Below, in pieces: positions 1 through 56,485 of a stretch of 56,485 nucleotides of DNA. The translations under genes and the position numbers were made by a program. The stretch spans positions 1 to 56,485 of IMG/VR virus record IMGVR_UViG_3300011440_000004. One strand, 5' to 3'. The notes below the pieces were generated by a model. It was not told where the DNA came from. It was given only the letters and a program-made list of their open reading frames with translations, and searched no databases. This stretch comes from a virus. Numbering within the stretch: position 1 is the stretch's first letter; each line of letters opens with the position of its first letter.

Positions 1-6536: not shown

Positions 6537-7331
6537 TTACCGGTCCTGACGCTCCCGCCAGGCGTCCATCGCGGCGGTGGTGAGCGACGACGGTGGCTCG
6601 CCGACGATGCGGTGCCGCTCGATGAACCGCACCACCTCCAGCTCCTCGGTGAGCAGGATCGTGCCCGAGGCGGCGTCGTAGACGGGCAGCGCCTTGTCGA
6701 CGTACTCGCCGTCGAGACCTTGCAGTTCGAGACCGACCTCGCGCATCACCGTCCAGCGCGGGTCGCCTTGCGATTCGATCGAGGGGAAGTACACGAGGTT
6801 CTCGGACACGTCAACTCCTGGGATTGGGTCGGGCGGTGGCGGCAGCGGTGGCGGGAGACGATCGGCGACGCGCGTCGTGTTGTGGAACATGTCGAACGTC
6901 GTGACGAAGTGGAAGTAGTCGGCCCACGATTCTCCCATGCCGGCGCCGGCGCCGTTCTGCGTGCGCCACCATGCGCCGTGGGCGTCGGTCAGGGCCTCGG
7001 TGCGGCCGGCGCGCCAGATGCGGTCGCCGAGATAGTCGTGGATCGAGCAGACGCCGAGCTCGCGCGAGTGGTCAATGACCCACCGCGATATCTCCGGTCC
7101 GGCGCCGGCCGGGTAACGCCAGTCCCACGCCGCGCCCCACGAGTGCTCGGATTGGGTGACGCCCTGGCGGACGGTGCGGTCACCCTCGCAGCCGAGGTCC
7201 TGACCGCCGGGCCACCGGCCGACGATGTAGTCGCGCAACGCCCGCAGGTTCGGCGAGCACGCCTCGTACGGCGGCTGATCGAACGGCAGACCGGACCGGA
7301 CCCAATCAAAGAACTGCGGCTGCACCGTCAC
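6537..7331 (-). CDS. Endolysin, M15-type peptidase domain
   Basis: A 264-residue protein. SEHSWGAAWDW (about residues 61-71) is the SxHxxGxAxD zinc motif of D-Ala-D-Ala carboxypeptidase/VanY-type M15 enzymes, and YFHFV around residue 140 supplies the later His. The enzyme should cleave peptide cross-links in host peptidoglycan. Residues about 160-175 are a proline-rich linker (PPPLPPPPDPIP), followed by a C-terminal domain likely used for wall binding or attachment (VSENLVYFPSIE..VVRFIERHRI). The gene follows the tail-tip genes and precedes membrane proteins, the usual lysis cassette position. Confidence 0.75.
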   Translation of the reverse strand: MTVQPQFFDWVRSGLPFDQPPYEACSPNLRALRDYIVGRWPGGQDLGCEGDRTVRQGVTQSEHSWGAAWDWRYPAGAGPEISRWVIDHSRELGVCSIHDYLGDRIWRAGRTEALTDAHGAWWRTQNGAGAGMGESWADYFHFVTTFDMFHNTTRVADRLPPPLPPPPDPIPGVDVSENLVYFPSIESQGDPRWTVMREVGLELQGLDGEYVDKALPVYDAASGTILLTEELEVVRFIERHRIVGEPPSSLTTAAMDAWRERQDR

Positions 7332-7377
7332 GGCGTCGACGCTACACGCGAGACGTCACGGCGATCGCCGCACGACG

Positions 7378-9015
7378 TCAATCGAAGTAGTCGGTCCACG
7401 TGAAGATGTCGGCGGGTGTGGGTTCGCCGCGCAGCATCACGATGCCGACGATCTGCCAGCCGTTGCCCGGCAGGGCGAGCGCGTCGACAGCGGGGCGCAA
7501 CGCGATGCCGACCGCGACGAACGGCACCGTGCCGAGGTTGACGGTGACGTCGAACGTCGGGTCGGCGTCGGTGGTGCGTTCGATCGAGCGCCACTGCACC
7601 CGCGACTGGAGGCCGGCGCCGCCGAACCCGCCCTCGTTCTGGAACACCTCGACCCAGTCTTCGGTGACGTCGCCGGTGCCGGTCGAGTTGTCGTGGGCGA
7701 TGATCGACACGAACCGGGCACGGTCCGACACCGCCGTCGGCAGCTGATGCACGATGTCGGCGGGGGCGGTGACGTCGCCGGATTGGGTGTTCGCCGCGGC
7801 GTCCATCGCGGTTGTGTCGTCGACGCCGCGCCACACGGCCGCGGTGTAGATGGCGTAACGCTCCGACCCGCCGGTCGCGCTCACCCACGACGCCGGCACC
7901 GAGATGGGAGGGAGCGCCTCGCCGGCGCCGAGACGTTTGCCCCACACGGCGAGCCCGACATCGACGGCGCCGTGCTCGTTGAACACCGACCCGAGCAGCG
8001 TGAACCCCGACGGCGTCGCCGGCACGGTGGTGTCGGTGGGGCGGCCCGACAGGGCGATGATGGCGTAGTCGTCGGCGAGCGCGGTGAACGTCGAGTCGTC
8101 GACGGACAGGTTGCCCGAGACGTTGGCCTGGACGGCGAGCGGGGCGCAGACCGTTTGGACGGCGAACGGCTCGTGCGCGCGCGGCGACAACACGTTGACC
8201 GTGCCGAACGACGTGGGCCACTCGGTGTCGAGCAGCGCTCCGTCGCCGAAGACAGGGTCGTCGCTGGCCACCGCGTGATGGCGGCCGAGCAACTCCGAGA
8301 AGTAGGTGAGGCCGCCGTGCGCGGCGTCGATGGTGAGCGTGGCGAGACCGGCCGAGTCGGTGAGCGGCTTGTCGTAGTGCGCTACGAGCGACGCGATCGC
8401 AGGTAGGCCGTTGTGTCGCAGAGCCGAGAACACCGTGGTGGCGACGAGCCGCGCCCGGACGTTGAGCGAACCAAAGAACCATCGAAAGAACCGGTTGTTG
8501 GGGTTGGCCATGCCGCCACCCTCGGGCTCGTCGGTGAGGGCGCCACTGTTGATCCGGGCTTGGATGTCGACGAACAGATCGGGCCGGCCGCCACCGGTGC
8601 CTTCGGCGAGGGACAGCCGGAAGTGCGATGAGTCGTCGAACGTGCCGAGCTCGTCGCCGGGATTGAACACGCCGGGCGTGCCGAACAGCTCACCCTCGAC
8701 GTACGGGTGTTGCCCGAAGTACACCATGATCGTCATGGGCGACGCGCTGAGCGTGCCGCCGAGGTCGGCCCATCCGAGACCGAGCGCACCGGTGACGTCG
8801 GCGAGCTCGGCCTCGTACGCCCACCCATCCCAGTAGAACACGACGTCGCCCTGGCCGACCGGCGACGCCAGAGCGCGGGTGATGGCCAGGTCCCACCCGG
8901 AGCCGGCCGACCCCTCGTTCGCGATGACCGAGGCGACACCATCCCAGTTGCGGGTGTCGTAGAGCAGAACGGGCGGGTCGACGATCGGCTGCGGCGGCTG
9001 GCGACTGTTGGGCAT
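7378..9015 (-). CDS. Minor tail / receptor-region protein
   Basis: A 545-residue beta-rich protein starting MPNSRQPPQPIVDPPV. The N-terminal third contains VVFYWDGWAYEAELADVTG and LGWADLGGTLSASPMTIMV; the C-terminal half has repeated Thr/Ser/Gly-rich beta segments of the kind seen in phage adhesins (SGFTLLGSVFNEHGAVDVGLAVW). It is the last tail gene before the endolysin, a position often held by receptor-binding proteins. ATG at 9015 overlaps the upstream stop (TGATG). No enzymatic motif seen. Confidence 0.6.
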   Translation of the reverse strand: MPNSRQPPQPIVDPPVLLYDTRNWDGVASVIANEGSAGSGWDLAITRALASPVGQGDVVFYWDGWAYEAELADVTGALGLGWADLGGTLSASPMTIMVYFGQHPYVEGELFGTPGVFNPGDELGTFDDSSHFRLSLAEGTGGGRPDLFVDIQARINSGALTDEPEGGGMANPNNRFFRWFFGSLNVRARLVATTVFSALRHNGLPAIASLVAHYDKPLTDSAGLATLTIDAAHGGLTYFSELLGRHHAVASDDPVFGDGALLDTEWPTSFGTVNVLSPRAHEPFAVQTVCAPLAVQANVSGNLSVDDSTFTALADDYAIIALSGRPTDTTVPATPSGFTLLGSVFNEHGAVDVGLAVWGKRLGAGEALPPISVPASWVSATGGSERYAIYTAAVWRGVDDTTAMDAAANTQSGDVTAPADIVHQLPTAVSDRARFVSIIAHDNSTGTGDVTEDWVEVFQNEGGFGGAGLQSRVQWRSIERTTDADPTFDVTVNLGTVPFVAVGIALRPAVDALALPGNGWQIVGIVMLRGEPTPADIFTWTDYFD

Positions 9016-9539
9016 CAGGGGCGAAGAGCGATGTGCAGGCCGTGGGCGGCGCCGGTGTCGATGTTGGTGATGTTGATGTTGAGCAGGTCGTCGAGGACGC
9101 TGGAGAACGACGGCGTCAGCGTGATTACTTGCAGCTGCGTCGCGGCGCACGTGATGGTGTCGACGGTCGTGCCGTTCTCGGTGATGTTGAACACGATGGC
9201 GGCCGACGCCTGCGTCATCACGACGACGACTTCGGTGAACGTCTCGGGGCCGTCGAGCGGCCACGCGACGAACAGGCCGGTGGCGTTGACGAGCCCGGGC
9301 CAGTCCCATCGGGGCAGATCAATCCCACCGCCACCGCTCGGCGGGTTCGGGAAGTCGATCGCGGTCGGGGCGTGGATCGGGTTGTACGGCACCACCGGCA
9401 CCGACGACGGCACCGACGCACCGTTACCGGACGCCGAGACCGGCACCGACCCGGGGACGCCGCCCATGACGCCGGCCGACAGTGTGCGCAACCGTTCGGT
9501 GTCACGAGGGCGCAGCGCGGGCCGGCGACGCTCGGTCAT
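9015..9539 (-). CDS. Minor tail protein
   Basis: A 174-residue protein: basic N-terminus (MTERRRPALRPRDTERLR), Pro/Ser-rich linker with SVPVVPYNP and a Gly patch, then a beta-rich C-terminal domain (ETFTEVVVVMTQASAAIVFNI). Start and stop overlap both neighbours, so it is part of the tail-tip translation chain. The domain may join the tip to the larger adhesin downstream. Family not recognised. Confidence 0.55.
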   Translation of the reverse strand: MTERRRPALRPRDTERLRTLSAGVMGGVPGSVPVSASGNGASVPSSVPVVPYNPIHAPTAIDFPNPPSGGGGIDLPRWDWPGLVNATGLFVAWPLDGPETFTEVVVVMTQASAAIVFNITENGTTVDTITCAATQLQVITLTPSFSSVLDDLLNINITNIDTGAAHGLHIALRP

Positions 9540-11161
9540 CCCGGCCGCCGATTGAAGTCGACGACGAACAGCGGGTCGCCTTCGGGGTTCTCCAACGACA
9601 ACGCGACGGCACGGTACGACGTCGGGGTGCCGGCCCGGTTCGGGACGGTGGCGAACTCGCCGACGAGCACGTCGACGAACGGGATGTCGGCGCCGAGCGG
9701 TTCGATCTGCGCGGTGGCCGATTCGTCGTTCGACCCGACCTCGTCGAGCGCAGCCTCACCTTTGCGGGCGGCCTCGTCGACCGATGATGCGTCGACCGTG
9801 AGGTAGCCCTCGTGCAACCCGTTGGCGGTGATCGACGCCGCGTCGTCGACGAGGGTGTACGAGCCGGGGTAGCGCACGAGCAGACTGTTGCGGATCGGGT
9901 GCGCGTCGACGTGATGCAGCTCGGCGATGTTGCCTGGGGTGTCGTCGTCGGGGGCGGCGAAGTAGGTGACGCCCGAGCTCGTCGTCAAGCCGCCTTTGTT
10001 CCACATGTCGAGACGGAATACGTCGCCCGCCATGCGCCAGTCGATCCACCCCTCACGCTCCAGTTGCTGCACGACCCGCAACAGGCTGTCGCCCATCGGC
10101 ACCGACAGCAGCGGGATCGTCGCCCATGCGACCGACGCGGTGTCGTTGACGTCGTCGAACCCTTCGGCGAGACCGCCGAGCACGCCACGCGTCGCGCCCT
10201 CGGCGCGCAACACACCGATGATCTGCCCGGCGGTCCATCCGGGTTCGACGGTCGGGTAGGCGAGCGTCAACCACGAGTCGTCCGACACGAGCAGCACGGT
10301 GTCGGGCAGACCACCGGCGTCCATCGTGAACATCGCGAACAGCAGACCGGCCGGGTTGGGGTTGATGCCGTCGCCGGGCAGGTTCTCGACCTTGGCGGCG
10401 AACACGTGGTCGCCTGTCGACAGTTCGACCTCGTAGCGTTGCTTGTCACGCCAGCACGCCGGGTTGGTGGTGTCGGCTTTGATCGGGGTGCCGTCGAGAT
10501 ACAGCGTGTAGAAGTTGTCGGCGGTGACCTCGATGGCGACGAGCACCGGCCCAGCCGCGTTGTAGGTGCGCCGGAAGTAGCACACGCCCTCGTCGTCGGT
10601 GCCGTCACCCCATATCCACTCAGCGGTCGGCACCGACCAGTTCGCCGGAGCCGGCACCGTGTTACCGAACGCGTCGTACGAGAACCGGTCAGGGTTGAAC
10701 GTGCCCTGCTCGCCGTGCGACGTCGCCGCGACCCATCCGTCGGCCTCGTTGGGATAGTCGTACGACGCGAAACTGAAGATGCGGTAGTCCGGCGCCGGCC
10801 GAGACGTCAGCGGTGCCGACGGGAACGTGACGGCGCGTTCCATGACGCACGCCCAGCCGCGCCCAGCCAACTGCACGAACAGGCCGACCTCTTCGTCGGG
10901 CGACACCGACATGGCGTCGCGGTCCTCGATCGTCCACGTGAAGATGGCGACGCCGTCGACTTTGACTTGGATGTGATGGCCTATCGGGAACGCGGCGAGA
11001 ATCGCGGCGACGGTCGTCGCCGGGTCGATCGACAACTGCCCCGACCCTGGCCCGTTGAACACCGCCTGACAGCGTTCGTCGAACACGCCGGCGACGTTGG
11101 CGGTGACGACCGACTCGGCCTGGTCGAGCAGGTCGAACGTGACGCGTGCGGTCCACGGCAT
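9536..11161 (-). CDS. Tail-tip hub-like minor tail protein
   Basis: A 541-residue protein beginning MPWTARVTFDLLDQAE. The first 100 residues resemble the beta-barrel start of tail-hub proteins (GSGQLSIDPATTVAAIL, GHHIQVKVDGVAIFTWTIEDRD). A central jelly-roll-like insert (WIWGDGTDDEGVCYFRRTY .. YTLYLDGTPIKADTT) looks carbohydrate-binding, and a C-terminal region (YFAAPDDDTPGNIAELHHVDAH) resembles Gp37-type siphovirus tail proteins. It follows the distal-tail-like gene after the tape measure. Precise family uncertain. Confidence 0.65.
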   Translation of the reverse strand: MPWTARVTFDLLDQAESVVTANVAGVFDERCQAVFNGPGSGQLSIDPATTVAAILAAFPIGHHIQVKVDGVAIFTWTIEDRDAMSVSPDEEVGLFVQLAGRGWACVMERAVTFPSAPLTSRPAPDYRIFSFASYDYPNEADGWVAATSHGEQGTFNPDRFSYDAFGNTVPAPANWSVPTAEWIWGDGTDDEGVCYFRRTYNAAGPVLVAIEVTADNFYTLYLDGTPIKADTTNPACWRDKQRYEVELSTGDHVFAAKVENLPGDGINPNPAGLLFAMFTMDAGGLPDTVLLVSDDSWLTLAYPTVEPGWTAGQIIGVLRAEGATRGVLGGLAEGFDDVNDTASVAWATIPLLSVPMGDSLLRVVQQLEREGWIDWRMAGDVFRLDMWNKGGLTTSSGVTYFAAPDDDTPGNIAELHHVDAHPIRNSLLVRYPGSYTLVDDAASITANGLHEGYLTVDASSVDEAARKGEAALDEVGSNDESATAQIEPLGADIPFVDVLVGEFATVPNRAGTPTSYRAVALSLENPEGDPLFVVDFNRRPG

Positions 11162-11667
11162 CAGTCGAACCGGCCGTCGATGGTGAGCGCGAGCACGCAG
11201 ATGCAACGCGCGACCGTCGGCACACCGCCGATGACTCGGCCGCCGCGCAGGTCACCGACCCTCAGATCGCATTGGACGTCGGCGGTGCGTGGCGTGCCGC
11301 CGCCACCGGGCCGGGCGAGCGACGCCGCGACCGACACCGCGCCGGTCACGGTTGGCTCGACGAGACCGGCCCGCAACGTCTCCAAGTTGAGTTGCAGCCC
11401 GAGCATCGCGTTGGCTTGCACGGCGCCGGCCGGGTCGAAGTGGCCGATGACGAGCAGCGGGATCAACGCCGGCGACTCGTCGTACCGCTTGCGCTTGAAC
11501 CGCACACCCGGGGTCCCGGAGACGCGCCGGTTGGCGCCGCGCTGGGCGGCGTCGACCCACAGCATCGACAGGTCGGGGGTGTCCCACGCCGGCCCCGACA
11601 GCACGATCGAGTTGACGGTGAGGATGCCGGTTCGGCCGGTGGCGGTGAGCGGGGCAGGTGTCGACAT
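11161..11667 (-). CDS. Distal-tail-like minor tail protein
   Basis: A 168-residue protein immediately after the tape measure, where distal tail (Dit-like) proteins normally lie. It has a compact beta-rich look: ILTVNSIVLSGPAWDTPDLS at the N-terminus and ARCICVLALTIDGRFD at the C-terminus, with RVSGTPGVRFKRKRY between. Its stop overlaps the next start (TGATG). The functional label rests mainly on gene order. Confidence 0.5.
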   Translation of the reverse strand: MSTPAPLTATGRTGILTVNSIVLSGPAWDTPDLSMLWVDAAQRGANRRVSGTPGVRFKRKRYDESPALIPLLVIGHFDPAGAVQANAMLGLQLNLETLRAGLVEPTVTGAVSVAASLARPGGGGTPRTADVQCDLRVGDLRGGRVIGGVPTVARCICVLALTIDGRFD

Positions 11668-11676
11668 CGGGCCTCG

Positions 11677-14600
11677 TTACGAGTAGAGCAGTTCGATGGT
11701 GCGCAGTTCGTCGGAGATGGCGCGCGCGGTGCGCCGATCCGACTCGGATCGGCCGACATGGAAGACGTGCCCGCCCTGGCTTCGGCCGCGGGCGATGGCT
11801 TGCAGTCCTTCGATGACACCGTTGGGGAGCGGGACGACGCCCTCTTGGCGGCCGGCTTCGGAGATGATCGCGGGGACGCCGCCGACGGTCGGCGGGAACA
11901 GCGCACCCTTGGCGAGCTTCAGGAAGTTCCACGGGTTGTTCGGCAGGTTGATGTCGACGGGGCCGGGCAGGTCGATCTTGTTCGGCGTCGACTTGTTGAG
12001 CACGTCGACGAACCCTGACCACACGTCGGCGAACACCTGCAGCAGTGCGCCGGTGAGGTCGACGGCGAGCGCGCCGACGTTGGTGAGGCCGTCGATGAAC
12101 CCGTCGAGGATGGCTTTGCCGATGTCGAGACCCAACGTGGCGAGGTCGGCGAGCAGGCCGACGACGCGGCCGGGCAGTTTGCGGATGGCGTCGACGACGT
12201 CGTCGATGACGTCGCCGGCGATGCGCGACAGGACGCGGAACGTGTCGCCGCCGAGGCCGGCGAGCACGGCGGCGAGACCGATGAACGCGCCGGGAATCTC
12301 GGTGATGAGACGCGTGAAGGTGGCCACGATGTCGGTGATGAACTGGCCGAGCGCGCCGAGCACGAGACCGGGCAGCCCGAGGAAGAACCCGACGATGGCG
12401 TTGATGAGGTCGGGGATGATCGAGTTGCCGACGAGGGTGTTGAACAGTCCGGTGAACAGCCCGACGATGGTCTCGACGAACGTCGCGATGGCGGTGATGA
12501 CCGGCACAAGCGCCTCGGTCAAGAACGCGAGCGCCTGCGCGATGGCGAGGATGATCGGCGCCAGACCGGCGTCGACGATCAGACCGATGAGCTGCGCGAG
12601 CGGCACGAGCAGCGGGGCGATCGCGGCGAGGAGGTCGGCGAGCGCGACGGCGATCGGCAACAGGGCGTCGAGCAGGTCGGGCAGCACCGGCAGCAGCTCG
12701 TCGAGAATCTCGGCGGCGAGGTTGACGATGACGTCGACGACCGGGGCGAGCGCCTCGATGAGACGCACCACGACCGGGGCGAGTTTCGAGATGACGGCCG
12801 ACAGTTGACCGACGAGCTTGCCGGCGAGCAGCGCGATCGGGGGCACCAACTTCAGCAGCACCGGCGCGAGCTGCTTGAGCAGGTTGGCGATGACGGGCAG
12901 CACCGCGGCGAGGATGTCGCCGATCGCGGTCGCCAATGCGACGACGGCGGGGGCGAGGTCGATGAGGGCGTCGGCGAGCACGCCGGCGAGCAGCGTCGCC
13001 AGCTGCCCGACGAACGGCAAGATGTCGGCGATGGCGCCGGCGATGATCGGCAGCACCGTCGCCAGGGCGCCGCCGAGAACGCCGGCGAGGTCCGCGACGA
13101 CGGGCAGCAGCTCGGCGAACAGGTTGGCGATGATCGGCAGAATGTCGGCGAACGTGCCGGCGAGGGTCTCGGCGATGGAGCCGATGATCGGGGCGAGCTC
13201 GGTGAGCAGCCCACCGAACGTCGACACGGTGTCTGACAGGGCGCCGCCGAGCACGTCGACGATCGTCGCGATGACCGGCGCGAGGGCCTCGACGAGCCCA
13301 CCGAAGATCGTGCCGATGGTCGCGAGGGTCGGCGCGATCGCGGCGATGAGCCCGCCGATGGTCGGCCCGATCGTCGAGAACAGACCGACGACGGTCTCGA
13401 CGACGGGGCCGACAATGCCGATGAGCGACGAGATGAGCGGGGCGAGCTGCCCGAAGGCGTTGGTGACGACCGGCAGGATGTCGACGAGCGACGCCATCAG
13501 CGTCTCGCCGAGACCGGACACGAGCGGCATGATCTGCCCGAGCAGGTCGACGACGATCGGCAGGGCCTGCGCGAGTATCCCGGCGAACGCCTCGGCGACC
13601 GTGAGGATGATCGGCGCGAGCGTGGCGAAGATGTCGGTGATGGTCTGCACCCGCCCGGTCAGCAGATCACCGAGCAGCGCGGCGACGGTCGCGATGGTCG
13701 GCGCGAGTTCGGTGAACAGGTCGGCGATGATGGTCAGCCCGCCAGCGAGGAACCCGCCGAGTGCGGCACCGAGCTCGGCGAGGATCGGACCGATGGTCTC
13801 GAACACGGTGGCGATGACCGGGCCGACCTCGGCGAAGATGGTCGACAACACGCCGAGCAGCTGCCCCAGGATCGGCGCGGCGATGGCGACGACGTCGGTC
13901 AGTACGCCGGCGACGATGTCGATGATGCCGCCGATGACCGGCGCGAGCGATTCGACGAACACCCCGAACTGGAGGGCGAGGGCCTGCAGTTGTGGGGCGA
14001 CGGCGGCGATGATGCCGGCGAGCGGTGCGAGCAGGTCGGCGAACCCGCCTGCCAATGTGTCGAGCACGGGCCCGAGCGACGTCAACAGGGTCGACCCGAC
14101 GGTCGCGATGACGTCGATGACCGGGGCGATGGCGGCGACGATCGCGCCGATCGCGGTGGCGACGGGGCCGGCGAACGCGGTGATGAGCGCGCCGGCGAGC
14201 TCCAGCAGCGGCAGAGCGGCGGCGACGACGTCGACGAACACCGGTGCGAGCGCCGACACCACCGGCAGGATCGCGGAGATGGCGACGGTGACGGCGTCGA
14301 CGAGCGGGCCGACCAATGACGCGAGCGGCGCGAGCGCCGGGGCGAGGGCGTCGGCGAGACCGCCGATGGCGGGCACGATGGTGTCGTTGATCGCGGAGAC
14401 GAACTCCAACGCGATCGGCACGAGCGCCTGGCCGACGTCGGCTTTCAGGTTGGCGAACGACGCGGCGAGAATCTTGAGCTGGTTGGGCAGCGAGATGCCG
14501 GCGGTGCGGGCGAAGTCGCCCTGCGCCAGATTGGTTTGCTCCAGGATCAGCGCGTACGCGGCCTGAGCCTTCTGCGCGGCGTCGAGAGCGGCGGGCATCT

Positions 14601-15321
14601 TGCCTTCGAGGACCTCGGCGAGACCGGCGTTGGCCTGCTCCAGATCGAACGCGGCGCGGCGTGCCTGCTCGGAGTCGGGGCCGAACTCGCGAGTCGCTTT
14701 GTTGTGCGCCTGCTGCAACCGGTTGATCTTCTCGGTGGCCTTGGCCAGGTCCTCTTGGGCGACGGTCGACGTGACGAGTCCGAGCTCCAACGCCTTCGCG
14801 CGCAGGGTGGCCTCGTTGAGGTTGACACCGAACCGCTTGAGTGGTTCGGTCTCGCCGACCAGGCCCGACCGGATGGCCTCCAACGCCTCGTCGATCGACA
14901 CGTTGTTGAACGACCCGAGGTCGGCGCCGAGCTCGACGAGCGCGGTCGACATGCCGGCGGCGGCCTGCTCGCCGATGCCGACCGATCGCAGCAGGTTCCC
15001 GAGGGTGCCGGCGAAGCCGAGGGCCTGGGCTTGCGCGATGCCGAGCGACGCACCGGCGGTCTCGGCGAACTGCTTGACATGCTCGCCGGCCTGGCCGAAC
15101 ACGATGCCGACCTTTGACGACGCCTCGCCGAGGTCGGATGCTTCGGAGATGGCGCCCGAGATGAACTTGGCGACGCCCGCGGCGGCGAACGCGGTGCCGA
15201 ACGCAAACGCGGCCTTCTTGGCGAGCCCGCCCATGGCCGAGGTGACGTCACGCTCGGCGTCTTTACCGAACCCCTTGGCATCCGGGCGCAGCTCAATCTC
15301 GGCCTTGCCGACGATTGCCAT
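11677..15321 (-). CDS. Tape measure protein
   Basis: At 1,214 residues this is the longest product. The N-terminus (MAIVGKAEIELRPDAKGFGKDA) and the segment ALEAIRSGLVGETEPLKRFGVNLNE (about 145-169) are standard tape-measure features. From about residue 280 to 1000 it is an almost uninterrupted hydrophobic helical array of phrases such as LAPVIATIVDVLGGALSD, and the C-terminus carries a short charged tail. By the usual rule of about 0.15 nm per residue the tail should be near 180 nm. It follows the two tail-assembly chaperone frames. Its internal similarity also produces long but meaningless plus-strand frames. Confidence 0.95.
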   Translation of the reverse strand: MAIVGKAEIELRPDAKGFGKDAERDVTSAMGGLAKKAAFAFGTAFAAAGVAKFISGAISEASDLGEASSKVGIVFGQAGEHVKQFAETAGASLGIAQAQALGFAGTLGNLLRSVGIGEQAAAGMSTALVELGADLGSFNNVSIDEALEAIRSGLVGETEPLKRFGVNLNEATLRAKALELGLVTSTVAQEDLAKATEKINRLQQAHNKATREFGPDSEQARRAAFDLEQANAGLAEVLEGKMPAALDAAQKAQAAYALILEQTNLAQGDFARTAGISLPNQLKILAASFANLKADVGQALVPIALEFVSAINDTIVPAIGGLADALAPALAPLASLVGPLVDAVTVAISAILPVVSALAPVFVDVVAAALPLLELAGALITAFAGPVATAIGAIVAAIAPVIDVIATVGSTLLTSLGPVLDTLAGGFADLLAPLAGIIAAVAPQLQALALQFGVFVESLAPVIGGIIDIVAGVLTDVVAIAAPILGQLLGVLSTIFAEVGPVIATVFETIGPILAELGAALGGFLAGGLTIIADLFTELAPTIATVAALLGDLLTGRVQTITDIFATLAPIILTVAEAFAGILAQALPIVVDLLGQIMPLVSGLGETLMASLVDILPVVTNAFGQLAPLISSLIGIVGPVVETVVGLFSTIGPTIGGLIAAIAPTLATIGTIFGGLVEALAPVIATIVDVLGGALSDTVSTFGGLLTELAPIIGSIAETLAGTFADILPIIANLFAELLPVVADLAGVLGGALATVLPIIAGAIADILPFVGQLATLLAGVLADALIDLAPAVVALATAIGDILAAVLPVIANLLKQLAPVLLKLVPPIALLAGKLVGQLSAVISKLAPVVVRLIEALAPVVDVIVNLAAEILDELLPVLPDLLDALLPIAVALADLLAAIAPLLVPLAQLIGLIVDAGLAPIILAIAQALAFLTEALVPVITAIATFVETIVGLFTGLFNTLVGNSIIPDLINAIVGFFLGLPGLVLGALGQFITDIVATFTRLITEIPGAFIGLAAVLAGLGGDTFRVLSRIAGDVIDDVVDAIRKLPGRVVGLLADLATLGLDIGKAILDGFIDGLTNVGALAVDLTGALLQVFADVWSGFVDVLNKSTPNKIDLPGPVDINLPNNPWNFLKLAKGALFPPTVGGVPAIISEAGRQEGVVPLPNGVIEGLQAIARGRSQGGHVFHVGRSESDRRTARAISDELRTIELLYS

Positions 15322-15330
15322 GCGCGCAGG

Positions 15331-15672
15331 CTAATCCACGCCCGTCGGCGCGGTGCGGGGTGGTCGCACCATCGCCGGGCCGGCCGGCGCGTACCGTCGT
15401 TCCATCTCGGCGAGGTTCGCCTCGTCGTCGGGTGTCATACCCCAGTCGGCTTCGGTCAGCCAGAACGGTTGGCGGATGTGCTTGGTGATCCGGTCGACCG
15501 CACCGTCACCGTACGCGGCGCAGGCGTGCACGAGGATGAGGTCGATGGCGTCACACGCGGGCCACTCGCCGAGCGGTCGCAGACCGAGCACGAGATGGCG
15601 GCCGCGGATGAACGAGGCGTAAGCCGTAGCCCACCACCACAGGTGACCTACGGCGTGGTAGGGCGCGCCGTG
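15331..15672 (-). CDS. Tail assembly chaperone, second (T) frame reached by -1 shift
   Basis: The -1 frame relative to the upstream G gene is open from 15672, just after a TGA at 15675-15673, through the G stop (15648) to 15331. It encodes VGHLWWWATAYASFIRGRHL, then GEWPACDAIDLILVH and a charged C-terminus, coding-like throughout and absent of a well-placed start. This is the usual G/GT arrangement: some ribosomes shift and make a longer fusion (15331-16058) that helps wrap the tape measure. A separate start at GTG 15591 is the alternative. Confidence 0.65.
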   Translation of the reverse strand, partial: HGAPYHAVGHLWWWATAYASFIRGRHLVLGLRPLGEWPACDAIDLILVHACAAYGDGAVDRITKHIRQPFWLTEADWGMTPDDEANLAEMERRYAPAGPAMVRPPRTAPTGVD

Positions 15673-16058
15673 TCACCGTCGCCGGTCATCGCGCCGACGA
15701 GGAACAGCACCAACGCCGAGACGTAGTCACGCCCGACCGCACGATGCGGGTCTGCGAGCATCGACGCCAGCTTGGTGCGGTCCTCCTCGACGACGGCCTT
15801 GAGCAGGAACCGGGAGATGTCGACACCACCCGAGATGGTGATGTTGCCGGCGTTGTCGACACCGACGCCGGCGATCACGACGTTGAGCTCGGACCACGGC
15901 ACGGTGTGCATGAACTTGACGGTCTCGGTCCACGTCGCCGTCTTCCAGTCGAACCCCTCGTCGGAGCCGGGTGGCTTCGACTGATACCACCCCTCGAACT
16001 CGACCTCGTGCGGGTCGACGTTGGCGGGACGGGCGACGGTGATCTTGGTCTTGGCCAT
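15648..16058 (-). CDS. Tail assembly chaperone, first (G) frame
   Basis: A 136-residue protein beginning MAKTKITVARPANVDPHEVEF, with the compact mixed fold and helical C-terminus (DISRFLLKAVVEEDRTKLASM, DYVSALVLFLVGAM) typical of G-type chaperones just upstream of a tape measure. The last codons (about 15672-15648) are the window in which a -1 shift must occur. No canonical X-XXY-YYZ heptamer is present; the CGC-CCT pair, where CCT can re-pair as CCC, is the best candidate. Confidence 0.75.
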   Translation of the reverse strand: MAKTKITVARPANVDPHEVEFEGWYQSKPPGSDEGFDWKTATWTETVKFMHTVPWSELNVVIAGVGVDNAGNITISGGVDISRFLLKAVVEEDRTKLASMLADPHRAVGRDYVSALVLFLVGAMTGDGDTARPTTP

Positions 16059-16073
16059 GGTTGCGGTGTCTCC
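16059..16073 (-). promoter_or_regulatory. Start-associated ribosome-binding cassette
   Basis: Minus strand GGAGACACCGCAACC directly before ATG 16058. The first 13 bases equal those of the cassette at 42781-42792, and 12 of them (GAGACACCGCAA) occur inverted in the capsid-gene terminator loop at 32466-32477. Confidence 0.7.
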
Positions 16074-16523
16074 TCAGAGGTCTCGGAACGAGTCCGTCAG
16101 GTATCGGTTCGGCGCGGTGCCGGGGTGTCTCACCCGCAGCGTACGCCGAACCCGCCCGCCAGTGTAGAACACGAGCAGCGGAGCGCGCCGAGCCCGGATC
16201 GTGTGCGGTCTCGTACCCTCGTGATGGGGGAGCGCGACCTCGTCGTCGGAGCCGACGATCACGAGCGGACCCCTGCCGTCAGTGGCGACACGTTTGACGA
16301 TCGAGTCGCGCAGCGTGCCGGGCCGGCGGCGCATCATCCGACGCGACGCGAACGGGTCGCCCGGTTCGGGCCGGTACACACCGACACGCCGGCGCGCCCC
16401 CTGCTTGATGACCTCGCCCTTGACGACGAGCATGCGGAACACGTCGCCACCCGGTTCTCGGATGTACTTCGCGAGGGCGACCGGGTCGATGATGACGCGG
16501 GCCCCGAACTCGGCGAGCGGCAT
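16074..16523 (-). CDS. HK97 gp10-like neck/tail completion protein
   Basis: A 149-residue basic protein with RRRPGTLRDSIVKRV in the middle, followed by GSDDEVALPHHEGTRPHTI and LVFYTGGRVRRTLRVRHPGT. The HxEGTxPH and RHPGTxPNRYL patterns are characteristic of HK97 gp10-type proteins that join head and tail. It sits two genes before the tail chaperones, the expected place. Start ATG 16523 is four bases after the upstream stop. Confidence 0.75.
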   Translation of the reverse strand: MPLAEFGARVIIDPVALAKYIREPGGDVFRMLVVKGEVIKQGARRRVGVYRPEPGDPFASRRMMRRRPGTLRDSIVKRVATDGRGPLVIVGSDDEVALPHHEGTRPHTIRARRAPLLVFYTGGRVRRTLRVRHPGTAPNRYLTDSFRDL

Positions 16524-16526
16524 CGG

Positions 16527-17024
16527 TCACTCCAACGACAACAGGACCCGCACGACGCCACCACCGAGCAGCCCGTCGGGGGTGACCGACTCCCACGATC
16601 CGAACGCCATGGCACCACACCCGGGCAGCGTCTCGTCCTCGTGCGCGGCGATGAGCGCCTGCCAGATCAGAACCGGGTCGGCGAGGATCGCGGCGGTGGC
16701 GGCCTCCTCGTCGGCGACGGCCGGCGGGTTGCCTTGGGCGTCGCCATCGGGCAGACAGCGCAGGATGCAGATGGACAGCTCGGCGCCGCGGGTCATGTAG
16801 GCGGGGTCGGCGTAGAGCGTCGGGACGGTCTCGACCGTGACGTTGCCGTCGAACGGGAACACCCGCTCGACCCATATCACGAGCTCGTCGCAGTCGTAGG
16901 CGGGCAGACCCGGAGACCTCAGCCGACGCTCGGGCAGAGCGACGTCGAGGTCGGCGTAGTGCGCGACGATGACGTCACGCACCACGCCGCACAGCGCGAA
17001 GAGGTAGCCGGGGTCGATGTTCAC
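16527..17024 (-). CDS. Tail terminator/neck-like protein
   Basis: A 165-residue protein starting at GTG 17024, which overlaps the upstream stop. It contains YDCDELVIWVERVFPFDGNV and MTRGAELSICILRCLPDGD, a pattern seen in phage proteins placed between gp10-like and head-connector genes and often labelled tail terminator. The role is inferred from position and general shape, not from a decisive motif. Confidence 0.5.
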   Translation of the reverse strand: MNIDPGYLFALCGVVRDVIVAHYADLDVALPERRLRSPGLPAYDCDELVIWVERVFPFDGNVTVETVPTLYADPAYMTRGAELSICILRCLPDGDAQGNPPAVADEEAATAAILADPVLIWQALIAAHEDETLPGCGAMAFGSWESVTPDGLLGGGVVRVLLSLE

Positions 17025-17500
17025 AAGGGCGTGGCGTCGAACCGCTCGAACAGCTCGGCGGCCCCCTTGCGGCCACCGTCTTCGCGGGCGAGCTCGGCCT
17101 CGTGCGCCACCGCGGCGCGCGCGGCGTCGTCGCCGACCCATGCGGTCAGCTGGTCGAGGGTGAACTCGGTGCCCTTGTCGAACTCGAACGCGGCGACAGC
17201 ATCGGCGCGGGCGCGACGCTCGCGGTCGGCACGCTCGTCGTCGGTCTCGGTGTCGTCGGCTGCTGCGGCCGCGAACGCCTCGCCCGGGTCGGCGTCTTCG
17301 ACGCGCATCGCCCGGATCAGCTCGACGATGCGGGCGTCGGGTGCGGTCATCACGAGCTTGCGGTCGTCGTCGGAGACGTCGGACTCGTCGAACATGGCGA
17401 CGATGTCTTCGACCTCGCGGTCGTTGGCGCCGAGCAACCGCAGCCGGTCGAGGAACCCGGTCATTGGGTTGCGGATTTCAGGGGCAGAGCGGAATCCCAT
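17021..17500 (-). CDS. Acidic head-tail region protein, unknown function
   Basis: A 159-residue acidic, helical protein (MTGFLDRLRLLGANDREVEDIVAMF near the N-terminus; ADDTETDDERADRERRARAD in the middle). It lies between the modification cassette and the neck genes. The start at 17500 gives a TGATG overlap with the upstream gene; MTGFLDR at 17464 is the alternative. No family recognised. Confidence 0.55.
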   Translation of the reverse strand: MGFRSAPEIRNPMTGFLDRLRLLGANDREVEDIVAMFDESDVSDDDRKLVMTAPDARIVELIRAMRVEDADPGEAFAAAAADDTETDDERADRERRARADAVAAFEFDKGTEFTLDQLTAWVGDDAARAAVAHEAELAREDGGRKGAAELFERFDATPL

Positions 17501-18579
17501 CAGGTCGACCTTTCAAGTTGGACGATGAACTCGCCGGCTCGCCGGGAGGCGTTGCCGTCGAGATGAGCGTAGACGAACCCCGCGGCGGCCCGCCGCAAAC
17601 CTGCCGACGGGTCATCGTCGACGTAGGCGTCGAGGTCGATGGCACGCAGGGCGTCGGCGTCGTCGACCTGCCAGCCGGGGACGTGGCTCCAGAACCGCAG
17701 ACCATGTTCGACGTGGCGCCGATACCACGGTGCGTTGAGCGCCACGACCGGCCGGTCGAGGGCGGCCATCTCGTACATCAGCGATGTGTTGTCCGCGACG
17801 AGCACCGTGGCGTCGGCGAGGATGGCGTCCGCGTCGGCGACGACGTCGACGCCAGATCGAGCCCACACCGGCCCCAGGTGGCCCAGGAGACGAGGGTGGC
17901 CGTGGCCGACAACGTTCCACCCGGCCGCACGCCACGACGAACACAGGCCCCGCAGCGCCCATTCGTAGTGGCGCAGCGCCGATCCGGCCTCGGGGCACAA
18001 CGCGTTGGGCCAGTGGAACGTGACCGCGACCGATCTGTCGCCCCCAGCTCGGGCAGACGTGTCGCCGACCGGCAGGCGACACGTGTCGCTCGTCGACGAC
18101 GGTGACGCGTCGGATGTCACCACGGTGGACGCGTCGCGCACGACGTCGCCCGACGCGTCGTGTAGGACCTGGGCGAACCGGTCGAGCTTGGGGCATCCGA
18201 CCGCGACAGCCGCCACGCCCGGCCGGGCTCGACGCCACCGGTCGGCGACGGTCTCGGACGGGCAGACGTAGCCGACGACGCGCTCGGGATGGCGGGCGCC
18301 GCCACCCGAGTAGGCCTCGTGGTCGGCGCGGTCGACGTACACCTGGCCGGCGCCGTGCTCGACGTACACGAGCCGGCGGTGGTGAACGAGGCGGGCGACG
18401 TCTTGCCATGCGGCGACGACGGTGAGCCGGTCGGCGCGGTAGCGGTCTCGGGGGATGCGTTCACCCCAGCCGACGCCGTACGCCGAATAGAACTCGCCAC
18501 GGTCGGTCTCGGCGAGCGCGGCGTGGATCGGCGCGAGGTGCGCCGCGTAGTGCGGCATCGACGAGTAGAAGTCGATCAC
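17500..18579 (-). CDS. CDP-glycerol glycerophosphotransferase-like glycosyltransferase
   Basis: A 359-residue GT-B-like protein starting at GTG 18579 (GTGA overlap with the methyltransferase stop). The C-terminal half has VVGHGHPRLLGHLG, then ADATVLVADNTSLMYEMAAL and PVVALNAPWYRR, resembling the S-x-x-x-E donor site of CDP-glycerol glycerophosphotransferases and related enzymes. It could add glycerol-phosphate or sugar groups to virion protein, wall polymer or modified DNA; the acceptor cannot be read from sequence. It ends the modification cassette inside the head-tail gene block. Confidence 0.65.
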   Translation of the reverse strand: MIDFYSSMPHYAAHLAPIHAALAETDRGEFYSAYGVGWGERIPRDRYRADRLTVVAAWQDVARLVHHRRLVYVEHGAGQVYVDRADHEAYSGGGARHPERVVGYVCPSETVADRWRRARPGVAAVAVGCPKLDRFAQVLHDASGDVVRDASTVVTSDASPSSTSDTCRLPVGDTSARAGGDRSVAVTFHWPNALCPEAGSALRHYEWALRGLCSSWRAAGWNVVGHGHPRLLGHLGPVWARSGVDVVADADAILADATVLVADNTSLMYEMAALDRPVVALNAPWYRRHVEHGLRFWSHVPGWQVDDADALRAIDLDAYVDDDPSAGLRRAAAGFVYAHLDGNASRRAGEFIVQLERST

Positions 18580-19760
18580 CGGACGAGTTCGGTGAGCACG
18601 GCGCGCGCGACCGGGGGGCAGACGGCGTTGCCGATCAGACGCCACCGAGCTTCCTTGTTGCCGTGCAGTGCCGCCGGTGCGGCGGCGGGGAACGCCATCA
18701 GGATGCACCCCTGCTCCTCGGTGAGCGCGATCGGCTTGTCTGAGCCGGCCTCCTCAAACGGGACCGCGCCCGCTGATTGCGACCCGTCGTGATGGACGGG
18801 CGGCGATACGCGCGGGTCGGCACACACCGTCGTCGACGGGCGCGTGAGCGCCCACGACGCGTTCTCGGATCGAGTGAGGATCGTCGGCGCCGGTTCGCTC
18901 ATGTCTCGGGTCCCCGCCCGCGGTTGGTCGTTGGCGCTGAGAGACCAGCCCCACACGTTCTTACCCATCGCCGCGGCGGTGATCGTCGGGCACGGCCGCT
19001 CGTCGGGGTCGACCAGCGGCGCACCGTTCTGATGGCGGTCGAGCATCCATCGCCCTTCGCGCACGGCGGCGTCGACAGTGGCTCGCGCGCCCGACCCGCC
19101 GTCCATGCCGTGCCCCGACCCGGTCTCGGAATGGCCACGCAACGTCAGCGCAAGGCGATCGAGGAACCCCTTGCCGAGCGCTTCGGCCATCGACACCCAC
19201 GGCAGATGACCGAGCATGTCGGCGGGTTCGACCCGGGCGCGGCCCTTGCGGAACCGTTGATGCGTCAGCGGTGGCCGCATGACCGGACGGTCATGGTGGG
19301 CGAGCATGAACACCCGCAACCGGGTCTGCGGCACACCCATCGTCTCGGCCGAGACGGCGAACACTTCGGCGTGGTAGCCGACCTCACGCAGTCGGTGGGC
19401 TATCAACTCGTAGGCACCGCGGGCCTCGGGGACCTGCTCCAACGCCACCCACCGGGGTCGGGTCGCGAGCGCCCACACCAACGGCTGCCACACCAACTGG
19501 CCGCGCGGGTCGTCGAGACCTGCGCCCTTCCCGGCGCGCGACCACGACTGGCATGGCGGCGATCCGATCAGGCCGTCGATCCCAGCCCAATCCGACGGGT
19601 CGAGCGCGAGGATGTCGGCGCACGTCGTCGACCACCCCAACGCCTCGCGTGTCTTGGCGACGGCCGGTTCGTTGTCGATGCCGTGTTCGTCGATGCCGAG
19701 TTCGGCGCAGGCGAATCCCCATCCGATCCCGGAGAACAGATCGACGGCGTGGTCGGTCAC
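18576..19760 (-). CDS. DNA (cytosine-5) methyltransferase
   Basis: A 394-residue enzyme with all main C5-methyltransferase motifs in order: DLFSGIGWGFACAELG (motif I, SAM binding), GSPPCQSWSRAGK (motif IV, catalytic PCQ Cys), ALEQVPEA (motif VI, with EQV in place of ENV), GVPQTRLRVFMLAHHD (motif VIII, QxRxR) and IGNAVCPPVARA (motif X). The target-recognition region between VIII and X is about 150 residues. It should protect phage DNA from host restriction or mark it. The start is GTG 19760, overlapping the upstream stop. Confidence 0.9.
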   Translation of the reverse strand: MTDHAVDLFSGIGWGFACAELGIDEHGIDNEPAVAKTREALGWSTTCADILALDPSDWAGIDGLIGSPPCQSWSRAGKGAGLDDPRGQLVWQPLVWALATRPRWVALEQVPEARGAYELIAHRLREVGYHAEVFAVSAETMGVPQTRLRVFMLAHHDRPVMRPPLTHQRFRKGRARVEPADMLGHLPWVSMAEALGKGFLDRLALTLRGHSETGSGHGMDGGSGARATVDAAVREGRWMLDRHQNGAPLVDPDERPCPTITAAAMGKNVWGWSLSANDQPRAGTRDMSEPAPTILTRSENASWALTRPSTTVCADPRVSPPVHHDGSQSAGAVPFEEAGSDKPIALTEEQGCILMAFPAAAPAALHGNKEARWRLIGNAVCPPVARAVLTELVR

Positions 19761-19903
19761 AGCGGGACCGGGCAGTGTGTGGCGCAGCGCAGACAGACGA
19801 GCCTACGCCACCGGTCCCGCTGCGCAGTCGTCCAGTCGATGAGGGCGACCGACGGCCACCAACAGGTCTGGCATCGCAGACCGGACAGCTGCAGCGGGAT
19901 CAC
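19757..19903 (-). CDS. 48-residue zinc-ribbon protein
   Basis: Starts at GTG 19903 (GTGA overlap). The sequence has CQTC near residue 11 and CLRC near residue 37, spaced like a small zinc ribbon, followed by THCPVPL. It is one of a chain of three very short genes leading into the C5 methyltransferase. Function unknown. Confidence 0.6.
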   Translation of the reverse strand: MIPLQLSGLRCQTCWWPSVALIDWTTAQRDRWRRLVCLRCATHCPVPL

Positions 19904-20061
19904 GGCGTCGCCTTGTCGACGAGCCGCACGATGGCGGCCGACCACCCCTCCATGTCGGGGGTCCGGGCGAGGCGCAGCAGCTTGCGGAACTGGCGCTGCG
20001 TCATCACGACGGTGAGGCCGACGCGGTGGTCGTCGGCGTCGAGAACGACCGGCGCGGCCAT
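19900..20061 (-). CDS. 53-residue helical protein, unknown function
   Basis: ATG at 20061 overlaps the upstream stop (TGATG), and the stop overlaps the next GTG. The product MAAPVVLDADDHRVGLTVVM continues as a basic helix (TQRQFRKLLRLA) and a C-terminal WSAAIVRLVDKATP. GC-rich third positions and double overlap support coding. No family recognised. Confidence 0.55.
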   Translation of the reverse strand: MAAPVVLDADDHRVGLTVVMTQRQFRKLLRLARTPDMEGWSAAIVRLVDKATP

Positions 20062-20198
20062 CAGAGCGACAGCCGCTCGACGGGCACGTGGCGCTCACAC
20101 GAGAACCACTGCTTGGTCGGGGTGTTCGGTCCGGTCGCGGTGGTGATCCGGGTGGCCGGGTCGTCGCAGCCGGGATGGTCGCAGAGCACCGGCCGCAT
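20061..20198 (-). CDS. 45-residue zinc-finger-like protein
   Basis: MRPVLCDHPGCDDPATR and, 20 residues on, FSCERHVPVERLSL form a CxxxxC plus CxxH pattern, consistent with one zinc site. ATG at 20198 overlaps the leaderless gene's stop (TGATG), so it is translated by coupling from that message. Confidence 0.6.
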   Translation of the reverse strand: MRPVLCDHPGCDDPATRITTATGPNTPTKQWFSCERHVPVERLSL

Positions 20199-20464
20199 CA
20201 CTCGGCCTCGTCGTCGTGCTCGTCGAGCAGGTTCGCGACGTTGGCTGTGACGAACGTGCCGGCGTCGTCGTGCCAGTAGAGCAGGACGTCGGTGTGGTGG
20301 CCGTCGGAGAACGTGACACGCTCCAGCAGCCGGGTCGCGCCAGTGCGGTCATGCCATGCGGCCTTGGCCTCCGGGTCGTCGATATCGAGACCGACCGACT
20401 CCAGCCAGTCGTGCAGGTCGTTTTCGGTGTGGATCGCGGTGTCAGCGAGCGTGGTATCTGCCAT
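20198..20464 (-). CDS. 88-residue acidic protein, leaderless gene
   Basis: Begins ATGGCAGATACC at 20464 directly under promoter copy C. The product MADTTLADTAIHTENDLHDW is acidic, with a compact alpha/beta look (LLERVTFSDGHHTDVLLYWHD) and ends LLDEHDDEAE. It heads the mini-operon that leads through two tiny genes to the C5 methyltransferase. Function unknown. Confidence 0.7.
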   Translation of the reverse strand: MADTTLADTAIHTENDLHDWLESVGLDIDDPEAKAAWHDRTGATRLLERVTFSDGHHTDVLLYWHDDAGTFVTANVANLLDEHDDEAE

Positions 20465-20500
20465 GCCGACCATGGTACACAACCGGGGTTAGGTAGGCAA
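20453..20500 (-). promoter_or_regulatory. Leaderless promoter family, copy C
   Basis: Minus strand: -35 TTGCCT (20500-20495), 17-base spacer with AACCCCGGTT, -10 TACCAT (20477-20472), 7 bases, ATGGCAGATACC. The -35 is also the last codons of the upstream glycosyltransferase (ACC-TTG-CCT-ACC-TAA), so the promoter is embedded in a gene end. Confidence 0.8.
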
Positions 20501-21529
20501 GGTGGCGTCGTCGAGCGCGGACCACCACACGTCGGCGAGCGCGTCCCACGTGTTGGCCTGGCCCCACTCCCACGCCCGATCTTGCAGCGCGCCGAGCTCG
20601 GCGCGGTCGGTGCCGAGACGGTCGATGGCGGCGGCGATCGGCTCGGCTCGGACGCCGGCGGTCTCGACGACACCGCCGGGCATCTGGAGCTGGCCGAGCG
20701 GGGCGGCGTCGAACAGGTCGACGGGCCACCAACCGTTCGCCGTGATGGCGGGCATGGACGCGGCGACACCGACCGACATCGCTTCTTGGACCGGCAGGCA
20801 CAGACCGCCGTAGCGGCGCGGCATCATCAGCAGGTGGGCGCCGGCGAACATGTCGAACCGGTCGTCGACGCCACCGCAGTGCACCCGCAGGTTCACGTTG
20901 CCCGGCACCGGCCCCAGGTCGAGGGTGCGTTCCTGCGTGTAGACCCGAACCGTGACATCGATCGACACACGACGCAGCGCCCGCGCGAGTGCGTTGGTGC
21001 CGTTGCGGTCATGTTGGCAGCGATGCCCGAGGGTGTGAACGACGGTGAGTTCGCCGTCGTCGGCGGGCCGGTTCATCGGCGCCATCGCTTCGACCGGGAT
21101 CGGCACGACCGGCCCGGCGGGCAGATGGTCGAGACGCCACGGTGTGGGCCACCACCACCGCGTCGGTTGCGGCCAGCGCCGGTTCATCGCGTGGCGCCAA
21201 TACTCGGGCATGCCGTGCACCACGGTGGCGACGCCGGCGTCGCGGGCCCAGTCGGCGAGACGCCAGTCGTACAGGGTTTCGGCCGAGTAGACGACGTCGA
21301 GGCCGTCGAGCCACGCCCGGGCAGCGGTCTCGTCGAGGCGGCCGGTCGTCCAGATGTCGCACCACAGCCGGGTGGCGTCGGGGTAGCGGTCGAGATGGTT
21401 CGGCACCGCGGTGTTGCGTGGCTCGTAGTCGATGACCGCGACGCGGTCCCACGGCAACGCCTGCGACGCGGCCCACGTGATGTGGCCGAGACCGCGGTCC
21501 TCGGCGCGTGCGATCAGACCGGCGCGCAT
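20489..21529 (-). CDS. GT4-like glycosyltransferase
   Basis: A 346-residue GT-B-fold candidate. The N-terminus has MRAGLIARAEDRGLGHITW; the middle has TLGHRCQHDRNGTNALARAL, where the donor-binding domain begins; and MMPRRYGGLCLPVQEAMSVG matches the E-x7-E region that binds the nucleotide sugar in GT4 enzymes. It follows the GT-FkbM fusion and precedes a cytosine methyltransferase and a third transferase. The acceptor could be a virion protein or modified base. Its stop is overlapped by promoter C. Confidence 0.75.
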   Translation of the reverse strand: MRAGLIARAEDRGLGHITWAASQALPWDRVAVIDYEPRNTAVPNHLDRYPDATRLWCDIWTTGRLDETAARAWLDGLDVVYSAETLYDWRLADWARDAGVATVVHGMPEYWRHAMNRRWPQPTRWWWPTPWRLDHLPAGPVVPIPVEAMAPMNRPADDGELTVVHTLGHRCQHDRNGTNALARALRRVSIDVTVRVYTQERTLDLGPVPGNVNLRVHCGGVDDRFDMFAGAHLLMMPRRYGGLCLPVQEAMSVGVAASMPAITANGWWPVDLFDAAPLGQLQMPGGVVETAGVRAEPIAAAIDRLGTDRAELGALQDRAWEWGQANTWDALADVWWSALDDATLPT

Positions 21530-21756
21530 CAGCCGGCGACGCCTTCGCCGCACCAGTCGCCCTCTTGCATCTGCGGCCACACCTGCGTCACCCGTTCGTC
21601 GTCGACGGTGGCCACGAGCGACGGCGGGAACCGGTGACATTCGAGCACCGGTGCCTCGTCGTCGGTGCCGCGCCCGATGAACGCGGGCTCGGCGAACACG
21701 CAGTCGACGCACAACACCCGCACCGGCGGCCGGCGTGCCGGTCGGAGCTCAGCCAC
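21529..21756 (-). CDS. 75-residue Cys-containing protein
   Basis: GTG at 21756 overlaps the end of the GT-FkbM gene by 8 bases, and the stop overlaps the next ATG. VLCVDCVF, then LECHRFPPS and DWCGEG, suggest a small zinc-binding protein of a kind common in actinophages. Function unknown. Confidence 0.6.
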   Translation of the reverse strand: MAELRPARRPPVRVLCVDCVFAEPAFIGRGTDDEAPVLECHRFPPSLVATVDDERVTQVWPQMQEGDWCGEGVAG

Positions 21757-23479
21757 GGCGGCCCGCGAGGTGGGCGTCGAGGTGGTGGTGGCGCCAGTAG
21801 ATCAGACCGCCGGTCGATGGCCGACCGAAGATGGTGGGGATGCCGACCTCGGCGAGCTGCTCGACGACGGTGCCCATCCGCCATGAGCCGGGCATGTCGA
21901 CCATGTGGCGCATCTGGCGGCCGTGGAACTCCATGACGATCCGGTCGATCCGGTCGAGGTCGGATGGGAACGCGCCGGCGAGCAGCGGATATTCGCAGCC
22001 CTCGCAGTCGATCTTGAGCAGGGCGAGACGTCCACCGGGGCCGGCGGCGGCGTCGAGCGCCTGACGCAGCGTCACGGTCGGCACGTCGTAGCCGTCGCCC
22101 GAGTACTCGCACGACGGCCGGGTGCGGGTGCCACCTTCGTAGCCGGCGACGGCGCGTTCGACACGCAGCGTCTCACCCGCAGACCACACCGCGCAGCGAT
22201 GCACCTTGACGACGCGGCGTGCGTCGGAGTTGATCGAGATGTTGACGTCGAGGCGGTCGGCGATCGACGGTTCGGGCTCGTAGGCGTGGACGGTGTGTGC
22301 GCCGGCGGCGGCGGCCCATATAGCGAACGCTCCGATGTTGGCGCCGACGTCGATCACTGCGCCGTCGGCGACCTGGTCTCGTGTCAACCGGTACTGGTCG
22401 TCGCGCCACAACTCGTCGACGACTTCGCCGTCGGTGGTGCCGGGGCGCAGATCGAACCGGGCGGTGACCCGCGACTGGCGGTGCGTGGTGGTGGTGACGC
22501 CGGCGTGCCGCTGGTAGGTGCGCAAGGTGCGAGTCTGCCAGAGGCGTTCCATGACGTCGGCGAGACGATGCTCGTACAGGTGCCGGTCGATCACGTGGGC
22601 CTTCGCGGCGGTGCCGATGGCGCGGCCACGTTCGGGGTCGGCGAGCGCTGCCTCGATCAGGGTGTCGAGCGCGTCGAAGTCGCCGACCGGGTAGGTGTCG
22701 AGGTGGACGCCCGGCGTGTAGTGCTCGTCGAGGCCGATGACGTCGGGGTGGATCAGGTAGCCGCCACGGCCGAGGGTCTCGGGGATGCGGTCCGACCAGT
22801 AGTGGGTGGCGTCGCCGGCGAGACACGAGTCGCCGACCGCGACGGTCGCCGCGGCGTACAGATCGGTGAGGGCCTGCCCGCGCACCGGCGCCAGACGTGA
22901 CCGCGGATAGAACTCGACGAGCTCACCCCACCGGGCTCGCAGATGCTCGACGAGCTGCATGCGCAGCGGCCACTCTCGGGCGACGGTGTAGCGGTCCCAT
23001 GACCCGACGAACACGATGTGTTCGCCGTCGCGCGGGTTCGGGGTGCGGGCCGCTTCGGCGCCGGCGATCGCGGGCGGCATCCACCAGTGTTCGATGCCGA
23101 CCGACGACCACTCGGCCTGGTGGCCGCCGTCGGCGGTGCAGAGCACGTCGACGCCACGATGGAACTGCGACGTCGCGATGTCGGCCTCGCGGCGCAGGCC
23201 CCACCACCGGTCGAGGTGGTAGCCGACGACGGGCAGGTTCGCAGCCTTCGCGGCGTCGAGGGCGCGGCCGACGAGCGCACCGTTAGCCGGTCTCGACGCG
23301 GTCCACAGCACCATCGCCCACTCGGCGGGTGGCCGCGCGAGCCCGACCCAGGTGGCGCGGTCGGTCTCGTCGAGACGCACGACGGTGTGGCCGTTGACTT
23401 CGAGGGCGTCGGCGACGTGGCATTCGGTGAACCATGGGGCGTCGAAGTTCCCGACGTATGCAACTGTTAGCGGTGTCAC
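21749..23479 (-). CDS. Glycosyltransferase fused to FkbM-type methyltransferase
   Basis: A 576-residue two-domain protein. Residues about 1-330 are a GT-B-like glycosyltransferase (MTPLTVAYVGNFDAPWF; later WSDRIPETLGRGGYLIHPD and GVHLDTYPVGDFDALDTLI, the CgeB/YkvP-like donor site). Residues about 355-576 are an FkbM methyltransferase: VIDVGANIGAFAIWAAAAGA (SAM motif I), HAYEPEPSIADRL, then LALLKIDCEGCEYPLLAG. FkbM enzymes O-methylate sugars, so the fusion may add a sugar and cap it by methylation. Start is GTG 23479; the Shine-Dalgarno is weak. Confidence 0.8.
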   Translation of the reverse strand: MTPLTVAYVGNFDAPWFTECHVADALEVNGHTVVRLDETDRATWVGLARPPAEWAMVLWTASRPANGALVGRALDAAKAANLPVVGYHLDRWWGLRREADIATSQFHRGVDVLCTADGGHQAEWSSVGIEHWWMPPAIAGAEAARTPNPRDGEHIVFVGSWDRYTVAREWPLRMQLVEHLRARWGELVEFYPRSRLAPVRGQALTDLYAAATVAVGDSCLAGDATHYWSDRIPETLGRGGYLIHPDVIGLDEHYTPGVHLDTYPVGDFDALDTLIEAALADPERGRAIGTAAKAHVIDRHLYEHRLADVMERLWQTRTLRTYQRHAGVTTTTHRQSRVTARFDLRPGTTDGEVVDELWRDDQYRLTRDQVADGAVIDVGANIGAFAIWAAAAGAHTVHAYEPEPSIADRLDVNISINSDARRVVKVHRCAVWSAGETLRVERAVAGYEGGTRTRPSCEYSGDGYDVPTVTLRQALDAAAGPGGRLALLKIDCEGCEYPLLAGAFPSDLDRIDRIVMEFHGRQMRHMVDMPGSWRMGTVVEQLAEVGIPTIFGRPSTGGLIYWRHHHLDAHLAGRRG

Positions 23480-23489
23480 CGCCGAGACG

Positions 23490-23681
23490 CTACCCGTCGT
23501 CGCGCTGCAGGCGAGACGTGTCGTGTTCTGCCGGTGTGACACGACGCGTCTCGTCGACGAGGTCGTCGATGACGTCGGCGGCCTCGCGCATCGTCCACGG
23601 CCGATTGAAGTAGTTGCCGGCCTCGGCGCGCAGACGTGCCGCCATCGCCCGAGCTCGGCGGGTCAGCTGCCAGGGAGCCAC
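23490..23681 (-). CDS. Small helical protein, unknown function
   Basis: About 63 residues from GTG 23681 (overlapping the adaptor gene by 19 bases), or 51 from ATG 23645. It contains TRRARAMAARLRAEAGNYFN and MREAADVIDDLVDETRRV, two amphipathic helices. Neither start has a clear Shine-Dalgarno. It lies between head-tail adaptor and modification genes. Confidence 0.5.
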   Translation of the reverse strand: MAPWQLTRRARAMAARLRAEAGNYFNRPWTMREAADVIDDLVDETRRVTPAEHDTSRLQRDDG

Positions 23682-24436
23682 GTGTGGCGGCGTGACCGGC
23701 GCCCGGCCTGGCCGAGCGCGTACGGGTCGATCACCCGGCCGCCGCCTTGCGCTTCGGCCTTGGGCAGCGACGCCAGCCAGAGGTCTATCTCGGCGAGACC
23801 GGTCCAGCCCTCGCGGAACAGCGTCGACGAGATGACTTTCGAGACGCCCTGGCGAGAGATGGCCGTCGTGGTCGGCCCGGGCAGACGGCACGAGCCGGCG
23901 GTCGCGGGGCATGCCGCCTTGGCGAGTTCGAGACCGAGCGTCGCCGCCGATCTGACTCCGACGGTGTCGGGCACCTCACCCCACCGGTACGCCACCTCGA
24001 ACGTGTCCTCTTCGGTCGGTGGCCGCTCCATCCGCTGGCAGCACGGCCATGGGTCCTGGCCGCCGGGGTCGTCCTCGTCGGGGATGAACACGAGCCAGCG
24101 CCAGTCGTCGACGCGGTAGAAGGTGTCGGGGACGGCGACGCCGTCCATCAGGACTTCGGTCACGGTGATGACCGGGTAGCCGGTGAGGACGAACTCGGTG
24201 ACGCGTTGGCAGCCGGGCCGGCCGATCGAGCAGCCGCATTGGCCGCGTCCGGGGTTCGGCCGGTAGCGGTCGTCGACGATGCCGGACCATCGGGCGCCGG
24301 TGAGGTTGAACAGGATTTGCGACGCCGCGAGCAACGCCTCGTCGAGTTCCTCCGGGGCGATGGCTTTGACGGCGTCGTGGGCCTTGACGATCATCGGGTG
24401 GTCTCGGGTGGCCCACGGTCCGAGCAGCGACGTCAC
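23663..24436 (-). CDS. Head-tail adaptor-like protein
   Basis: A 257-residue protein from GTG 24436. APEELDEALLAASQILFNLTG near the N-terminus, then CSIGRPGCQRVTEFVLTGYPVITV and RVDDWRWLVF, form the pattern of phage head-tail connector proteins common in actinophages. A Cys-rich insert (QCGCSIGRPGC) may bind metal. It follows the major tail and J-domain genes rather than the capsid, an unusual order. Confidence 0.65.
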   Translation of the reverse strand: MTSLLGPWATRDHPMIVKAHDAVKAIAPEELDEALLAASQILFNLTGARWSGIVDDRYRPNPGRGQCGCSIGRPGCQRVTEFVLTGYPVITVTEVLMDGVAVPDTFYRVDDWRWLVFIPDEDDPGGQDPWPCCQRMERPPTEEDTFEVAYRWGEVPDTVGVRSAATLGLELAKAACPATAGSCRLPGPTTTAISRQGVSKVISSTLFREGWTGLAEIDLWLASLPKAEAQGGGRVIDPYALGQAGRRSRRHTWLPGS

Positions 24437-24451
24437 GGCGTCGAGGCTACC

Positions 24452-24709
24452 TCAGCCGGTGCCGACGATGCCGCCGAGCGACTGCGTCCAGAACGCGACG
24501 CAGTCGGCGACAGCACGATCGTGGCGGCCGACCGCGCCCGGTGCGCCGTTCTGCACGCCGCGCCACGCACGCCACACCTCGTTCTGGAGGGGCTTGGGCA
24601 GCTCGCGCCAGTGGCGTCGACACGCCAGGATCGAGAACGGCACAACCTGACCGCAGACCGGATGCGGGCAGGGGTGTTCGATCGGGTCGAGACCGGTGGT
24701 GTCAGTCAT
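24452..24709 (-). CDS. 85-residue zinc-site protein, unknown function
   Basis: ATG 24709 has GGAG nine bases upstream and overlaps the J-domain gene's stop as ATGA. CPHPVCGQVVPF and ACRRHWRELPK form a CxxxxC plus CxxxH arrangement. A helical C-terminus (LQNEVWRAWR .. VADCVAFW) follows. Such genes recur before head-tail adaptors in actinophages; function unknown. Confidence 0.6.
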   Translation of the reverse strand: MTDTTGLDPIEHPCPHPVCGQVVPFSILACRRHWRELPKPLQNEVWRAWRGVQNGAPGAVGRHDRAVADCVAFWTQSLGGIVGTG

Positions 24710-25356
24710 TGGGGAAACTCCTTGTCGAGGATGGCCTTGGCGTCGACGAGACGCTTGAACACTTCGGCGTCGCCACCGCGGTCGGGGTGATGCAGCTTGG
24801 CGGCGTCCTTGTAGAGCGCGAGGGCGAACGACGGGTCGTCGTCGGTCTCCGATGACCAGTCGACACCGCAGTGGTCCGAGATGTAGCGGGCGGCCTGCTC
24901 GACGGTCATCGACGCCGGCCCCACCGCGATGCCGGTGCCGATGGCTTTCCACCCGGTGTACTGCTGGCCGTCGCGAGCGATGCCGTACCGCTCGATGCGG
25001 CGCAGGTTCTCCAGCCCGAGAGCGACGGCGCGGACGTTGTCTTCCCACCAGTCGAACCGGTCGCAGACGTAGCGCTGCGGGCCGTGGCGCGACTCGAACA
25101 TCACGATGACGCCGGGCGAGCGGGGTCGGACGTCGGCGCGCAGACCACCGTCGAGACGCACGCCGCGTTCGTCGACGTCGACGCAGATGACTGCCTCGTC
25201 GGGGTCGGTGGGGTTCTGCAACTTGCGGACCTCGTCGAACAGCAGCTGGCGGGTGTTCGACCACGGCGCCTTGAACGGCGACCGGTACGGCAGGTCGGTC
25301 GGTTTCTGCGGCCACCCACCCGCGGGCCATGGCGAGTACACGATCCGCCAGCTCAC
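24706..25356 (-). CDS. J-domain (DnaJ-like) protein
   Basis: A 216-residue protein with an uncharacterised N-terminal domain (VSWRIVYSPWPAGGW .. DEVRKLQNPTDPDEAV) and a C-terminal J domain: ALALYKDAAKLHHPDRGGD with the diagnostic HPD, then VFKRLVDAKAILD. It probably recruits the host DnaK for assembly of a virion protein or replication complex. The J domain is at the C-terminus rather than the N-terminus. GTG 25356 overlaps the upstream stop. Confidence 0.8.
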   Translation of the reverse strand: MSWRIVYSPWPAGGWPQKPTDLPYRSPFKAPWSNTRQLLFDEVRKLQNPTDPDEAVICVDVDERGVRLDGGLRADVRPRSPGVIVMFESRHGPQRYVCDRFDWWEDNVRAVALGLENLRRIERYGIARDGQQYTGWKAIGTGIAVGPASMTVEQAARYISDHCGVDWSSETDDDPSFALALYKDAAKLHHPDRGGDAEVFKRLVDAKAILDKEFPQ

Positions 25357-25541
25357 GACGACACCCCGGTGCGGTAGCGGCGCAGCTCGTCCATGGCCCA
25401 CTCGTTCGAGTCGACGTCGACGAGGGTGACGCGCTGGCGGGCCTGCGAGAACGACGTCAGCACCGTGCGTTGCGGGCCCGACATCTCGACGAGGTGGACG
25501 CGCTCGGCCTCGGTGATGACACGGTCGGTGGGCACGCTCAC
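25353..25541 (-). CDS. 62-residue protein, unknown function
   Basis: GTG 25541 overlaps the stop of the leaderless gene (GTGA) and its own stop overlaps the J-domain start. The product VSVPTDRVITEAERVHLVEM, then QRTVLTSFSQARQRVTLVD, is a small alpha/beta protein with no motif I can name. Confidence 0.55.
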   Translation of the reverse strand: MSVPTDRVITEAERVHLVEMSGPQRTVLTSFSQARQRVTLVDVDSNEWAMDELRRYRTGVSS

Positions 25542-25732
25542 GGCGTCACCGTCCAGCCGCGGCGGCCACCGGCGCCGTAGGCCTTGTGTTGGCGCTCGCT
25601 GCACCACACGCATCGGCGGGTGTTGCACAGCACGTCGTCGACGTTGTCGAGACCGGTGCTCTCCCATGCGTGCGAGCGCCGACCGGGCGGCGCGTCGGTG
25701 TCGAGACAGGTGACGGTGGTGGTATCTGCCAT
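25538..25732 (-). CDS. 64-residue Cys-rich protein, leaderless gene
   Basis: Starts ATGGCAGATACC at 25732 under promoter copy D. CLDTDAPPGRRSHAW and CNTRRCVWCSERQHKAYG make a likely single zinc site. It heads the transcript carrying the J-domain and head-tail adaptor genes, right behind the terminator of the major tail gene. Function unknown. Confidence 0.7.
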   Translation of the reverse strand: MADTTTVTCLDTDAPPGRRSHAWESTGLDNVDDVLCNTRRCVWCSERQHKAYGAGGRRGWTVTP

Positions 25733-25768
25733 GCGACCAACGTACACAACCGAGGTTGGCGACAGCAA
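25721..25768 (-). promoter_or_regulatory. Leaderless promoter family, copy D
   Basis: Minus strand: -35 TTGCTG (25768-25763), 18-base spacer with AACCTCGGTT, -10 TACGTT (25744-25739), 6 bases, ATGGCAGATACC. It starts 8 bases after the end of the major-tail terminator stem, so one transcript ends and the next begins almost without gap. Confidence 0.8.
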
Positions 25769-25776
25769 GGGCGCGG

Positions 25777-25843
25777 GACGGCCCCGCCGCTACGACCGTC
25801 CGATTCTTGGCAGATACCGGTTGGAGGGAGCAGCGGGGCCGTC
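25777..25843 (-). terminator. Major tail gene terminator with antisense loop
   Basis: A 15-bp stem (14 paired, one mismatch) joins 25777-25791 and 25829-25843 around a 37-base loop, 80 bases after the major tail stop at 25924. As minus-strand RNA the loop contains GGUAUCUGCCA, the exact complement of UGGCAGAUACC shared by all seven leaderless start blocks. The RNA would be abundant if the tail gene is. Confidence 0.7.
25808..25818 (+). promoter_or_regulatory. Inverted copy of the leaderless start block
   Basis: Plus strand TGGCAGATACC, the same 11 bases as in the seven minus-strand start blocks but inverted and lying inside the terminator loop. There is no plus-strand gene or convincing plus-strand promoter beside it. 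A specified 11-mer would be expected about 0.03 times on both strands of a genome this size if bases were random. Confidence 0.75.
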
Positions 25844-25923
25844 TTCGGTGTCCCCGTAGACACGACGCCGTCAGCGTTGCAGCGACGTGTTCGAGGGCGA
25901 GGGTAACACGCCTCGCAAGCGGC

Positions 25924-26568
25924 TCAGCTGGCGATCGACGTGATGAACCCGCACGCCACCGCGGGCAGGGCGTCGTCGGGAATCCACTGCGCCACACGTG
26001 TCGACGCGACCGGGAAGTCGTTGGCCGGGCCGTCACCCCAGTTGGGGTTCTCGACGAGCTGGCCCGAGATGACGGTCAGGTGCGTGCCGTTCGCCATCTC
26101 CTTGTCGCCGATGCGGATGTTCTGCGCCTGCGGGAACGCCCAATGCGCGTACGGATAGTCGGGGTCGAGCGCACCATTCTTGACGCGCTTGGCCCACGCC
26201 TCGATCGACCAAATGTTGGTCTCGTCGACCGGGCCGAGCGCCGGGTAGCCGGCGCCGATCGCGGTGCCGGCGGTGAGCACGACACCGTCGGTGAGACCGG
26301 CGGTGATGTACGGGTCGGGCACGAGGAACGTGATCGAGAAGTCGAGACGCTTGAACGTGTCAGCCGACCGGAACTGCGACTCGACCTCGCCGCACGCGTT
26401 CTTGTCTTCGATCTCGTCGCCGTCGGTGTAGACCGCGGTCGTCGCGAGGGTCGTGAACGACTTGGTGACCAGGATGTTGTTGGCGCCGACGGCGGGGGCG
26501 CCACCGGCTGCGAGCCGGCCGAACCGCAGGCGGCACGTCTGGAGCTGCGGTACACAGTTGTCAGGCAT
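25924..26568 (-). CDS. Probable major tail protein
   Basis: A 214-residue beta-rich protein: MPDNCVPQLQTCRLRFGRLA, then NNILVTKSFTTLATTAVYTDGDEIEDKNACGE and later KRLDFSITFLVPDPYITAG and GVVLTAGTAIGAG. The length, the GDEIEDKNACG strand region and the C-terminal VAQWIPDDALPAVACGFIT fit siphovirus tail-tube subunits. A strong Shine-Dalgarno (GGAGGG, seven bases spacing) precedes ATG 26568, and a strong hairpin follows. Position relative to the adaptor gene is atypical, so the label is probable. Confidence 0.6.
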   Translation of the reverse strand: MPDNCVPQLQTCRLRFGRLAAGGAPAVGANNILVTKSFTTLATTAVYTDGDEIEDKNACGEVESQFRSADTFKRLDFSITFLVPDPYITAGLTDGVVLTAGTAIGAGYPALGPVDETNIWSIEAWAKRVKNGALDPDYPYAHWAFPQAQNIRIGDKEMANGTHLTVISGQLVENPNWGDGPANDFPVASTRVAQWIPDDALPAVACGFITSIAS

Positions 26569-26645
26569 CGGTCATCCCTCCGAAGAGCTCTCAGTTGTCA
26601 CGGCGCGAACTGTACTGCACCGAACCGGCCGGTGCTCGCAACGGG

Positions 26646-26963
26646 TCATGGTGTGGCGAACACCGACGAGTTGACGGTGCGCGATATCTCGTCGGCGGCG
26701 AGCAGCCCTGCGGTGCCACGAGCCCGCGCCCACCACGTGCCGGCCTGGTCGAGCGCGGTCGGCTGCAGGTACTCCCACACTCCGACCGACGGGTTGGTGA
26801 TCGCGGCGTTGGGTGTCGACACCGCGGCCATCTCGACGCCGTCGGGTTTCTGCACCTGGAACGTCACCGCGGTCGGGTTGGTGAGCACGCCGGCGTCGTT
26901 GCGGAACGTCGCGACCCATATCACCTGGTCGCCGATGTCGAAGTCGCCGTCGCATGCGGTCAT
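26646..26963 (-). CDS. Small Ig-like virion protein
   Basis: A 105-residue beta-sandwich protein (GDQVIWVATFRNDAGVLTNP, TAVTFQVQKPDG, AGTWWARARGTAG), the pattern of small domains that decorate or join fibres in siphoviruses. ATG 26963 overlaps the fibre gene stop (ATGA). The 77-base gap after it carries the Shine-Dalgarno of the major tail gene but no promoter I trust. Confidence 0.6.
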   Translation of the reverse strand: MTACDGDFDIGDQVIWVATFRNDAGVLTNPTAVTFQVQKPDGVEMAAVSTPNAAITNPSVGVWEYLQPTALDQAGTWWARARGTAGLLAADEISRTVNSSVFATP

Positions 26964-29503
26964 GGCGCCCTGCGTGCGGTCAGGTCGACGGTGGCGGCGC
27001 GCATGGTGGCGAGCGTAGCGCTAGCGGCGGGTCGGGTCGTGAGGTCGGCGTCGTTCGCGACGCGCGTTGACAACACGACGTCGCCGATGACGTTGGGTGC
27101 GCCACCCGTCGTCGTGAGCGTGCCGGTGCCGGTGATCGTGCCGGCGAGACGCTTGAACACGGCGCGGCCGACCACGCCGAGCGTGGCGATGGTGCCGCCG
27201 GTGCGCTTGGCGGTGGCGCGCCGCACGAGACCGGTCGGGGTGATCGACCCGGCGAGGGTCAGCATGAACGTGAGCGAGCGCACCACGACACCAGTCGGTG
27301 TCACCTGGCCGGCGAGACGCTTGAACGTCGACCGCCGCACGAGACCGGCGGCGGCGGTGCTGCCGGCGAGACGCTTGCCGGTGGCTCGCACGACGCGGCC
27401 CGTCGCGGTGATCGTGCCGCCGATCGTGAGCAGGAACACGGTGCCGAAGTCGACACCGCCTGTCGGAGTGATCGACCCGCCGACCGTCTTGAACGCGGCG
27501 CGCACCACCCGCCCGGTCGCGGTGATCGAGCCCGCGAGCCGTTTCATGGATCCGCGTGCGACGCGTCCGGTGGCGGTGATCGTGCCGGCGAACGCCTTGG
27601 CGATGGTGAGGCGTGGGTCGCCGGCGGGCACGACGGAACCGGCGAGACCCTTGGTGGTGTGGCGCACCGCCCGCCCGGCCGGCGTCGATGTCCCGGCGAG
27701 GCGTTTGGTGGTGGCCCGGCGGATCACACCGGCGGGCGTCACAGTGCCCGCCAGCGTCAGCATGCGCAGCAGAGACGCCGCCAGGGTGCCAGACGCGGTG
27801 GACGAGCCCTGGAGCGTCTTAGCCGTGCGTCTGATGGCGGCCCCGGTCGCCGTCGACGACCCGAGCAGCCGTTTCGTCGAGCTGCGCACGACACGTCTGG
27901 TCGCGGTTACCGTCCCGGCGAGGGTGCGGAACTGCGTCTTGGCCCGCGTCAGGGCCCCGGTCGGTGTCGAGGTGCCGGCGACACGCTTGCCGGTGAGGCG
28001 ACGCACCACCCCGGTCCCGGTCGACGACCCGCCCCGCGTCTTGGCCGATGCCCGCACGACGCGGCCGGTGCCGGTGACCGACCCGGTCACCGTCTTGAAG
28101 TTCTCGACGGGCCCCCCGGCGACGGCTCGTAGCCGCACGAACAGCGCCGGCCCGCACTGGTTGGTGGTGGTCGTGAACGCCAGCGCGAGCGCCACGGTGC
28201 CGGTGCCGGCGGTGACCTTGGCCTCGAACAGTTCGATGTTGCCGTCGTCGCCGGTGCCGACACCGGCCCCCGACGTCAGCCGGGTCGTGGGCCCGAACGT
28301 GATGCCTGACGCTGTGATCGCGGGCGAGGTGATCGTCAGCGACGTGTCGGTGTCGACGGCGACGGCGACCACGACGACGTCGTCGACGGCGAGCGCGGTG
28401 TTGGTGGATGCGGTGATGGAGCGGTTGGCGCCGTGGGTGGCGTCGTCGCCGGTCGAAGTGGCGATGTCCCACGTGTCGGTCGGGTCGTCGAGCTGGTAAG
28501 CGACCATGATGCCGAGACAGCCCGGGGTGGTCCCGCCGGTCTGATCGAACGTGACCGACCCCGATTCGGTCCCGGCGACGGTGTCTTTTGAGTCGCCGCG
28601 AATCTCGGTCGTGTGGTTGTCTGCCGCGGTGCCGGTGCCACCGGCGAGACCGCCGAGTGACGTCCATCCCGTCTCGTTCGACATCACGATGTCGGATTCC
28701 CAGCCGACGCGGAAGGCGAAAATCTGATCGCCCGCTGCGAGGCCAGTCGGATAGGCGATGCTGACCGTGGTGGTCCCGCCCGCCGACTTCGCCCCGACCG
28801 CGACCCGGCTGACCGGCGGCAGGACGACGGTGCCGAGTGCGGGCACCGCGACCTGTGCGCCGACGCCCTCGTTGGCGGCAACCGAGACATCGGCCGTCTC
28901 GGTGACGGTGCCCGTCGCCGACGTCGTCAGATCCTTGGTCGAGAGCGAGCCACTCGCCGAGTCGTTGTCGAACCGGACCCGGTTCGTCCATCCGCCCGTC
29001 GTCGACGTGAACCCACCGAACGGGGTCTTGGCGGCGAACATCGCGACGCCGAGGCATTCGTCGTACGGCGGCGTGAGCGTGATGGCATCGACGCCGGTGC
29101 CTGCCGAACCGTCGAACGTCAGCGTGTAGTCGACGCCAGCGGTTGCGCCGAGGCCGGTCCAGATCGGAGCGTCGACGTCGAACGTCCCCGCCTCGACCCG
29201 ACAGATGGCTCCAACGCGCTCACCGCCATCGTTCATCGTCCACGCGAACGACGGCGACGCCGATGGTGCGATGAGCGTGTAGATGCCGGCGACCGGGCTG
29301 TTGCCGATGATGATTTCCGCGACGGTCACCCACGGCGACGGCGGCGTCAGATCAGCGACTGACCCGAAGAACCCGCCGTGATTCAACACCAACGCGATGA
29401 GACCGTCGCCGGTCGCCACCGACGCCGGTGCGGTGACCGTGAACGTGGTCGAGCCACTGAACTCGGCGTCAGCTGAGGCCGACCCGAAGGTGGGGACGGC
29501 CAC
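26960..29503 (-). CDS. Large fibre-like protein with 18 tandem 18-residue repeats
   Basis: An 847-residue protein. Residues 1-455 contain two or more related beta domains (FTVTAPASVATGDGLIALVL; VSIAYPTGLAAGDQIFAFRV). From about residue 468 to 795 there are 18 repeats of the type KRLAGSITATGRVVRAAx: basic start, LAG, Ser/Thr-rich turn, TG, then V-x-R. Repeats 3, 6, 12 and 15 end in a linker two residues longer and hydrophobic (for example SLTFMLTLAG), a period of three units. A solenoid or elongated trimeric stalk is likely. It lies between capsid and tail genes and may be a head or tail fibre. Confidence 0.7.
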   Translation of the reverse strand: MAVPTFGSASADAEFSGSTTFTVTAPASVATGDGLIALVLNHGGFFGSVADLTPPSPWVTVAEIIIGNSPVAGIYTLIAPSASPSFAWTMNDGGERVGAICRVEAGTFDVDAPIWTGLGATAGVDYTLTFDGSAGTGVDAITLTPPYDECLGVAMFAAKTPFGGFTSTTGGWTNRVRFDNDSASGSLSTKDLTTSATGTVTETADVSVAANEGVGAQVAVPALGTVVLPPVSRVAVGAKSAGGTTTVSIAYPTGLAAGDQIFAFRVGWESDIVMSNETGWTSLGGLAGGTGTAADNHTTEIRGDSKDTVAGTESGSVTFDQTGGTTPGCLGIMVAYQLDDPTDTWDIATSTGDDATHGANRSITASTNTALAVDDVVVVAVAVDTDTSLTITSPAITASGITFGPTTRLTSGAGVGTGDDGNIELFEAKVTAGTGTVALALAFTTTTNQCGPALFVRLRAVAGGPVENFKTVTGSVTGTGRVVRASAKTRGGSSTGTGVVRRLTGKRVAGTSTPTGALTRAKTQFRTLAGTVTATRRVVRSSTKRLLGSSTATGAAIRRTAKTLQGSSTASGTLAASLLRMLTLAGTVTPAGVIRRATTKRLAGTSTPAGRAVRHTTKGLAGSVVPAGDPRLTIAKAFAGTITATGRVARGSMKRLAGSITATGRVVRAAFKTVGGSITPTGGVDFGTVFLLTIGGTITATGRVVRATGKRLAGSTAAAGLVRRSTFKRLAGQVTPTGVVVRSLTFMLTLAGSITPTGLVRRATAKRTGGTIATLGVVGRAVFKRLAGTITGTGTLTTTGGAPNVIGDVVLSTRVANDADLTTRPAASATLATMRAATVDLTARRAP

Positions 29504-29506
29504 GGC

Positions 29507-30802
29507 TCAGGGCTCGATCGTGACGTTGTCCCAGTGCCAGGTGTACCGACAGCCGGTCAGCGAGCCGACCTGCCGACACGCTTCGCCATCCTTGTCGGGC
29601 GTGTAGGAGTGCTGCTCCAGGATGACGCGGGCGTCGGTCGGGAAGTGGCCGGGGAACGTCTGCGAGAACGTGCCGTTGACGCCTTGGTCGATCGTGACCG
29701 TGACCGTGTCGTTGGCGTTCGCGGTGATGCAGTGCTGCCGGCGGATCGCACGCGACTCCTGGCCTTGGACGTCTCGGTCCCACTGATACCCGGAGTTCGT
29801 GAACCGGGGCCCGTTGGCGAACACGTTGAGACCCCAGTACTGGCCGTGGACCATCACACCCCATGTGGTGGCGTCGTGCTGCTTGGTCTTGTCGTCGACA
29901 CCGACGAACTCGGGGTTGACGTGGGTCAGGTCACCGTCGGCGACCTTCGCCGCGGGGACGACGACCACCTCGGTCCACTGGCGGCCACCCTGCTCGGTGA
30001 CGTTCTGATCCCAGCAGACGCGGCCGATGGTGGGGAACGTCTGGCGGGGTGACATCGACAGTGTCGAGTAGCCGTCGACGTCGCCCATCGACGTCATCAT
30101 GTGGGCGTTGCCGACGCCGCCGTCGGTGCCGCACCGGTAGAAGTGCTGCGACCGGTCGCCGTGGGCGTCGATGGTTCGGAAGGTGTCGGCGGTGCCGCAT
30201 GCGACGTCGTGGTCGGCGCGCCACGTGTTCGTGCCGACCGGGCTGGGCGGGGTGTCGGCGTCGGCGCGGTGGTGGACGTCGAGGTCCCAGCGGGCCCGCC
30301 AGTTCTCGCCGTCGGTGTAGGTCTCGACGAACGAACCACCACCGGGCACCGTCGTCGTCGTTGACGTGGTCGAGGTGGTGGTCGTCGACGTCGTGCTCGT
30401 GGTCGACGTCGTTGAGGTGGTCGAGCTCGTCGACGTGGACGTAGCGGGGACCGTCGTGGTGGTGGCCGCAGTCGTGGACGTCGACGAGCTCGTGGTGGTG
30501 GTCGACGTGGGCGGGCCGGGCAGCACGTGCAGGATGCGGCCGGCGAGCAGCGTCGACGAGATGGTGGTGCCGTTCTGGCGTGCGAGTTCGTTGCCGGTCA
30601 GGTTGTACCGGTTCGCTATCCCGATCCACGAGTCGTTCGCGACGACGCGGTAGTGGATCACGGCCGGCACCTCGTCGGCGAGCGCCGACCGGGCCGGCAC
30701 CGATCGAGACACGACCGGCGGCACGAACACGGCGGCGCCGATACCGGCACCGAACAGCAGGCCGATGGCGAGGGCCCCCTTGCGGCGGGACATCGGGGTC
30801 AT
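29507..30802 (-). CDS. Secreted LysM protein with Ser/Thr-rich stalk and lectin-like domain
   Basis: A 431-residue protein. MTPMSRRKGALAIGLLFGAG plus the following hydrophobic run is a signal peptide or anchor; residues about 47-92 are a LysM peptidoglycan-binding domain (HYRVVANDSWIGIANRYNL .. AGRILHVLPG); residues about 97-150 are almost only Ser and Thr; the C-terminal 275 residues are a beta sandwich resembling concanavalin-like lectin/glucanase folds (CWDQNVTEQGGRQWTEVVVV .. YTWHWDNVTIEP). Either the virion carries it to bind the wall, or it is exported to the infected cell surface. No glycosidase catalytic motif is evident. Confidence 0.7.
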   Translation of the reverse strand: MTPMSRRKGALAIGLLFGAGIGAAVFVPPVVSRSVPARSALADEVPAVIHYRVVANDSWIGIANRYNLTGNELARQNGTTISSTLLAGRILHVLPGPPTSTTTTSSSTSTTAATTTTVPATSTSTSSTTSTTSTTSTTSTTTTSTTSTTTTVPGGGSFVETYTDGENWRARWDLDVHHRADADTPPSPVGTNTWRADHDVACGTADTFRTIDAHGDRSQHFYRCGTDGGVGNAHMMTSMGDVDGYSTLSMSPRQTFPTIGRVCWDQNVTEQGGRQWTEVVVVPAAKVADGDLTHVNPEFVGVDDKTKQHDATTWGVMVHGQYWGLNVFANGPRFTNSGYQWDRDVQGQESRAIRRQHCITANANDTVTVTIDQGVNGTFSQTFPGHFPTDARVILEQHSYTPDKDGEACRQVGSLTGCRYTWHWDNVTIEP

Positions 30803-30803
30803 G

Positions 30804-31532
30804 TCAGCCGCCGGACGGCAGGGTCAGCTCGTAGGTGGTCTGCAGCGAGTCACCGTTCGTCGAGTCGAGGTTCACCGCGGAGAACACCGACCGGTCGAGC
30901 AACACGCCCTGGCCGACGTCGACGTCGGAGAAGATGCCGTGCTCGGTGACCGCGATCGTGCCACCCGAGTCGGGGGTCAGGGTGGCGACGGTGCGATAGA
31001 TGTTCGCCGACGCACCCTCGGTCGTGGTGCCGGTCGGGCGGGTCGAGTTCGTCACGTACTGCGTCGTCAGCTCGGTGACGAGCGCGGTGTCGCCGGCGGC
31101 CTCGGCGGTGGTGCCGGTGCCGTACCCGTGATATTTCATCTCCTCCAACTCGACGATGTTCTGGAAGGCGTCGACGATGTAGCCGACTCCGACCGTGGTG
31201 ACGACTCGCAGCGAGGCGAGACCCAGCGGCACGACGGTGCCGTCGCCGCGGCGCACCGCGAGGTACAGCGCGCCGTAGAACGTCGACAGGTTGAGCTTGT
31301 CGGCGAGCTTGACGCGGCGGATGCCGCGCCACAGGTTCGGCAGGTTCCGCAGACGCCAGTCGTTCACCTCTGGCGACACCTCCGACGAGGGGAGACCGAA
31401 CCGGGAGATGACACGCCGGTCGGTGTTCGGCGGGTACTCGACGAACGGGCGGGGACCGAGGCGGTCGCCTCGGATCACGTGCAGACCGAGAGACCCGGTC
31501 GGAGCAATCACACCTTCGGTGGCTGGCGGCAT
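30804..31532 (-). CDS. Virion structural protein next to capsid genes
   Basis: A 242-residue protein. The C-terminal half (MKYHGYGTGTTAEAAGDTAL, ASANIYRTVATLTPDSGG, AVTEHGIFSDVDVGQGVLLD) is a pattern found in many siphovirus structural genes close to the capsid gene, role unassigned. No Shine-Dalgarno precedes ATG 31532; instead a -10-like TACGTT (31544-31539) lies six bases upstream, so it may be leaderless. Confidence 0.6.
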   Translation of the reverse strand: MPPATEGVIAPTGSLGLHVIRGDRLGPRPFVEYPPNTDRRVISRFGLPSSEVSPEVNDWRLRNLPNLWRGIRRVKLADKLNLSTFYGALYLAVRRGDGTVVPLGLASLRVVTTVGVGYIVDAFQNIVELEEMKYHGYGTGTTAEAAGDTALVTELTTQYVTNSTRPTGTTTEGASANIYRTVATLTPDSGGTIAVTEHGIFSDVDVGQGVLLDRSVFSAVNLDSTNGDSLQTTYELTLPSGG

Positions 31533-31546
31533 GGTCTAAACGTACC

Positions 31547-32410
31547 TCACGATCCGGTCAGGCCGGTGGTGTCGACTTCGGCGGCGATCAGTGCGCATTC
31601 GTCCCACACCCACGTGGCGAGCTTGGCGACGTACATCGTCACCGTGTTGACGTCGTGGTCGTGCGCTTGCGCCTTGGCGAGCGCCGCCTCGAACGAGCCG
31701 GGCACGATCTGCGCTTCGCCGAGGTCGACGCGGATCGGCGACGTGCCGTACATCCACTGCGACCCGACGTCGGGTGTGATGTCGCCGGGGCCGGCGCCGT
31801 TGTAGCCGGCGTCGATCACCACGATGTTCTCGGTGGCGGTCACCCACAGTTGGCCGTCGCGTCGCATCGCCGACTCCGACATCAGCAGCGTCGCCACCGC
31901 GGGCGACACGTGGATCATGCCGCGCTGGCCGCGCATCGCTTCGGCGAGCTCGCCCTCCAACGCCGCGAGAGCGAACGCCGCGGGGACTGCCCCGGAGGTG
32001 GCGTCGACGGTGGCGTCGTTGAGCGACAGCATGCCGGTGGTCGTGCCGGGCGCACCCGTCGATAGCTGCTTGGCGAGCCAGTACGACTCGACGGCGTTGA
32101 TGGCGCGCTCGGCCCGGCCGCGCCAGTCACGCCGGTTGATGTCGAGCGCCGAGCAGCGGTCGGTCGCGAAGATCGCGAACGTGGTGCCCGACACCACATC
32201 CGGGTTCGTCGCAACCTCCATGCCGTCGGGGGTGGACCCGACGCAGTCGATGTCGACGATGCCGCCACGAGACGCACCGCACAGCTCGGGGTCGAACGTC
32301 CAGCCGTGCAGCAGCGCTTGAGGTGGCAGGTCGGCGTCGACCGCGACAGCGACGAGCGAGTAGCGGGGCGGTTGCGCGGGCGGCGCATTGATCGGAGTCG
32401 GGTCTGCCAT
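31547..32410 (-). CDS. Capsid-neighbour structural protein
   Basis: A 287-residue protein (MADPTPINAPPAQPPRYSL). A long helix (ALAALEGELAEAMRGQRGM) precedes HVSPAVATLLMSESAMRR and ENIVVIDAGYNGAGPG, a pattern shared by a group of actinophage proteins encoded after the capsid gene. The gene follows the capsid terminator and its ATG is seven bases from a -10-like AATGAT (32423-32418), without Shine-Dalgarno, so a separate leaderless transcript is plausible. Confidence 0.55.
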   Translation of the reverse strand: MADPTPINAPPAQPPRYSLVAVAVDADLPPQALLHGWTFDPELCGASRGGIVDIDCVGSTPDGMEVATNPDVVSGTTFAIFATDRCSALDINRRDWRGRAERAINAVESYWLAKQLSTGAPGTTTGMLSLNDATVDATSGAVPAAFALAALEGELAEAMRGQRGMIHVSPAVATLLMSESAMRRDGQLWVTATENIVVIDAGYNGAGPGDITPDVGSQWMYGTSPIRVDLGEAQIVPGSFEAALAKAQAHDHDVNTVTMYVAKLATWVWDECALIAAEVDTTGLTGS

Positions 32411-32446
32411 GCGCTACATCATTCCACGCGGTTTGGTCGATCGGTT

Positions 32447-32506
32447 GTGGCGGCGGGCCTCGGGCGAGACACCGCAAGAGCCCCGATGCCCGGGACCCGC
32501 CGCCAC
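32447..32506 (-). terminator. Major capsid gene terminator with antisense loop
   Basis: GTGGCGGCGGG (32447-32457) pairs perfectly with CCCGCCGCCAC (32496-32506); an inner stem of about 7 bp extends it. The apical loop of the minus-strand RNA contains UUGCGGUGUCUC, the exact complement of GAGACACCGCAA from the ribosome-binding cassette found before several phage genes. It begins 8 bases after the capsid gene stop. Confidence 0.75.
32466..32477 (+). promoter_or_regulatory. Inverted copy of the ribosome-binding cassette
   Basis: Plus strand GAGACACCGCAA, identical for 12 bases to the minus-strand cassettes before ATG 42780 and ATG 16058, and for 8 bases (GAGACACC) to the capsid gene's own cassette before ATG 34280. 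There is no plus-strand gene here. Confidence 0.75.
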
Positions 32507-32513
32507 GCTCAGG

Positions 32514-34280
32514 TCAGCTGCCCGTCGTCGCGATGTCGATTTCGGTGCAGCACGAGTACGTGCCGTTCGGGACGATGTCGAACGTGATCCGCAACGACTC
32601 GCGGCCGTGGTGGTGGGCGTTCTCGAACGTCTCGGCGAAGAACTCGGCGTCGTTGGTGTCGTTCAGGACCGAGTCGCGGTAGATGCCCTGGTTGAACTCG
32701 CCGCCGTCGAGGAACAGCCACTCGCCGACCGGATGCAGGTAGGTGATGGCGGTGTCGGGCCACGGGTTGAGGGTGCCGTCGATCTGCGCCGAGAACCCCT
32801 GGCCGGTCTCGCCGTCGAGGTGCCATGCCGGCGTGATGCCACGAGCAGCGAACCACCGTGCGATCGCGGCGTCGGCGAGCGCGAGGGTTTCGTCCATCGT
32901 GCCGACCGGGATGCCACGAGCGACCGACGTGCGGATGTTGTTCTGCATCCACCCCGGGGCGATGAACGCGAACCGCATGTTGGGGTCGCGGTGGCGGTAC
33001 ACGAACCCGGCGGTGGCGCGGTCGAGACCGGCGAGCACGTCGCGTTCGGTCGACAACAGCTCGCCGACCGTCACCGCCTCGGACCCGGCGGCGATCGTGG
33101 TCAGCAGCTTGTTCTCGGCGACGCGGGCCTGCTCGACGAGGAGCAGCCGCTGCCATGCCTCGGCCTGCTCCCGGAAGTAGCGCAGACCGAAGTTGCCGAA
33201 CACGAGCCGGCCGACGACGGCGTCGACAGTGGTCGTCTCCGGGGTCGGACAGGTGGCCCGCATCTTCGCCTTGACGGCGGGGTCGGGCGACGCGCCACCG
33301 GGGAGTGCGGCGAGGTCGTTGGCGTGGGTCCACACCGTGATGCCGGCGGCGGCGGCGCCGAGGATCGGAGGCGGCAACGTCGACACACCGCCGCGGGCCT
33401 CGGCACCGAACCGGGCCAGGGCGTCACGCACCGGCCGGTCGGTCGAGCCGACGACGGGCAGCGAGTAGTCGACATTGATCGGGGCGCAGATGCCACCCGC
33501 GGCGGCGAGCGCCCGGGTGTTCGTCGCCGCGGCGACCTTGCGGGTGTTCTCGGCCGAGTCGCCGGTGAGGCGACGCTCGTTCGGGAACATCGCCAACGCA
33601 CGCATCGACTGCACCGGGATCTTCGGGTTGCCGCCGATCCACTCCTGCGACGCGATGTAGGCCTCTTCCCAGGTGCGAATCGCCATCTCGGCGTCGAGTT
33701 CCTGGCCGGGCTGAGCGCCGGCGTAGGCGCCGGCGGCGACGAGCGGTGCGCGCTGCACCTGCGCCGCGGGGACGTGCGGCTGCGACGCCGGGGGCCGGCG
33801 TGCGTTGACGTTCGAGATGCGCGGCTGCGGCGTGGCTGCTGCGGCGACGGGCTCGGCGACGGGCGGGGTCTCGGCCGCGTCGTCGGCAGGCGGGGTCTCG
33901 GCCGGCGCAGCATCAGGGTCGTCGACCGGGGCGGCATCGGGGTCGTCCGGGTCCGGGTTCTCGGGGTCGGCGTTGTCGGGGTCGAGCGCGGCGATGGCCT
34001 CGGCGAGCTCGGCGCGCTGCGTCTCTCGGTTGGCGTCGTCGGCGTCGAGCGCGGCGATGCGCTCCACGAGCGCCGTCGACGCGGCAGACACCACGCCGAG
34101 CGCGGCGAGGGTCTCGTCGGTGGCGTCTGCGGCGAGCAGTTCGGCGCCGGCGGCACGCAACGCGTCGCGGCACCCTTCGACGTCGTCGCGGCTCAGGGCG
34201 GCGACGAGACCGAGCAGCTCGGTGCGCTGCTCGTCGGTGATGGCTGCGCCCAAGGCGAGCAGTTCGAGAATGCGGTCCAT
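32514..34280 (-). CDS. Major capsid protein with N-terminal scaffold-like domain
   Basis: A 588-residue HK97-fold capsid candidate. Residues 1-100 are helical and acidic (LLALGAAITDEQRTELLGLV .. AALDADDANRETQRAELAEA), residues about 100-180 a disordered Asp/Pro/Ala-rich stretch, together a likely delta/scaffold region cut during maturation. The shell domain follows (GGICAPINVDYSLPVVGSTD; IRTSVARGIPVGTMDETLAL; AEFFAETFENAHHHGRESLR). The prohead protease is immediately upstream. ATG 34280 has AGGAGACACCCAC before it, a variant of the start-associated cassette. Confidence 0.85.
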   Translation of the reverse strand: MDRILELLALGAAITDEQRTELLGLVAALSRDDVEGCRDALRAAGAELLAADATDETLAALGVVSAASTALVERIAALDADDANRETQRAELAEAIAALDPDNADPENPDPDDPDAAPVDDPDAAPAETPPADDAAETPPVAEPVAAAATPQPRISNVNARRPPASQPHVPAAQVQRAPLVAAGAYAGAQPGQELDAEMAIRTWEEAYIASQEWIGGNPKIPVQSMRALAMFPNERRLTGDSAENTRKVAAATNTRALAAAGGICAPINVDYSLPVVGSTDRPVRDALARFGAEARGGVSTLPPPILGAAAAGITVWTHANDLAALPGGASPDPAVKAKMRATCPTPETTTVDAVVGRLVFGNFGLRYFREQAEAWQRLLLVEQARVAENKLLTTIAAGSEAVTVGELLSTERDVLAGLDRATAGFVYRHRDPNMRFAFIAPGWMQNNIRTSVARGIPVGTMDETLALADAAIARWFAARGITPAWHLDGETGQGFSAQIDGTLNPWPDTAITYLHPVGEWLFLDGGEFNQGIYRDSVLNDTNDAEFFAETFENAHHHGRESLRITFDIVPNGTYSCCTEIDIATTGS

Positions 34281-34442
34281 GTGGGTGTCTCCTACGTGAT
34301 GACGGATCGGGAGTGGTGGTGCGGCCTCCCGGTGGAGACGTGGACCCGACTAGGGCGGGACGCTCAAACCTTGGCCTTCGGGCGGGACGTTACAGGATCA
34401 GCGCGCGCCGTGCACGCGTCTCGTGTCGATCGACGTCACGTG
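34281..34442 (-). promoter_or_regulatory. Capsid gene leader
   Basis: A 162-base gap without a gene. It holds the Shine-Dalgarno AGGAGACACCCAC, a 6-bp hairpin (CGGAG-type stem 34308-34313 with 34326-34331), and a 10-base direct repeat GGGCGGGACG at 34354 and 34381. These could be an operator or RNA leader for the capsid message. I see no convincing -35/-10 pair. Confidence 0.4.
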
Positions 34443-36065
34443 TCAGACGGCGGCCTCGGTCTCGCCGAGCATGATGCGGGCGGCGAGGTGGTCGCGTTCG
34501 GCCGGGATCAGGTGCCGGGTGCGCCGGTCGATCGCAGACACCATCGCGAGCACGCGGTCGATCCGGTCGTCGCTGCGACCGTTGCGCGCCGACAGCCGCT
34601 TGCCGGCGGCGGGCCGGTGGTCCTGGCCGCACGCCGAGCAGTGCACCATCCCGGACGCGACGAGCGCTTCGACACGCGCCGGGGCCGGGCGCACGATGCC
34701 GATGCCACGCATCGCGATGACACGGCCGTCGCGCACGGTGATGCGCGGCAACGGGTCGGCGAGTTGGATGCCACCGGCGGCGACGAGACGCTGGCGGGTG
34801 ATCGGGAACCCGGGAAGGTTGCACGATTGCAGGCCGAACATGTCGAGCTCGTAGTCGCCCCACTCGCGCCAATCCCCCGACACCCCGGACGCGCGCAGCA
34901 CGTTGACGGCGTGCGGTGTCACGTCGGCGCGCACGACACCGGAGAACCATCCGCCGTTGCGGCCGTTCGACGCACGCACCGACGCCCACCCGAGCGTGGT
35001 GTTGGCGTAGTGGTCTCGGGCCTGCTGCGCGGTGATGCCGACGAGCGGCGCATGGTCGAGGCCGTACACGAGGGTGCCGACCGGCGGCCCACCCGGCGAC
35101 GGGTTGGCGTGCAGATTGAAGTTCGCGTAGTCGGTCGGCGACGACGGCGCGGTGCGGCACTCGTTCGGGTAGCCGATGTGGCAGGCGCCCTCGGGGTAGA
35201 TGTGGCCGTACACGTGGCGCCAGCCTGCGTCGTCGCCGTCTTCGATCGTGAGCGGCACAGCGATGCCACCGGTCGACAACTGCGGCACGTTGCGCGGGTC
35301 GTCGTCGGGTGGTTCGGTCATCGTCGAGTATTCGAGCCGCGCCGGGCGCGGTGTGACGGTGATCGTCCCGGACGCCGCGACGGGTTCTGCCGATGCGTCG
35401 TCGTCAGCTGCGTCAGACGGCTCGGTGGTCGACGCGGCGGCGGGGTTGCCGAGCTCGATCCATGCGGTCTCGAACCCGGGGAACGGTTCGGCGGTCATGC
35501 CGGCGATGTCGTATGTGAGGAACCACGTCTCGGCCTCGATGCACCACCCGTCCTCGTCGACCTCGGTGCAGCGGTCCTCCCATGTGACCGCGCCCGGGTC
35601 GACGGACACACCGAACCGGCCCTGCGCCACGAGGACGTCGCGCAGTGCGCGGCCGGCGTCGGAGTCGTGGAACCATCCGGCCGAGAACGGGGTGCCGTTG
35701 ACGACGGTGTTCTCGTCGGCCCAGCCGGCGAGCACGGCGCCGATGTGCTGCCAGTCGGAGACGTTGTGGAACATCAGCGGCAGCGGGCCATCTCGGAACG
35801 TCCAGACGCACTCGGAGAAGTCGCGGCCGTCGCCGGTCGGTTCCTGCAACGCGACACCGTTCGGACCGGAGACCCAACGCTCGGCGAGTGCACCCTTTGG
35901 CGCGGTCGCGAGACGTGCGGCGGGTGGTGCCATCGCGGCCATCGTGGCGAGCTGGCCCCCGACGAAGACGAGGCCTTGCGTGTAGTCCGGGAACGTCGAC
36001 AGCACCGTGCCGGCGGCGTCGACGACTTCCCACTGGCCGGACGAGTTCTGGCGGATGGTGAACAT
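34443..36065 (-). CDS. Prohead protease-like capsid maturation protein
   Basis: A 540-residue protein upstream of the capsid gene. Residues about 95-155 hold LMFHNVSDWQHIGAVLAGW and GRFGVSVDPGAVTWEDR; the His in FHN and the Ser in GVSVD occupy the places of the S78-type prohead protease dyad. A disordered acidic segment follows (about 205-235), then a second domain with YGHIYPEGACHIGYPNECR, and a C-terminal CSACGQDH zinc-like site. The protein is longer than ordinary prohead proteases and may combine protease with a minor capsid function. Confidence 0.6.
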   Translation of the reverse strand: MFTIRQNSSGQWEVVDAAGTVLSTFPDYTQGLVFVGGQLATMAAMAPPAARLATAPKGALAERWVSGPNGVALQEPTGDGRDFSECVWTFRDGPLPLMFHNVSDWQHIGAVLAGWADENTVVNGTPFSAGWFHDSDAGRALRDVLVAQGRFGVSVDPGAVTWEDRCTEVDEDGWCIEAETWFLTYDIAGMTAEPFPGFETAWIELGNPAAASTTEPSDAADDDASAEPVAASGTITVTPRPARLEYSTMTEPPDDDPRNVPQLSTGGIAVPLTIEDGDDAGWRHVYGHIYPEGACHIGYPNECRTAPSSPTDYANFNLHANPSPGGPPVGTLVYGLDHAPLVGITAQQARDHYANTTLGWASVRASNGRNGGWFSGVVRADVTPHAVNVLRASGVSGDWREWGDYELDMFGLQSCNLPGFPITRQRLVAAGGIQLADPLPRITVRDGRVIAMRGIGIVRPAPARVEALVASGMVHCSACGQDHRPAAGKRLSARNGRSDDRIDRVLAMVSAIDRRTRHLIPAERDHLAARIMLGETEAAV

Positions 36066-36099
36066 GGCGACCGAGCGTAGTGCTATGCGCCCGGACGCG

Positions 36100-36133
36100 A
36101 CAGCGCCACCCGAACGGGTCCGGGTGGCGCTGT
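36100..36133 (-). terminator. Strong hairpin after the LPXTG gene
   Basis: ACAGCGCCACCCG (36100-36112) pairs perfectly over 13 bp with CGGGTGGCGCTGT (36121-36133), loop of 8 bases. It lies between the LPXTG gene and the protease gene and would stop read-through into the capsid genes. Confidence 0.8.
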
Positions 36134-36184
36134 CTTCGATGCCGCAGTCGGTTGTCGTCCCTCGCGGCCTCGGGAAGTCGGGGG

Positions 36185-36886
36185 TCAGGCTACACGCCGG
36201 CGCCGGGCGATGCGCAAGATGGCGACGCCACCGAGCACGAGCGCGACGGCGATGCCGGCGTTGCGTCTGGCGTCGGAGCGGGCCCCGGTCGCGGGCAGCG
36301 TGCCCGCCACGGTGGTTTCGACGATCGCCGCTGTGGTGGTGGGCTCGTCGCAGCAGCCGACCGGTTCACACCCGCCGGTCTCATTCGTGACGCCGGTCGT
36401 ACAGATCGTGGTCGTCGGATCGGCGCCCACGGTCGTCGTGGTGGCGGCGGGCGCCGTGGTGGTGGTCGCAGGGACCGTTGTGGCCGTGGTGGTCGTGGCG
36501 GGCACCGTGGTGGTCGTGGTCTGGACCGGGCAGACCGGCGGGCGGGCGACCGTCGCCGAGTTCGACCCGGTCGCCTGATTCGACCAGGCGGCCGACACGG
36601 TCTCGGTGGCCGACGCCTGCGTGCCGGGGTAGGTGACCGTGCGGGTGAACGCCAGGTCGTCGCCCTGCGATCCGGCCGGCGCATACCCGGCCGGCGACGT
36701 GATGCGCCAGGTGAGGTCTCGATCGACGTCGGCGCGGGCGGTCCACGTGACCGACCACGTGTCGACGCGGCACTGCGTGGCGCCGGCGACGACCGGGTGA
36801 TGCGCGAGCGCCGGGGCGGCGGGGATCAGGCCGACGCCCGCCGCGATGGCGGCGCAAGCGATGACGATGCGTGTGCGGTGTCTCAT
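36185..36886 (-). CDS. LPXTG cell-wall-anchored surface protein
   Basis: A 233-residue protein with every element of a sortase substrate: signal peptide (MRHRTRIVIACAAIAAGVGL .. APALA), an exported beta domain (about 31-118, two Cys), a Thr-rich stalk (TTTTTVPATTTT, about 122-160), a Cys-rich patch (CTTGVTNETGGCEPVGCC), LPATG at 197-201, a hydrophobic segment (AGIAVALVLGGVAILRI) and a basic tail (ARRRRVA). Host sortase would attach it to peptidoglycan of the infected cell. ATG 36886 has AAGGG nine bases upstream. It is bounded downstream by a strong terminator. Exclusion of competing phages or altered cell surface is possible; function unproven. Confidence 0.85.
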   Translation of the reverse strand: MRHRTRIVIACAAIAAGVGLIPAAPALAHHPVVAGATQCRVDTWSVTWTARADVDRDLTWRITSPAGYAPAGSQGDDLAFTRTVTYPGTQASATETVSAAWSNQATGSNSATVARPPVCPVQTTTTTVPATTTTATTVPATTTTAPAATTTTVGADPTTTICTTGVTNETGGCEPVGCCDEPTTTAAIVETTVAGTLPATGARSDARRNAGIAVALVLGGVAILRIARRRRVA

Positions 36887-36938
36887 TGATGGTGTCCCTT
36901 CGGGTTGTCCGACCGCGGTGGTGCGGTCGGAGACTAGA

Positions 36939-37273
36939 TCACGCGGGATTGACCGCGGAGAGCCATGCGTCGACGGTCCACGCGATGGCGAGGGTGTCGT
37001 CGGGCCCGAGCACGACGGGTTCGAGTGGCCAGTCGAACTTGGTCGGGCCGGCGTTGGCGAGCAGCACAAGACGCATCGCGGTGTAGCGGGCGGCGTCGGT
37101 GGAGTTGTGGCGGAAGTGGAACACCGGGTAGCCGTCGGAGCCTTGGCCCCAGTCGTGGGCGTGGGTCTCGACCGCGCGCTGGGGTCGCCCTGTTCGAACG
37201 TGCCGACGATGACGACCTCGGCGAACTCGCACGGCATCGTGAACGTGCGGGCCTTGGTGAGACGCTCAGCCAT
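36939..37273 (-). pseudogene. Small phage protein gene split by a one-base frameshift
   Basis: The frame from ATG 37273 encodes MAERLTKARTFTMPCEFAEV, then VIVGTFEQGD, after which coding sense jumps to another frame: QRAVETHAHDWGQGSDGYPV and onward to DAWLSAVNPA (stop 36939). The switch lies at a run of four C on the minus strand (about 37181-37184); one extra C would restore a continuous gene of about 111 residues. Sequencing error, a real mutation or slippage at the C run are all possible. The protein itself has no recognised family. Confidence 0.6.
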
Positions 37274-37592
37274 CGACGTACCCGCCGTCGACGACGACAC
37301 GCATGCGCAACCATCGGCGAGAGATTGGCGCCACGCCGGCGAGCATCACGGTGAGGTCGTCCTCGATCGCACGGCACGCCGCGGCGGCGTCGCCCGACCA
37401 CTGGTCGACGGCGTCGATGGTGAGACCGGACCGGCACACGACGACGGGCTCGTAGCCCTCGCCGACGGCCAACGCTGAGCGAGTGTCGCGCACGACCTTC
37501 CACGTGTACCGGAACGTCCAGAGACGCGGCGACTGGCGCGGCATGCGCGCCGCCAGGTGAGGCGGGAGCTCGGGCGGCGGCATGTCAGCCAT
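37266..37592 (-). CDS. Structural-region protein, unknown function
   Basis: A 108-residue protein from ATG 37592 (TGATG overlap); ATG 37598 is an alternative two codons earlier. It reads MADMPPPELPPHLAARMPRQ, then LWTFRYTWKVVRDTRSALA and ends RMRVVVDGGYVDG. The compact alpha/beta look does not match a family I can name. It is part of the run between the Rmf-like gene and the LPXTG gene. Confidence 0.55.
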   Translation of the reverse strand: MADMPPPELPPHLAARMPRQSPRLWTFRYTWKVVRDTRSALAVGEGYEPVVVCRSGLTIDAVDQWSGDAAAACRAIEDDLTVMLAGVAPISRRWLRMRVVVDGGYVDG

Positions 37593-37798
37593 CACCATGC
37601 TCCGACGAGGTCGGCGGCGGGTGAGGTCTCGCCGACGTCGACGACGCGGGCGGGCAGCGACGCGATGGCCTCGACCATGGCGCGAGCCATGCGCGTGTGG
37701 AGTTCGTCGCGCACCCGCCACCCGGCGACGAGTTCGGTGTCGAGCACGTCGACGGGCAGGGTCGAGTCGACCACGATCAGACCGCGGTGCACGGCCAT
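37592..37798 (-). CDS. 68-residue protein, unknown function
   Basis: MAVHRGLIVVDSTLPVDVLD followed by a helix (RDELHTRMARAMVEAIASL). ATG 37798 overlaps the upstream stop as TGATG, and its stop overlaps the next ATG. Co-translated with its neighbours. No motif recognised. Confidence 0.55.
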   Translation of the reverse strand: MAVHRGLIVVDSTLPVDVLDTELVAGWRVRDELHTRMARAMVEAIASLPARVVDVGETSPAADLVGAW

Positions 37799-38067
37799 CA
37801 CGCGACCGCCGCGGGCCGGTGCAGCACGAGCGGGTCGTGGATGTTGGTGCGCCACGCGGTGACGTTGACACCGCGGTACGGGTGCCACGTGACCGACCGG
37901 AACGACAGCGAGTCGTCGGCGAACCGGGCGATGGTGACGAGCGGCGTGTCGGGGCCGACCCACGACTTGGCGACCGCGACCGCGGTCAGCTCGGTGGTGC
38001 GGGTCTCTCGGGTGCGGGTGTCGTTGGGTCGGGTCGTGGTGGTGACCTCGACGGCGTAGGTGGTCAT
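37798..38067 (-). CDS. 89-residue beta-rich protein, unknown function
   Basis: MTTYAVEVTTTTRPNDTRTR leads into ELTAVAVAKSWVGPDTPLVT and SFRSVTWHPYRGVNVTAWR. Start 38067 carries the cassette GGAGGCACCGCA-ATG and overlaps the upstream stop (ATGA). The product is probably a small cytoplasmic beta protein; function unknown. Confidence 0.6.
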   Translation of the reverse strand: MTTYAVEVTTTTRPNDTRTRETRTTELTAVAVAKSWVGPDTPLVTIARFADDSLSFRSVTWHPYRGVNVTAWRTNIHDPLVLHRPAAVA

Positions 38068-38309
38068 TGCGGTGCCTCCATCAGTTCTTCGACGACGGTG
38101 GTGACGGTGACGCGGACGACACGAACCTCAACCGGGTAGCCGACCGAGATGGCGCCGGCGGCGAACCCGGCGCGGGTGCGCTCGGCCTGGTCGATGGTGG
38201 CCCACCGGTCGTACGTGCGCCACGCCCCGGTCGGGTAGTTGGGGTGGTCTCGACGAATCTGCACGTGGTAGGCGGTGGCGATGTCGACGGGTTCGTTGAC
38301 GACGATCAC
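38064..38309 (-). CDS. 81-residue protein, unknown function
   Basis: GTG 38309 overlaps the stop of the Rmf-like gene. The product starts VIVVNEPVDIATAYHVQIRR, has a central helix (WATIDQAERTRAGFAAGA) and a beta C-terminus (YPVEVRVVRVTVTTVVEEL). It is coupled to the leaderless message. No family recognised. Confidence 0.55.
   Translation of the reverse strand: MIVVNEPVDIATAYHVQIRRDHPNYPTGAWRTYDRWATIDQAERTRAGFAAGAISVGYPVEVRVVRVTVTTVVEELMEAPQ
38068..38079 (-). promoter_or_regulatory. Start-associated ribosome-binding cassette
   Basis: Minus strand GGAGGCACCGCA directly before ATG 38067. It differs from the 42781 copy only by G for A at position 5 and is identical to the 48013 copy. Confidence 0.7.
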
Positions 38310-38464
38310 TTGACGACCTCGGCCTTGGCGGCGATCCATCCGGCGCGGGCGGACTCGTCGCCCCATGGGCACGACTCGCCACGCTCGAACGCGGCGTACC
38401 CGGCGAGCCATGCGGAGTTGTTGACGAGGGTCGGGGACGTCTTGCGTGTTGCGGTATCTGCCAT
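38306..38464 (-). CDS. Rmf/CrpP-like 52-residue protein, leaderless gene
   Basis: ATGGCAGATACC at 38464 starts MADTATRKTSPTLVNNSAWL; then GYAAFERGESCPWGDESARA and GWIAAKAEVVK. The spacing GY-x(6)-G-x(2)-CPW-x(5)-R-x(2)-W closely follows ribosome modulation factor and the related CrpP proteins (GY-x-A-x-x-G .. CPY .. R-x-x-W). In the host such a protein could bind ribosomes; here this is inferred from a short alignment made by eye. Too short for most gene finders. It heads the operon leading to the LPXTG gene. Confidence 0.6.
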   Translation of the reverse strand: MADTATRKTSPTLVNNSAWLAGYAAFERGESCPWGDESARAGWIAAKAEVVK

Positions 38465-38500
38465 GGCCGAGACGATACACAACCGGGGTTAGGAACGCAA
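38453..38500 (-). promoter_or_regulatory. Leaderless promoter family, copy E
   Basis: Minus strand: -35 TTGCGT (38500-38495), 17-base spacer with AACCCCGGTT, -10 TATCGT (38477-38472), 7 bases, ATGGCAGATACC. The upstream gene stops at 38503, two bases before the -35. Confidence 0.8.
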
Positions 38501-38502
38501 GG

Positions 38503-38667
38503 TTATCCACCCGGTGTGGACAAGTCGCCGGCGTCGTCCGGTCTCGGCAGGGTGTCGTCTGCGGCGAGCTCGTCGAGAACCGAGTCGATCGAGACCGGCG
38601 TCACGAGGTCGCCGTCGACGATGAGGTCGTCGTACGGTCGGTCGCCGAACCGGTTGTCGTCGGTCAT
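38503..38667 (-). CDS. 54-residue acidic protein, unknown function
   Basis: ATG 38667 overlaps the MuF-like gene stop (ATGA). The product MTDDNRFGDRPYDDLIVDGD continues as an acidic chain (SIDSVLDELAADDTL) and is probably partly disordered. It ends just before promoter E. It could be a small capsid-assembly helper by position only. Confidence 0.55.
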   Translation of the reverse strand: MTDDNRFGDRPYDDLIVDGDLVTPVSIDSVLDELAADDTLPRPDDAGDLSTPGG

Positions 38668-40223
38668 TGCATCAGCCCCCTCGCCCGCAGCACGTTCTCC
38701 ACGGCCGGGCCGATGGTATCGGTGAACACGTCGTCGGGCCACTGGAAGTACAGATGCGTGTCGAGCATGGCGTCAAGAGACTTGGCGGCGTCGCCTCCGA
38801 GCTGGCGGGTCGCCCACTGCGAATAGGCGCGGGCCCACACCTCTCGGACGTCGGACAGGTACGCCCGATACCCGGGCTGGCCGGCGAACGACCGCAGCGT
38901 CTGCTTGAAGTGGTCGTCGTTGGCGGCTGTGAGGAACTGTTCGAACGCGGCCCGCACCTCGGGGGTCTCCTTGTGCAACGTCGCCGACACGAACCGGCCG
39001 CCAGCGGGCGTGTCTGCGTCGACGACCCAGTCCGTGCGGTGGCCGTACTCGTGGACGAACGACATGATGCCGGTGCCGTCGCCGCGGTCGTTGACACGAA
39101 TCTCGGGGTCGGGTCTCGGTGCGTTCATCGCGGCCATGCGCCGCGCCGACCAATCGGAGACCGACTCGCCCTTGAGCCGGCGAGGCTTGGAGCGCGCCGG
39201 CACCGGCGAGAAGTGACCGCCCTTGTTCTGCGCCTTGCCACCGGCGATGACCACGGTCTCGGCGAACCCGTCGTCGGCGAGACCGTGGAGCTGGTCGAGA
39301 CCAGTGATGATCGGCGCGAACACCCGCTCGGCCTTCGCGGTGGCGTAGCGCAGCGCGTTGCGCCCGGAGCGTGTCGTCAGCGGCGTCGGCTGGAACAGGT
39401 CGGCCCAATCGGCGGGTGGTGGCGGTCCCGTCGACAGACCCGCCGAGCGTGCCTGCGCCGGCGTGAGGATGATCGGCTCGAAGTCACACCGACAGTGGGC
39501 GTGGTCGCCCGGGATGTAGAACGCGAACGGCGGCCACCCGGACCCGTTCGTCAACACCGGCGAGTCGAACCGCTCGAACACCTGACCGTCGAGACGCAGG
39601 TGCGGCATGAACGGCGCCTTGCGCCGCGCCGGCCCGTACACCCACCGGTACGCCTCGGTGGTGCCGCCGTGGTCTCGGATCGCACGCGTGACATCGGGGC
39701 CCGTCGCGACGCCGCCGACGCCACGGTTGTCCGACGTGACGACGGTGTACGCGAACCCTGACGACGTGATGTCGGCGGTGCCCCCGGCGACGCCGAGCAC
39801 GTGACGCACGAACCCGGTCGGGACGAGCTCGTCTATCGAGTCGGGGTCGAGACCGACCGGGTCGAACAGCCGATCCGACGCGAGCCCGCCGATCGCAGAC
39901 CGGAACCATGCGACCGAGTCGTCGACGTGACGCAGCTGCGTCGCTTTCATGGCGTCGGGGTAGCCGGTGCGCCACTCGCCGATCAGACCACCCACGACCG
40001 ATTGGGCGTCGGCGGCGGCGTCGAGAGCCCACACCCGGTAGCGGGCGACGAGGTCGTCGAACGCGCCGTCGAGCAGCTCGGCGTCGGACAGGTCCCCCGC
40101 GGCGATCAGAGACGGTCCGAGGGTGCGGGCGGCGAACATCGGGGCGACGTTGCGCAGCGTGTCGCGGAACACGCCGGCGCGTCCCTTGAGCCGGTTGCCG
40201 GCACGTTCGAGCGCTCGGCGCAT
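38664..40223 (-). CDS. MuF-like head protein with C-terminal zincin-like domain
   Basis: A 519-residue protein downstream of portal. Residues about 200-245 carry the MuF/SPP1 gp7 signature region (AFYIPGDHAHCRCDFEPIIL). The C-terminal 150 residues differ: GIMSFVHEYGHRTDWVVDAD contains HExxH, with a downstream EVWARAYSQWA that could give the third ligand, so a metallopeptidase or toxin-type domain appears attached and would be packaged with the head. The 92 bases before ATG 40223 stay open and coding-like back to CTG 40319, which overlaps the portal stop; the true start may be that CTG, adding 32 residues. Confidence 0.75.
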   Translation of the reverse strand: MRRALERAGNRLKGRAGVFRDTLRNVAPMFAARTLGPSLIAAGDLSDAELLDGAFDDLVARYRVWALDAAADAQSVVGGLIGEWRTGYPDAMKATQLRHVDDSVAWFRSAIGGLASDRLFDPVGLDPDSIDELVPTGFVRHVLGVAGGTADITSSGFAYTVVTSDNRGVGGVATGPDVTRAIRDHGGTTEAYRWVYGPARRKAPFMPHLRLDGQVFERFDSPVLTNGSGWPPFAFYIPGDHAHCRCDFEPIILTPAQARSAGLSTGPPPPADWADLFQPTPLTTRSGRNALRYATAKAERVFAPIITGLDQLHGLADDGFAETVVIAGGKAQNKGGHFSPVPARSKPRRLKGESVSDWSARRMAAMNAPRPDPEIRVNDRGDGTGIMSFVHEYGHRTDWVVDADTPAGGRFVSATLHKETPEVRAAFEQFLTAANDDHFKQTLRSFAGQPGYRAYLSDVREVWARAYSQWATRQLGGDAAKSLDAMLDTHLYFQWPDDVFTDTIGPAVENVLRARGLMQ

Positions 40224-40315
40224 CGCGGCCTCGGCTTCGGTCTGGACACGCTCGCGCAGGATGCGGTCGATGTCGGCGAGGCGTCGCCCCGGACTGTCGG
40301 CCCTGACGGCGCCGG

Positions 40316-41977
40316 TCAGGCCGGGGCGGGCGAAGGGGGGTCGGCGCCACCCTCGGCAGCGGCGGCGAGCGCGATCGGCGGCGTCTGCTGCGTGAGCTGG
40401 AACGCCAGCGCGGCGAGGACCGAGACCGGCAGCCCGGTGGCGCGCAAGATGCGCGACACCTGCGACAACTCGTCGTCATCGGCCGGCGCGGCGTTGCCCT
40501 GGCCGGCCTGGAGGTCGGGCAGCACGAGCTTCGGGAACGCCACCTGCAGCAGTGCGCCGGTGAGTTCGGCGGTGAGGATGCCGCGGGTCATCGCGACCAA
40601 TCCCATCTGCTCCTCGAACGTCGGCGCCATCTCGTCGGGAATGCCCTTGAGCTTGCGGTAGCCGGGCAGGTTGATGGCGAAGTTGCCGAGCGCCTCGTCG
40701 GCGGCCTCCGACGGGTCGGGGTCGTCCATCAGCGCCGACGCGTCGTACCACACGAAGATGCGACGCACGAGGTCGGCGTCGTAGTTCGAGTCGCGCAGGT
40801 TGGCTCGCAGGAACCACTCCGAGAGGATGTCGCACTGCAGCAGCACGCGGGACTCGACGAAGTCGGTGAACGTGTCCTCGTTGATCTGCGCGGCGTTGGC
40901 GAACGTGGTTTGCATGTGGCCGAGCAGCACCTCGACGGGCAGGTTGATGCCGTGCGCGAGGCGGGTGACGCGGGCGGTGATCTTCTTGTCGATGTCTTCG
41001 GTGCCGCCACGACCGAAGTCGATCTTGCGTAGCACGTCGGGGTGGAGCAGCTCGGGGCGGCCTTGGATCAGCCACGGCACCACCGACAGCGGGTCGGTCG
41101 GGTCGTCGATCGGTCGGGTGAGGGCGTTGGTCATGTCGTCGACGAACGGTGTTTCCTTCTGCTCGTCGCCCGACTGCGGGGTCGGCCCGGTCGGTGTCGC
41201 CTTGCCGAACGTGAGACCGTCCGGGAGCGTGATCGCGCCGGCGTTGTGACGTGACAGCGTCTCGGCATACATCTGCCCGGTCAACGCCTGCAGCAGCCGG
41301 CACTCCGAGATGGTGCCACGCACGTTCGAGTCGGCGAGCTTCGACCATCGAGGGTGGCGCTGGTAGCAGCGGATGATCGTGTCATCTTCGGTCAGGTCGC
41401 GGCCGGCGTCGCCGGGCTCGTCGTGGATCACCCACTTCTGACCCTTGTTCTCGACCTCGTCGAGGGAGCGAATCTCCCACTGCTCGGGCACCTCCGGTTG
41501 GTCGACCTCGCCGGGTAGCGCGGCGATCTTCGCTGCGCGCTTGGCCCAGCCGACGAGGTAGCAGTCGCCGGCGAAGTCGAGGTTGACCGCCATCTCGCGT
41601 TGCAGCTCCGGTTGACCACCGAGGTCGGATCGCAGACGTGCGAGCTCGGCGACCGCCGACGCCTTGAGCGCGTCCGGGAAGTCGACCGTAGCCGGGTGCG
41701 GTTTGCCGTCGACGTCGACCGAGTCGATGGGGATGGCGTTGTGTTCGTCGTCGGCGACCGCGACGTAGAGCCGAACCTTCGACAACTGGTTGCCGACCCA
41801 TATACCGGCGAACTTGAGCTCGGGCACGGTGTCGTAGAAGTCCCAGCACTCGTGTTGCCACTCTTCGGGTTTGCGGCCGGCCTTCTTGACGCCGGCGCCC
41901 TTCGACGGCAGACGAATCGCCGAGCCGACCAGGGCTCGTGGATCGGTGGGCTTGCGTCGTTCGCGTCGGAGAGCCAT
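40316..41977 (-). CDS. Portal protein
   Basis: A 553-residue protein in the place of portal, between terminase and MuF. It has KAGRKPEEWQHECWDFYDTV near the start, TISECRLLQALTGQMYAETL and GRGGTEDIDKKITARVTRL in the stem-crown region, then LPVEVLLGHMQTTFANAAQI, which is typical of actinophage portals. It forms the dodecameric ring through which DNA is packaged. Pro/Ala-rich C-terminus. ATG 41977 is preceded by an 18-base gap. Confidence 0.85.
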   Translation of the reverse strand: MALRRERRKPTDPRALVGSAIRLPSKGAGVKKAGRKPEEWQHECWDFYDTVPELKFAGIWVGNQLSKVRLYVAVADDEHNAIPIDSVDVDGKPHPATVDFPDALKASAVAELARLRSDLGGQPELQREMAVNLDFAGDCYLVGWAKRAAKIAALPGEVDQPEVPEQWEIRSLDEVENKGQKWVIHDEPGDAGRDLTEDDTIIRCYQRHPRWSKLADSNVRGTISECRLLQALTGQMYAETLSRHNAGAITLPDGLTFGKATPTGPTPQSGDEQKETPFVDDMTNALTRPIDDPTDPLSVVPWLIQGRPELLHPDVLRKIDFGRGGTEDIDKKITARVTRLAHGINLPVEVLLGHMQTTFANAAQINEDTFTDFVESRVLLQCDILSEWFLRANLRDSNYDADLVRRIFVWYDASALMDDPDPSEAADEALGNFAINLPGYRKLKGIPDEMAPTFEEQMGLVAMTRGILTAELTGALLQVAFPKLVLPDLQAGQGNAAPADDDELSQVSRILRATGLPVSVLAALAFQLTQQTPPIALAAAAEGGADPPSPAPA

Positions 41978-41995
41978 CGGTGCGGAGTGTAGGCG

Positions 41996-42385
41996 TCAGC
42001 GGCGCGCCGAGAGGCCGACGAGGTTGGCGATGACGACCAACAGCGTCGACGCGGCGAGCATCGTGGACCCGAACCGCCACACGTGCGGCCACAGCCAGTA
42101 CAGCGCGGTCCATGCGGCGGTGATGTAGATACCGGCGCACCACCAACACCGGACGAGGTAGGCGAGACCGGGGGCGTCTTCGCCGTCGGCGTCGACGAGA
42201 CCATCCCACCCGGACGGCTTGGCGGCGAGGTCGTCCCAGTCCTCGACGTCGTAGTCGCCGGTGCGGATGTACGCGCGGCGGATCAGCCGCCAGCGGAACA
42301 GTTCGCCGGCGACCCTGTCGTGGGTGATGAGCTGCGCGATGCGATGGCAGGCGAACACGTGCAGCACGAACGCCGAGATGGTCAT
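41996..42385 (-). CDS. DUF1360-like membrane protein
   Basis: A 129-residue protein with VLHVFACHRIAQLITHDRVA at the N-terminus and LAYLVRCWWCAGIYITAAW in the middle; the C-x-x-C-x-G-x-Y/W signature followed by hydrophobic helices resembles DUF1360 proteins. Two or three transmembrane segments lie at about 78-98 and 105-124. The family's role is unknown. ATG 42385 overlaps the upstream stop. Confidence 0.6.
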   Translation of the reverse strand: MTISAFVLHVFACHRIAQLITHDRVAGELFRWRLIRRAYIRTGDYDVEDWDDLAAKPSGWDGLVDADGEDAPGLAYLVRCWWCAGIYITAAWTALYWLWPHVWRFGSTMLAASTLLVVIANLVGLSARR

Positions 42386-42780
42386 GGCGCGACGCGGATG
42401 ACGAGCGCCACGTCGACGTCGGTGTCGACGAGGTCGGTGACGGCGAACGAACGGCCGACCGCTTCGACGACGAGATGCGTGGGCCACTGCTCGATGGGCC
42501 GGTTGAGGACGTCCCACACGGCGCGGATCAGGCCGTGCGGGAGACCGCCGAGTCCCCACGAGAACTCGTCGAGACGGCCGAGCACGGCGAGCCGTGCGTG
42601 GTCGAGCTCGGACAGCAGGCGACGCGACCCGGAGCCGTCTGCGGCTTGGGTGATCGTGATGGCGCCGGTGCGACACCAGTAGTCGAACTGCCGGTAGGTG
42701 ATGCCGAGATGGGGCAGGACCGAGACCGGGCGGTGGTAGACCGGGCGGTGGCGGGGTGGGTCGAGAGTGGTGGCGGACAT
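42382..42780 (-). CDS. MerR-like helix-turn-helix protein
   Basis: A 132-residue protein. VLPHLGITYRQFDYWCRTGA is a MerR-type recognition helix pair, followed by a wing (ITITQAADGSGS) and RRLLSELDHARLAVLGRL. The rest is an alpha/beta region with FAVTDLVDTDVDVALVIRV. It may regulate phage transcription, perhaps at the dyad-bearing promoters, but this is inference. The start carries the cassette GGAGACACCGCA-ATG. It shares the phrase CR-x-GAITI with the next upstream product. Confidence 0.65.
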   Translation of the reverse strand: MSATTLDPPRHRPVYHRPVSVLPHLGITYRQFDYWCRTGAITITQAADGSGSRRLLSELDHARLAVLGRLDEFSWGLGGLPHGLIRAVWDVLNRPIEQWPTHLVVEAVGRSFAVTDLVDTDVDVALVIRVAP

Positions 42781-42792
42781 TGCGGTGTCTCC
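42781..42792 (-). promoter_or_regulatory. Start-associated ribosome-binding cassette
   Basis: Minus strand GGAGACACCGCA directly before ATG 42780. With the following A it is the exact complement of the capsid terminator loop sequence (12 of 12). Confidence 0.75.
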
Positions 42793-42794
42793 AA

Positions 42795-43061
42795 TCAGCT
42801 GCACGACATGCAGCGTCGTTCGGCTTTGGTGATGGTCCACACCTCGCCGTCGTCGAGGGTGACGACCCACTTGAACGGGCGGGTGGTGCGTTCGGCGGTA
42901 GCGACACCGTCGGCGGTGCGCACAAGCGCGCCGGCGTGGGTGCGAATGGTGATGGCGCCGCGGCGGCACAGCACCGACAACTCGGTGTAGCGGGTGACGG
43001 CCTCGGCGTCGGGGTGGGCGATGTCGATGTTGGCGTCGTGGAGTCCGAACGTCTGCGCCAT
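42795..43061 (-). CDS. 88-residue protein, unknown function
   Basis: MAQTFGLHDANIDIAHPDAE leads to TELSVLCRRGAITIRTHAG, echoing the CR-x-GAITI phrase of the MerR-like neighbour and suggesting a shared small domain. The C-terminus ERRCMSCS gives a CxxC. ATG 43061 overlaps the upstream stop (TGATG). Confidence 0.55.
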   Translation of the reverse strand: MAQTFGLHDANIDIAHPDAEAVTRYTELSVLCRRGAITIRTHAGALVRTADGVATAERTTRPFKWVVTLDDGEVWTITKAERRCMSCS

Positions 43062-43348
43062 CAGCCCGCTCGCATCCCGTGGCGCATCAGCCGGTCGACG
43101 GCGTACGCGGCTGCGTCTGCACGGTCGTCGTTCGGTGGCACGACGACCATGCAGACGACGGGGTTGTCGCCACACACCTCGGCGGCCTCGAACGCGATCT
43201 GGCGGCCGTCGTCGAGAGCCATGACGATCGTGCCGCTCGCACCGTCCCAGTACTGGCGGTGGCGGTCGGGGATGATGCGAGCGGCGACGATGGTGCGACC
43301 GATCAGCGACGCCAGGTCGGTCCACGTGATGTCGTTCTCGGTGGCCAT
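43061..43348 (-). CDS. 95-residue protein, unknown function
   Basis: MATENDITWTDLASLIGRTI, then IVAARIIPDRHRQYWDGASG and a beta region (IAFEAAEVCGDNPVVCMVVV). AGGAGACCGACG precedes ATG 43348, so the gene has its own start even though the frame is open upstream into the truncated gene at 43349-43543. Function unknown. Confidence 0.6.
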   Translation of the reverse strand: MATENDITWTDLASLIGRTIVAARIIPDRHRQYWDGASGTIVMALDDGRQIAFEAAEVCGDNPVVCMVVVPPNDDRADAAAYAVDRLMRHGMRAG

Positions 43349-43385
43349 CGTCGGTCTCCTCGGGGCGGTTGCGGTGCCACCCGCA

Positions 43386-43404
43386 ACGCTACCCGACCGG
43401 GGTT
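43386..43404 (-). promoter_or_regulatory. Degenerate copy of the leaderless promoter family
   Basis: Minus strand AACCCCGGTC (43404-43395) followed by a -10-like TAGCGT (43391-43386) and GTGGCACCG five bases later, where intact copies have (A/G)TGGCAGATACC. The -35 is poor. It may drive the gene at 43348 or be a relic. Confidence 0.4.
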
Positions 43405-43413
43405 GGCCGAATG

Positions 43414-43458
43414 CGTGACCGTCGTCGACGCAGACAGCGCGGTCGGCATGTTCGCCAC
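43414..43458. repeat. 45-bp perfect direct repeat, copy 2
   Basis: Identical to 440-484. Here it interrupts the family pattern of the truncated gene at 43349-43543, so this copy is probably the acquired one. Confidence 0.9.
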
Positions 43459-43622
43459 GCGACACCGCCTGCAGCTTGACCTTGCCGCCACCGCCAGGCG
43501 TCAGCGTGACCTCAGCCACATAGAACTTCGCTCGTACACCCATGTCGTCAACCTCCGTGCTCGTGTTGGATTGGCACCGGATGCGACGCGCCGATGGGCG
43601 AGGCCGACCGACGTCGACGATA

Positions 43623-45332
43623 TCATCCGGTGCGGGGTCCGAGACCGCGCATGCGTCGACCGATGTGACCTGGCTGCGGCAGCGACACCCGCGCCGTCGC
43701 CGGCGGCATCTCGACGTGGCCGGGGCCGGCGCCGAGGATGCGGGTCACGCCTTGCGACCATGCGTCGACTTGGTCGTCGGGGGTGCCGGGGTCGGGGAAC
43801 GCGGCGCACTCGTTGACGAGACCGAGCGCCCACCCGTTCGCGGCGGACAGCGGCAGGAAGATGTCGCCCGCTTCGAGATGCGGCGCCGCGGTGCGAGCCC
43901 TCGTGACCTTGTCGGTGGTGACGGTGTTGGGCACGATCCCGGAGATGCCACGCCTGAGCAGTTCCTCGACGCGGATGCGTTCGTCTCGGTTCATGCCGAG
44001 CGCGCCGGCGACGTCTTCGGATATATCGGCGCGGGCGATCCCGCGGCGCAACGCCTCCATGACCTCGGGGCCGTTGCCGGCGTTCTCGATCACGTGGCGG
44101 CGGATGTGTGGATGGCGCACCTGCATCAGCGCCACCGCGGCGCGGGTCATCGTCAAGTCCCACTGGCCGCGCAGCTGGTCGACGCACCACGCCGTCGACG
44201 CGTACCGGTGCCATGCCTGGCCGACGACGTAGTCGCCGCGGGTGTTGTCCTTCATCTTCATGTCCCACGACGTCAACGAGTCGTCTGGCGTCGCGGGCGG
44301 GATGTCACCCCACTGCCACCACGCCCGCTTGAGTTCGCCGCCTTCCTCCGGGGCGGGGTCCTGCTGCTCCATCGCCGACGCCAGATAGGACCCGAGGACG
44401 CGGGCGCGGGACTGGACGGCTTCGAGGTCGAACACCTCGGGTACGAGTGGTTCGCCGAGGGCGCGGCCGAGCAAGTCGTCGACCTGGTCGGCGAGCGCCG
44501 GCAGCCGGTACAGGGTCCACGTCTCGCCGTCGCCTGTCTCGTCGGCGGTGGTGATCCGGCCCATCAGGTCGTCGAGATGCCATCGGGCCATCAGCAGTTG
44601 GATGAACGCGTCGTCGTGGTCGAGACGCAGACGCAGCACCGACCGGTAGAAGTTCCACACCCGGTCTCGGTGCGTCTTGGAGTGGGCCTCCATCCAGTTC
44701 TTGAACGGGTCGTCGATGACGACACCACCACCCGCACCGATGAGGCCGGCGCCGGCGCCGAACCCGATGATGGACCCGCCGATGCCGGCGGCGAGGATGC
44801 CACCCCCGGCGGTGGTGACCCACCGGTCGTGACGTTTGCGGTCCGGGCGCAGACGGACCCGGAGATGTTCGGGGTTCTCGGTGAGCATGTCGCGCACGCC
44901 GTGGGCGTTCTCGGCGGCGAGCTCGTAGGCGTAGCTGCACAGGATGAATGTGGCGGCGGGGTCTCGGTCGAGCGCCCACGCGGTGCCACCCTGCGACGTG
45001 ACCCTCGACTTGCCGACACGAGAGGGGGCGAGGATGGCCTGGCGTGGTTCGAGACCGTCGGCGGCACGTCGGAACGCTGAGCCGAGGAACCGGGCGAGAC
45101 GATGCGGCCGGTAGCGGTCGTCGAGCTTGGCGAGCATCGTGGATGGGTCCTGGCGCCAGTGGGCGTTGACGGCGCCGAGGGCGTACTCGCAGACCGCACG
45201 CCTCGCCGGTGGCGACCCGGACATGTACGCGGCGAGCTTGGGTCTCGGCATGGCGAGCAGCTTGTGGCCGAGCTCGATGAGCGCGGCGAGGGGGTCTCGG
45301 GCGTGCGGGATGTCGACGACCCGAGCAGGCAT
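43623..45332 (-). CDS. terL: Terminase large subunit
   Basis: A 569-residue packaging motor. The N-terminal ATPase has a Walker A variant APSRVGKSRV (about residues 101-110) and Walker B GGVVIDDPFKNW; coupling motif region QLLMARWHLDDLMGRI. The C-terminal RNase H-type nuclease has the acidic residues in SWDMKMKDN, then VIENAGNGPEV and TPDDQVDAWSQGV. It translocates DNA into the prohead through the portal and cuts it. The gene follows the small subunit by nine bases, a common late-operon order. Confidence 0.92.
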   Translation of the reverse strand: MPARVVDIPHARDPLAALIELGHKLLAMPRPKLAAYMSGSPPARRAVCEYALGAVNAHWRQDPSTMLAKLDDRYRPHRLARFLGSAFRRAADGLEPRQAILAPSRVGKSRVTSQGGTAWALDRDPAATFILCSYAYELAAENAHGVRDMLTENPEHLRVRLRPDRKRHDRWVTTAGGGILAAGIGGSIIGFGAGAGLIGAGGGVVIDDPFKNWMEAHSKTHRDRVWNFYRSVLRLRLDHDDAFIQLLMARWHLDDLMGRITTADETGDGETWTLYRLPALADQVDDLLGRALGEPLVPEVFDLEAVQSRARVLGSYLASAMEQQDPAPEEGGELKRAWWQWGDIPPATPDDSLTSWDMKMKDNTRGDYVVGQAWHRYASTAWCVDQLRGQWDLTMTRAAVALMQVRHPHIRRHVIENAGNGPEVMEALRRGIARADISEDVAGALGMNRDERIRVEELLRRGISGIVPNTVTTDKVTRARTAAPHLEAGDIFLPLSAANGWALGLVNECAAFPDPGTPDDQVDAWSQGVTRILGAGPGHVEMPPATARVSLPQPGHIGRRMRGLGPRTG

Positions 45333-45341
45333 CGCTCGGGC

Positions 45342-45944
45342 TCAGTCGGCGACTTCGGACAGGAACCGCTCGACGTCCGCCATGGTCTCGGTGATCGACT
45401 GCTCGGTGAGCGACGTGTCGCCGGGGTCTGGCATGCCGGTGGCGGCGCCGGCGTCGTGTTGCAGCTGGTAGCGCTCGGGGAACCGGCGGGTCAGTTTCCA
45501 GGTGATCGCGGCGGCGGATGGCACGCCGGTCTCGCGTCGCACGGTGCGTTCGATCAGGACCTCTTCGCCGTTGGTCGGGTTGTGGATGTACTTCTCGGTG
45601 ACGATTTCGCGGGCGATGCCGGCCTCCAGCCGCGACAGCGACACCAGGGCTTGCATCTCGTAGGTCGCCTCGGCCTCGTCTACTGCGTCCGAGAATGCGA
45701 GACACGCCCGCTGGTGGGCGGTGAGGCGTTCGAGGGTTCGGCCGGCGGCGAGGGCCTGTTGTGCGTGGCCGGCGACTTCGAGCCAGCCGTACAGGGTGCC
45801 TTTGGCGATGCCGGCGGATTTGGCGGCTCGTTCGACGAATGCGCCGTGGCGGATGAGTTCGACGATGCGGGCCTGCACGGTGGTGGTCTGGCCGTTGGGG
45901 AGTCGGAGCTGTGCGGCGATCTTCGAGGGACGTCCTGCGGGCAT
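45342..45944 (-). CDS. Terminase small subunit-like DNA-binding protein
   Basis: A 200-residue protein: MPAGRPSKIAAQLRLPNGQT, then a helix-turn-helix (FVERAAKSAGIAKGTLYGWL) as in small terminases, a central helical hairpin (SDAVDEAEATYEMQALVSLSRL) and ITWKLTRRFPERYQ, a phrase seen in many TerS proteins. It should recognise the packaging site. ATG 45944 has only GGAG two bases upstream; a -10-like TATCAT lies seven bases upstream, so it may be leaderless. Confidence 0.8.
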   Translation of the reverse strand: MPAGRPSKIAAQLRLPNGQTTTVQARIVELIRHGAFVERAAKSAGIAKGTLYGWLEVAGHAQQALAAGRTLERLTAHQRACLAFSDAVDEAEATYEMQALVSLSRLEAGIAREIVTEKYIHNPTNGEEVLIERTVRRETGVPSAAAITWKLTRRFPERYQLQHDAGAATGMPDPGDTSLTEQSITETMADVERFLSEVAD

Positions 45945-45951
45945 GGCTCCG

Positions 45952-45957
45952 ATGATA
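45952..45957 (-). promoter_or_regulatory. Possible leaderless -10 element of the terminase gene
   Basis: Minus strand TATCAT seven bases before ATG 45944, immediately after the upstream methylase stop. The -35 region is not convincing. The spacing matches the seven repeated leaderless promoters. Confidence 0.35.
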
Positions 45958-45958
45958 G

Positions 45959-46759
45959 TCAGGCGTCTTGCGAGTACTCCGACGACGCGTCTTGGGGATC
46001 CCGCTGTGACGTGTCTCGGTCGACGTCGAGCGACGTGTACCGGTCCCATGCGCGGGCGACGCCACCGGAGCCGGGGAACAGGTCGTCGAGGGTGTCGCCC
46101 GGGAGGGCGCCGAGGAGGTCGAACAGCCAGTAGCAGAACTCTGCGGGTTTGGTGCCGATGACTCGGCCGGGGTCGGTCGTGCGAGGTCCTGAGCGACAGA
46201 TCAGGGCGTCGTAGCGGAACGACCCGTCTCGTGGTGATGACGTAGACGTGTCGGCGGCCGCACTGAGCGACGGCCGACCCCGGTGGTAGATGACGGGCTC
46301 CCACGTCGAGATGGGCCAGCGTGCCGTGGCGTGTGGCCGGGGGCGACGGAACCATGCGGCGACTCGGACGTCGACGCCGGCGAGAAGCGACAGCACCATC
46401 GGCAGCGCCCTGGCGCTCGTGGAGAGGGCCCAGCCGTCGGGGTATCCGGTCGTGAGCTGCTCGACGAGACGGGGGTGGTCGACTTCGCCGGCGTAGTCGG
46501 GGTGGTCTCGGTAGAGGTGGGCGTTGGTCGGGTAGGGCGGGTCGGCGTAGGCGAACGTCATCGGTTGAGCGGCGTGGGCGCGGGCGATCGCGCCTTGGCC
46601 GAATCGGTGTGAGGCTTGGCGGCAGCGCTGGCCGCAGAACCGGGCGTCTCGGCGAACCGTCGGGCCGAGCTCGCCGCGACACCAGGCGCAGCGGCGCACC
46701 CCGGTGAGCATGTCGATGACATCGGGGGCGACGTCGGTGAACGTGACCTCGTAGGTCAT
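45959..46759 (-). CDS. DNA methyltransferase with N-terminal zinc ribbon (adenine or N4-cytosine type)
   Basis: A 266-residue protein. The N-terminus has RRCAWCRGELGP and ARFCGQRCRQASHR, a four-Cys zinc ribbon. FAYADPPYPTNAHLY is the DPPY catalytic motif of amino-methyltransferases and LDDLFPGSGGVARAWDR is the F-x-G-x-G SAM site at the C-terminal side. Similar proteins are common beside terminase genes in actinophages. The target base cannot be decided by eye. ATG 46759 overlaps the upstream stop. Confidence 0.75.
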   Translation of the reverse strand: MTYEVTFTDVAPDVIDMLTGVRRCAWCRGELGPTVRRDARFCGQRCRQASHRFGQGAIARAHAAQPMTFAYADPPYPTNAHLYRDHPDYAGEVDHPRLVEQLTTGYPDGWALSTSARALPMVLSLLAGVDVRVAAWFRRPRPHATARWPISTWEPVIYHRGRPSLSAAADTSTSSPRDGSFRYDALICRSGPRTTDPGRVIGTKPAEFCYWLFDLLGALPGDTLDDLFPGSGGVARAWDRYTSLDVDRDTSQRDPQDASSEYSQDA

Positions 46760-47085
46760 TCGATCGGCCGCCACCAGTCGGCGGGTGATCCGTCGGCGGG
46801 GGGTTCGGGCCAGTCGTCGGGTGGTTCGTTGACGCCGTACCACGCCGAGCCCGCGACGCCGTCGTGGATGTTGACCTCGACGCATCGTCGTGCCGGGAAA
46901 AGCGGGCTTGGGTACGATCGGACGGTGCCGAGCAGGTGGTGCCAGACGGGGTCGCCGGTGTAACGCAGCAGCTCCACGCGGATGCCGTCCGGCGGCAGCG
47001 TGTCGGTGTCGGGGTCGTGCGGGGCGCGGTACACCACGCGGGTCCAGTCGCCGGCGAGCGCCGCCGCGAACTTGGTGTCGTCCAT
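46756..47085 (-). CDS. 109-residue protein, unknown function
   Basis: MDDTKFAAALAGDWTRVVYR, a beta region (DGIRVELLRYTGDPVWHHLL) and an acidic, Pro-rich C-terminus (NEPPDDWPEPPADG) ending DWWRPIE. Start and stop overlap both neighbours. Co-expressed with the methyltransferase; family unknown. Confidence 0.6.
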   Translation of the reverse strand: MDDTKFAAALAGDWTRVVYRAPHDPDTDTLPPDGIRVELLRYTGDPVWHHLLGTVRSYPSPLFPARRCVEVNIHDGVAGSAWYGVNEPPDDWPEPPADGSPADWWRPIE

Positions 47086-47402
47086 CACGTGACGTCGAAC
47101 CCGCGGATGAACGGGCCTCGGGCGATGATGGTCGGTGATCGGTTCTCGCCGAGGTGGCCGGCGGCGCGCAGCTCGGTGCCGTCCAGCGACACCATCGGTG
47201 GTGAGCCGGGGCCGACACCGACGCCGGGCGGTCCCTCGAACCTGACGGCCTTGTCGCATGCGGCGCAGCGGATGCGGACCTCGATGGTGACCGAGTCGGG
47301 GGCGCCGGCGGCCATCTCGTCGGGGACGGGCTCGGTGCCGGCCGAGAACATCCGGTTGACGTCGACGCTGGCGACGAAGTCGGGGTGCGGGCAGTCAGAC
47401 AT
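47085..47402 (-). CDS. 105-residue CxxC protein, unknown function
   Basis: MSDCPHPDFVASVDVNRMFS, then VEVRIRCAACDKAVRFEG, giving a CxxC plus upstream Cys/His that could form one zinc site, and a beta C-terminus (ELRAAGHLGENR). ATG 47402 overlaps the upstream gene by 8 bases. Such CPHxDF-type proteins recur in actinophages without known role. Confidence 0.6.
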   Translation of the reverse strand: MSDCPHPDFVASVDVNRMFSAGTEPVPDEMAAGAPDSVTIEVRIRCAACDKAVRFEGPPGVGVGPGSPPMVSLDGTELRAAGHLGENRSPTIIARGPFIRGFDVT

Positions 47403-48012
47403 CGTCGGTGGGTTCGTCGCCGGCGGGTGCGACCTTGCGCATCGCCCGGAGTGCGGTGTTGAGGACGGCGAGCTGCGCCCGGTGTTCGAGCACGAGACGG
47501 TTGCCGGCCTTGCGGGTCTCGACCCACGCGTCGATCAGCGACTGGAGGCGTTCGACGGCTTGTTCGGTGGCGGCGAGGGTGATGGCGAACGGGTCGGTCT
47601 CGAACTGCTCGGCGACCTCGACAGCTGCGTCGACGACGTGGTCTCGGATGTCGTCACGCAGCCGGTCGAGGGCGAGGTTGGTGAGGCCGGCGTCGATCAC
47701 CATGTCGGGTGGCGCTATCTCGTCGATGCGGTCGGTCTGGCGCATGTCGATCACGCAGCCCTGTCCGAAGGTGTGGCCGTCGTCGGTGCGGCACGCCGGG
47801 TTGCAGAGTTCGGCGAGACGTTCGTAGGCCTCGGGGCGCAGACCGATCGGGTTGCCGTCGGTGTCGGTGTAGATGTCGTCGACAGTGGCGAGCCCGGCGG
47901 CGATCATGCGTCGGGCGATGAGACCGCGCCCGGACGTGGCCGGGTCGTAGTCGGGTTCGAGCGGTGCGCAGATGCCAGCGTCGGCGGTGATGGCGTCGTC
48001 GGGTTGGGTCAT
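47395..48012 (-). CDS. 205-residue helical protein, unknown function
   Basis: The N-terminal half has PATSGRGLIARRMIAAGLAT and CNPACRTDDGHTFG; the C-terminal half is a long helical region (EVAEQFETDPFAITLAATEQ onward to LALNTALRAMRK). Start 48012 has the cassette GGAGGCACCGCA-ATG, implying regulated expression together with genes at 38067 and 42780. No family recognised. Confidence 0.6.
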   Translation of the reverse strand: MTQPDDAITADAGICAPLEPDYDPATSGRGLIARRMIAAGLATVDDIYTDTDGNPIGLRPEAYERLAELCNPACRTDDGHTFGQGCVIDMRQTDRIDEIAPPDMVIDAGLTNLALDRLRDDIRDHVVDAAVEVAEQFETDPFAITLAATEQAVERLQSLIDAWVETRKAGNRLVLEHRAQLAVLNTALRAMRKVAPAGDEPTDDV

Positions 48013-48266
48013 TGCGGTGCCTCCTGGGGTTGTGCGGTTCGGACTTTAGGTGCGAGCGGGCCGAGACCGGCGACGCAGATCGAGCAGAACACGGCGCCGC
48101 GTCCTCGATGGTGGCCGAGCGCGGCCTTGGCGGCGCAGACCGGCAGCGGGTCCTTGATCCCGCAGACCGAGCGCTTGTCGCCGGGCTGGCGCACGAGATG
48201 GGTGGGGCGTTCGTCTCGGGCCCGCACGACGCCATCGGCGTCGGGGGTGAGGTTCAGGGTCGCCAT
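48009..48266 (-). CDS. 85-residue zinc-site protein
   Basis: MATLNLTPDADGVVRARDER, then THLVRQPGDKRSVCGIKD and VFCSICVAGLGP. A Cys at about 35, another at 44 and a CxxC at about 61-64 make a plausible zinc site. The pattern is like short actinophage proteins of unknown role. ATG 48266 overlaps the end of the ASCH-like gene by 13 bases. Confidence 0.6.
   Translation of the reverse strand: MATLNLTPDADGVVRARDERPTHLVRQPGDKRSVCGIKDPLPVCAAKAALGHHRGRGAVFCSICVAGLGPLAPKVRTAQPQEAPQ
48013..48024 (-). promoter_or_regulatory. Start-associated ribosome-binding cassette
   Basis: Minus strand GGAGGCACCGCA directly before ATG 48012, identical to the copy at 38068-38079. Confidence 0.7.
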
Positions 48267-48982
48267 CGCCACACCCGCTGGCGGCCACGCCAGGCGACCG
48301 GATGGCATCGGCCTCGGCCCTCGCACGTCGGGCATTCGGTGGGGCAGCGGAACCGGGTCTGGCCGTCGTGCTCGAACATCTCGGTGACGAGACCGGCGCC
48401 ACCGCAGTGCGGGCATCGCTCGGTGGTCGGCGCGGCGTTGGTGAACAGCCAGGCGAACCGGCCGCGCTCGAACACGCCGAACGGGAACTGGTCGGTGACG
48501 TCGCGTTGGTGGTAGTCGTGGCAGAGGGTGAGCCCACTCGTCGTGAGCGCCAGGTGGGCGACGGGTGGTTCGTCGTGGCCGTGGGTCATCGGCACGCAGC
48601 CGACGACGGTGACGGTGCCGACGATCCGGCCGAGCGGCAGCATGAACCCTTCGAGACGTGGTGTCGATCGGAACTCGGGCAGGCCTGGCCCGTTGAGCGC
48701 GAGACCGGTGCGGCCGAACCCTCGCACGTGGAACGGGCCGACCCGCAGCGACGACCGCGGCATCTTGCGGGTGGCGTGGATGCGCAACGGTTGACCGATC
48801 AGCGCGGGCGGGCATGGCCACGACCGGGTCTCGATCCACTTCCACGCCTCGCCGGGCACTGCGCGGCCGTAGTCGCGCTGGTCGTGGATGCCGTCCGGGA
48901 TGATGTGCGTCTCTCGGCGCGTCACGCACAGCGAGGCGTAGGGCTGGTCGAGAGACAGCGTCGGGAACCCGTCGTCGATCAT
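48254..48982 (-). CDS. ASCH/PUA-like domain protein with zinc fingers
   Basis: A 242-residue protein. The N-terminal region (TLSLDQPYASLCVTRRETH .. WKWIETRSWPCPPALIGQP .. RIHATRKM) follows the ASCH/PUA-like fold that binds RNA or modified bases. The C-terminus adds CPHCGGAG and CPTCEGRGRC, DnaJ-type zinc knuckles. The protein may recognise modified nucleotides or RNA. ATG 48982 overlaps the upstream stop (ATGA). Confidence 0.65.
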   Translation of the reverse strand: MIDDGFPTLSLDQPYASLCVTRRETHIIPDGIHDQRDYGRAVPGEAWKWIETRSWPCPPALIGQPLRIHATRKMPRSSLRVGPFHVRGFGRTGLALNGPGLPEFRSTPRLEGFMLPLGRIVGTVTVVGCVPMTHGHDEPPVAHLALTTSGLTLCHDYHQRDVTDQFPFGVFERGRFAWLFTNAAPTTERCPHCGGAGLVTEMFEHDGQTRFRCPTECPTCEGRGRCHPVAWRGRQRVWRWRP

Positions 48983-49224
48983 GCCGGGACCGCCTGCGCC
49001 AGGTGGAACCGCACGAACCGGGTGATGATGGCGCGGTCGTGGTCGGCGACGCCGGCGCGCGCTGCGCCGATCAGATCGAGCGCGGCGTCGGGCAGGTCGA
49101 CGTCGGTGGCGTCGAGCCACTCGGCGAGCTCGGCCGCCCACGACGCTATGCGGTCTCGGTCTCGACGCACGGCGTAGTACTTCGCCCATGCGAGACGCCG
49201 GTTGCGTTCGAGCGCCCAATCCAT
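48979..49224 (-). CDS. 81-residue helical protein, unknown function
   Basis: MDWALERNRRLAWAKYYAVR, then RDRIASWAAELAEWLDATD and VADHDRAIITRFVRFHLAQA, all helical. ATG 49224 overlaps the ASCH gene stop (TGATG). Lies between two ASCH-like genes. No motif recognised. Confidence 0.6.
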   Translation of the reverse strand: MDWALERNRRLAWAKYYAVRRDRDRIASWAAELAEWLDATDVDLPDAALDLIGAARAGVADHDRAIITRFVRFHLAQAVPA

Positions 49225-49595
49225 CACGGTGTCGCCTCGTCGAGGTAGCGCCACTCGATCCGGGTGACCTCGGTGTCGGCGTCACATCCCTTGTGGGTGC
49301 GACAGAACATGGCGACGAACTGGCCGGGCGTCCAGTCGGGGAACCCTTCGAGGGCGACCTCGGCGTGGCCGTAGTTGGCGGCATAGCCCTCGTCGATCAG
49401 CACGCTGAGCGATTCACGGTCGACCGAGACGACCTCGACGTCGCAGATGCGCACGAGTGGTTCGCCTGGTCGGCGACCCATGACCTTGCGGCACAACGTC
49501 AGCCGGTCGCCGGGCTTGAGCATCAGCCAGCCGACACGACGCGTGACCGTCTTGGCGCGGGCGAGGACGGCGTCCTCAGTGCGCGACACCGACAT
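49224..49595 (-). CDS. ASCH domain protein
   Basis: A 123-residue protein with AVLARAKTVTRRVGWLMLKP, GDRLTLCRKVM and PLVRICDVEVVSVDRESLS, the K-T-x-T-R-R and G-D-x-L order of ASCH domains. It then has EGYAANYGHAEVALEGFPDW, also typical. ASCH proteins are thought to bind RNA during translation; the phage role is unknown. ATG 49595 overlaps the upstream stop. Confidence 0.75.
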   Translation of the reverse strand: MSVSRTEDAVLARAKTVTRRVGWLMLKPGDRLTLCRKVMGRRPGEPLVRICDVEVVSVDRESLSVLIDEGYAANYGHAEVALEGFPDWTPGQFVAMFCRTHKGCDADTEVTRIEWRYLDEATP

Positions 49596-49759
49596 CAGCC
49601 GAGGCATGGCGCCACACAGTTCGGGTGGCCGCAGGTCTCGCCGATGCCGGCGGCGATGCGGTCCCACGTCGATCGGATCACGCGGCGTTCGCAGTGGCAG
49701 AGCACGTCGGGGTGGAGCTTGATCCGGGTTTGCGGTCCGGTCACCGTCGCGGCTTTCAT
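49595..49759 (-). CDS. 54-residue Cys/His protein
   Basis: MKAATVTGPQTRIKLHPDVL, CHCERRVIRSTWDRIAAGIG, then ETCGHPNCVAPCLG. CxC plus CGHPNC suggests one zinc site. ATG 49759 overlaps the upstream stop. Function unknown. Confidence 0.6.
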   Translation of the reverse strand: MKAATVTGPQTRIKLHPDVLCHCERRVIRSTWDRIAAGIGETCGHPNCVAPCLG

Positions 49760-49995
49760 CGCCGGTCTCCCCTGAGCCGTCGTAGCTGCTCGGCGCGACG
49801 CTTGACGACGCGCTTGTCGTGGTGCGCGGTGTCGATGCGATGGGCCTCGGCGACGTCGTGCGCCCATCTCGGGGCTTGGTCGAGCCAGTAGAGACGACCC
49901 TCGCCTCGCACCTGCTCACTGTTGATCGTCCATACGGCGCCATCGCCGTCGGTGGCGTGGTCGAGGTCGTCCCACGACAGCGCGAGCGGGGTCAT
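49756..49995 (-). CDS. 79-residue protein, unknown function
   Basis: MTPLALSWDDLDHATDGDGA, then VWTINSEQVRGEGRLYWLDQ and a basic helical C-terminus (DKRVVKRRAEQLRRLRGDRR). Start overlaps the SprT-like stop (ATGA). No family recognised. Confidence 0.55.
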   Translation of the reverse strand: MTPLALSWDDLDHATDGDGAVWTINSEQVRGEGRLYWLDQAPRWAHDVAEAHRIDTAHHDKRVVKRRAEQLRRLRGDRR

Positions 49996-50468
49996 CGCCG
50001 GCCCCGATCGGCGGCGCCGCGGGCGCGGTTGGCTTGGTGGCGGGCGCGCATCTGCATGAACGCCCGGTCGAGACGCACGGCGTGGTGGTCGCCGAGCTCG
50101 CCGCGCACGGCGTCGACGAACGCGCGTTGCCATGCGGCGCCGTGCCATGCGGCCTGGTCGTCGCATCTCGGTGCGGCGAGGTGGGCGACCTCGTGGCAGA
50201 TCACGACGGGGCCGGCGAGGGCGCCCATGGTGATCGTGTTCGTGGTGGGGTTGGCGCGCGACGCGAACGTGTGCGGGTTGCCACGGCGTCGCACGACGAG
50301 CGGTGGTGGCAGTTCGAGACGTTGCGCCACGCGGTGGGCGATGGTGCGCTGGTCGGGCACTGAGAGGCCACCTGGCACCTTGCGGTAGCGGGCCCAGCGG
50401 GTGCGTTCGCCGAACAGGGCGTCCTCGACGTCGTACGCCTCGGGCCACGGCCGGCCGGTGCGAGTCAC
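49992..50468 (-). CDS. SprT-like zinc metalloprotease
   Basis: A 158-residue protein from GTG 50468. GPVVICHEVAHLAAP contains HExxH, and DDQAAWHGAAWQRAFVDAV has the HG-x-x-W that follows in SprT-type proteases; RRRGNPHTFASRANPTTNTI is the preceding strand region. SprT/Spartan proteins cut proteins cross-linked to DNA in eukaryotes; phage homologues are uncharacterised. The basic C-terminus ends GAADRGRR. Confidence 0.7.
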   Translation of the reverse strand: MTRTGRPWPEAYDVEDALFGERTRWARYRKVPGGLSVPDQRTIAHRVAQRLELPPPLVVRRRGNPHTFASRANPTTNTITMGALAGPVVICHEVAHLAAPRCDDQAAWHGAAWQRAFVDAVRGELGDHHAVRLDRAFMQMRARHQANRARGAADRGRR

Positions 50469-50674
50469 TGCCGGTCTCCGAGCAGGACGCGCGGGCGGGT
50501 GAACCCGGCGAGCGCCGGGCCTGGGCAGGGTCCACACCGGGTGTGGCAGACGAACCCGTCCGGGTCGGTCTTGGCGTGGGCGACGGTCTCGGGGTGGTCG
50601 GCGCGCATCGTGGCCATGTCGCGCCAGGGGCACGCAGCGCACTGCGTGCGAACGACGTCGGGTTCGACGATCAC
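50465..50674 (-). CDS. 69-residue zinc-site protein
   Basis: GTG 50674 overlaps the upstream stop (GTGA). It has TQCAACPWRDMATMR, then FVCHTRCGPCPGPALAGF. The CxxCxW and CHxxCxxC pattern is that of a small phage zinc protein family. Function unknown. Confidence 0.6.
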   Translation of the reverse strand: MIVEPDVVRTQCAACPWRDMATMRADHPETVAHAKTDPDGFVCHTRCGPCPGPALAGFTRPRVLLGDRQ

Positions 50675-51093
50675 AGCGGGCCTCGCAGGGTGGCGTAGTC
50701 GAGCAGCCGGTCGATGTCGAGAGGGATGCGGCGGTGATTCCAGAGACGCACCTCGTCGAGGGTGATGGACCGGATGTCGCAGCGCGACACGCCCATGCGG
50801 TCTACGACGAAGTCCTCGCCGTGGATGGCGAGCACGACGGCGAGGACCGGGATGGTGGCGCCAGCGAACGCCTTGCCGAGACCGGTGAACGCGTCGGCGA
50901 GGGTGGTGCCGACGAACGACAGGGCCTCGGCGAGCTGGTCGAAGATCGGGCCGAGCGCCTGGCCGAGCGCCTGGCCGAGCGTCACCGTGACGCCACGCAC
51001 GGCCTCGGCGAGGTCACGCCACTGCGCCGCGTACGTGGAGGGGTTCTCCCCCTGGTGGTCGGGTCCACCAGGGGGAGCGGTCTCGCTGGTCAT
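50671..51093 (-). CDS. 140-residue protein with a hydrophobic helix, unknown function
   Basis: N-terminal Pro/Gly stretch (TAPPGGPDHQGENPS), then helices (WRDLAEAVRGVTVTLGQALG; FVGTTLADAFTGLGKAF) and a hydrophobic run (ATIPVLAVVLAIHG), and a C-terminal VRLWNHRRIPLDIDRLLDYA. It may associate with the membrane. ATG 51093 overlaps the upstream stop (ATGA). Confidence 0.55.
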   Translation of the reverse strand: MTSETAPPGGPDHQGENPSTYAAQWRDLAEAVRGVTVTLGQALGQALGPIFDQLAEALSFVGTTLADAFTGLGKAFAGATIPVLAVVLAIHGEDFVVDRMGVSRCDIRSITLDEVRLWNHRRIPLDIDRLLDYATLRGPL

Positions 51094-51221
51094 TGCGGGT
51101 CGATCAGCGCTACGTCGTCGGTGATGCCATGACGGTCGCAGTAGTCGCGGGCAGCCTGGTCGGGGTCGACGTCGTCGGGCACGTCGATGTTCAGGTGGAT
51201 GAGGACCTCTCGGGTGGCCAT
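51090..51221 (-). CDS. 43-residue protein
   Basis: MATREVLIHLNIDVPDDVDP, then QAARDYCDRHGITDDVALID. It reads as a small alpha/beta peptide and is seen in actinophages beside regulators. ATG 51221 overlaps the leaderless gene's stop (TGATG), so it depends on that message. Confidence 0.55.
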   Translation of the reverse strand: MATREVLIHLNIDVPDDVDPDQAARDYCDRHGITDDVALIDPQ

Positions 51222-51415
51222 CAGTGCCACGATCCGAACGTGACGAGCGGCATGTAGGACGTGCGGCCGTGGACCTTGCCGAACGCCACGAACTTGCCGT
51301 CGGTCATCTCGTACGCGGTGAGCGTGGAGCGCACGATGGTGCCGTGGTCGGTGACCGTGCCAGCCGCGAGGGTGCCTGGTGTCGCGTCGGTGAACTGCGT
51401 GTGGGTATCTGCCAT
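51221..51415 (-). CDS. 64-residue protein, leaderless gene
   Basis: Starts ATGGCAGATACC at 51415 under promoter copy F. MADTHTQFTDATPGTLAAGT, then VRSTLTAYEMTDGKFVAFGK and SYMPLVTFGSWH, a small beta-rich protein. It heads the transcript leading to the SprT-like and ASCH genes. Function unknown. Confidence 0.7.
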   Translation of the reverse strand: MADTHTQFTDATPGTLAAGTVTDHGTIVRSTLTAYEMTDGKFVAFGKVHGRTSYMPLVTFGSWH

Positions 51416-51450
51416 ACCCGAATCGTACACAACCGGGGTTAGCTAGGCAA
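51404..51450 (-). promoter_or_regulatory. Leaderless promoter family, copy F
   Basis: Minus strand: -35 TTGCCT (51450-51445), 17-base spacer with AACCCCGGTT, -10 TACGAT (51427-51422), 6 bases, ATGGCAGATACC. The -35 lies within the last codons of the ParB-methyltransferase gene (stop at 51439). Confidence 0.8.
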
Positions 51451-53040
51451 GGGGAAGTCGTGAGCTTTGCTCGTGCGTTCCAGCACCGGCCGGTCGCCGA
51501 ACGTCGCCTGGTAGCGGGCGCAGACCACGTCGCAGTACCCGCGGGATGCTTCGATGCCGATGCCGACGCGGGACTGCTGCGCAGCTGCGATGATCGTCGA
51601 CCCCGACCCGACGAACGGGTCGAGGATGACGTCGCCGACGTCGGTGTAGGCGCGGATGAACCACGCCGGCAGCCCGACCGGGAACGCCGCGGGGTGGCCG
51701 GTCGCGGTGTGGGTGCCGGCGAACGTCGGCAGCCGGTTGCCGGGGTAGGCGAGACCGACCGTCTTGAACTCGCCGACGTCGTTGTGCCCGGTGCCTTGAT
51801 GCGCCTCGCTCGTGCCGGCGCCGGGTACGCCATGCTTGCGGCGTCTCGGTCGGATGTCGTCGGGCAGCGCCGACGTGTGACCTTGGCGCCCCTTCCACGA
51901 CGTGTTGCCGCGACCCTTGCGTCTGGCGCGTTGGCCGTCGAACAGGTCGCCCGACTGGCCTTGCGACACGACCGCCGAGTCGGGGTCGGCCCACGACGTG
52001 TTGCCGCGGCCGGGCCCGAACGGGATGATGGCGTCGTCGGTCGGATGCCTGACGTTGTCGGGGCGCACCTTGGGGCGGCCTCGCACGAACTGGTAGACGG
52101 GCTCAAACTGATTCTTGAACCGGTGCACGACCTGCTTGGGCACGCCGGTGCGTTCCCAACAGAACTCGGTCAAGAAGTGCCAGCCCCACTCGCGGACGTG
52201 GGCGATGACGAGGTCCATGACGTACAGGTCGGTGTCGAGGTCTCGGCCGGGCGGTTTGATGTTGACGAACCACGACCCGTCGTCGGCAAGCACCGCGGCG
52301 ACGTTCGCGGCGACCGGCGCGAACCACTCGACATATTCGTCGGGCGGTATCGGCGTGAACCCTGACGTCTTGTCGTAGTCGCGTTGCTCGGCGTACGGGG
52401 GAGACGTGACGGCGATCGCCACACGACGCCCGGCGACCGCGGCCTCGACGACGGAGGGGTCTCGGCAGTCGCCGCACACGAGCCGATGCTGGCCGAGCAG
52501 CCAGACGTCGCCGACCTTGGTGCGCGGCCTGGTCGGTTTCGGTGGTGCCGGCGGATCGGGTGGTGCGGGAGCGGGGACGAGCGAGGCGAGCATGTCGTCG
52601 AGACCGGCCGACGTGTAGCCGATGCCGTCGAGACCGGGCCCGGCGCGCAAGTCGTCGAGCATGTCGGCGAGGTCGGCGACCATCCACCCGCCGCGCTCGC
52701 CGATGCGGTTGACCGCGATCAGAGCGGCGCGTGCTTCGGCGTCGTTGCGTGAACGCCAGCCGCGCACGACCGGGAGCTGCCAGACGCCGTCGACGACGGT
52801 GATGCCATCGGGCGGTCGCTCGCCGGCGGCCTCGGCGGCCTTCAGTCGGTCGAGGCGGCCATGCCCGGAGATGAGCCGGCCGGTGCGTTCGTCGAGCACG
52901 GTCGGTTCGATCACACCGAACCTGGCGAACGATGCGTCGAGGTCGTCGTCGGCGTGGGCCTTGGGGTTGCGCTTGGCCGGCAGGACGTCGCCGAGCGGGC
53001 GGTACTCGATCGTGCGCACGGTTGGGGCTCGCGGTGCCAT
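51439..53040 (-). CDS. ParB-methyltransferase fusion (amino-methyltransferase)
   Basis: A 533-residue two-domain protein. Residues about 10-130 are a ParB/Srx-like domain (RPLGDVLPAKRNPKAHADDD .. LISGHGRLDRLKAAEAAG). Residues about 175-520 are an N4-cytosine/N6-adenine methyltransferase: VGDVWLLGQHRLVCGDCRD, the catalytic TSPPYAEQRDYD, and ILDPFVGSGSTIIAAAQQ as the SAM motif. A low-complexity basic insert (GRGNTSW repeated twice) lies between. Probably methylates phage DNA at a specific site for protection or packaging control. Confidence 0.9.
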   Translation of the reverse strand: MAPRAPTVRTIEYRPLGDVLPAKRNPKAHADDDLDASFARFGVIEPTVLDERTGRLISGHGRLDRLKAAEAAGERPPDGITVVDGVWQLPVVRGWRSRNDAEARAALIAVNRIGERGGWMVADLADMLDDLRAGPGLDGIGYTSAGLDDMLASLVPAPAPPDPPAPPKPTRPRTKVGDVWLLGQHRLVCGDCRDPSVVEAAVAGRRVAIAVTSPPYAEQRDYDKTSGFTPIPPDEYVEWFAPVAANVAAVLADDGSWFVNIKPPGRDLDTDLYVMDLVIAHVREWGWHFLTEFCWERTGVPKQVVHRFKNQFEPVYQFVRGRPKVRPDNVRHPTDDAIIPFGPGRGNTSWADPDSAVVSQGQSGDLFDGQRARRKGRGNTSWKGRQGHTSALPDDIRPRRRKHGVPGAGTSEAHQGTGHNDVGEFKTVGLAYPGNRLPTFAGTHTATGHPAAFPVGLPAWFIRAYTDVGDVILDPFVGSGSTIIAAAQQSRVGIGIEASRGYCDVVCARYQATFGDRPVLERTSKAHDFPLPS

Positions 53041-53065
53041 GCGTGGAGACGCTAGCGACTAGCGG

Positions 53066-53473
53066 CTAGAGCAGGTGGCGTTGTGCGGTCTCCCACACAC
53101 GGACCGGACGCGAGTGGTTGAACGCGCCCGCCGAGTTGATGGTGCGGTCGGTGCGCACGATCAGACCCTGGTCGGCGGCCTCCATCAGGATCGGTCCGAG
53201 CTGGCGCGGATCGGGCGGTCTCGGGATCATCGCCCACACGTCATCCGATGTGAACTCGTCGCGCGTCGCGGCGAGCTCGGCGACAGCGCGTCGGGCGCGG
53301 GCATGCCATCCCGTCGGGCCTGGCCGGGCCGGGCCGGTGCGGTCTCCGAGCGCGGCCTTGGCGACGTCGACAGCGCAGATGGTGCAGATGCCGTACAGCG
53401 ACACCAGGCGGTCGTGGCCGTGGTCCTCGACGGCGTCGCCCGCACCAGGTGGCGACGCCTCGGCCTGGCTCAC
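53066..53473 (-). CDS. Winged-helix DNA-binding protein
   Basis: A 135-residue protein from GTG 53473. The segment RDEFTSDDVWAMIPRPPD, then RQLGPILMEAADQGLIVRTD and SRPVRVWETAQ is a winged-helix pattern repeated in many actinophages. An upstream SLYGICTICAVD carries a CxxC. Possibly a regulator of early genes; the target is unknown. Start overlaps the upstream stop. Confidence 0.65.
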   Translation of the reverse strand: MSQAEASPPGAGDAVEDHGHDRLVSLYGICTICAVDVAKAALGDRTGPARPGPTGWHARARRAVAELAATRDEFTSDDVWAMIPRPPDPRQLGPILMEAADQGLIVRTDRTINSAGAFNHSRPVRVWETAQRHLL

Positions 53474-53817
53474 GGCTCGGCGACCTCGACCATGAACACC
53501 GGCAGGTAGCCCCACGTCGAGAGCCAGACGTCGGCGCCGGCAGCGACACGTTCTCGGTCGCCGGCGTCGAGCGTCAGCGCGACGCGACACACCTTGTCGT
53601 TGCCGACCATGACGACGTGCAGCCGGGGGCAGTCTCGGTCGTCGCACAGTTCGTCGACGTTGCCGGCGTGGTGGCGAGACCGGACGTCGTTGGTGATGAG
53701 ACCCGGCGCCGGCGTGATGCCATCGTCGACCTCGCCGGGCGCGGTGAACATGACGGCGCGCGGGTCGGTGTCGGCCCAGTAGGCGAGGTCGGCGTCGGTG
53801 ATGTCACGTGGTCGCAT
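53470..53817 (-). CDS. 115-residue protein, unknown function
   Basis: MRPRDITDADLAYWADTDPR, then an alpha/beta region (VRSRHHAGNVDELCDDRDCP) and a beta C-terminus (GADVWLSTWGYLPVFMVEV). ATG 53817 overlaps the HNH gene end by 14 bases. The two Cys and adjacent His residues may bind metal. No family recognised. Confidence 0.55.
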   Translation of the reverse strand: MRPRDITDADLAYWADTDPRAVMFTAPGEVDDGITPAPGLITNDVRSRHHAGNVDELCDDRDCPRLHVVMVGNDKVCRVALTLDAGDRERVAAGADVWLSTWGYLPVFMVEVAEP

Positions 53818-54229
53818 CGGTGGTCTCCTGGGTGATCGGCAGGTCATACGTGCCGAGGTCGAGTGGTGGTCGCAACTGGCGCTCGACGTCGGCGACGTAC
53901 GCCTCGACCGACTGGCGGCGGTGGGCGGCGTCGTAGGCGAGGTGGCATCGTTGGCAGAACGCGGCGAGGTTGGCGTCGGAGTGGTCGACGAGGTCGTGGT
54001 CGAGATGGGCGACGGTGAGCACGACACGCGACCCGGTGACCGGATGCGGCATGGCGTTCACCGCGGTGCATCGCGACCAGTCGTGGCGGATGCGGGTCTC
54101 GTGGCCCTCGGGGCGTCCGCATCGGCCGTCGCACTCGCATCGGTTGCCGGCGCGCTCGAACCGGATGCGCGCCGAGATGGCGGGCCAGTCGGGCGGGTAG
54201 AGCGCGCGCTGCGCCGGCGTCAGCGGCAT
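53804..54229 (-). CDS. HNH endonuclease-like protein
   Basis: A 141-residue protein. RFERAGNRCECDGRCG and GHETRIRHDWSRC hold zinc-ligand Cys; TVAHLDHDLVDHSDANLAAF then FCQRCHLAYDAAHRR is the HNH beta-beta-alpha metal motif (H-x-D, N, H). Actinophage HNH proteins of this size commonly cut DNA and some help terminase. ATG 54229 precedes by two bases the end of the upstream gene. Confidence 0.8.
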   Translation of the reverse strand: MPLTPAQRALYPPDWPAISARIRFERAGNRCECDGRCGRPEGHETRIRHDWSRCTAVNAMPHPVTGSRVVLTVAHLDHDLVDHSDANLAAFCQRCHLAYDAAHRRQSVEAYVADVERQLRPPLDLGTYDLPITQETTDATT

Positions 54230-54231
54230 GG

Positions 54232-54474
54232 TCAGGCCTTGGGTGGTCGGAGGGCTTTGGCGACGGCGACGTCGGTGGTGCCGGCGGCCTCGCCGAGATG
54301 CACCCGGGTGAGACCGGCGGCGATGCCCTCGCGGTACATCTGGACGCGCGACTCGTACATGATCGACAGCGCCCGCTCGTGGGCGCGGATGTCCTCGGAC
54401 AGCTTGACGATGCGGTCGAGCAGCCGGCGCGCGTCGGCGGGCAGGTCGGCGATCGGGGTCGAGGCGACAGGCAT
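54232..54474 (-). CDS. 80-residue helix-turn-helix protein
   Basis: MPVASTPIADLPADARRLLD, then a helix (LSEDIRAHERALSIMYESRV) and GLTRVHLGEAAGTTDVAVAK, a typical helix-turn-helix. Candidate DNA-binding regulator of early genes. ATG 54474 overlaps the upstream stop (TGATG). Confidence 0.65.
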   Translation of the reverse strand: MPVASTPIADLPADARRLLDRIVKLSEDIRAHERALSIMYESRVQMYREGIAAGLTRVHLGEAAGTTDVAVAKALRPPKA

Positions 54475-54974
54475 CAGGCGTCACCAGTGGCGCCGTCGCC
54501 ACGTTCACCCGGCGTGAGCGGACGCGGCGGGGTCGGGTCCTCCCAATCGTCGTCGCCCTCGACCGGGGTGGTGCCGTCCTCGCGTGGGGTCTGCGGTACG
54601 CCGTTGGGGTGCAGCGTCGTGACGGTGGCGCCCATCTCCTCGGCGAGCCCGTCGATCTGCGACTGGCCGACGAACTCGGCGACCTTGGCGCGGTGCGCTT
54701 CGAGGATGGCGAGCACGGCGTCTCGGTCGACGAGGGTCGACTCGACCGCCTCGGTGGTGTGGACCCGCACGTAGTGGCTCGGGGCGTCTTTGGCCTGCTT
54801 GAACCCGACCTGCGCCACGGTGCCGCGGATCACCATGTAGACGTCGTCGCCGACGTGGAGTTCTTGGGGCTCCATCGCGAGGTGTTGCGACAGACCGTCG
54901 CCGGTCTTGGTGAGCTTCATCTCGGCGGCGATGACGTTGCCGCCCTCGAATCGCTTGAGGTTGCTGGTGGTCAT
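54474..54974 (-). CDS. 166-residue protein, unknown function
   Basis: MTTSNLKRFEGGNVIAAEMK, a beta-rich N-terminal domain (LHVGDDVYMVIRGTVAQVGF), a helical middle (DRDAVLAILEAHRAKVAEFV) and a disordered acidic/Pro C-terminus. The pattern MxLTKTGDGL followed by HVGDxVY is shared by a family of actinophage early proteins with no known role. AAAGG lies ahead of ATG 54974. Confidence 0.65.
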   Translation of the reverse strand: MTTSNLKRFEGGNVIAAEMKLTKTGDGLSQHLAMEPQELHVGDDVYMVIRGTVAQVGFKQAKDAPSHYVRVHTTEAVESTLVDRDAVLAILEAHRAKVAEFVGQSQIDGLAEEMGATVTTLHPNGVPQTPREDGTTPVEGDDDWEDPTPPRPLTPGERGDGATGDA

Positions 54975-54998
54975 GGTGCGGGCCTTTCGGTGGTGGTG

Positions 54999-55496
54999 TC
55001 AGGGGAGAAGGAACGATGCGAGCGGGTCGGCGTCGTCGGTGCCGGGGGTGCCGAGCTGAGTGACGATGATCTTGGCGCCGGTCCATCCGACGACTTCGAT
55101 CTTGCCGGCGAGGGTGGCGACGAACCGGGCGTCGTCGGCGATCAGACCGCCATCTTTGAGCGAGTCGCCCACGGCGCGAATGAGCTTGTCGGCGTCGGGG
55201 GCCGAGACCTTCGGGCACCACCCGGCGGCGTGGTCGGCTTTCGATCGGGAGGCGGGCATCGAGAACCGGAACAGGACACGCAGCACGAGCGGCCCGTCGA
55301 GCGGTGTGGCTGGTGCGTGGTTGCGTGCGGCCTCGGCGACAGCTGAGCGCCAGTTGCCGTGGCGTTTGCGGGCGTCGCCGGTCTTGCCCTCGACGAGACC
55401 GGCGTAGGGCTTGCCCGTCTTGTCGTGCATCAGCACCGCGGACTTGTCGCCCTGCGGTGCCGGGTTGCCGACGACGTCGAACCGCACGATGGTCAC
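54999..55496 (-). CDS. rusA: RusA-like Holliday junction resolvase
   Basis: A 165-residue protein from GTG 55496 (overlaps the upstream stop). VVGNPAPQGDKSAVLMHD and KRHGNWRSAVAEAAR are the N-terminal RusA features; PDADKLIRAVGDSLKDGGLI then ADDARFVATL contains the catalytic Asp residues of RusA. It resolves branched phage DNA before packaging. With Gam-like and RecA-like proteins it completes a recombination set. Confidence 0.9.
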   Translation of the reverse strand: MTIVRFDVVGNPAPQGDKSAVLMHDKTGKPYAGLVEGKTGDARKRHGNWRSAVAEAARNHAPATPLDGPLVLRVLFRFSMPASRSKADHAAGWCPKVSAPDADKLIRAVGDSLKDGGLIADDARFVATLAGKIEVVGWTGAKIIVTQLGTPGTDDADPLASFLLP

Positions 55497-55891
55497 GACG
55501 GCGGCTCGCACAGTTCTGGACCGTCGAGGTCGGCGACCTTCATCGCGTCGGCGCCGGTGAACAACACGCAGCGATACTCGGGGCGCGGTGTCCACCCGGT
55601 CGGGAACGGCTGCCCGGAGACCTGACCGCCGGGGTTGCATCCGAGCATCCCGGCGACGATGGCGGCCTGCCCCATGTTGCCCGCGGGGACGATGCAGATG
55701 CCGAGGAACCCACCGCCGCCAGGCACCTGCTTGTCGGGCGGGTCGCTGCGGTCGGTGTCGACGAACGACAGCCACCACCATCCGTCGATGGGCTGAGCCA
55801 TGCACAGTTCGACCCGGCGGTGCCATTCGGCGTCGCCGGGCACGCATGGCCCGAGGTCGGAGAAGTCGAGATGATCGTCGGTATCTGCCAT
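55493..55891 (-). CDS. 132-residue protein, leaderless gene
   Basis: Starts ATGGCAGATACC at 55891 under promoter copy G. MADTDDHLDFSDLGPCVPGD, then LCMAQPIDGWWWLSFVDTDR and FLGICIVPAGNMGQAAIVAG. Two conserved Cys and a WWW patch; the style resembles small phage proteins that bind carbohydrate or nucleotides, but I cannot assign it. It precedes RusA in the same transcript. Confidence 0.7.
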   Translation of the reverse strand: MADTDDHLDFSDLGPCVPGDAEWHRRVELCMAQPIDGWWWLSFVDTDRSDPPDKQVPGGGGFLGICIVPAGNMGQAAIVAGMLGCNPGGQVSGQPFPTGWTPRPEYRCVLFTGADAMKVADLDGPELCEPPS

Positions 55892-55927
55892 GCGCAGATC
55901 GTACCTAACCGGGGTTTACGACAGCAA
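55880..55927 (-). promoter_or_regulatory. Leaderless promoter family, copy G
   Basis: Minus strand: -35 TTGCTG (55927-55922), 18-base spacer with AACCCCGGTT, -10 TACGAT (55903-55898), 6 bases, ATGGCAGATACC. It drives the RusA, HNH and ParB-methyltransferase transcript. Confidence 0.8.
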
Positions 55928-55932
55928 GCGGT

Positions 55933-56283
55933 TCAGCCGTCGATGTCGGCTCGCGCCGGTGGTTCGATCCGCGCCGGCGTGTCGGTGTCGGGCTTGGTCG
56001 AGACCGGACGCATCCGGGGCCAGTCGCCGTCGATCCATCGCAGGTACTGGTCGGGGTTGCACGCGGGGCAGGGGTACACCGTGTTCGCCAGCGCGGCGCG
56101 GCGCTGGCGGTTGTGGCGCATCAGGTCGTCGTTGAGACGTTCCTCGTCGGCGGTCAGTGGCTCGTCGATCGGTGGCGCCATCCTCGGGCACAGCTCGTCG
56201 ACGTAGGCCGCGCCGACTTGGCGGTAGCCGCCGTGGCAGTCGTCGTTGTCGTGGCAGCCGAGGTTGCGGGCACGGTCATACAT
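55933..56283 (-). CDS. 116-residue Cys-rich protein, unknown function
   Basis: MYDRARNLGCHDNDDCHGGY at the N-terminus and YPCPACNPDQYLRW in the middle give two possible metal-binding pairs. ATG 56283 has AAGGAG seven bases upstream. The C-terminus is Pro/Thr-rich and probably disordered. Function unknown. Confidence 0.6.
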   Translation of the reverse strand: MYDRARNLGCHDNDDCHGGYRQVGAAYVDELCPRMAPPIDEPLTADEERLNDDLMRHNRQRRAALANTVYPCPACNPDQYLRWIDGDWPRMRPVSTKPDTDTPARIEPPARADIDG

Positions 56284-56380
56284 CGTTGGGCTCCTTGCGG
56301 TCGAGCAGGTTGGCAATGATGGCAGCCACGATCGACGCGGCGGCGGCTATGCCGATCACGGCGAGCGCCTTGAGGATCAT
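56276..56380 (-). CDS. 34-residue membrane peptide
   Basis: MILKALAVIGIAAAASIVAA then IIANLLDRKEPNDV: a single transmembrane helix and a short charged tail. ATG 56380 overlaps the upstream stop (ATGA) and its stop lies within the next gene's first codons. GTG 56389 is an alternative start. It may affect the host membrane early in infection. Confidence 0.55.
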   Translation of the reverse strand: MILKALAVIGIAAAASIVAAIIANLLDRKEPNDV

Positions 56381-56485
56381 CCGGGCCACGTCGCGCAGTC
56401 CCCGTTGCGCATGTGCATGTTCGGCCGGCCGTTCTCGTCTCGGTAACACCACGGCCCGCGGCCCATGTCGTCGAGCACGATCACA
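56377..56485 (-). CDS. Small protein spanning the contig junction, 3' part
   Basis: The 3' part of the junction gene; positions 56460-56485 duplicate 1-26. It ends RNGDCATWPG at 56377 and overlaps the membrane peptide start. Full product 39 residues from ATG 37. If read only here, an internal ATG at 56466 gives a 29-residue form. Confidence 0.5.
   Translation of the reverse strand, partial: VIVLDDMGRGPWCYRDENGRPNMHMRNGDCATWPG
56460..56485. repeat. Terminal direct repeat, right copy
   Basis: Identical to 1-26; removing one copy joins the two halves of a reading frame. Confidence 0.9.

What the first reader, a model, noticed from the sequence alone, without database searches (positions are those of the whole stretch)
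25777..25843. Major-tail terminator loop is antisense to every leaderless start in the genome
Seen: the terminator stem (25777-25791 with 25829-25843) encloses a 37-base loop. As minus-strand RNA the loop contains GGUAUCUGCCA, a perfect 11-nt complement of UGGCAGAUACC, the block at the first codons of the six ATG-started leaderless genes and of the GTG at 4953. The block occurs inverted here with no gene or plus-strand promoter to explain it. Inference: when the tail gene is strongly transcribed late, its 3' hairpin (whole or as a processed fragment) could pair with the 5' ends of leaderless messages and shut off or stabilise them. I know of no described phage system built this way.
Basis: partly seen in the sequence, partly recalled or inferred. 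Interest (0 to 1): 0.9.

Follow-up and report, generated by a model that had tools for sequence, protein, structure and literature searches.

The report
Tail-gene hairpin carrying inverted start block
In a 56-kb virus record from an actinobacterial phage, the RNA hairpin after the major tail gene holds the exact mirror copy of a short sequence found at seven promoters; the hairpin itself is ordinary for this phage family, but a similar mirror copy in a hairpin loop also turns up in unrelated mycobacteriophages, so a phage antisense RNA is worth testing.

Summary
The sequence facts hold. TGGCAGATACC occurs eight times (0.005-0.035 expected). Seven copies lie just downstream of one promoter type; the eighth is inverted, in the loop of the strongest hairpin of its length sampled on the minus strand. 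Corrections: the loop is not open (most of the anti-block sits in an inner stem); the GTG at 4953 is probably not a start (Shine-Dalgarno plus ATG at 4921); there is no U-tract; and the nearest block is 76 nt downstream in cis. The hairpin is a family feature: nearly all of 45 homologue clusters have a strong hairpin right after the major tail gene, with unrelated loops, and close relatives (44-49% identity) lack the block. Here the promoter plus small leaderless gene sit in DNA that relatives lack, inserted between the tail gene and the adaptor gene. The block behaves like cluster K start-associated sequences (SAS), which also have one unexplained inverted copy. I found that this copy lies in the apical loop of a covarying hairpin on the SAS-sense strand, although SAS persists in 11 of 17 genomes without a close match to it. 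Antisense control is not excluded, but not shown. Most likely: an ordinary tail-gene 3' hairpin with a lineage-specific extra copy of a SAS-like block.

The parts
25777..25843 (-). Hairpin between the major tail gene and the next promoter: 15-pair stem, 37-nt loop with an inner stem; on family evidence the 3' hairpin of the major tail gene
   Evidence: fold -47.1 kcal/mol, z -5.2; lowest energy of sampled minus-strand windows; hairpin at the same place in relatives
25808..25818 (+). Orphan inverted copy of the start block (TGGCAGATACC); as minus-strand RNA GGUAUCUGCCA
   Evidence: exact match; expectation 0.004-0.011 with promoters masked
25721..25731 (-). Nearest start block, codons 1-4 of the next leaderless gene, 76 nt downstream of the orphan copy
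25733..25768 (-). Promoter of the next unit: TTGC -35, spacer dyad AACCTCGGTT, -10 TACGTT, gap of 6 nt to ATG
25538..25732 (-). Small leaderless gene (64 aa, MADTTTVTCL...), no PHROGs match
25924..26568 (-). Major tail protein gene (214 aa), upstream of the hairpin
   Evidence: phrog_792, 1.1e-16; 44-49% identity to IMG/VR relatives
23663..24436 (-). Homologue of the gene that directly follows the tail gene in IMG/VR relatives (the gene at that place is annotated head-to-tail adaptor in reference phages)
24437..25776 (-). Segment absent from relatives between tail gene and adaptor gene (promoter, 64-aa gene, phrog_9210 gene): moron-like insertion
   Evidence: relatives have about 30-85 bp between the two genes; phrog_9210
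1829..1878 (-). Promoter plus start block before an IstB/DnaC-like ATPase gene (1238-1840)
4942..4988 (-). Promoter plus block inside a 5' leader; gene start is probably ATG 4921 with GAAAGG upstream
20453..20500 (-). Promoter plus start block of an 88-aa leaderless gene, in a segment absent from relatives
38453..38500 (-). Promoter plus start block of a 52-aa leaderless gene, in a segment absent from relatives
51404..51450 (-). Promoter plus start block of a 64-aa leaderless gene
55880..55927 (-). Promoter plus start block of a 132-aa leaderless gene

Best explanation
The hairpin is the ordinary 3' hairpin of the major tail gene of this phage family. It probably lowers read-through into the following genes or protects the 3' end of the abundant tail mRNA (inferred from position). 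The start block belongs to a SAS-like regulatory element: a sigma-70-type promoter with a dyad in its spacer and an invariant 11-bp block at about +2 to +12, read as DNA operator or RNA 5' end by an unknown phage factor (inferred). In this phage a unit with such a promoter was inserted behind the tail hairpin. The inverted block in the loop is a lineage-specific extra copy that the hairpin does not need for its basic function; at most it adds a local second site or weak pairing. Shown: the hairpin, its family-wide position, the seven promoters, the insertion, and the absence of the block in relatives. Not shown: any effect on expression.
For: After the major tail stop, 20 of 30 homologues have a stem scoring 13 or more within 60 nt, against 11 of 268 other genes; 41 of 52 beat every shuffle over 120 nt; a strong hairpin is seen in nearly all of 45 non-redundant clusters, with unrelated loops. 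Five named phages (DSL-LC01, Sixama, Pumpernickel, Phendrix, Atuin) have it too. In close relatives the adaptor gene follows the hairpin directly, without the inserted unit, and the block is absent at up to one mismatch from seven relative records. Relatives G002, G004 and L025 have promoters with the same dyad core AACCnnGGTT, some leaderless, but no block. The block persists at 4942-4952 where it is not a start codon, so it is not there only for coding.
Against: An exact 11-mer with expectation about 0.01 in the loop of the strongest hairpin, 76 nt from a true copy, is hard to call pure accident. Identity ends exactly at the 11-mer, as expected for a functional element rather than a duplication scar. 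Cluster K phages show a comparable arrangement in a covarying hairpin.
Confidence: 0.6

Rival explanations
1. Antisense regulator: the tail-gene 3' hairpin, whole or processed, exposes GGUAUCUGCCA (seed GCCA in the apical loop) and pairs with the 5' ends of the seven block transcripts, blocking initiation on leaderless mRNAs late in infection. In cis it could also lock the next start on read-through RNA.
For: 11-12 bp complementarity to all seven, duplex -20.6 to -23.4 against about 8.4 kcal/mol to open. The stem is complete only as minus-strand RNA, the strand of the targets. Cluster K phages have an orphan anti-SAS in the apical loop of a hairpin with 7 of 17 pairs changed on both sides; CTCC and CCC of that loop are invariant in 10 sequences.
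Against: Most of the anti-block is paired in the inner stem; cofolding of hairpin and target keeps the hairpin and forms no duplex (that program cannot model a loop-to-target pairing inside an intact stem). The match stops at the A of AUG. Relatives keep the hairpin without any block. In cluster K, SAS is constant in 17 genomes while only 6 keep a close inverted copy. No RNA data.
Confidence: 0.2
2. DNA site: the block is bound by a phage DNA-binding protein; the orphan copy is a second, inverted site 87 bp (centre to centre) from the site at the 25732 promoter, allowing a repression loop or roadblock, as with stoperators.
For: Asymmetric, invariant, almost all in one orientation, retained where it is not a start codon. 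The base before the block varies (A, G, T), as for a protein site. The orphan copy is at the one such promoter that follows a long intergenic gap.
Against: No second copy with up to two mismatches near the other six promoters; no repressor identified; relatives keep the dyad but not the block.
Confidence: 0.13
3. Scar or accident: the copy is a decayed inverted duplicate from movement of promoter units, or chance.
For: The adjacent segment is an insertion.
Against: No flanking identity to any of the seven promoters beyond the 11-mer.
Confidence: 0.12

Closest known systems
[quoted passage not shown]
   Same: Short asymmetric block repeated at gene starts in one orientation; seven promoters with an inverted repeat in Adephagia, seven here; a single copy in the opposite orientation not tied to a gene start; function unknown.
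   Different: SAS is GGGATAGGAGCCC with a Shine-Dalgarno core, 3-9 bp upstream of start codons, mainly outside the structural module. Here the block is TGGCAGATACC, inside codons 1-4 of leaderless genes, with some units inserted among structural genes.
Stoperators of cluster A mycobacteriophages (PMC3029335)
   Same: Asymmetric sites of 11-13 bp scattered through the genome, mostly in one orientation.
   Different: Stoperators number 24 in L5 and 34 in Bxb1, lie mainly between genes, and are bound by a known repressor; here there are 8, all but one at promoters, and no repressor is known.
Hairpin after the major tail gene in related actinobacteriophages (L024-L030, DSL-LC01, Sixama, Phendrix, Atuin)
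   Same: Strong hairpin shortly after the major tail stop codon.
   Different: Here it lies 80 nt after the stop, has a 37-nt loop with an inner stem, carries the anti-block, and is followed by a promoter.
Morons (usage as in PMC6316719)
   Same: Unit with its own promoter between structural genes that are adjacent in relatives.
   Different: No separate terminator of its own was shown.

Membership tests
Cluster K SAS/ESAS | Short asymmetric block repeated at gene starts in one orientation | tested here: met
   7 of 8 copies just downstream of the promoter of minus-strand transcripts, 6 of them at start codons
Cluster K SAS/ESAS | Consensus GGGATAGGAGCCC with AGGAG core upstream of the start codon | tested here: not met
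   block is TGGCAGATACC, at or within the start codons
Cluster K SAS/ESAS | Promoter with an inverted repeat beside the block (ESAS) | tested here: met
   -35, spacer dyad AACCnnGGTT and -10 at all seven; a functional parallel, the sequence differs
Cluster K SAS/ESAS | Single inverted orphan copy | tested here: met
   25808-25818; in cluster K found in 6 of 17 genomes at up to one mismatch
Stoperator system | Bound by a phage repressor that blocks elongation | not testable with these tools
   no repressor identified in the ORFs scanned
Intrinsic terminator | G+C-rich stem followed by a U-run | tested here: not met
   strong stem but CCGCGCCCTTGC follows; not listed by the terminator scan, whose loops are limited to 3-8 nt
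Moron | Own promoter, inserted between genes adjacent in relatives | tested here: met
Moron | Own terminator | tested here: inconclusive
   no hairpin assigned to the end of the inserted unit
Antisense small RNA from a 3' UTR | Complementarity to target 5' ends | tested here: met
Antisense small RNA from a 3' UTR | Stable RNA and effect on targets | not testable with these tools
   needs RNA data
Antisense small RNA from a 3' UTR | Loop and target block change together in relatives | tested here: inconclusive
   relatives lack both block and anti-block; no phage sharing the block was found

The most novel reading that the evidence does not exclude
Two unrelated groups of actinobacteriophages have independently built the same circuit: a repeated start-associated block marks a set of small genes, and one inverted copy, displayed in a hairpin loop on the same RNA strand, serves as a shared antisense regulator of the set.
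Probability: 0.18. Interest if true: 0.85.

Novelty: new variant of a known kind. Interest (0 to 1): 0.5.

Why it matters
SAS have had no known function since they were described in 2011. This window adds an unrelated phage with the same layout at leaderless starts, and the comparison shows that in cluster K the unexplained inverted SAS sits in the loop of a conserved, covarying hairpin. That turns an old puzzle into a concrete test: delete or change the loop and measure the block genes.

Tried and rejected
Near relatives by DNA, by promoter pattern in IMG/VR and GTDB, and by single tail or terminase proteins: none, or unrelated chance hits. A plus-strand leaderless gene at TTG 25807: no promoter, and no coding signal in that frame. 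Duplication scar: no flanking identity. GGTATC in hairpin loops of distant relatives (3 clusters against about 1 expected): not taken as homology, because close relatives lack it. Rfam: no match in the window at gathering scores and only an implausible weak one nearby, and none above gathering in the cluster K hairpin region. One search failed on pattern syntax.

Full report
The observation. The window is a 56,485-base virus record with nearly all genes on the minus strand. TGGCAGATACC occurs eight times exactly. Seven copies are on the minus strand, each just behind one promoter type: TTGC, a spacer with the dyad AACCnnGGTT, a -10 of the form TANNNT, a short gap, then RTGGCAGATACC. The eighth is on the plus strand at 25808-25818, in the loop of hairpin 25777-25843. 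Markov models expect 0.005-0.035 copies in all, and 0.004-0.011 with the promoters masked. The excess is real; the one extra copy is unlikely but not impossible by chance, and it was picked after the fact.

The hairpin. As minus-strand RNA it folds at -47.1 kcal/mol, z -5.2, and no other sampled 67-nt minus-strand window is lower. The fold shows an inner stem, so only GCCA of the anti-block is in the apical loop, plus one bulged A. Freeing the 11 nt costs about 8.4 kcal/mol, while pairing with the seven 5' ends gives -20.6 to -23.4; pairing is possible, but cofolding keeps the hairpin. There is no U-run.

Where the hairpin comes from. The gene upstream encodes a major tail protein (phrog_792). 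Relatives in IMG/VR share 44-49% of its residues. In most of them a strong hairpin follows the tail stop codon, with unrelated loops, and the adaptor gene starts soon after without room for a promoter. Over the family, 20 of 30 tail genes have a stem scoring 13 or more within 60 nt, against 11 of 268 other genes; 41 of 52 beat all shuffles; nearly all of 45 clusters show it, as do five named phages. The hairpin is therefore a family feature. It is probably an attenuator or 3' protector rather than a full terminator, since in relatives the next gene must be reached through it (inference).

What is special here. Between hairpin and adaptor gene this phage has an extra segment (24437-25776) with the promoter, a 64-aa leaderless gene and a phrog_9210 gene. 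The promoters at 20464 and 38464 also lead segments that relatives lack. These look like morons with a common promoter. The block is absent from seven relative records at up to one mismatch. Some relatives carry several promoters with the same dyad core and another start region, some leaderless. At 4942-4952 the block is in a leader rather than at a start: the coding frame begins at ATG 4921 after GAAAGG. The block is thus conserved for a reason other than coding.

Comparison with known systems. Cluster K mycobacteriophages have SAS, 13-bp blocks at gene starts in one orientation; Pope et al. [quoted passage not shown] Some SAS come with ESAS, now read as SigA-like promoters with an inverted repeat, seven in Adephagia (PMC11373665). 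The layout matches this window. I located the inverted SAS in Adephagia and Anaya: it lies between genes 92/93 (Adephagia) and 96/97 (Anaya), in the loop of a hairpin on the strand of the SAS transcripts. In ten related sequences this hairpin keeps 96.5% of pairs, with 7 of 17 pairs changed on both sides and no shuffle in 500 reaching that; the loop keeps CTCC and CCC. Yet all 17 cluster K genomes searched have 12-18 SAS, while only 6 keep the inverted copy within one mismatch. So the antisense match is not needed for SAS to persist. Some records annotate an ORF over this region, so its non-coding status is not certain. The ten sequences were chosen because they align well, so the covariation figures describe that subset.

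Verdict. The safest reading is an ordinary tail-gene hairpin with a lineage-specific inverted copy of a SAS-like block. An antisense role is open at about 0.2, strengthened by the cluster K parallel and weakened by the lack of testable covariation and by the inner stem. No RNA data were available.

Noticed in passing
L111 about 46661-46713 (Adephagia JF704105 about 58660-58712); L112 about 47850-47900 (Anaya): The single inverted SAS of cluster K phages lies in the apical loop of a hairpin with covarying outer stem, on the SAS-sense strand, after a strong terminator-like hairpin; the papers read do not mention this.
   Followed up: yes
L104, L105, L108, L109, L025 (IMG/VR relatives): Several promoters per record with GTAGAC -35 and dyad CTAACCCGGGTTAG overlapping the -10; same AACCnnGGTT core as the window, some leaderless.
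   Followed up: partly
L009 2098-2136: An unrelated phage contig (56% G+C) has the same operator-like ACAACCCCGGTTGT in a leaderless promoter before a 91-aa ORF, with a similar promoter on the other strand at about 1 kb distance.
   Followed up: no
window 18577-20494, 36069-38500, 24437-25776: Three promoter-led segments absent from relatives between structural genes; one carries a C5 DNA methylase.
   Followed up: partly
window 26646-31532: About 5 kb between two conserved structural genes that are about 1.1 kb apart in L026, without a block promoter.
   Followed up: no
L037, L051, L053 tail-gene hairpins: GGTATC in the inner 5' arm of the hairpin, as in the window; 3 of 45 clusters against about 1 expected.
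   Followed up: partly

Follow-up and report, generated by a model that had tools for sequence, protein, structure and literature searches.

A putative sortase-anchored surface protein of actinobacterial type encoded among the head genes of a phage

Gene order and anatomy of the locus

The window analysed here is a virus record of 56,485 bp, linear and perhaps incomplete, in which all of the modelled genes (85/85) lie on the minus strand. Its structural genes follow the order terminases, portal, MuF-like protein, small ORFs, g45, protease-like protein and major capsid protein. The first-pass annotation had described g45 as embedded in the head operon, and the gene does indeed sit between the MuF-like and the protease-like/major-capsid genes. 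The features of the region, in the direction of transcription, are:

45342-45944, minus strand: terminase small subunit, structural operon
43623-45332, minus strand: terminase large subunit (phrog_38)
40316-41977, minus strand: portal protein (phrog_776)
38664-40223, minus strand: MuF-like protein, upstream neighbour of g45 (weak PF04233; C-terminal HEYGH motif)
36908-36931, minus strand: hairpin 5' of g45, perfect 9-bp stem, 6-nt loop, no T-run
36895-36901, minus strand: Shine-Dalgarno-like GAAGGGA, read from the sequence, 8 nt 5' of the g45 ATG
36185-36886, minus strand: g45, LPXTG surface-protein gene, 233 aa, ATG start (translation, gene model, match to a profile of cellular proteins only)
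36803-36886, minus strand: predicted signal peptide of g45, residues 1-28, ALA then HHP (sequence and conservation)
36533-36802, minus strand: exported domain of g45, residues 29-118, with conserved H29, P31, C39, W48 and W101 (alignment and family searches)
36299-36520, minus strand: Thr-rich stalk of g45, residues 123-196, with a short Cys-rich insert (sequence)
36284-36298, minus strand: LPATG sortase motif of g45, residues 197-201 (sequence)
36188-36259, minus strand: hydrophobic segment (residues 210-227) and RRRRVA tail (residues 228-233) of g45 (sequence)
36099-36134, minus strand: hairpin 3' of g45, perfect 14-bp stem, no T-run
34443-36065, minus strand: protease-like/virion gene, downstream neighbour of g45 (phrog_21470, 859, 18402)
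32514-34280, minus strand: major capsid protein (phrog_777)

The coordinates first given for g45 are correct; they came without a strand, and the gene lies on the minus strand (GC3 0.90 in the gene model), the plus strand of the same interval holding an unrelated antisense frame. Read on the minus strand, 36185-36886 encodes 233 residues that begin with MRHRTRIVIACAAIAAGVGLIPAAPALA, continue after the predicted cleavage point with HHP, and close with LPATG, ARSDARRN, AGIAVALVLGGVAILRIA and RRRRVA. All of the elements originally listed for this one gene, namely signal peptide, exported domain, Thr-rich stalk, LPATG, hydrophobic segment and RRRR, can thus be seen in its translation. The signal peptide has a charged N-terminus, a hydrophobic core and an ALA/HHP junction that reads as a signal peptidase I site; in an 8-member family alignment that includes g45, A26, A28 and H29 are invariant. 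Threonine makes up 42% of residues 123-199. Structure prediction had been proposed for residues 31-118, and AlphaFold, run on the window sequence alone, gave pLDDT values of 48 and 49, which are too poor for use, so that no usable model of the fold was obtained.

Relatives of the capsid protein, at ~35-40% identity, occur in Gordonia, Arthrobacter and Microbacterium phages. The closest head-gene relatives that share the portal-MuF-protease-capsid order (the L014 group and L008) have no g45-like gene between MuF and protease: their interval contains only a small ORF, as against seven small predicted ORFs plus g45 in the window. These amount to two independent comparisons, as L010, L011, L013 and L072 share the match figures of L014. 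The L008 contig starts within the MuF gene. A moron is an extra gene that close relatives lack at the corresponding position, and this is so for g45 with respect to L014 and L008. No second copy of g45 was found in other viruses by a single-protein scan, by profile scans seeded with g45 or a cellular member, or by tblastn of named phages (E<=1), where the viral pattern scans required a near-exact AxAH(H/Y)P that more distant versions could escape. Codon usage in g45 is ordinary for the genome (rank 8/30), and the gene is thus settled in the phage genome. The C-termini of the MuF-like proteins of this group (window, L014, L008 and L003) vary, with an HExxH-type motif in the window and in L014 and a different C-terminus in L008; Gordonia phage Sixama has an annotated ADP-ribosyltransferase 5' of its capsid gene.

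Perfect stems of at least 9 bp number 12 in the window; three of these are intergenic, and two of the three flank g45. Five codon-order shuffles of the window gave 3 to 9 such stems in all. The third intergenic hairpin (2703-2737, 14-bp stem) lies beside a replication-initiation-like gene. The hairpin at 36099-36134 forms 16 pairs when folded, at -41.3 kcal/mol (z -4.1). It had been annotated as the gene's own 13-bp terminator; a hairpin is present after g45, but its stem is 14 bp, no T-run goes with it, and the terminator scan makes no call at 36099-36134, so termination here is unproven. On the other side of the gene, the ~20 nt from the upstream hairpin to the ATG leave too little room for a promoter, and a search for sigma-70-type promoters gave none for g45. 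Because neither hairpin has a T-run and such a promoter was not found, we describe g45 as a moron-like unit and go no further.

Cellular relatives and the sorting signal

A profile built from seven cellular proteins, with g45 excluded, was run on 11,462 ORFs of at least 50 aa, taken from the window together with 88 loci of phages or prophages; the sole ORF above inclusion was g45 (E 4.4e-17), the next ORF being at 0.9. Because the cellular-only profile picks out g45 alone, we take it, on this sequence similarity, to be a true member of a real surface-protein family rather than the bearer of a chance motif. In the other direction, residues 1-123 of g45 were searched against 395 Acidimicrobiia genomes, of the class to which G001, the source of the Acidimicrobiia locus L088, belongs. 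Matches at E<=0.01 came from 20 of them (best 4.5e-14, 40% identity); several weak matches with internal stops among the 20 are probably chance. The better matches start AxA/HHP, and most of those whose frame has its end inside the locus are Thr-rich and finish in LPFTG, LAHTG or LPRTG followed by a membrane segment and a basic tail. A profile that includes g45 matched 18/296 Acidimicrobiia genomes and 9/246 genomes of the class of G002, which contains Pseudonocardia, a contrast biased by the mostly Acidimicrobiia make-up of that profile.

We define these unnamed Acidimicrobiia sequences here as the AHHP family (L092, L093, L096-L098, L101, L102 and L139-L160). Its members resemble g45 in the AxA/H(H/Y)P start, one conserved Cys and two conserved Trp, the Thr-rich stalk, L(P/A)xTG, membrane segment and basic tail; they differ in lying in cellular genomes, while g45 lies in a phage structural operon, and even the nearest is at ~40% identity. 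Of the members, 31 were inspected, and in 21 of them the frame is closed within the locus; these end in a sorting signal in 16 cases, exactly in xTG and a stop in three, and in neither in two. A mature N-terminal His is found in 27 of 32 sequences including g45 (25 by pattern, with L147 and L157 added by reading). The cellular L151, L154 and L159 have FTG or LTG as their very last residues before a TGA stop; no membrane segment is evident just 3' in any frame, and the three resemble the product of an already-cut sorting signal.

A copper domain like that of YcnI (PF07987) or CopC (PF04234) was considered in view of the conserved His at the mature N-terminus, as both are likewise exported actinobacterial domains whose mature form starts with His. 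This candidate was dropped, since profile comparison with the AHHP family gave no homology (probability 0.8% over 7 columns for YcnI and 21.7% over 15 for CopC). A PDB sequence search with the family profile returned no match at E<=1, and at the thresholds used neither Pfam nor NCBIfam contains the surface-domain family. As judged from these searches, the AHHP family appears to be undescribed, actinobacterial and mostly from Acidimicrobiia.

The combination of LPxTG, hydrophobic segment and basic tail arose in 1 of 100,000 shuffles of the g45 protein. A slightly looser pattern was matched by g45 alone among 8,667 frames (stop-to-stop, at least 60 aa) of the window and 89 loci, with g45 counted twice, as L001 is a piece of the window. 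The LPXTG profile search that had been suggested for this gene came out mixed: residues 191-230 match PF00746 (Gram_pos_anchor) in the order and spacing of its motifs, but the score of 13.9 bits stays below the gathering cut-off of 20. Nor did g45 reach any NCBIfam cut-off or match any PHROG. The same is seen in its cellular relatives, as none of six full-length host sequences matches PF00746 at E<=1 and none of the six reaches an NCBIfam cut-off. The curated models hence miss the AHHP group as a whole, and the weak PF00746 score of g45 therefore does not count against it. We do not claim g45 as a member of PF00746; homology to the cellular family identifies it better than the LPXTG motif does.

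Likely host class and a second exported-looking gene

A tree of 30 rows places g45 beside L143 and L156, both from Acidimicrobiia, with support of 97/89 for the three and 97/68 for the pair, on long branches. The genome that L156 comes from (G159) also carries relatives of the C-terminal domain of a second gene of the window, g40:

29507-30802, minus strand: g40, exported-looking protein with a hydrophobic N-terminus, LysM, Thr/Ser stalk and C-terminal domain

The LysM match of g40 (PF01476) is above the cut-off, and its C-terminal domain, which is common to secreted Acidimicrobiia proteins, has matches in 2 of 198 Acidimicrobiia genomes at 35-41% identity, occurring three times in G159. In the PDB, g40 weakly matches the RcGTA head spike base (E 0.0032). 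A homologue with 57% identity lies 5' of a portal-like gene in the viral contig L209; the 13.7 kb examined of this 52.8-kb contig hold no AHHP family member and no LPxTG frame, and show two loose non-LPxTG pattern matches, on the antisense strand only.

A relative of the phage capsid is present on a 1.5-Mb contig of an Acidimicrobiia metagenome-assembled genome (MAG; L088). The g45 tree, the g40 C-terminal domain and this capsid relative, all of them indirect pointers, agree on the Acidimicrobiia as the likely hosts of the phage. The capsid and tape-measure-like relatives in L088 lie within a large bacterial contig, as a prophage or a domesticated remnant.

Sortases were found in 89 of 100 Acidimicrobiia genomes and in all nine of the AHHP-family-bearing genomes checked (9/9), and there is no sortase gene in the 56,485-bp record. 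The first-pass annotation had proposed that the phage places an LPXTG protein on the wall through the sortase of a Gram-positive host. The cellular homology, the lack of a sortase in the record and the near-universal sortases of the host class support this as a prediction, and the g45 tree together with g40 narrows the sortase-bearing host further, to Acidimicrobiia.

Proposed role and competing explanations

We suggest that g45 is a moron-like accessory gene of host origin within the structural operon, encoding a sortase-anchored protein and drawn from an actinobacterial, mostly Acidimicrobiia, family of wall proteins, and give this reading a probability of roughly 0.72. From the sequence we infer expression, export, anchoring and role as follows. 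The protein would be made during infection, probably alongside the late genes, and exported by the Sec system; signal peptidase would cleave after ALA, so that the mature protein starts with HHP. The hydrophobic segment and the RRRR tail would then retain it in the membrane until host sortase cleaves between the T and G of LPATG and couples it to the wall, where the Thr-rich stalk would display the ~90-residue domain outside the cell. Export, cleavage, membrane retention, joining by sortase and display are established behaviour of LPXTG proteins.

As to what such a protein might do, the first-pass annotation had named superinfection exclusion, biofilm change and protection of progeny as possibilities. 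We tentatively prefer, at clearly less than even odds, a host-like coat: on infected cells and the debris left by lysis it would mask the wall receptor of the phage, or compete for it, and so spare sister phage and progeny. This preference is based on the analogy with Llp of phage T5, a phage-encoded exported lipoprotein that prevents adsorption to infected cells and debris (PMC9586334). The analogy is one of function and no homology is claimed, since Llp is a lipoprotein of a Gram-negative envelope that acts on FhuA. It is further weakened by timing, Llp being among the early-expressed exclusion proteins (PMC9586334) and g45 among late genes. We also speculate, more doubtfully, that the phage exploits host sortase within a lytic cycle, with a captured wall-protein family in the late operon recoating infected cells and debris to which progeny then would not adsorb. 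If this is true, the recoating g45 and the exported-looking g40, with its LysM and host-type domain, would together equip one line of actinobacterial phages with an extracellular kit of two proteins.

An adhesive role like that of SasX ranks next after shielding. SasX and SesI are LPXTG proteins of staphylococcal phiSPbeta-like prophages, and they share with g45 a phage-borne gene, a signal peptide and an LPXTG motif, a likeness of kind only (PMC7285666). They differ in being carried on a large prophage, with sasX in the 3' end region, while g45 is found among the head genes of a tailed phage of actinobacterial type and is a member of an actinobacterial family of host type. The corresponding explanation, which we consider rather unlikely, is that the phage is temperate and g45 a lysogenic-conversion adhesin that alters how the lysogen aggregates, forms biofilm or attaches, a role of the kind put forward for SasX/SesI. 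The same kind of protein is documented on a prophage (PMC7285666), hairpins on both sides suit a moron unit, and the host relatives of g45 are ordinary surface proteins. Against this, g45 is in the structural operon rather than in a lysogeny region, and no integrase or repressor family was seen among the scanned gene products (25 of 33 PHROGs families listed; four very short genes left out), which leans away from lysogeny for a linear and perhaps incomplete record.

That g45 is a captured host gene carried along with no present benefit for the phage is less likely again. The gene is missing from the closest relatives and was found in one phage only, as might be expected of such a passenger; yet every functional element of it is intact, its codon usage is ordinary for the genome, and it has hairpins on both sides. 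We believe it to be improbable in a still higher degree that g45 decorates the particle, with a coincidental C-terminal motif. Its place between head genes would suit a virion component, as would the nearby g40, which adjoins the head genes and has the spike-base match given above, but g45 shares a signal peptide and a complete sorting signal with cellular wall proteins, and the rarity of the sorting pattern among shuffles and the lack of a PHROG match also argue against a virion component. Finally, a misjoin of host DNA to the phage contig, which the cellular relatives of g45 might suggest, is hardly credible, as one gene alone is involved and its strand and codon usage match the phage genes on both sides.

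We thus return to the reading of g45 as a host-derived wall protein. To our knowledge, the phage-borne LPXTG proteins on record all come from prophages of pathogenic Firmicutes, where they are discussed as virulence factors. Phage-borne LPXTG proteins as such are already known; what is new is the structural-operon setting, the host-family origin and the undescribed domain. In the open-licence PMC literature, judged by title, we found no report of a phage of Acidimicrobiia, or of environmental actinobacteria, that has a sortase-anchored protein. The present phage, whose hosts are likely Acidimicrobiia, carries an LPXTG gene drawn from a family of wall proteins of these likely hosts, which gives a host-class assignment for the virus and makes the use of sortase by phage testable outside pathogens.

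A tail-gene cluster on the minus strand of the window (17500-18579, 20489-21529 and 21749-23479) has matches to a glycosyltransferase, an FkbM methyltransferase and a CDP-glycerol glycerophosphotransferase, and is shared with L014. This cluster could modify the virion or Thr-rich stalk proteins.
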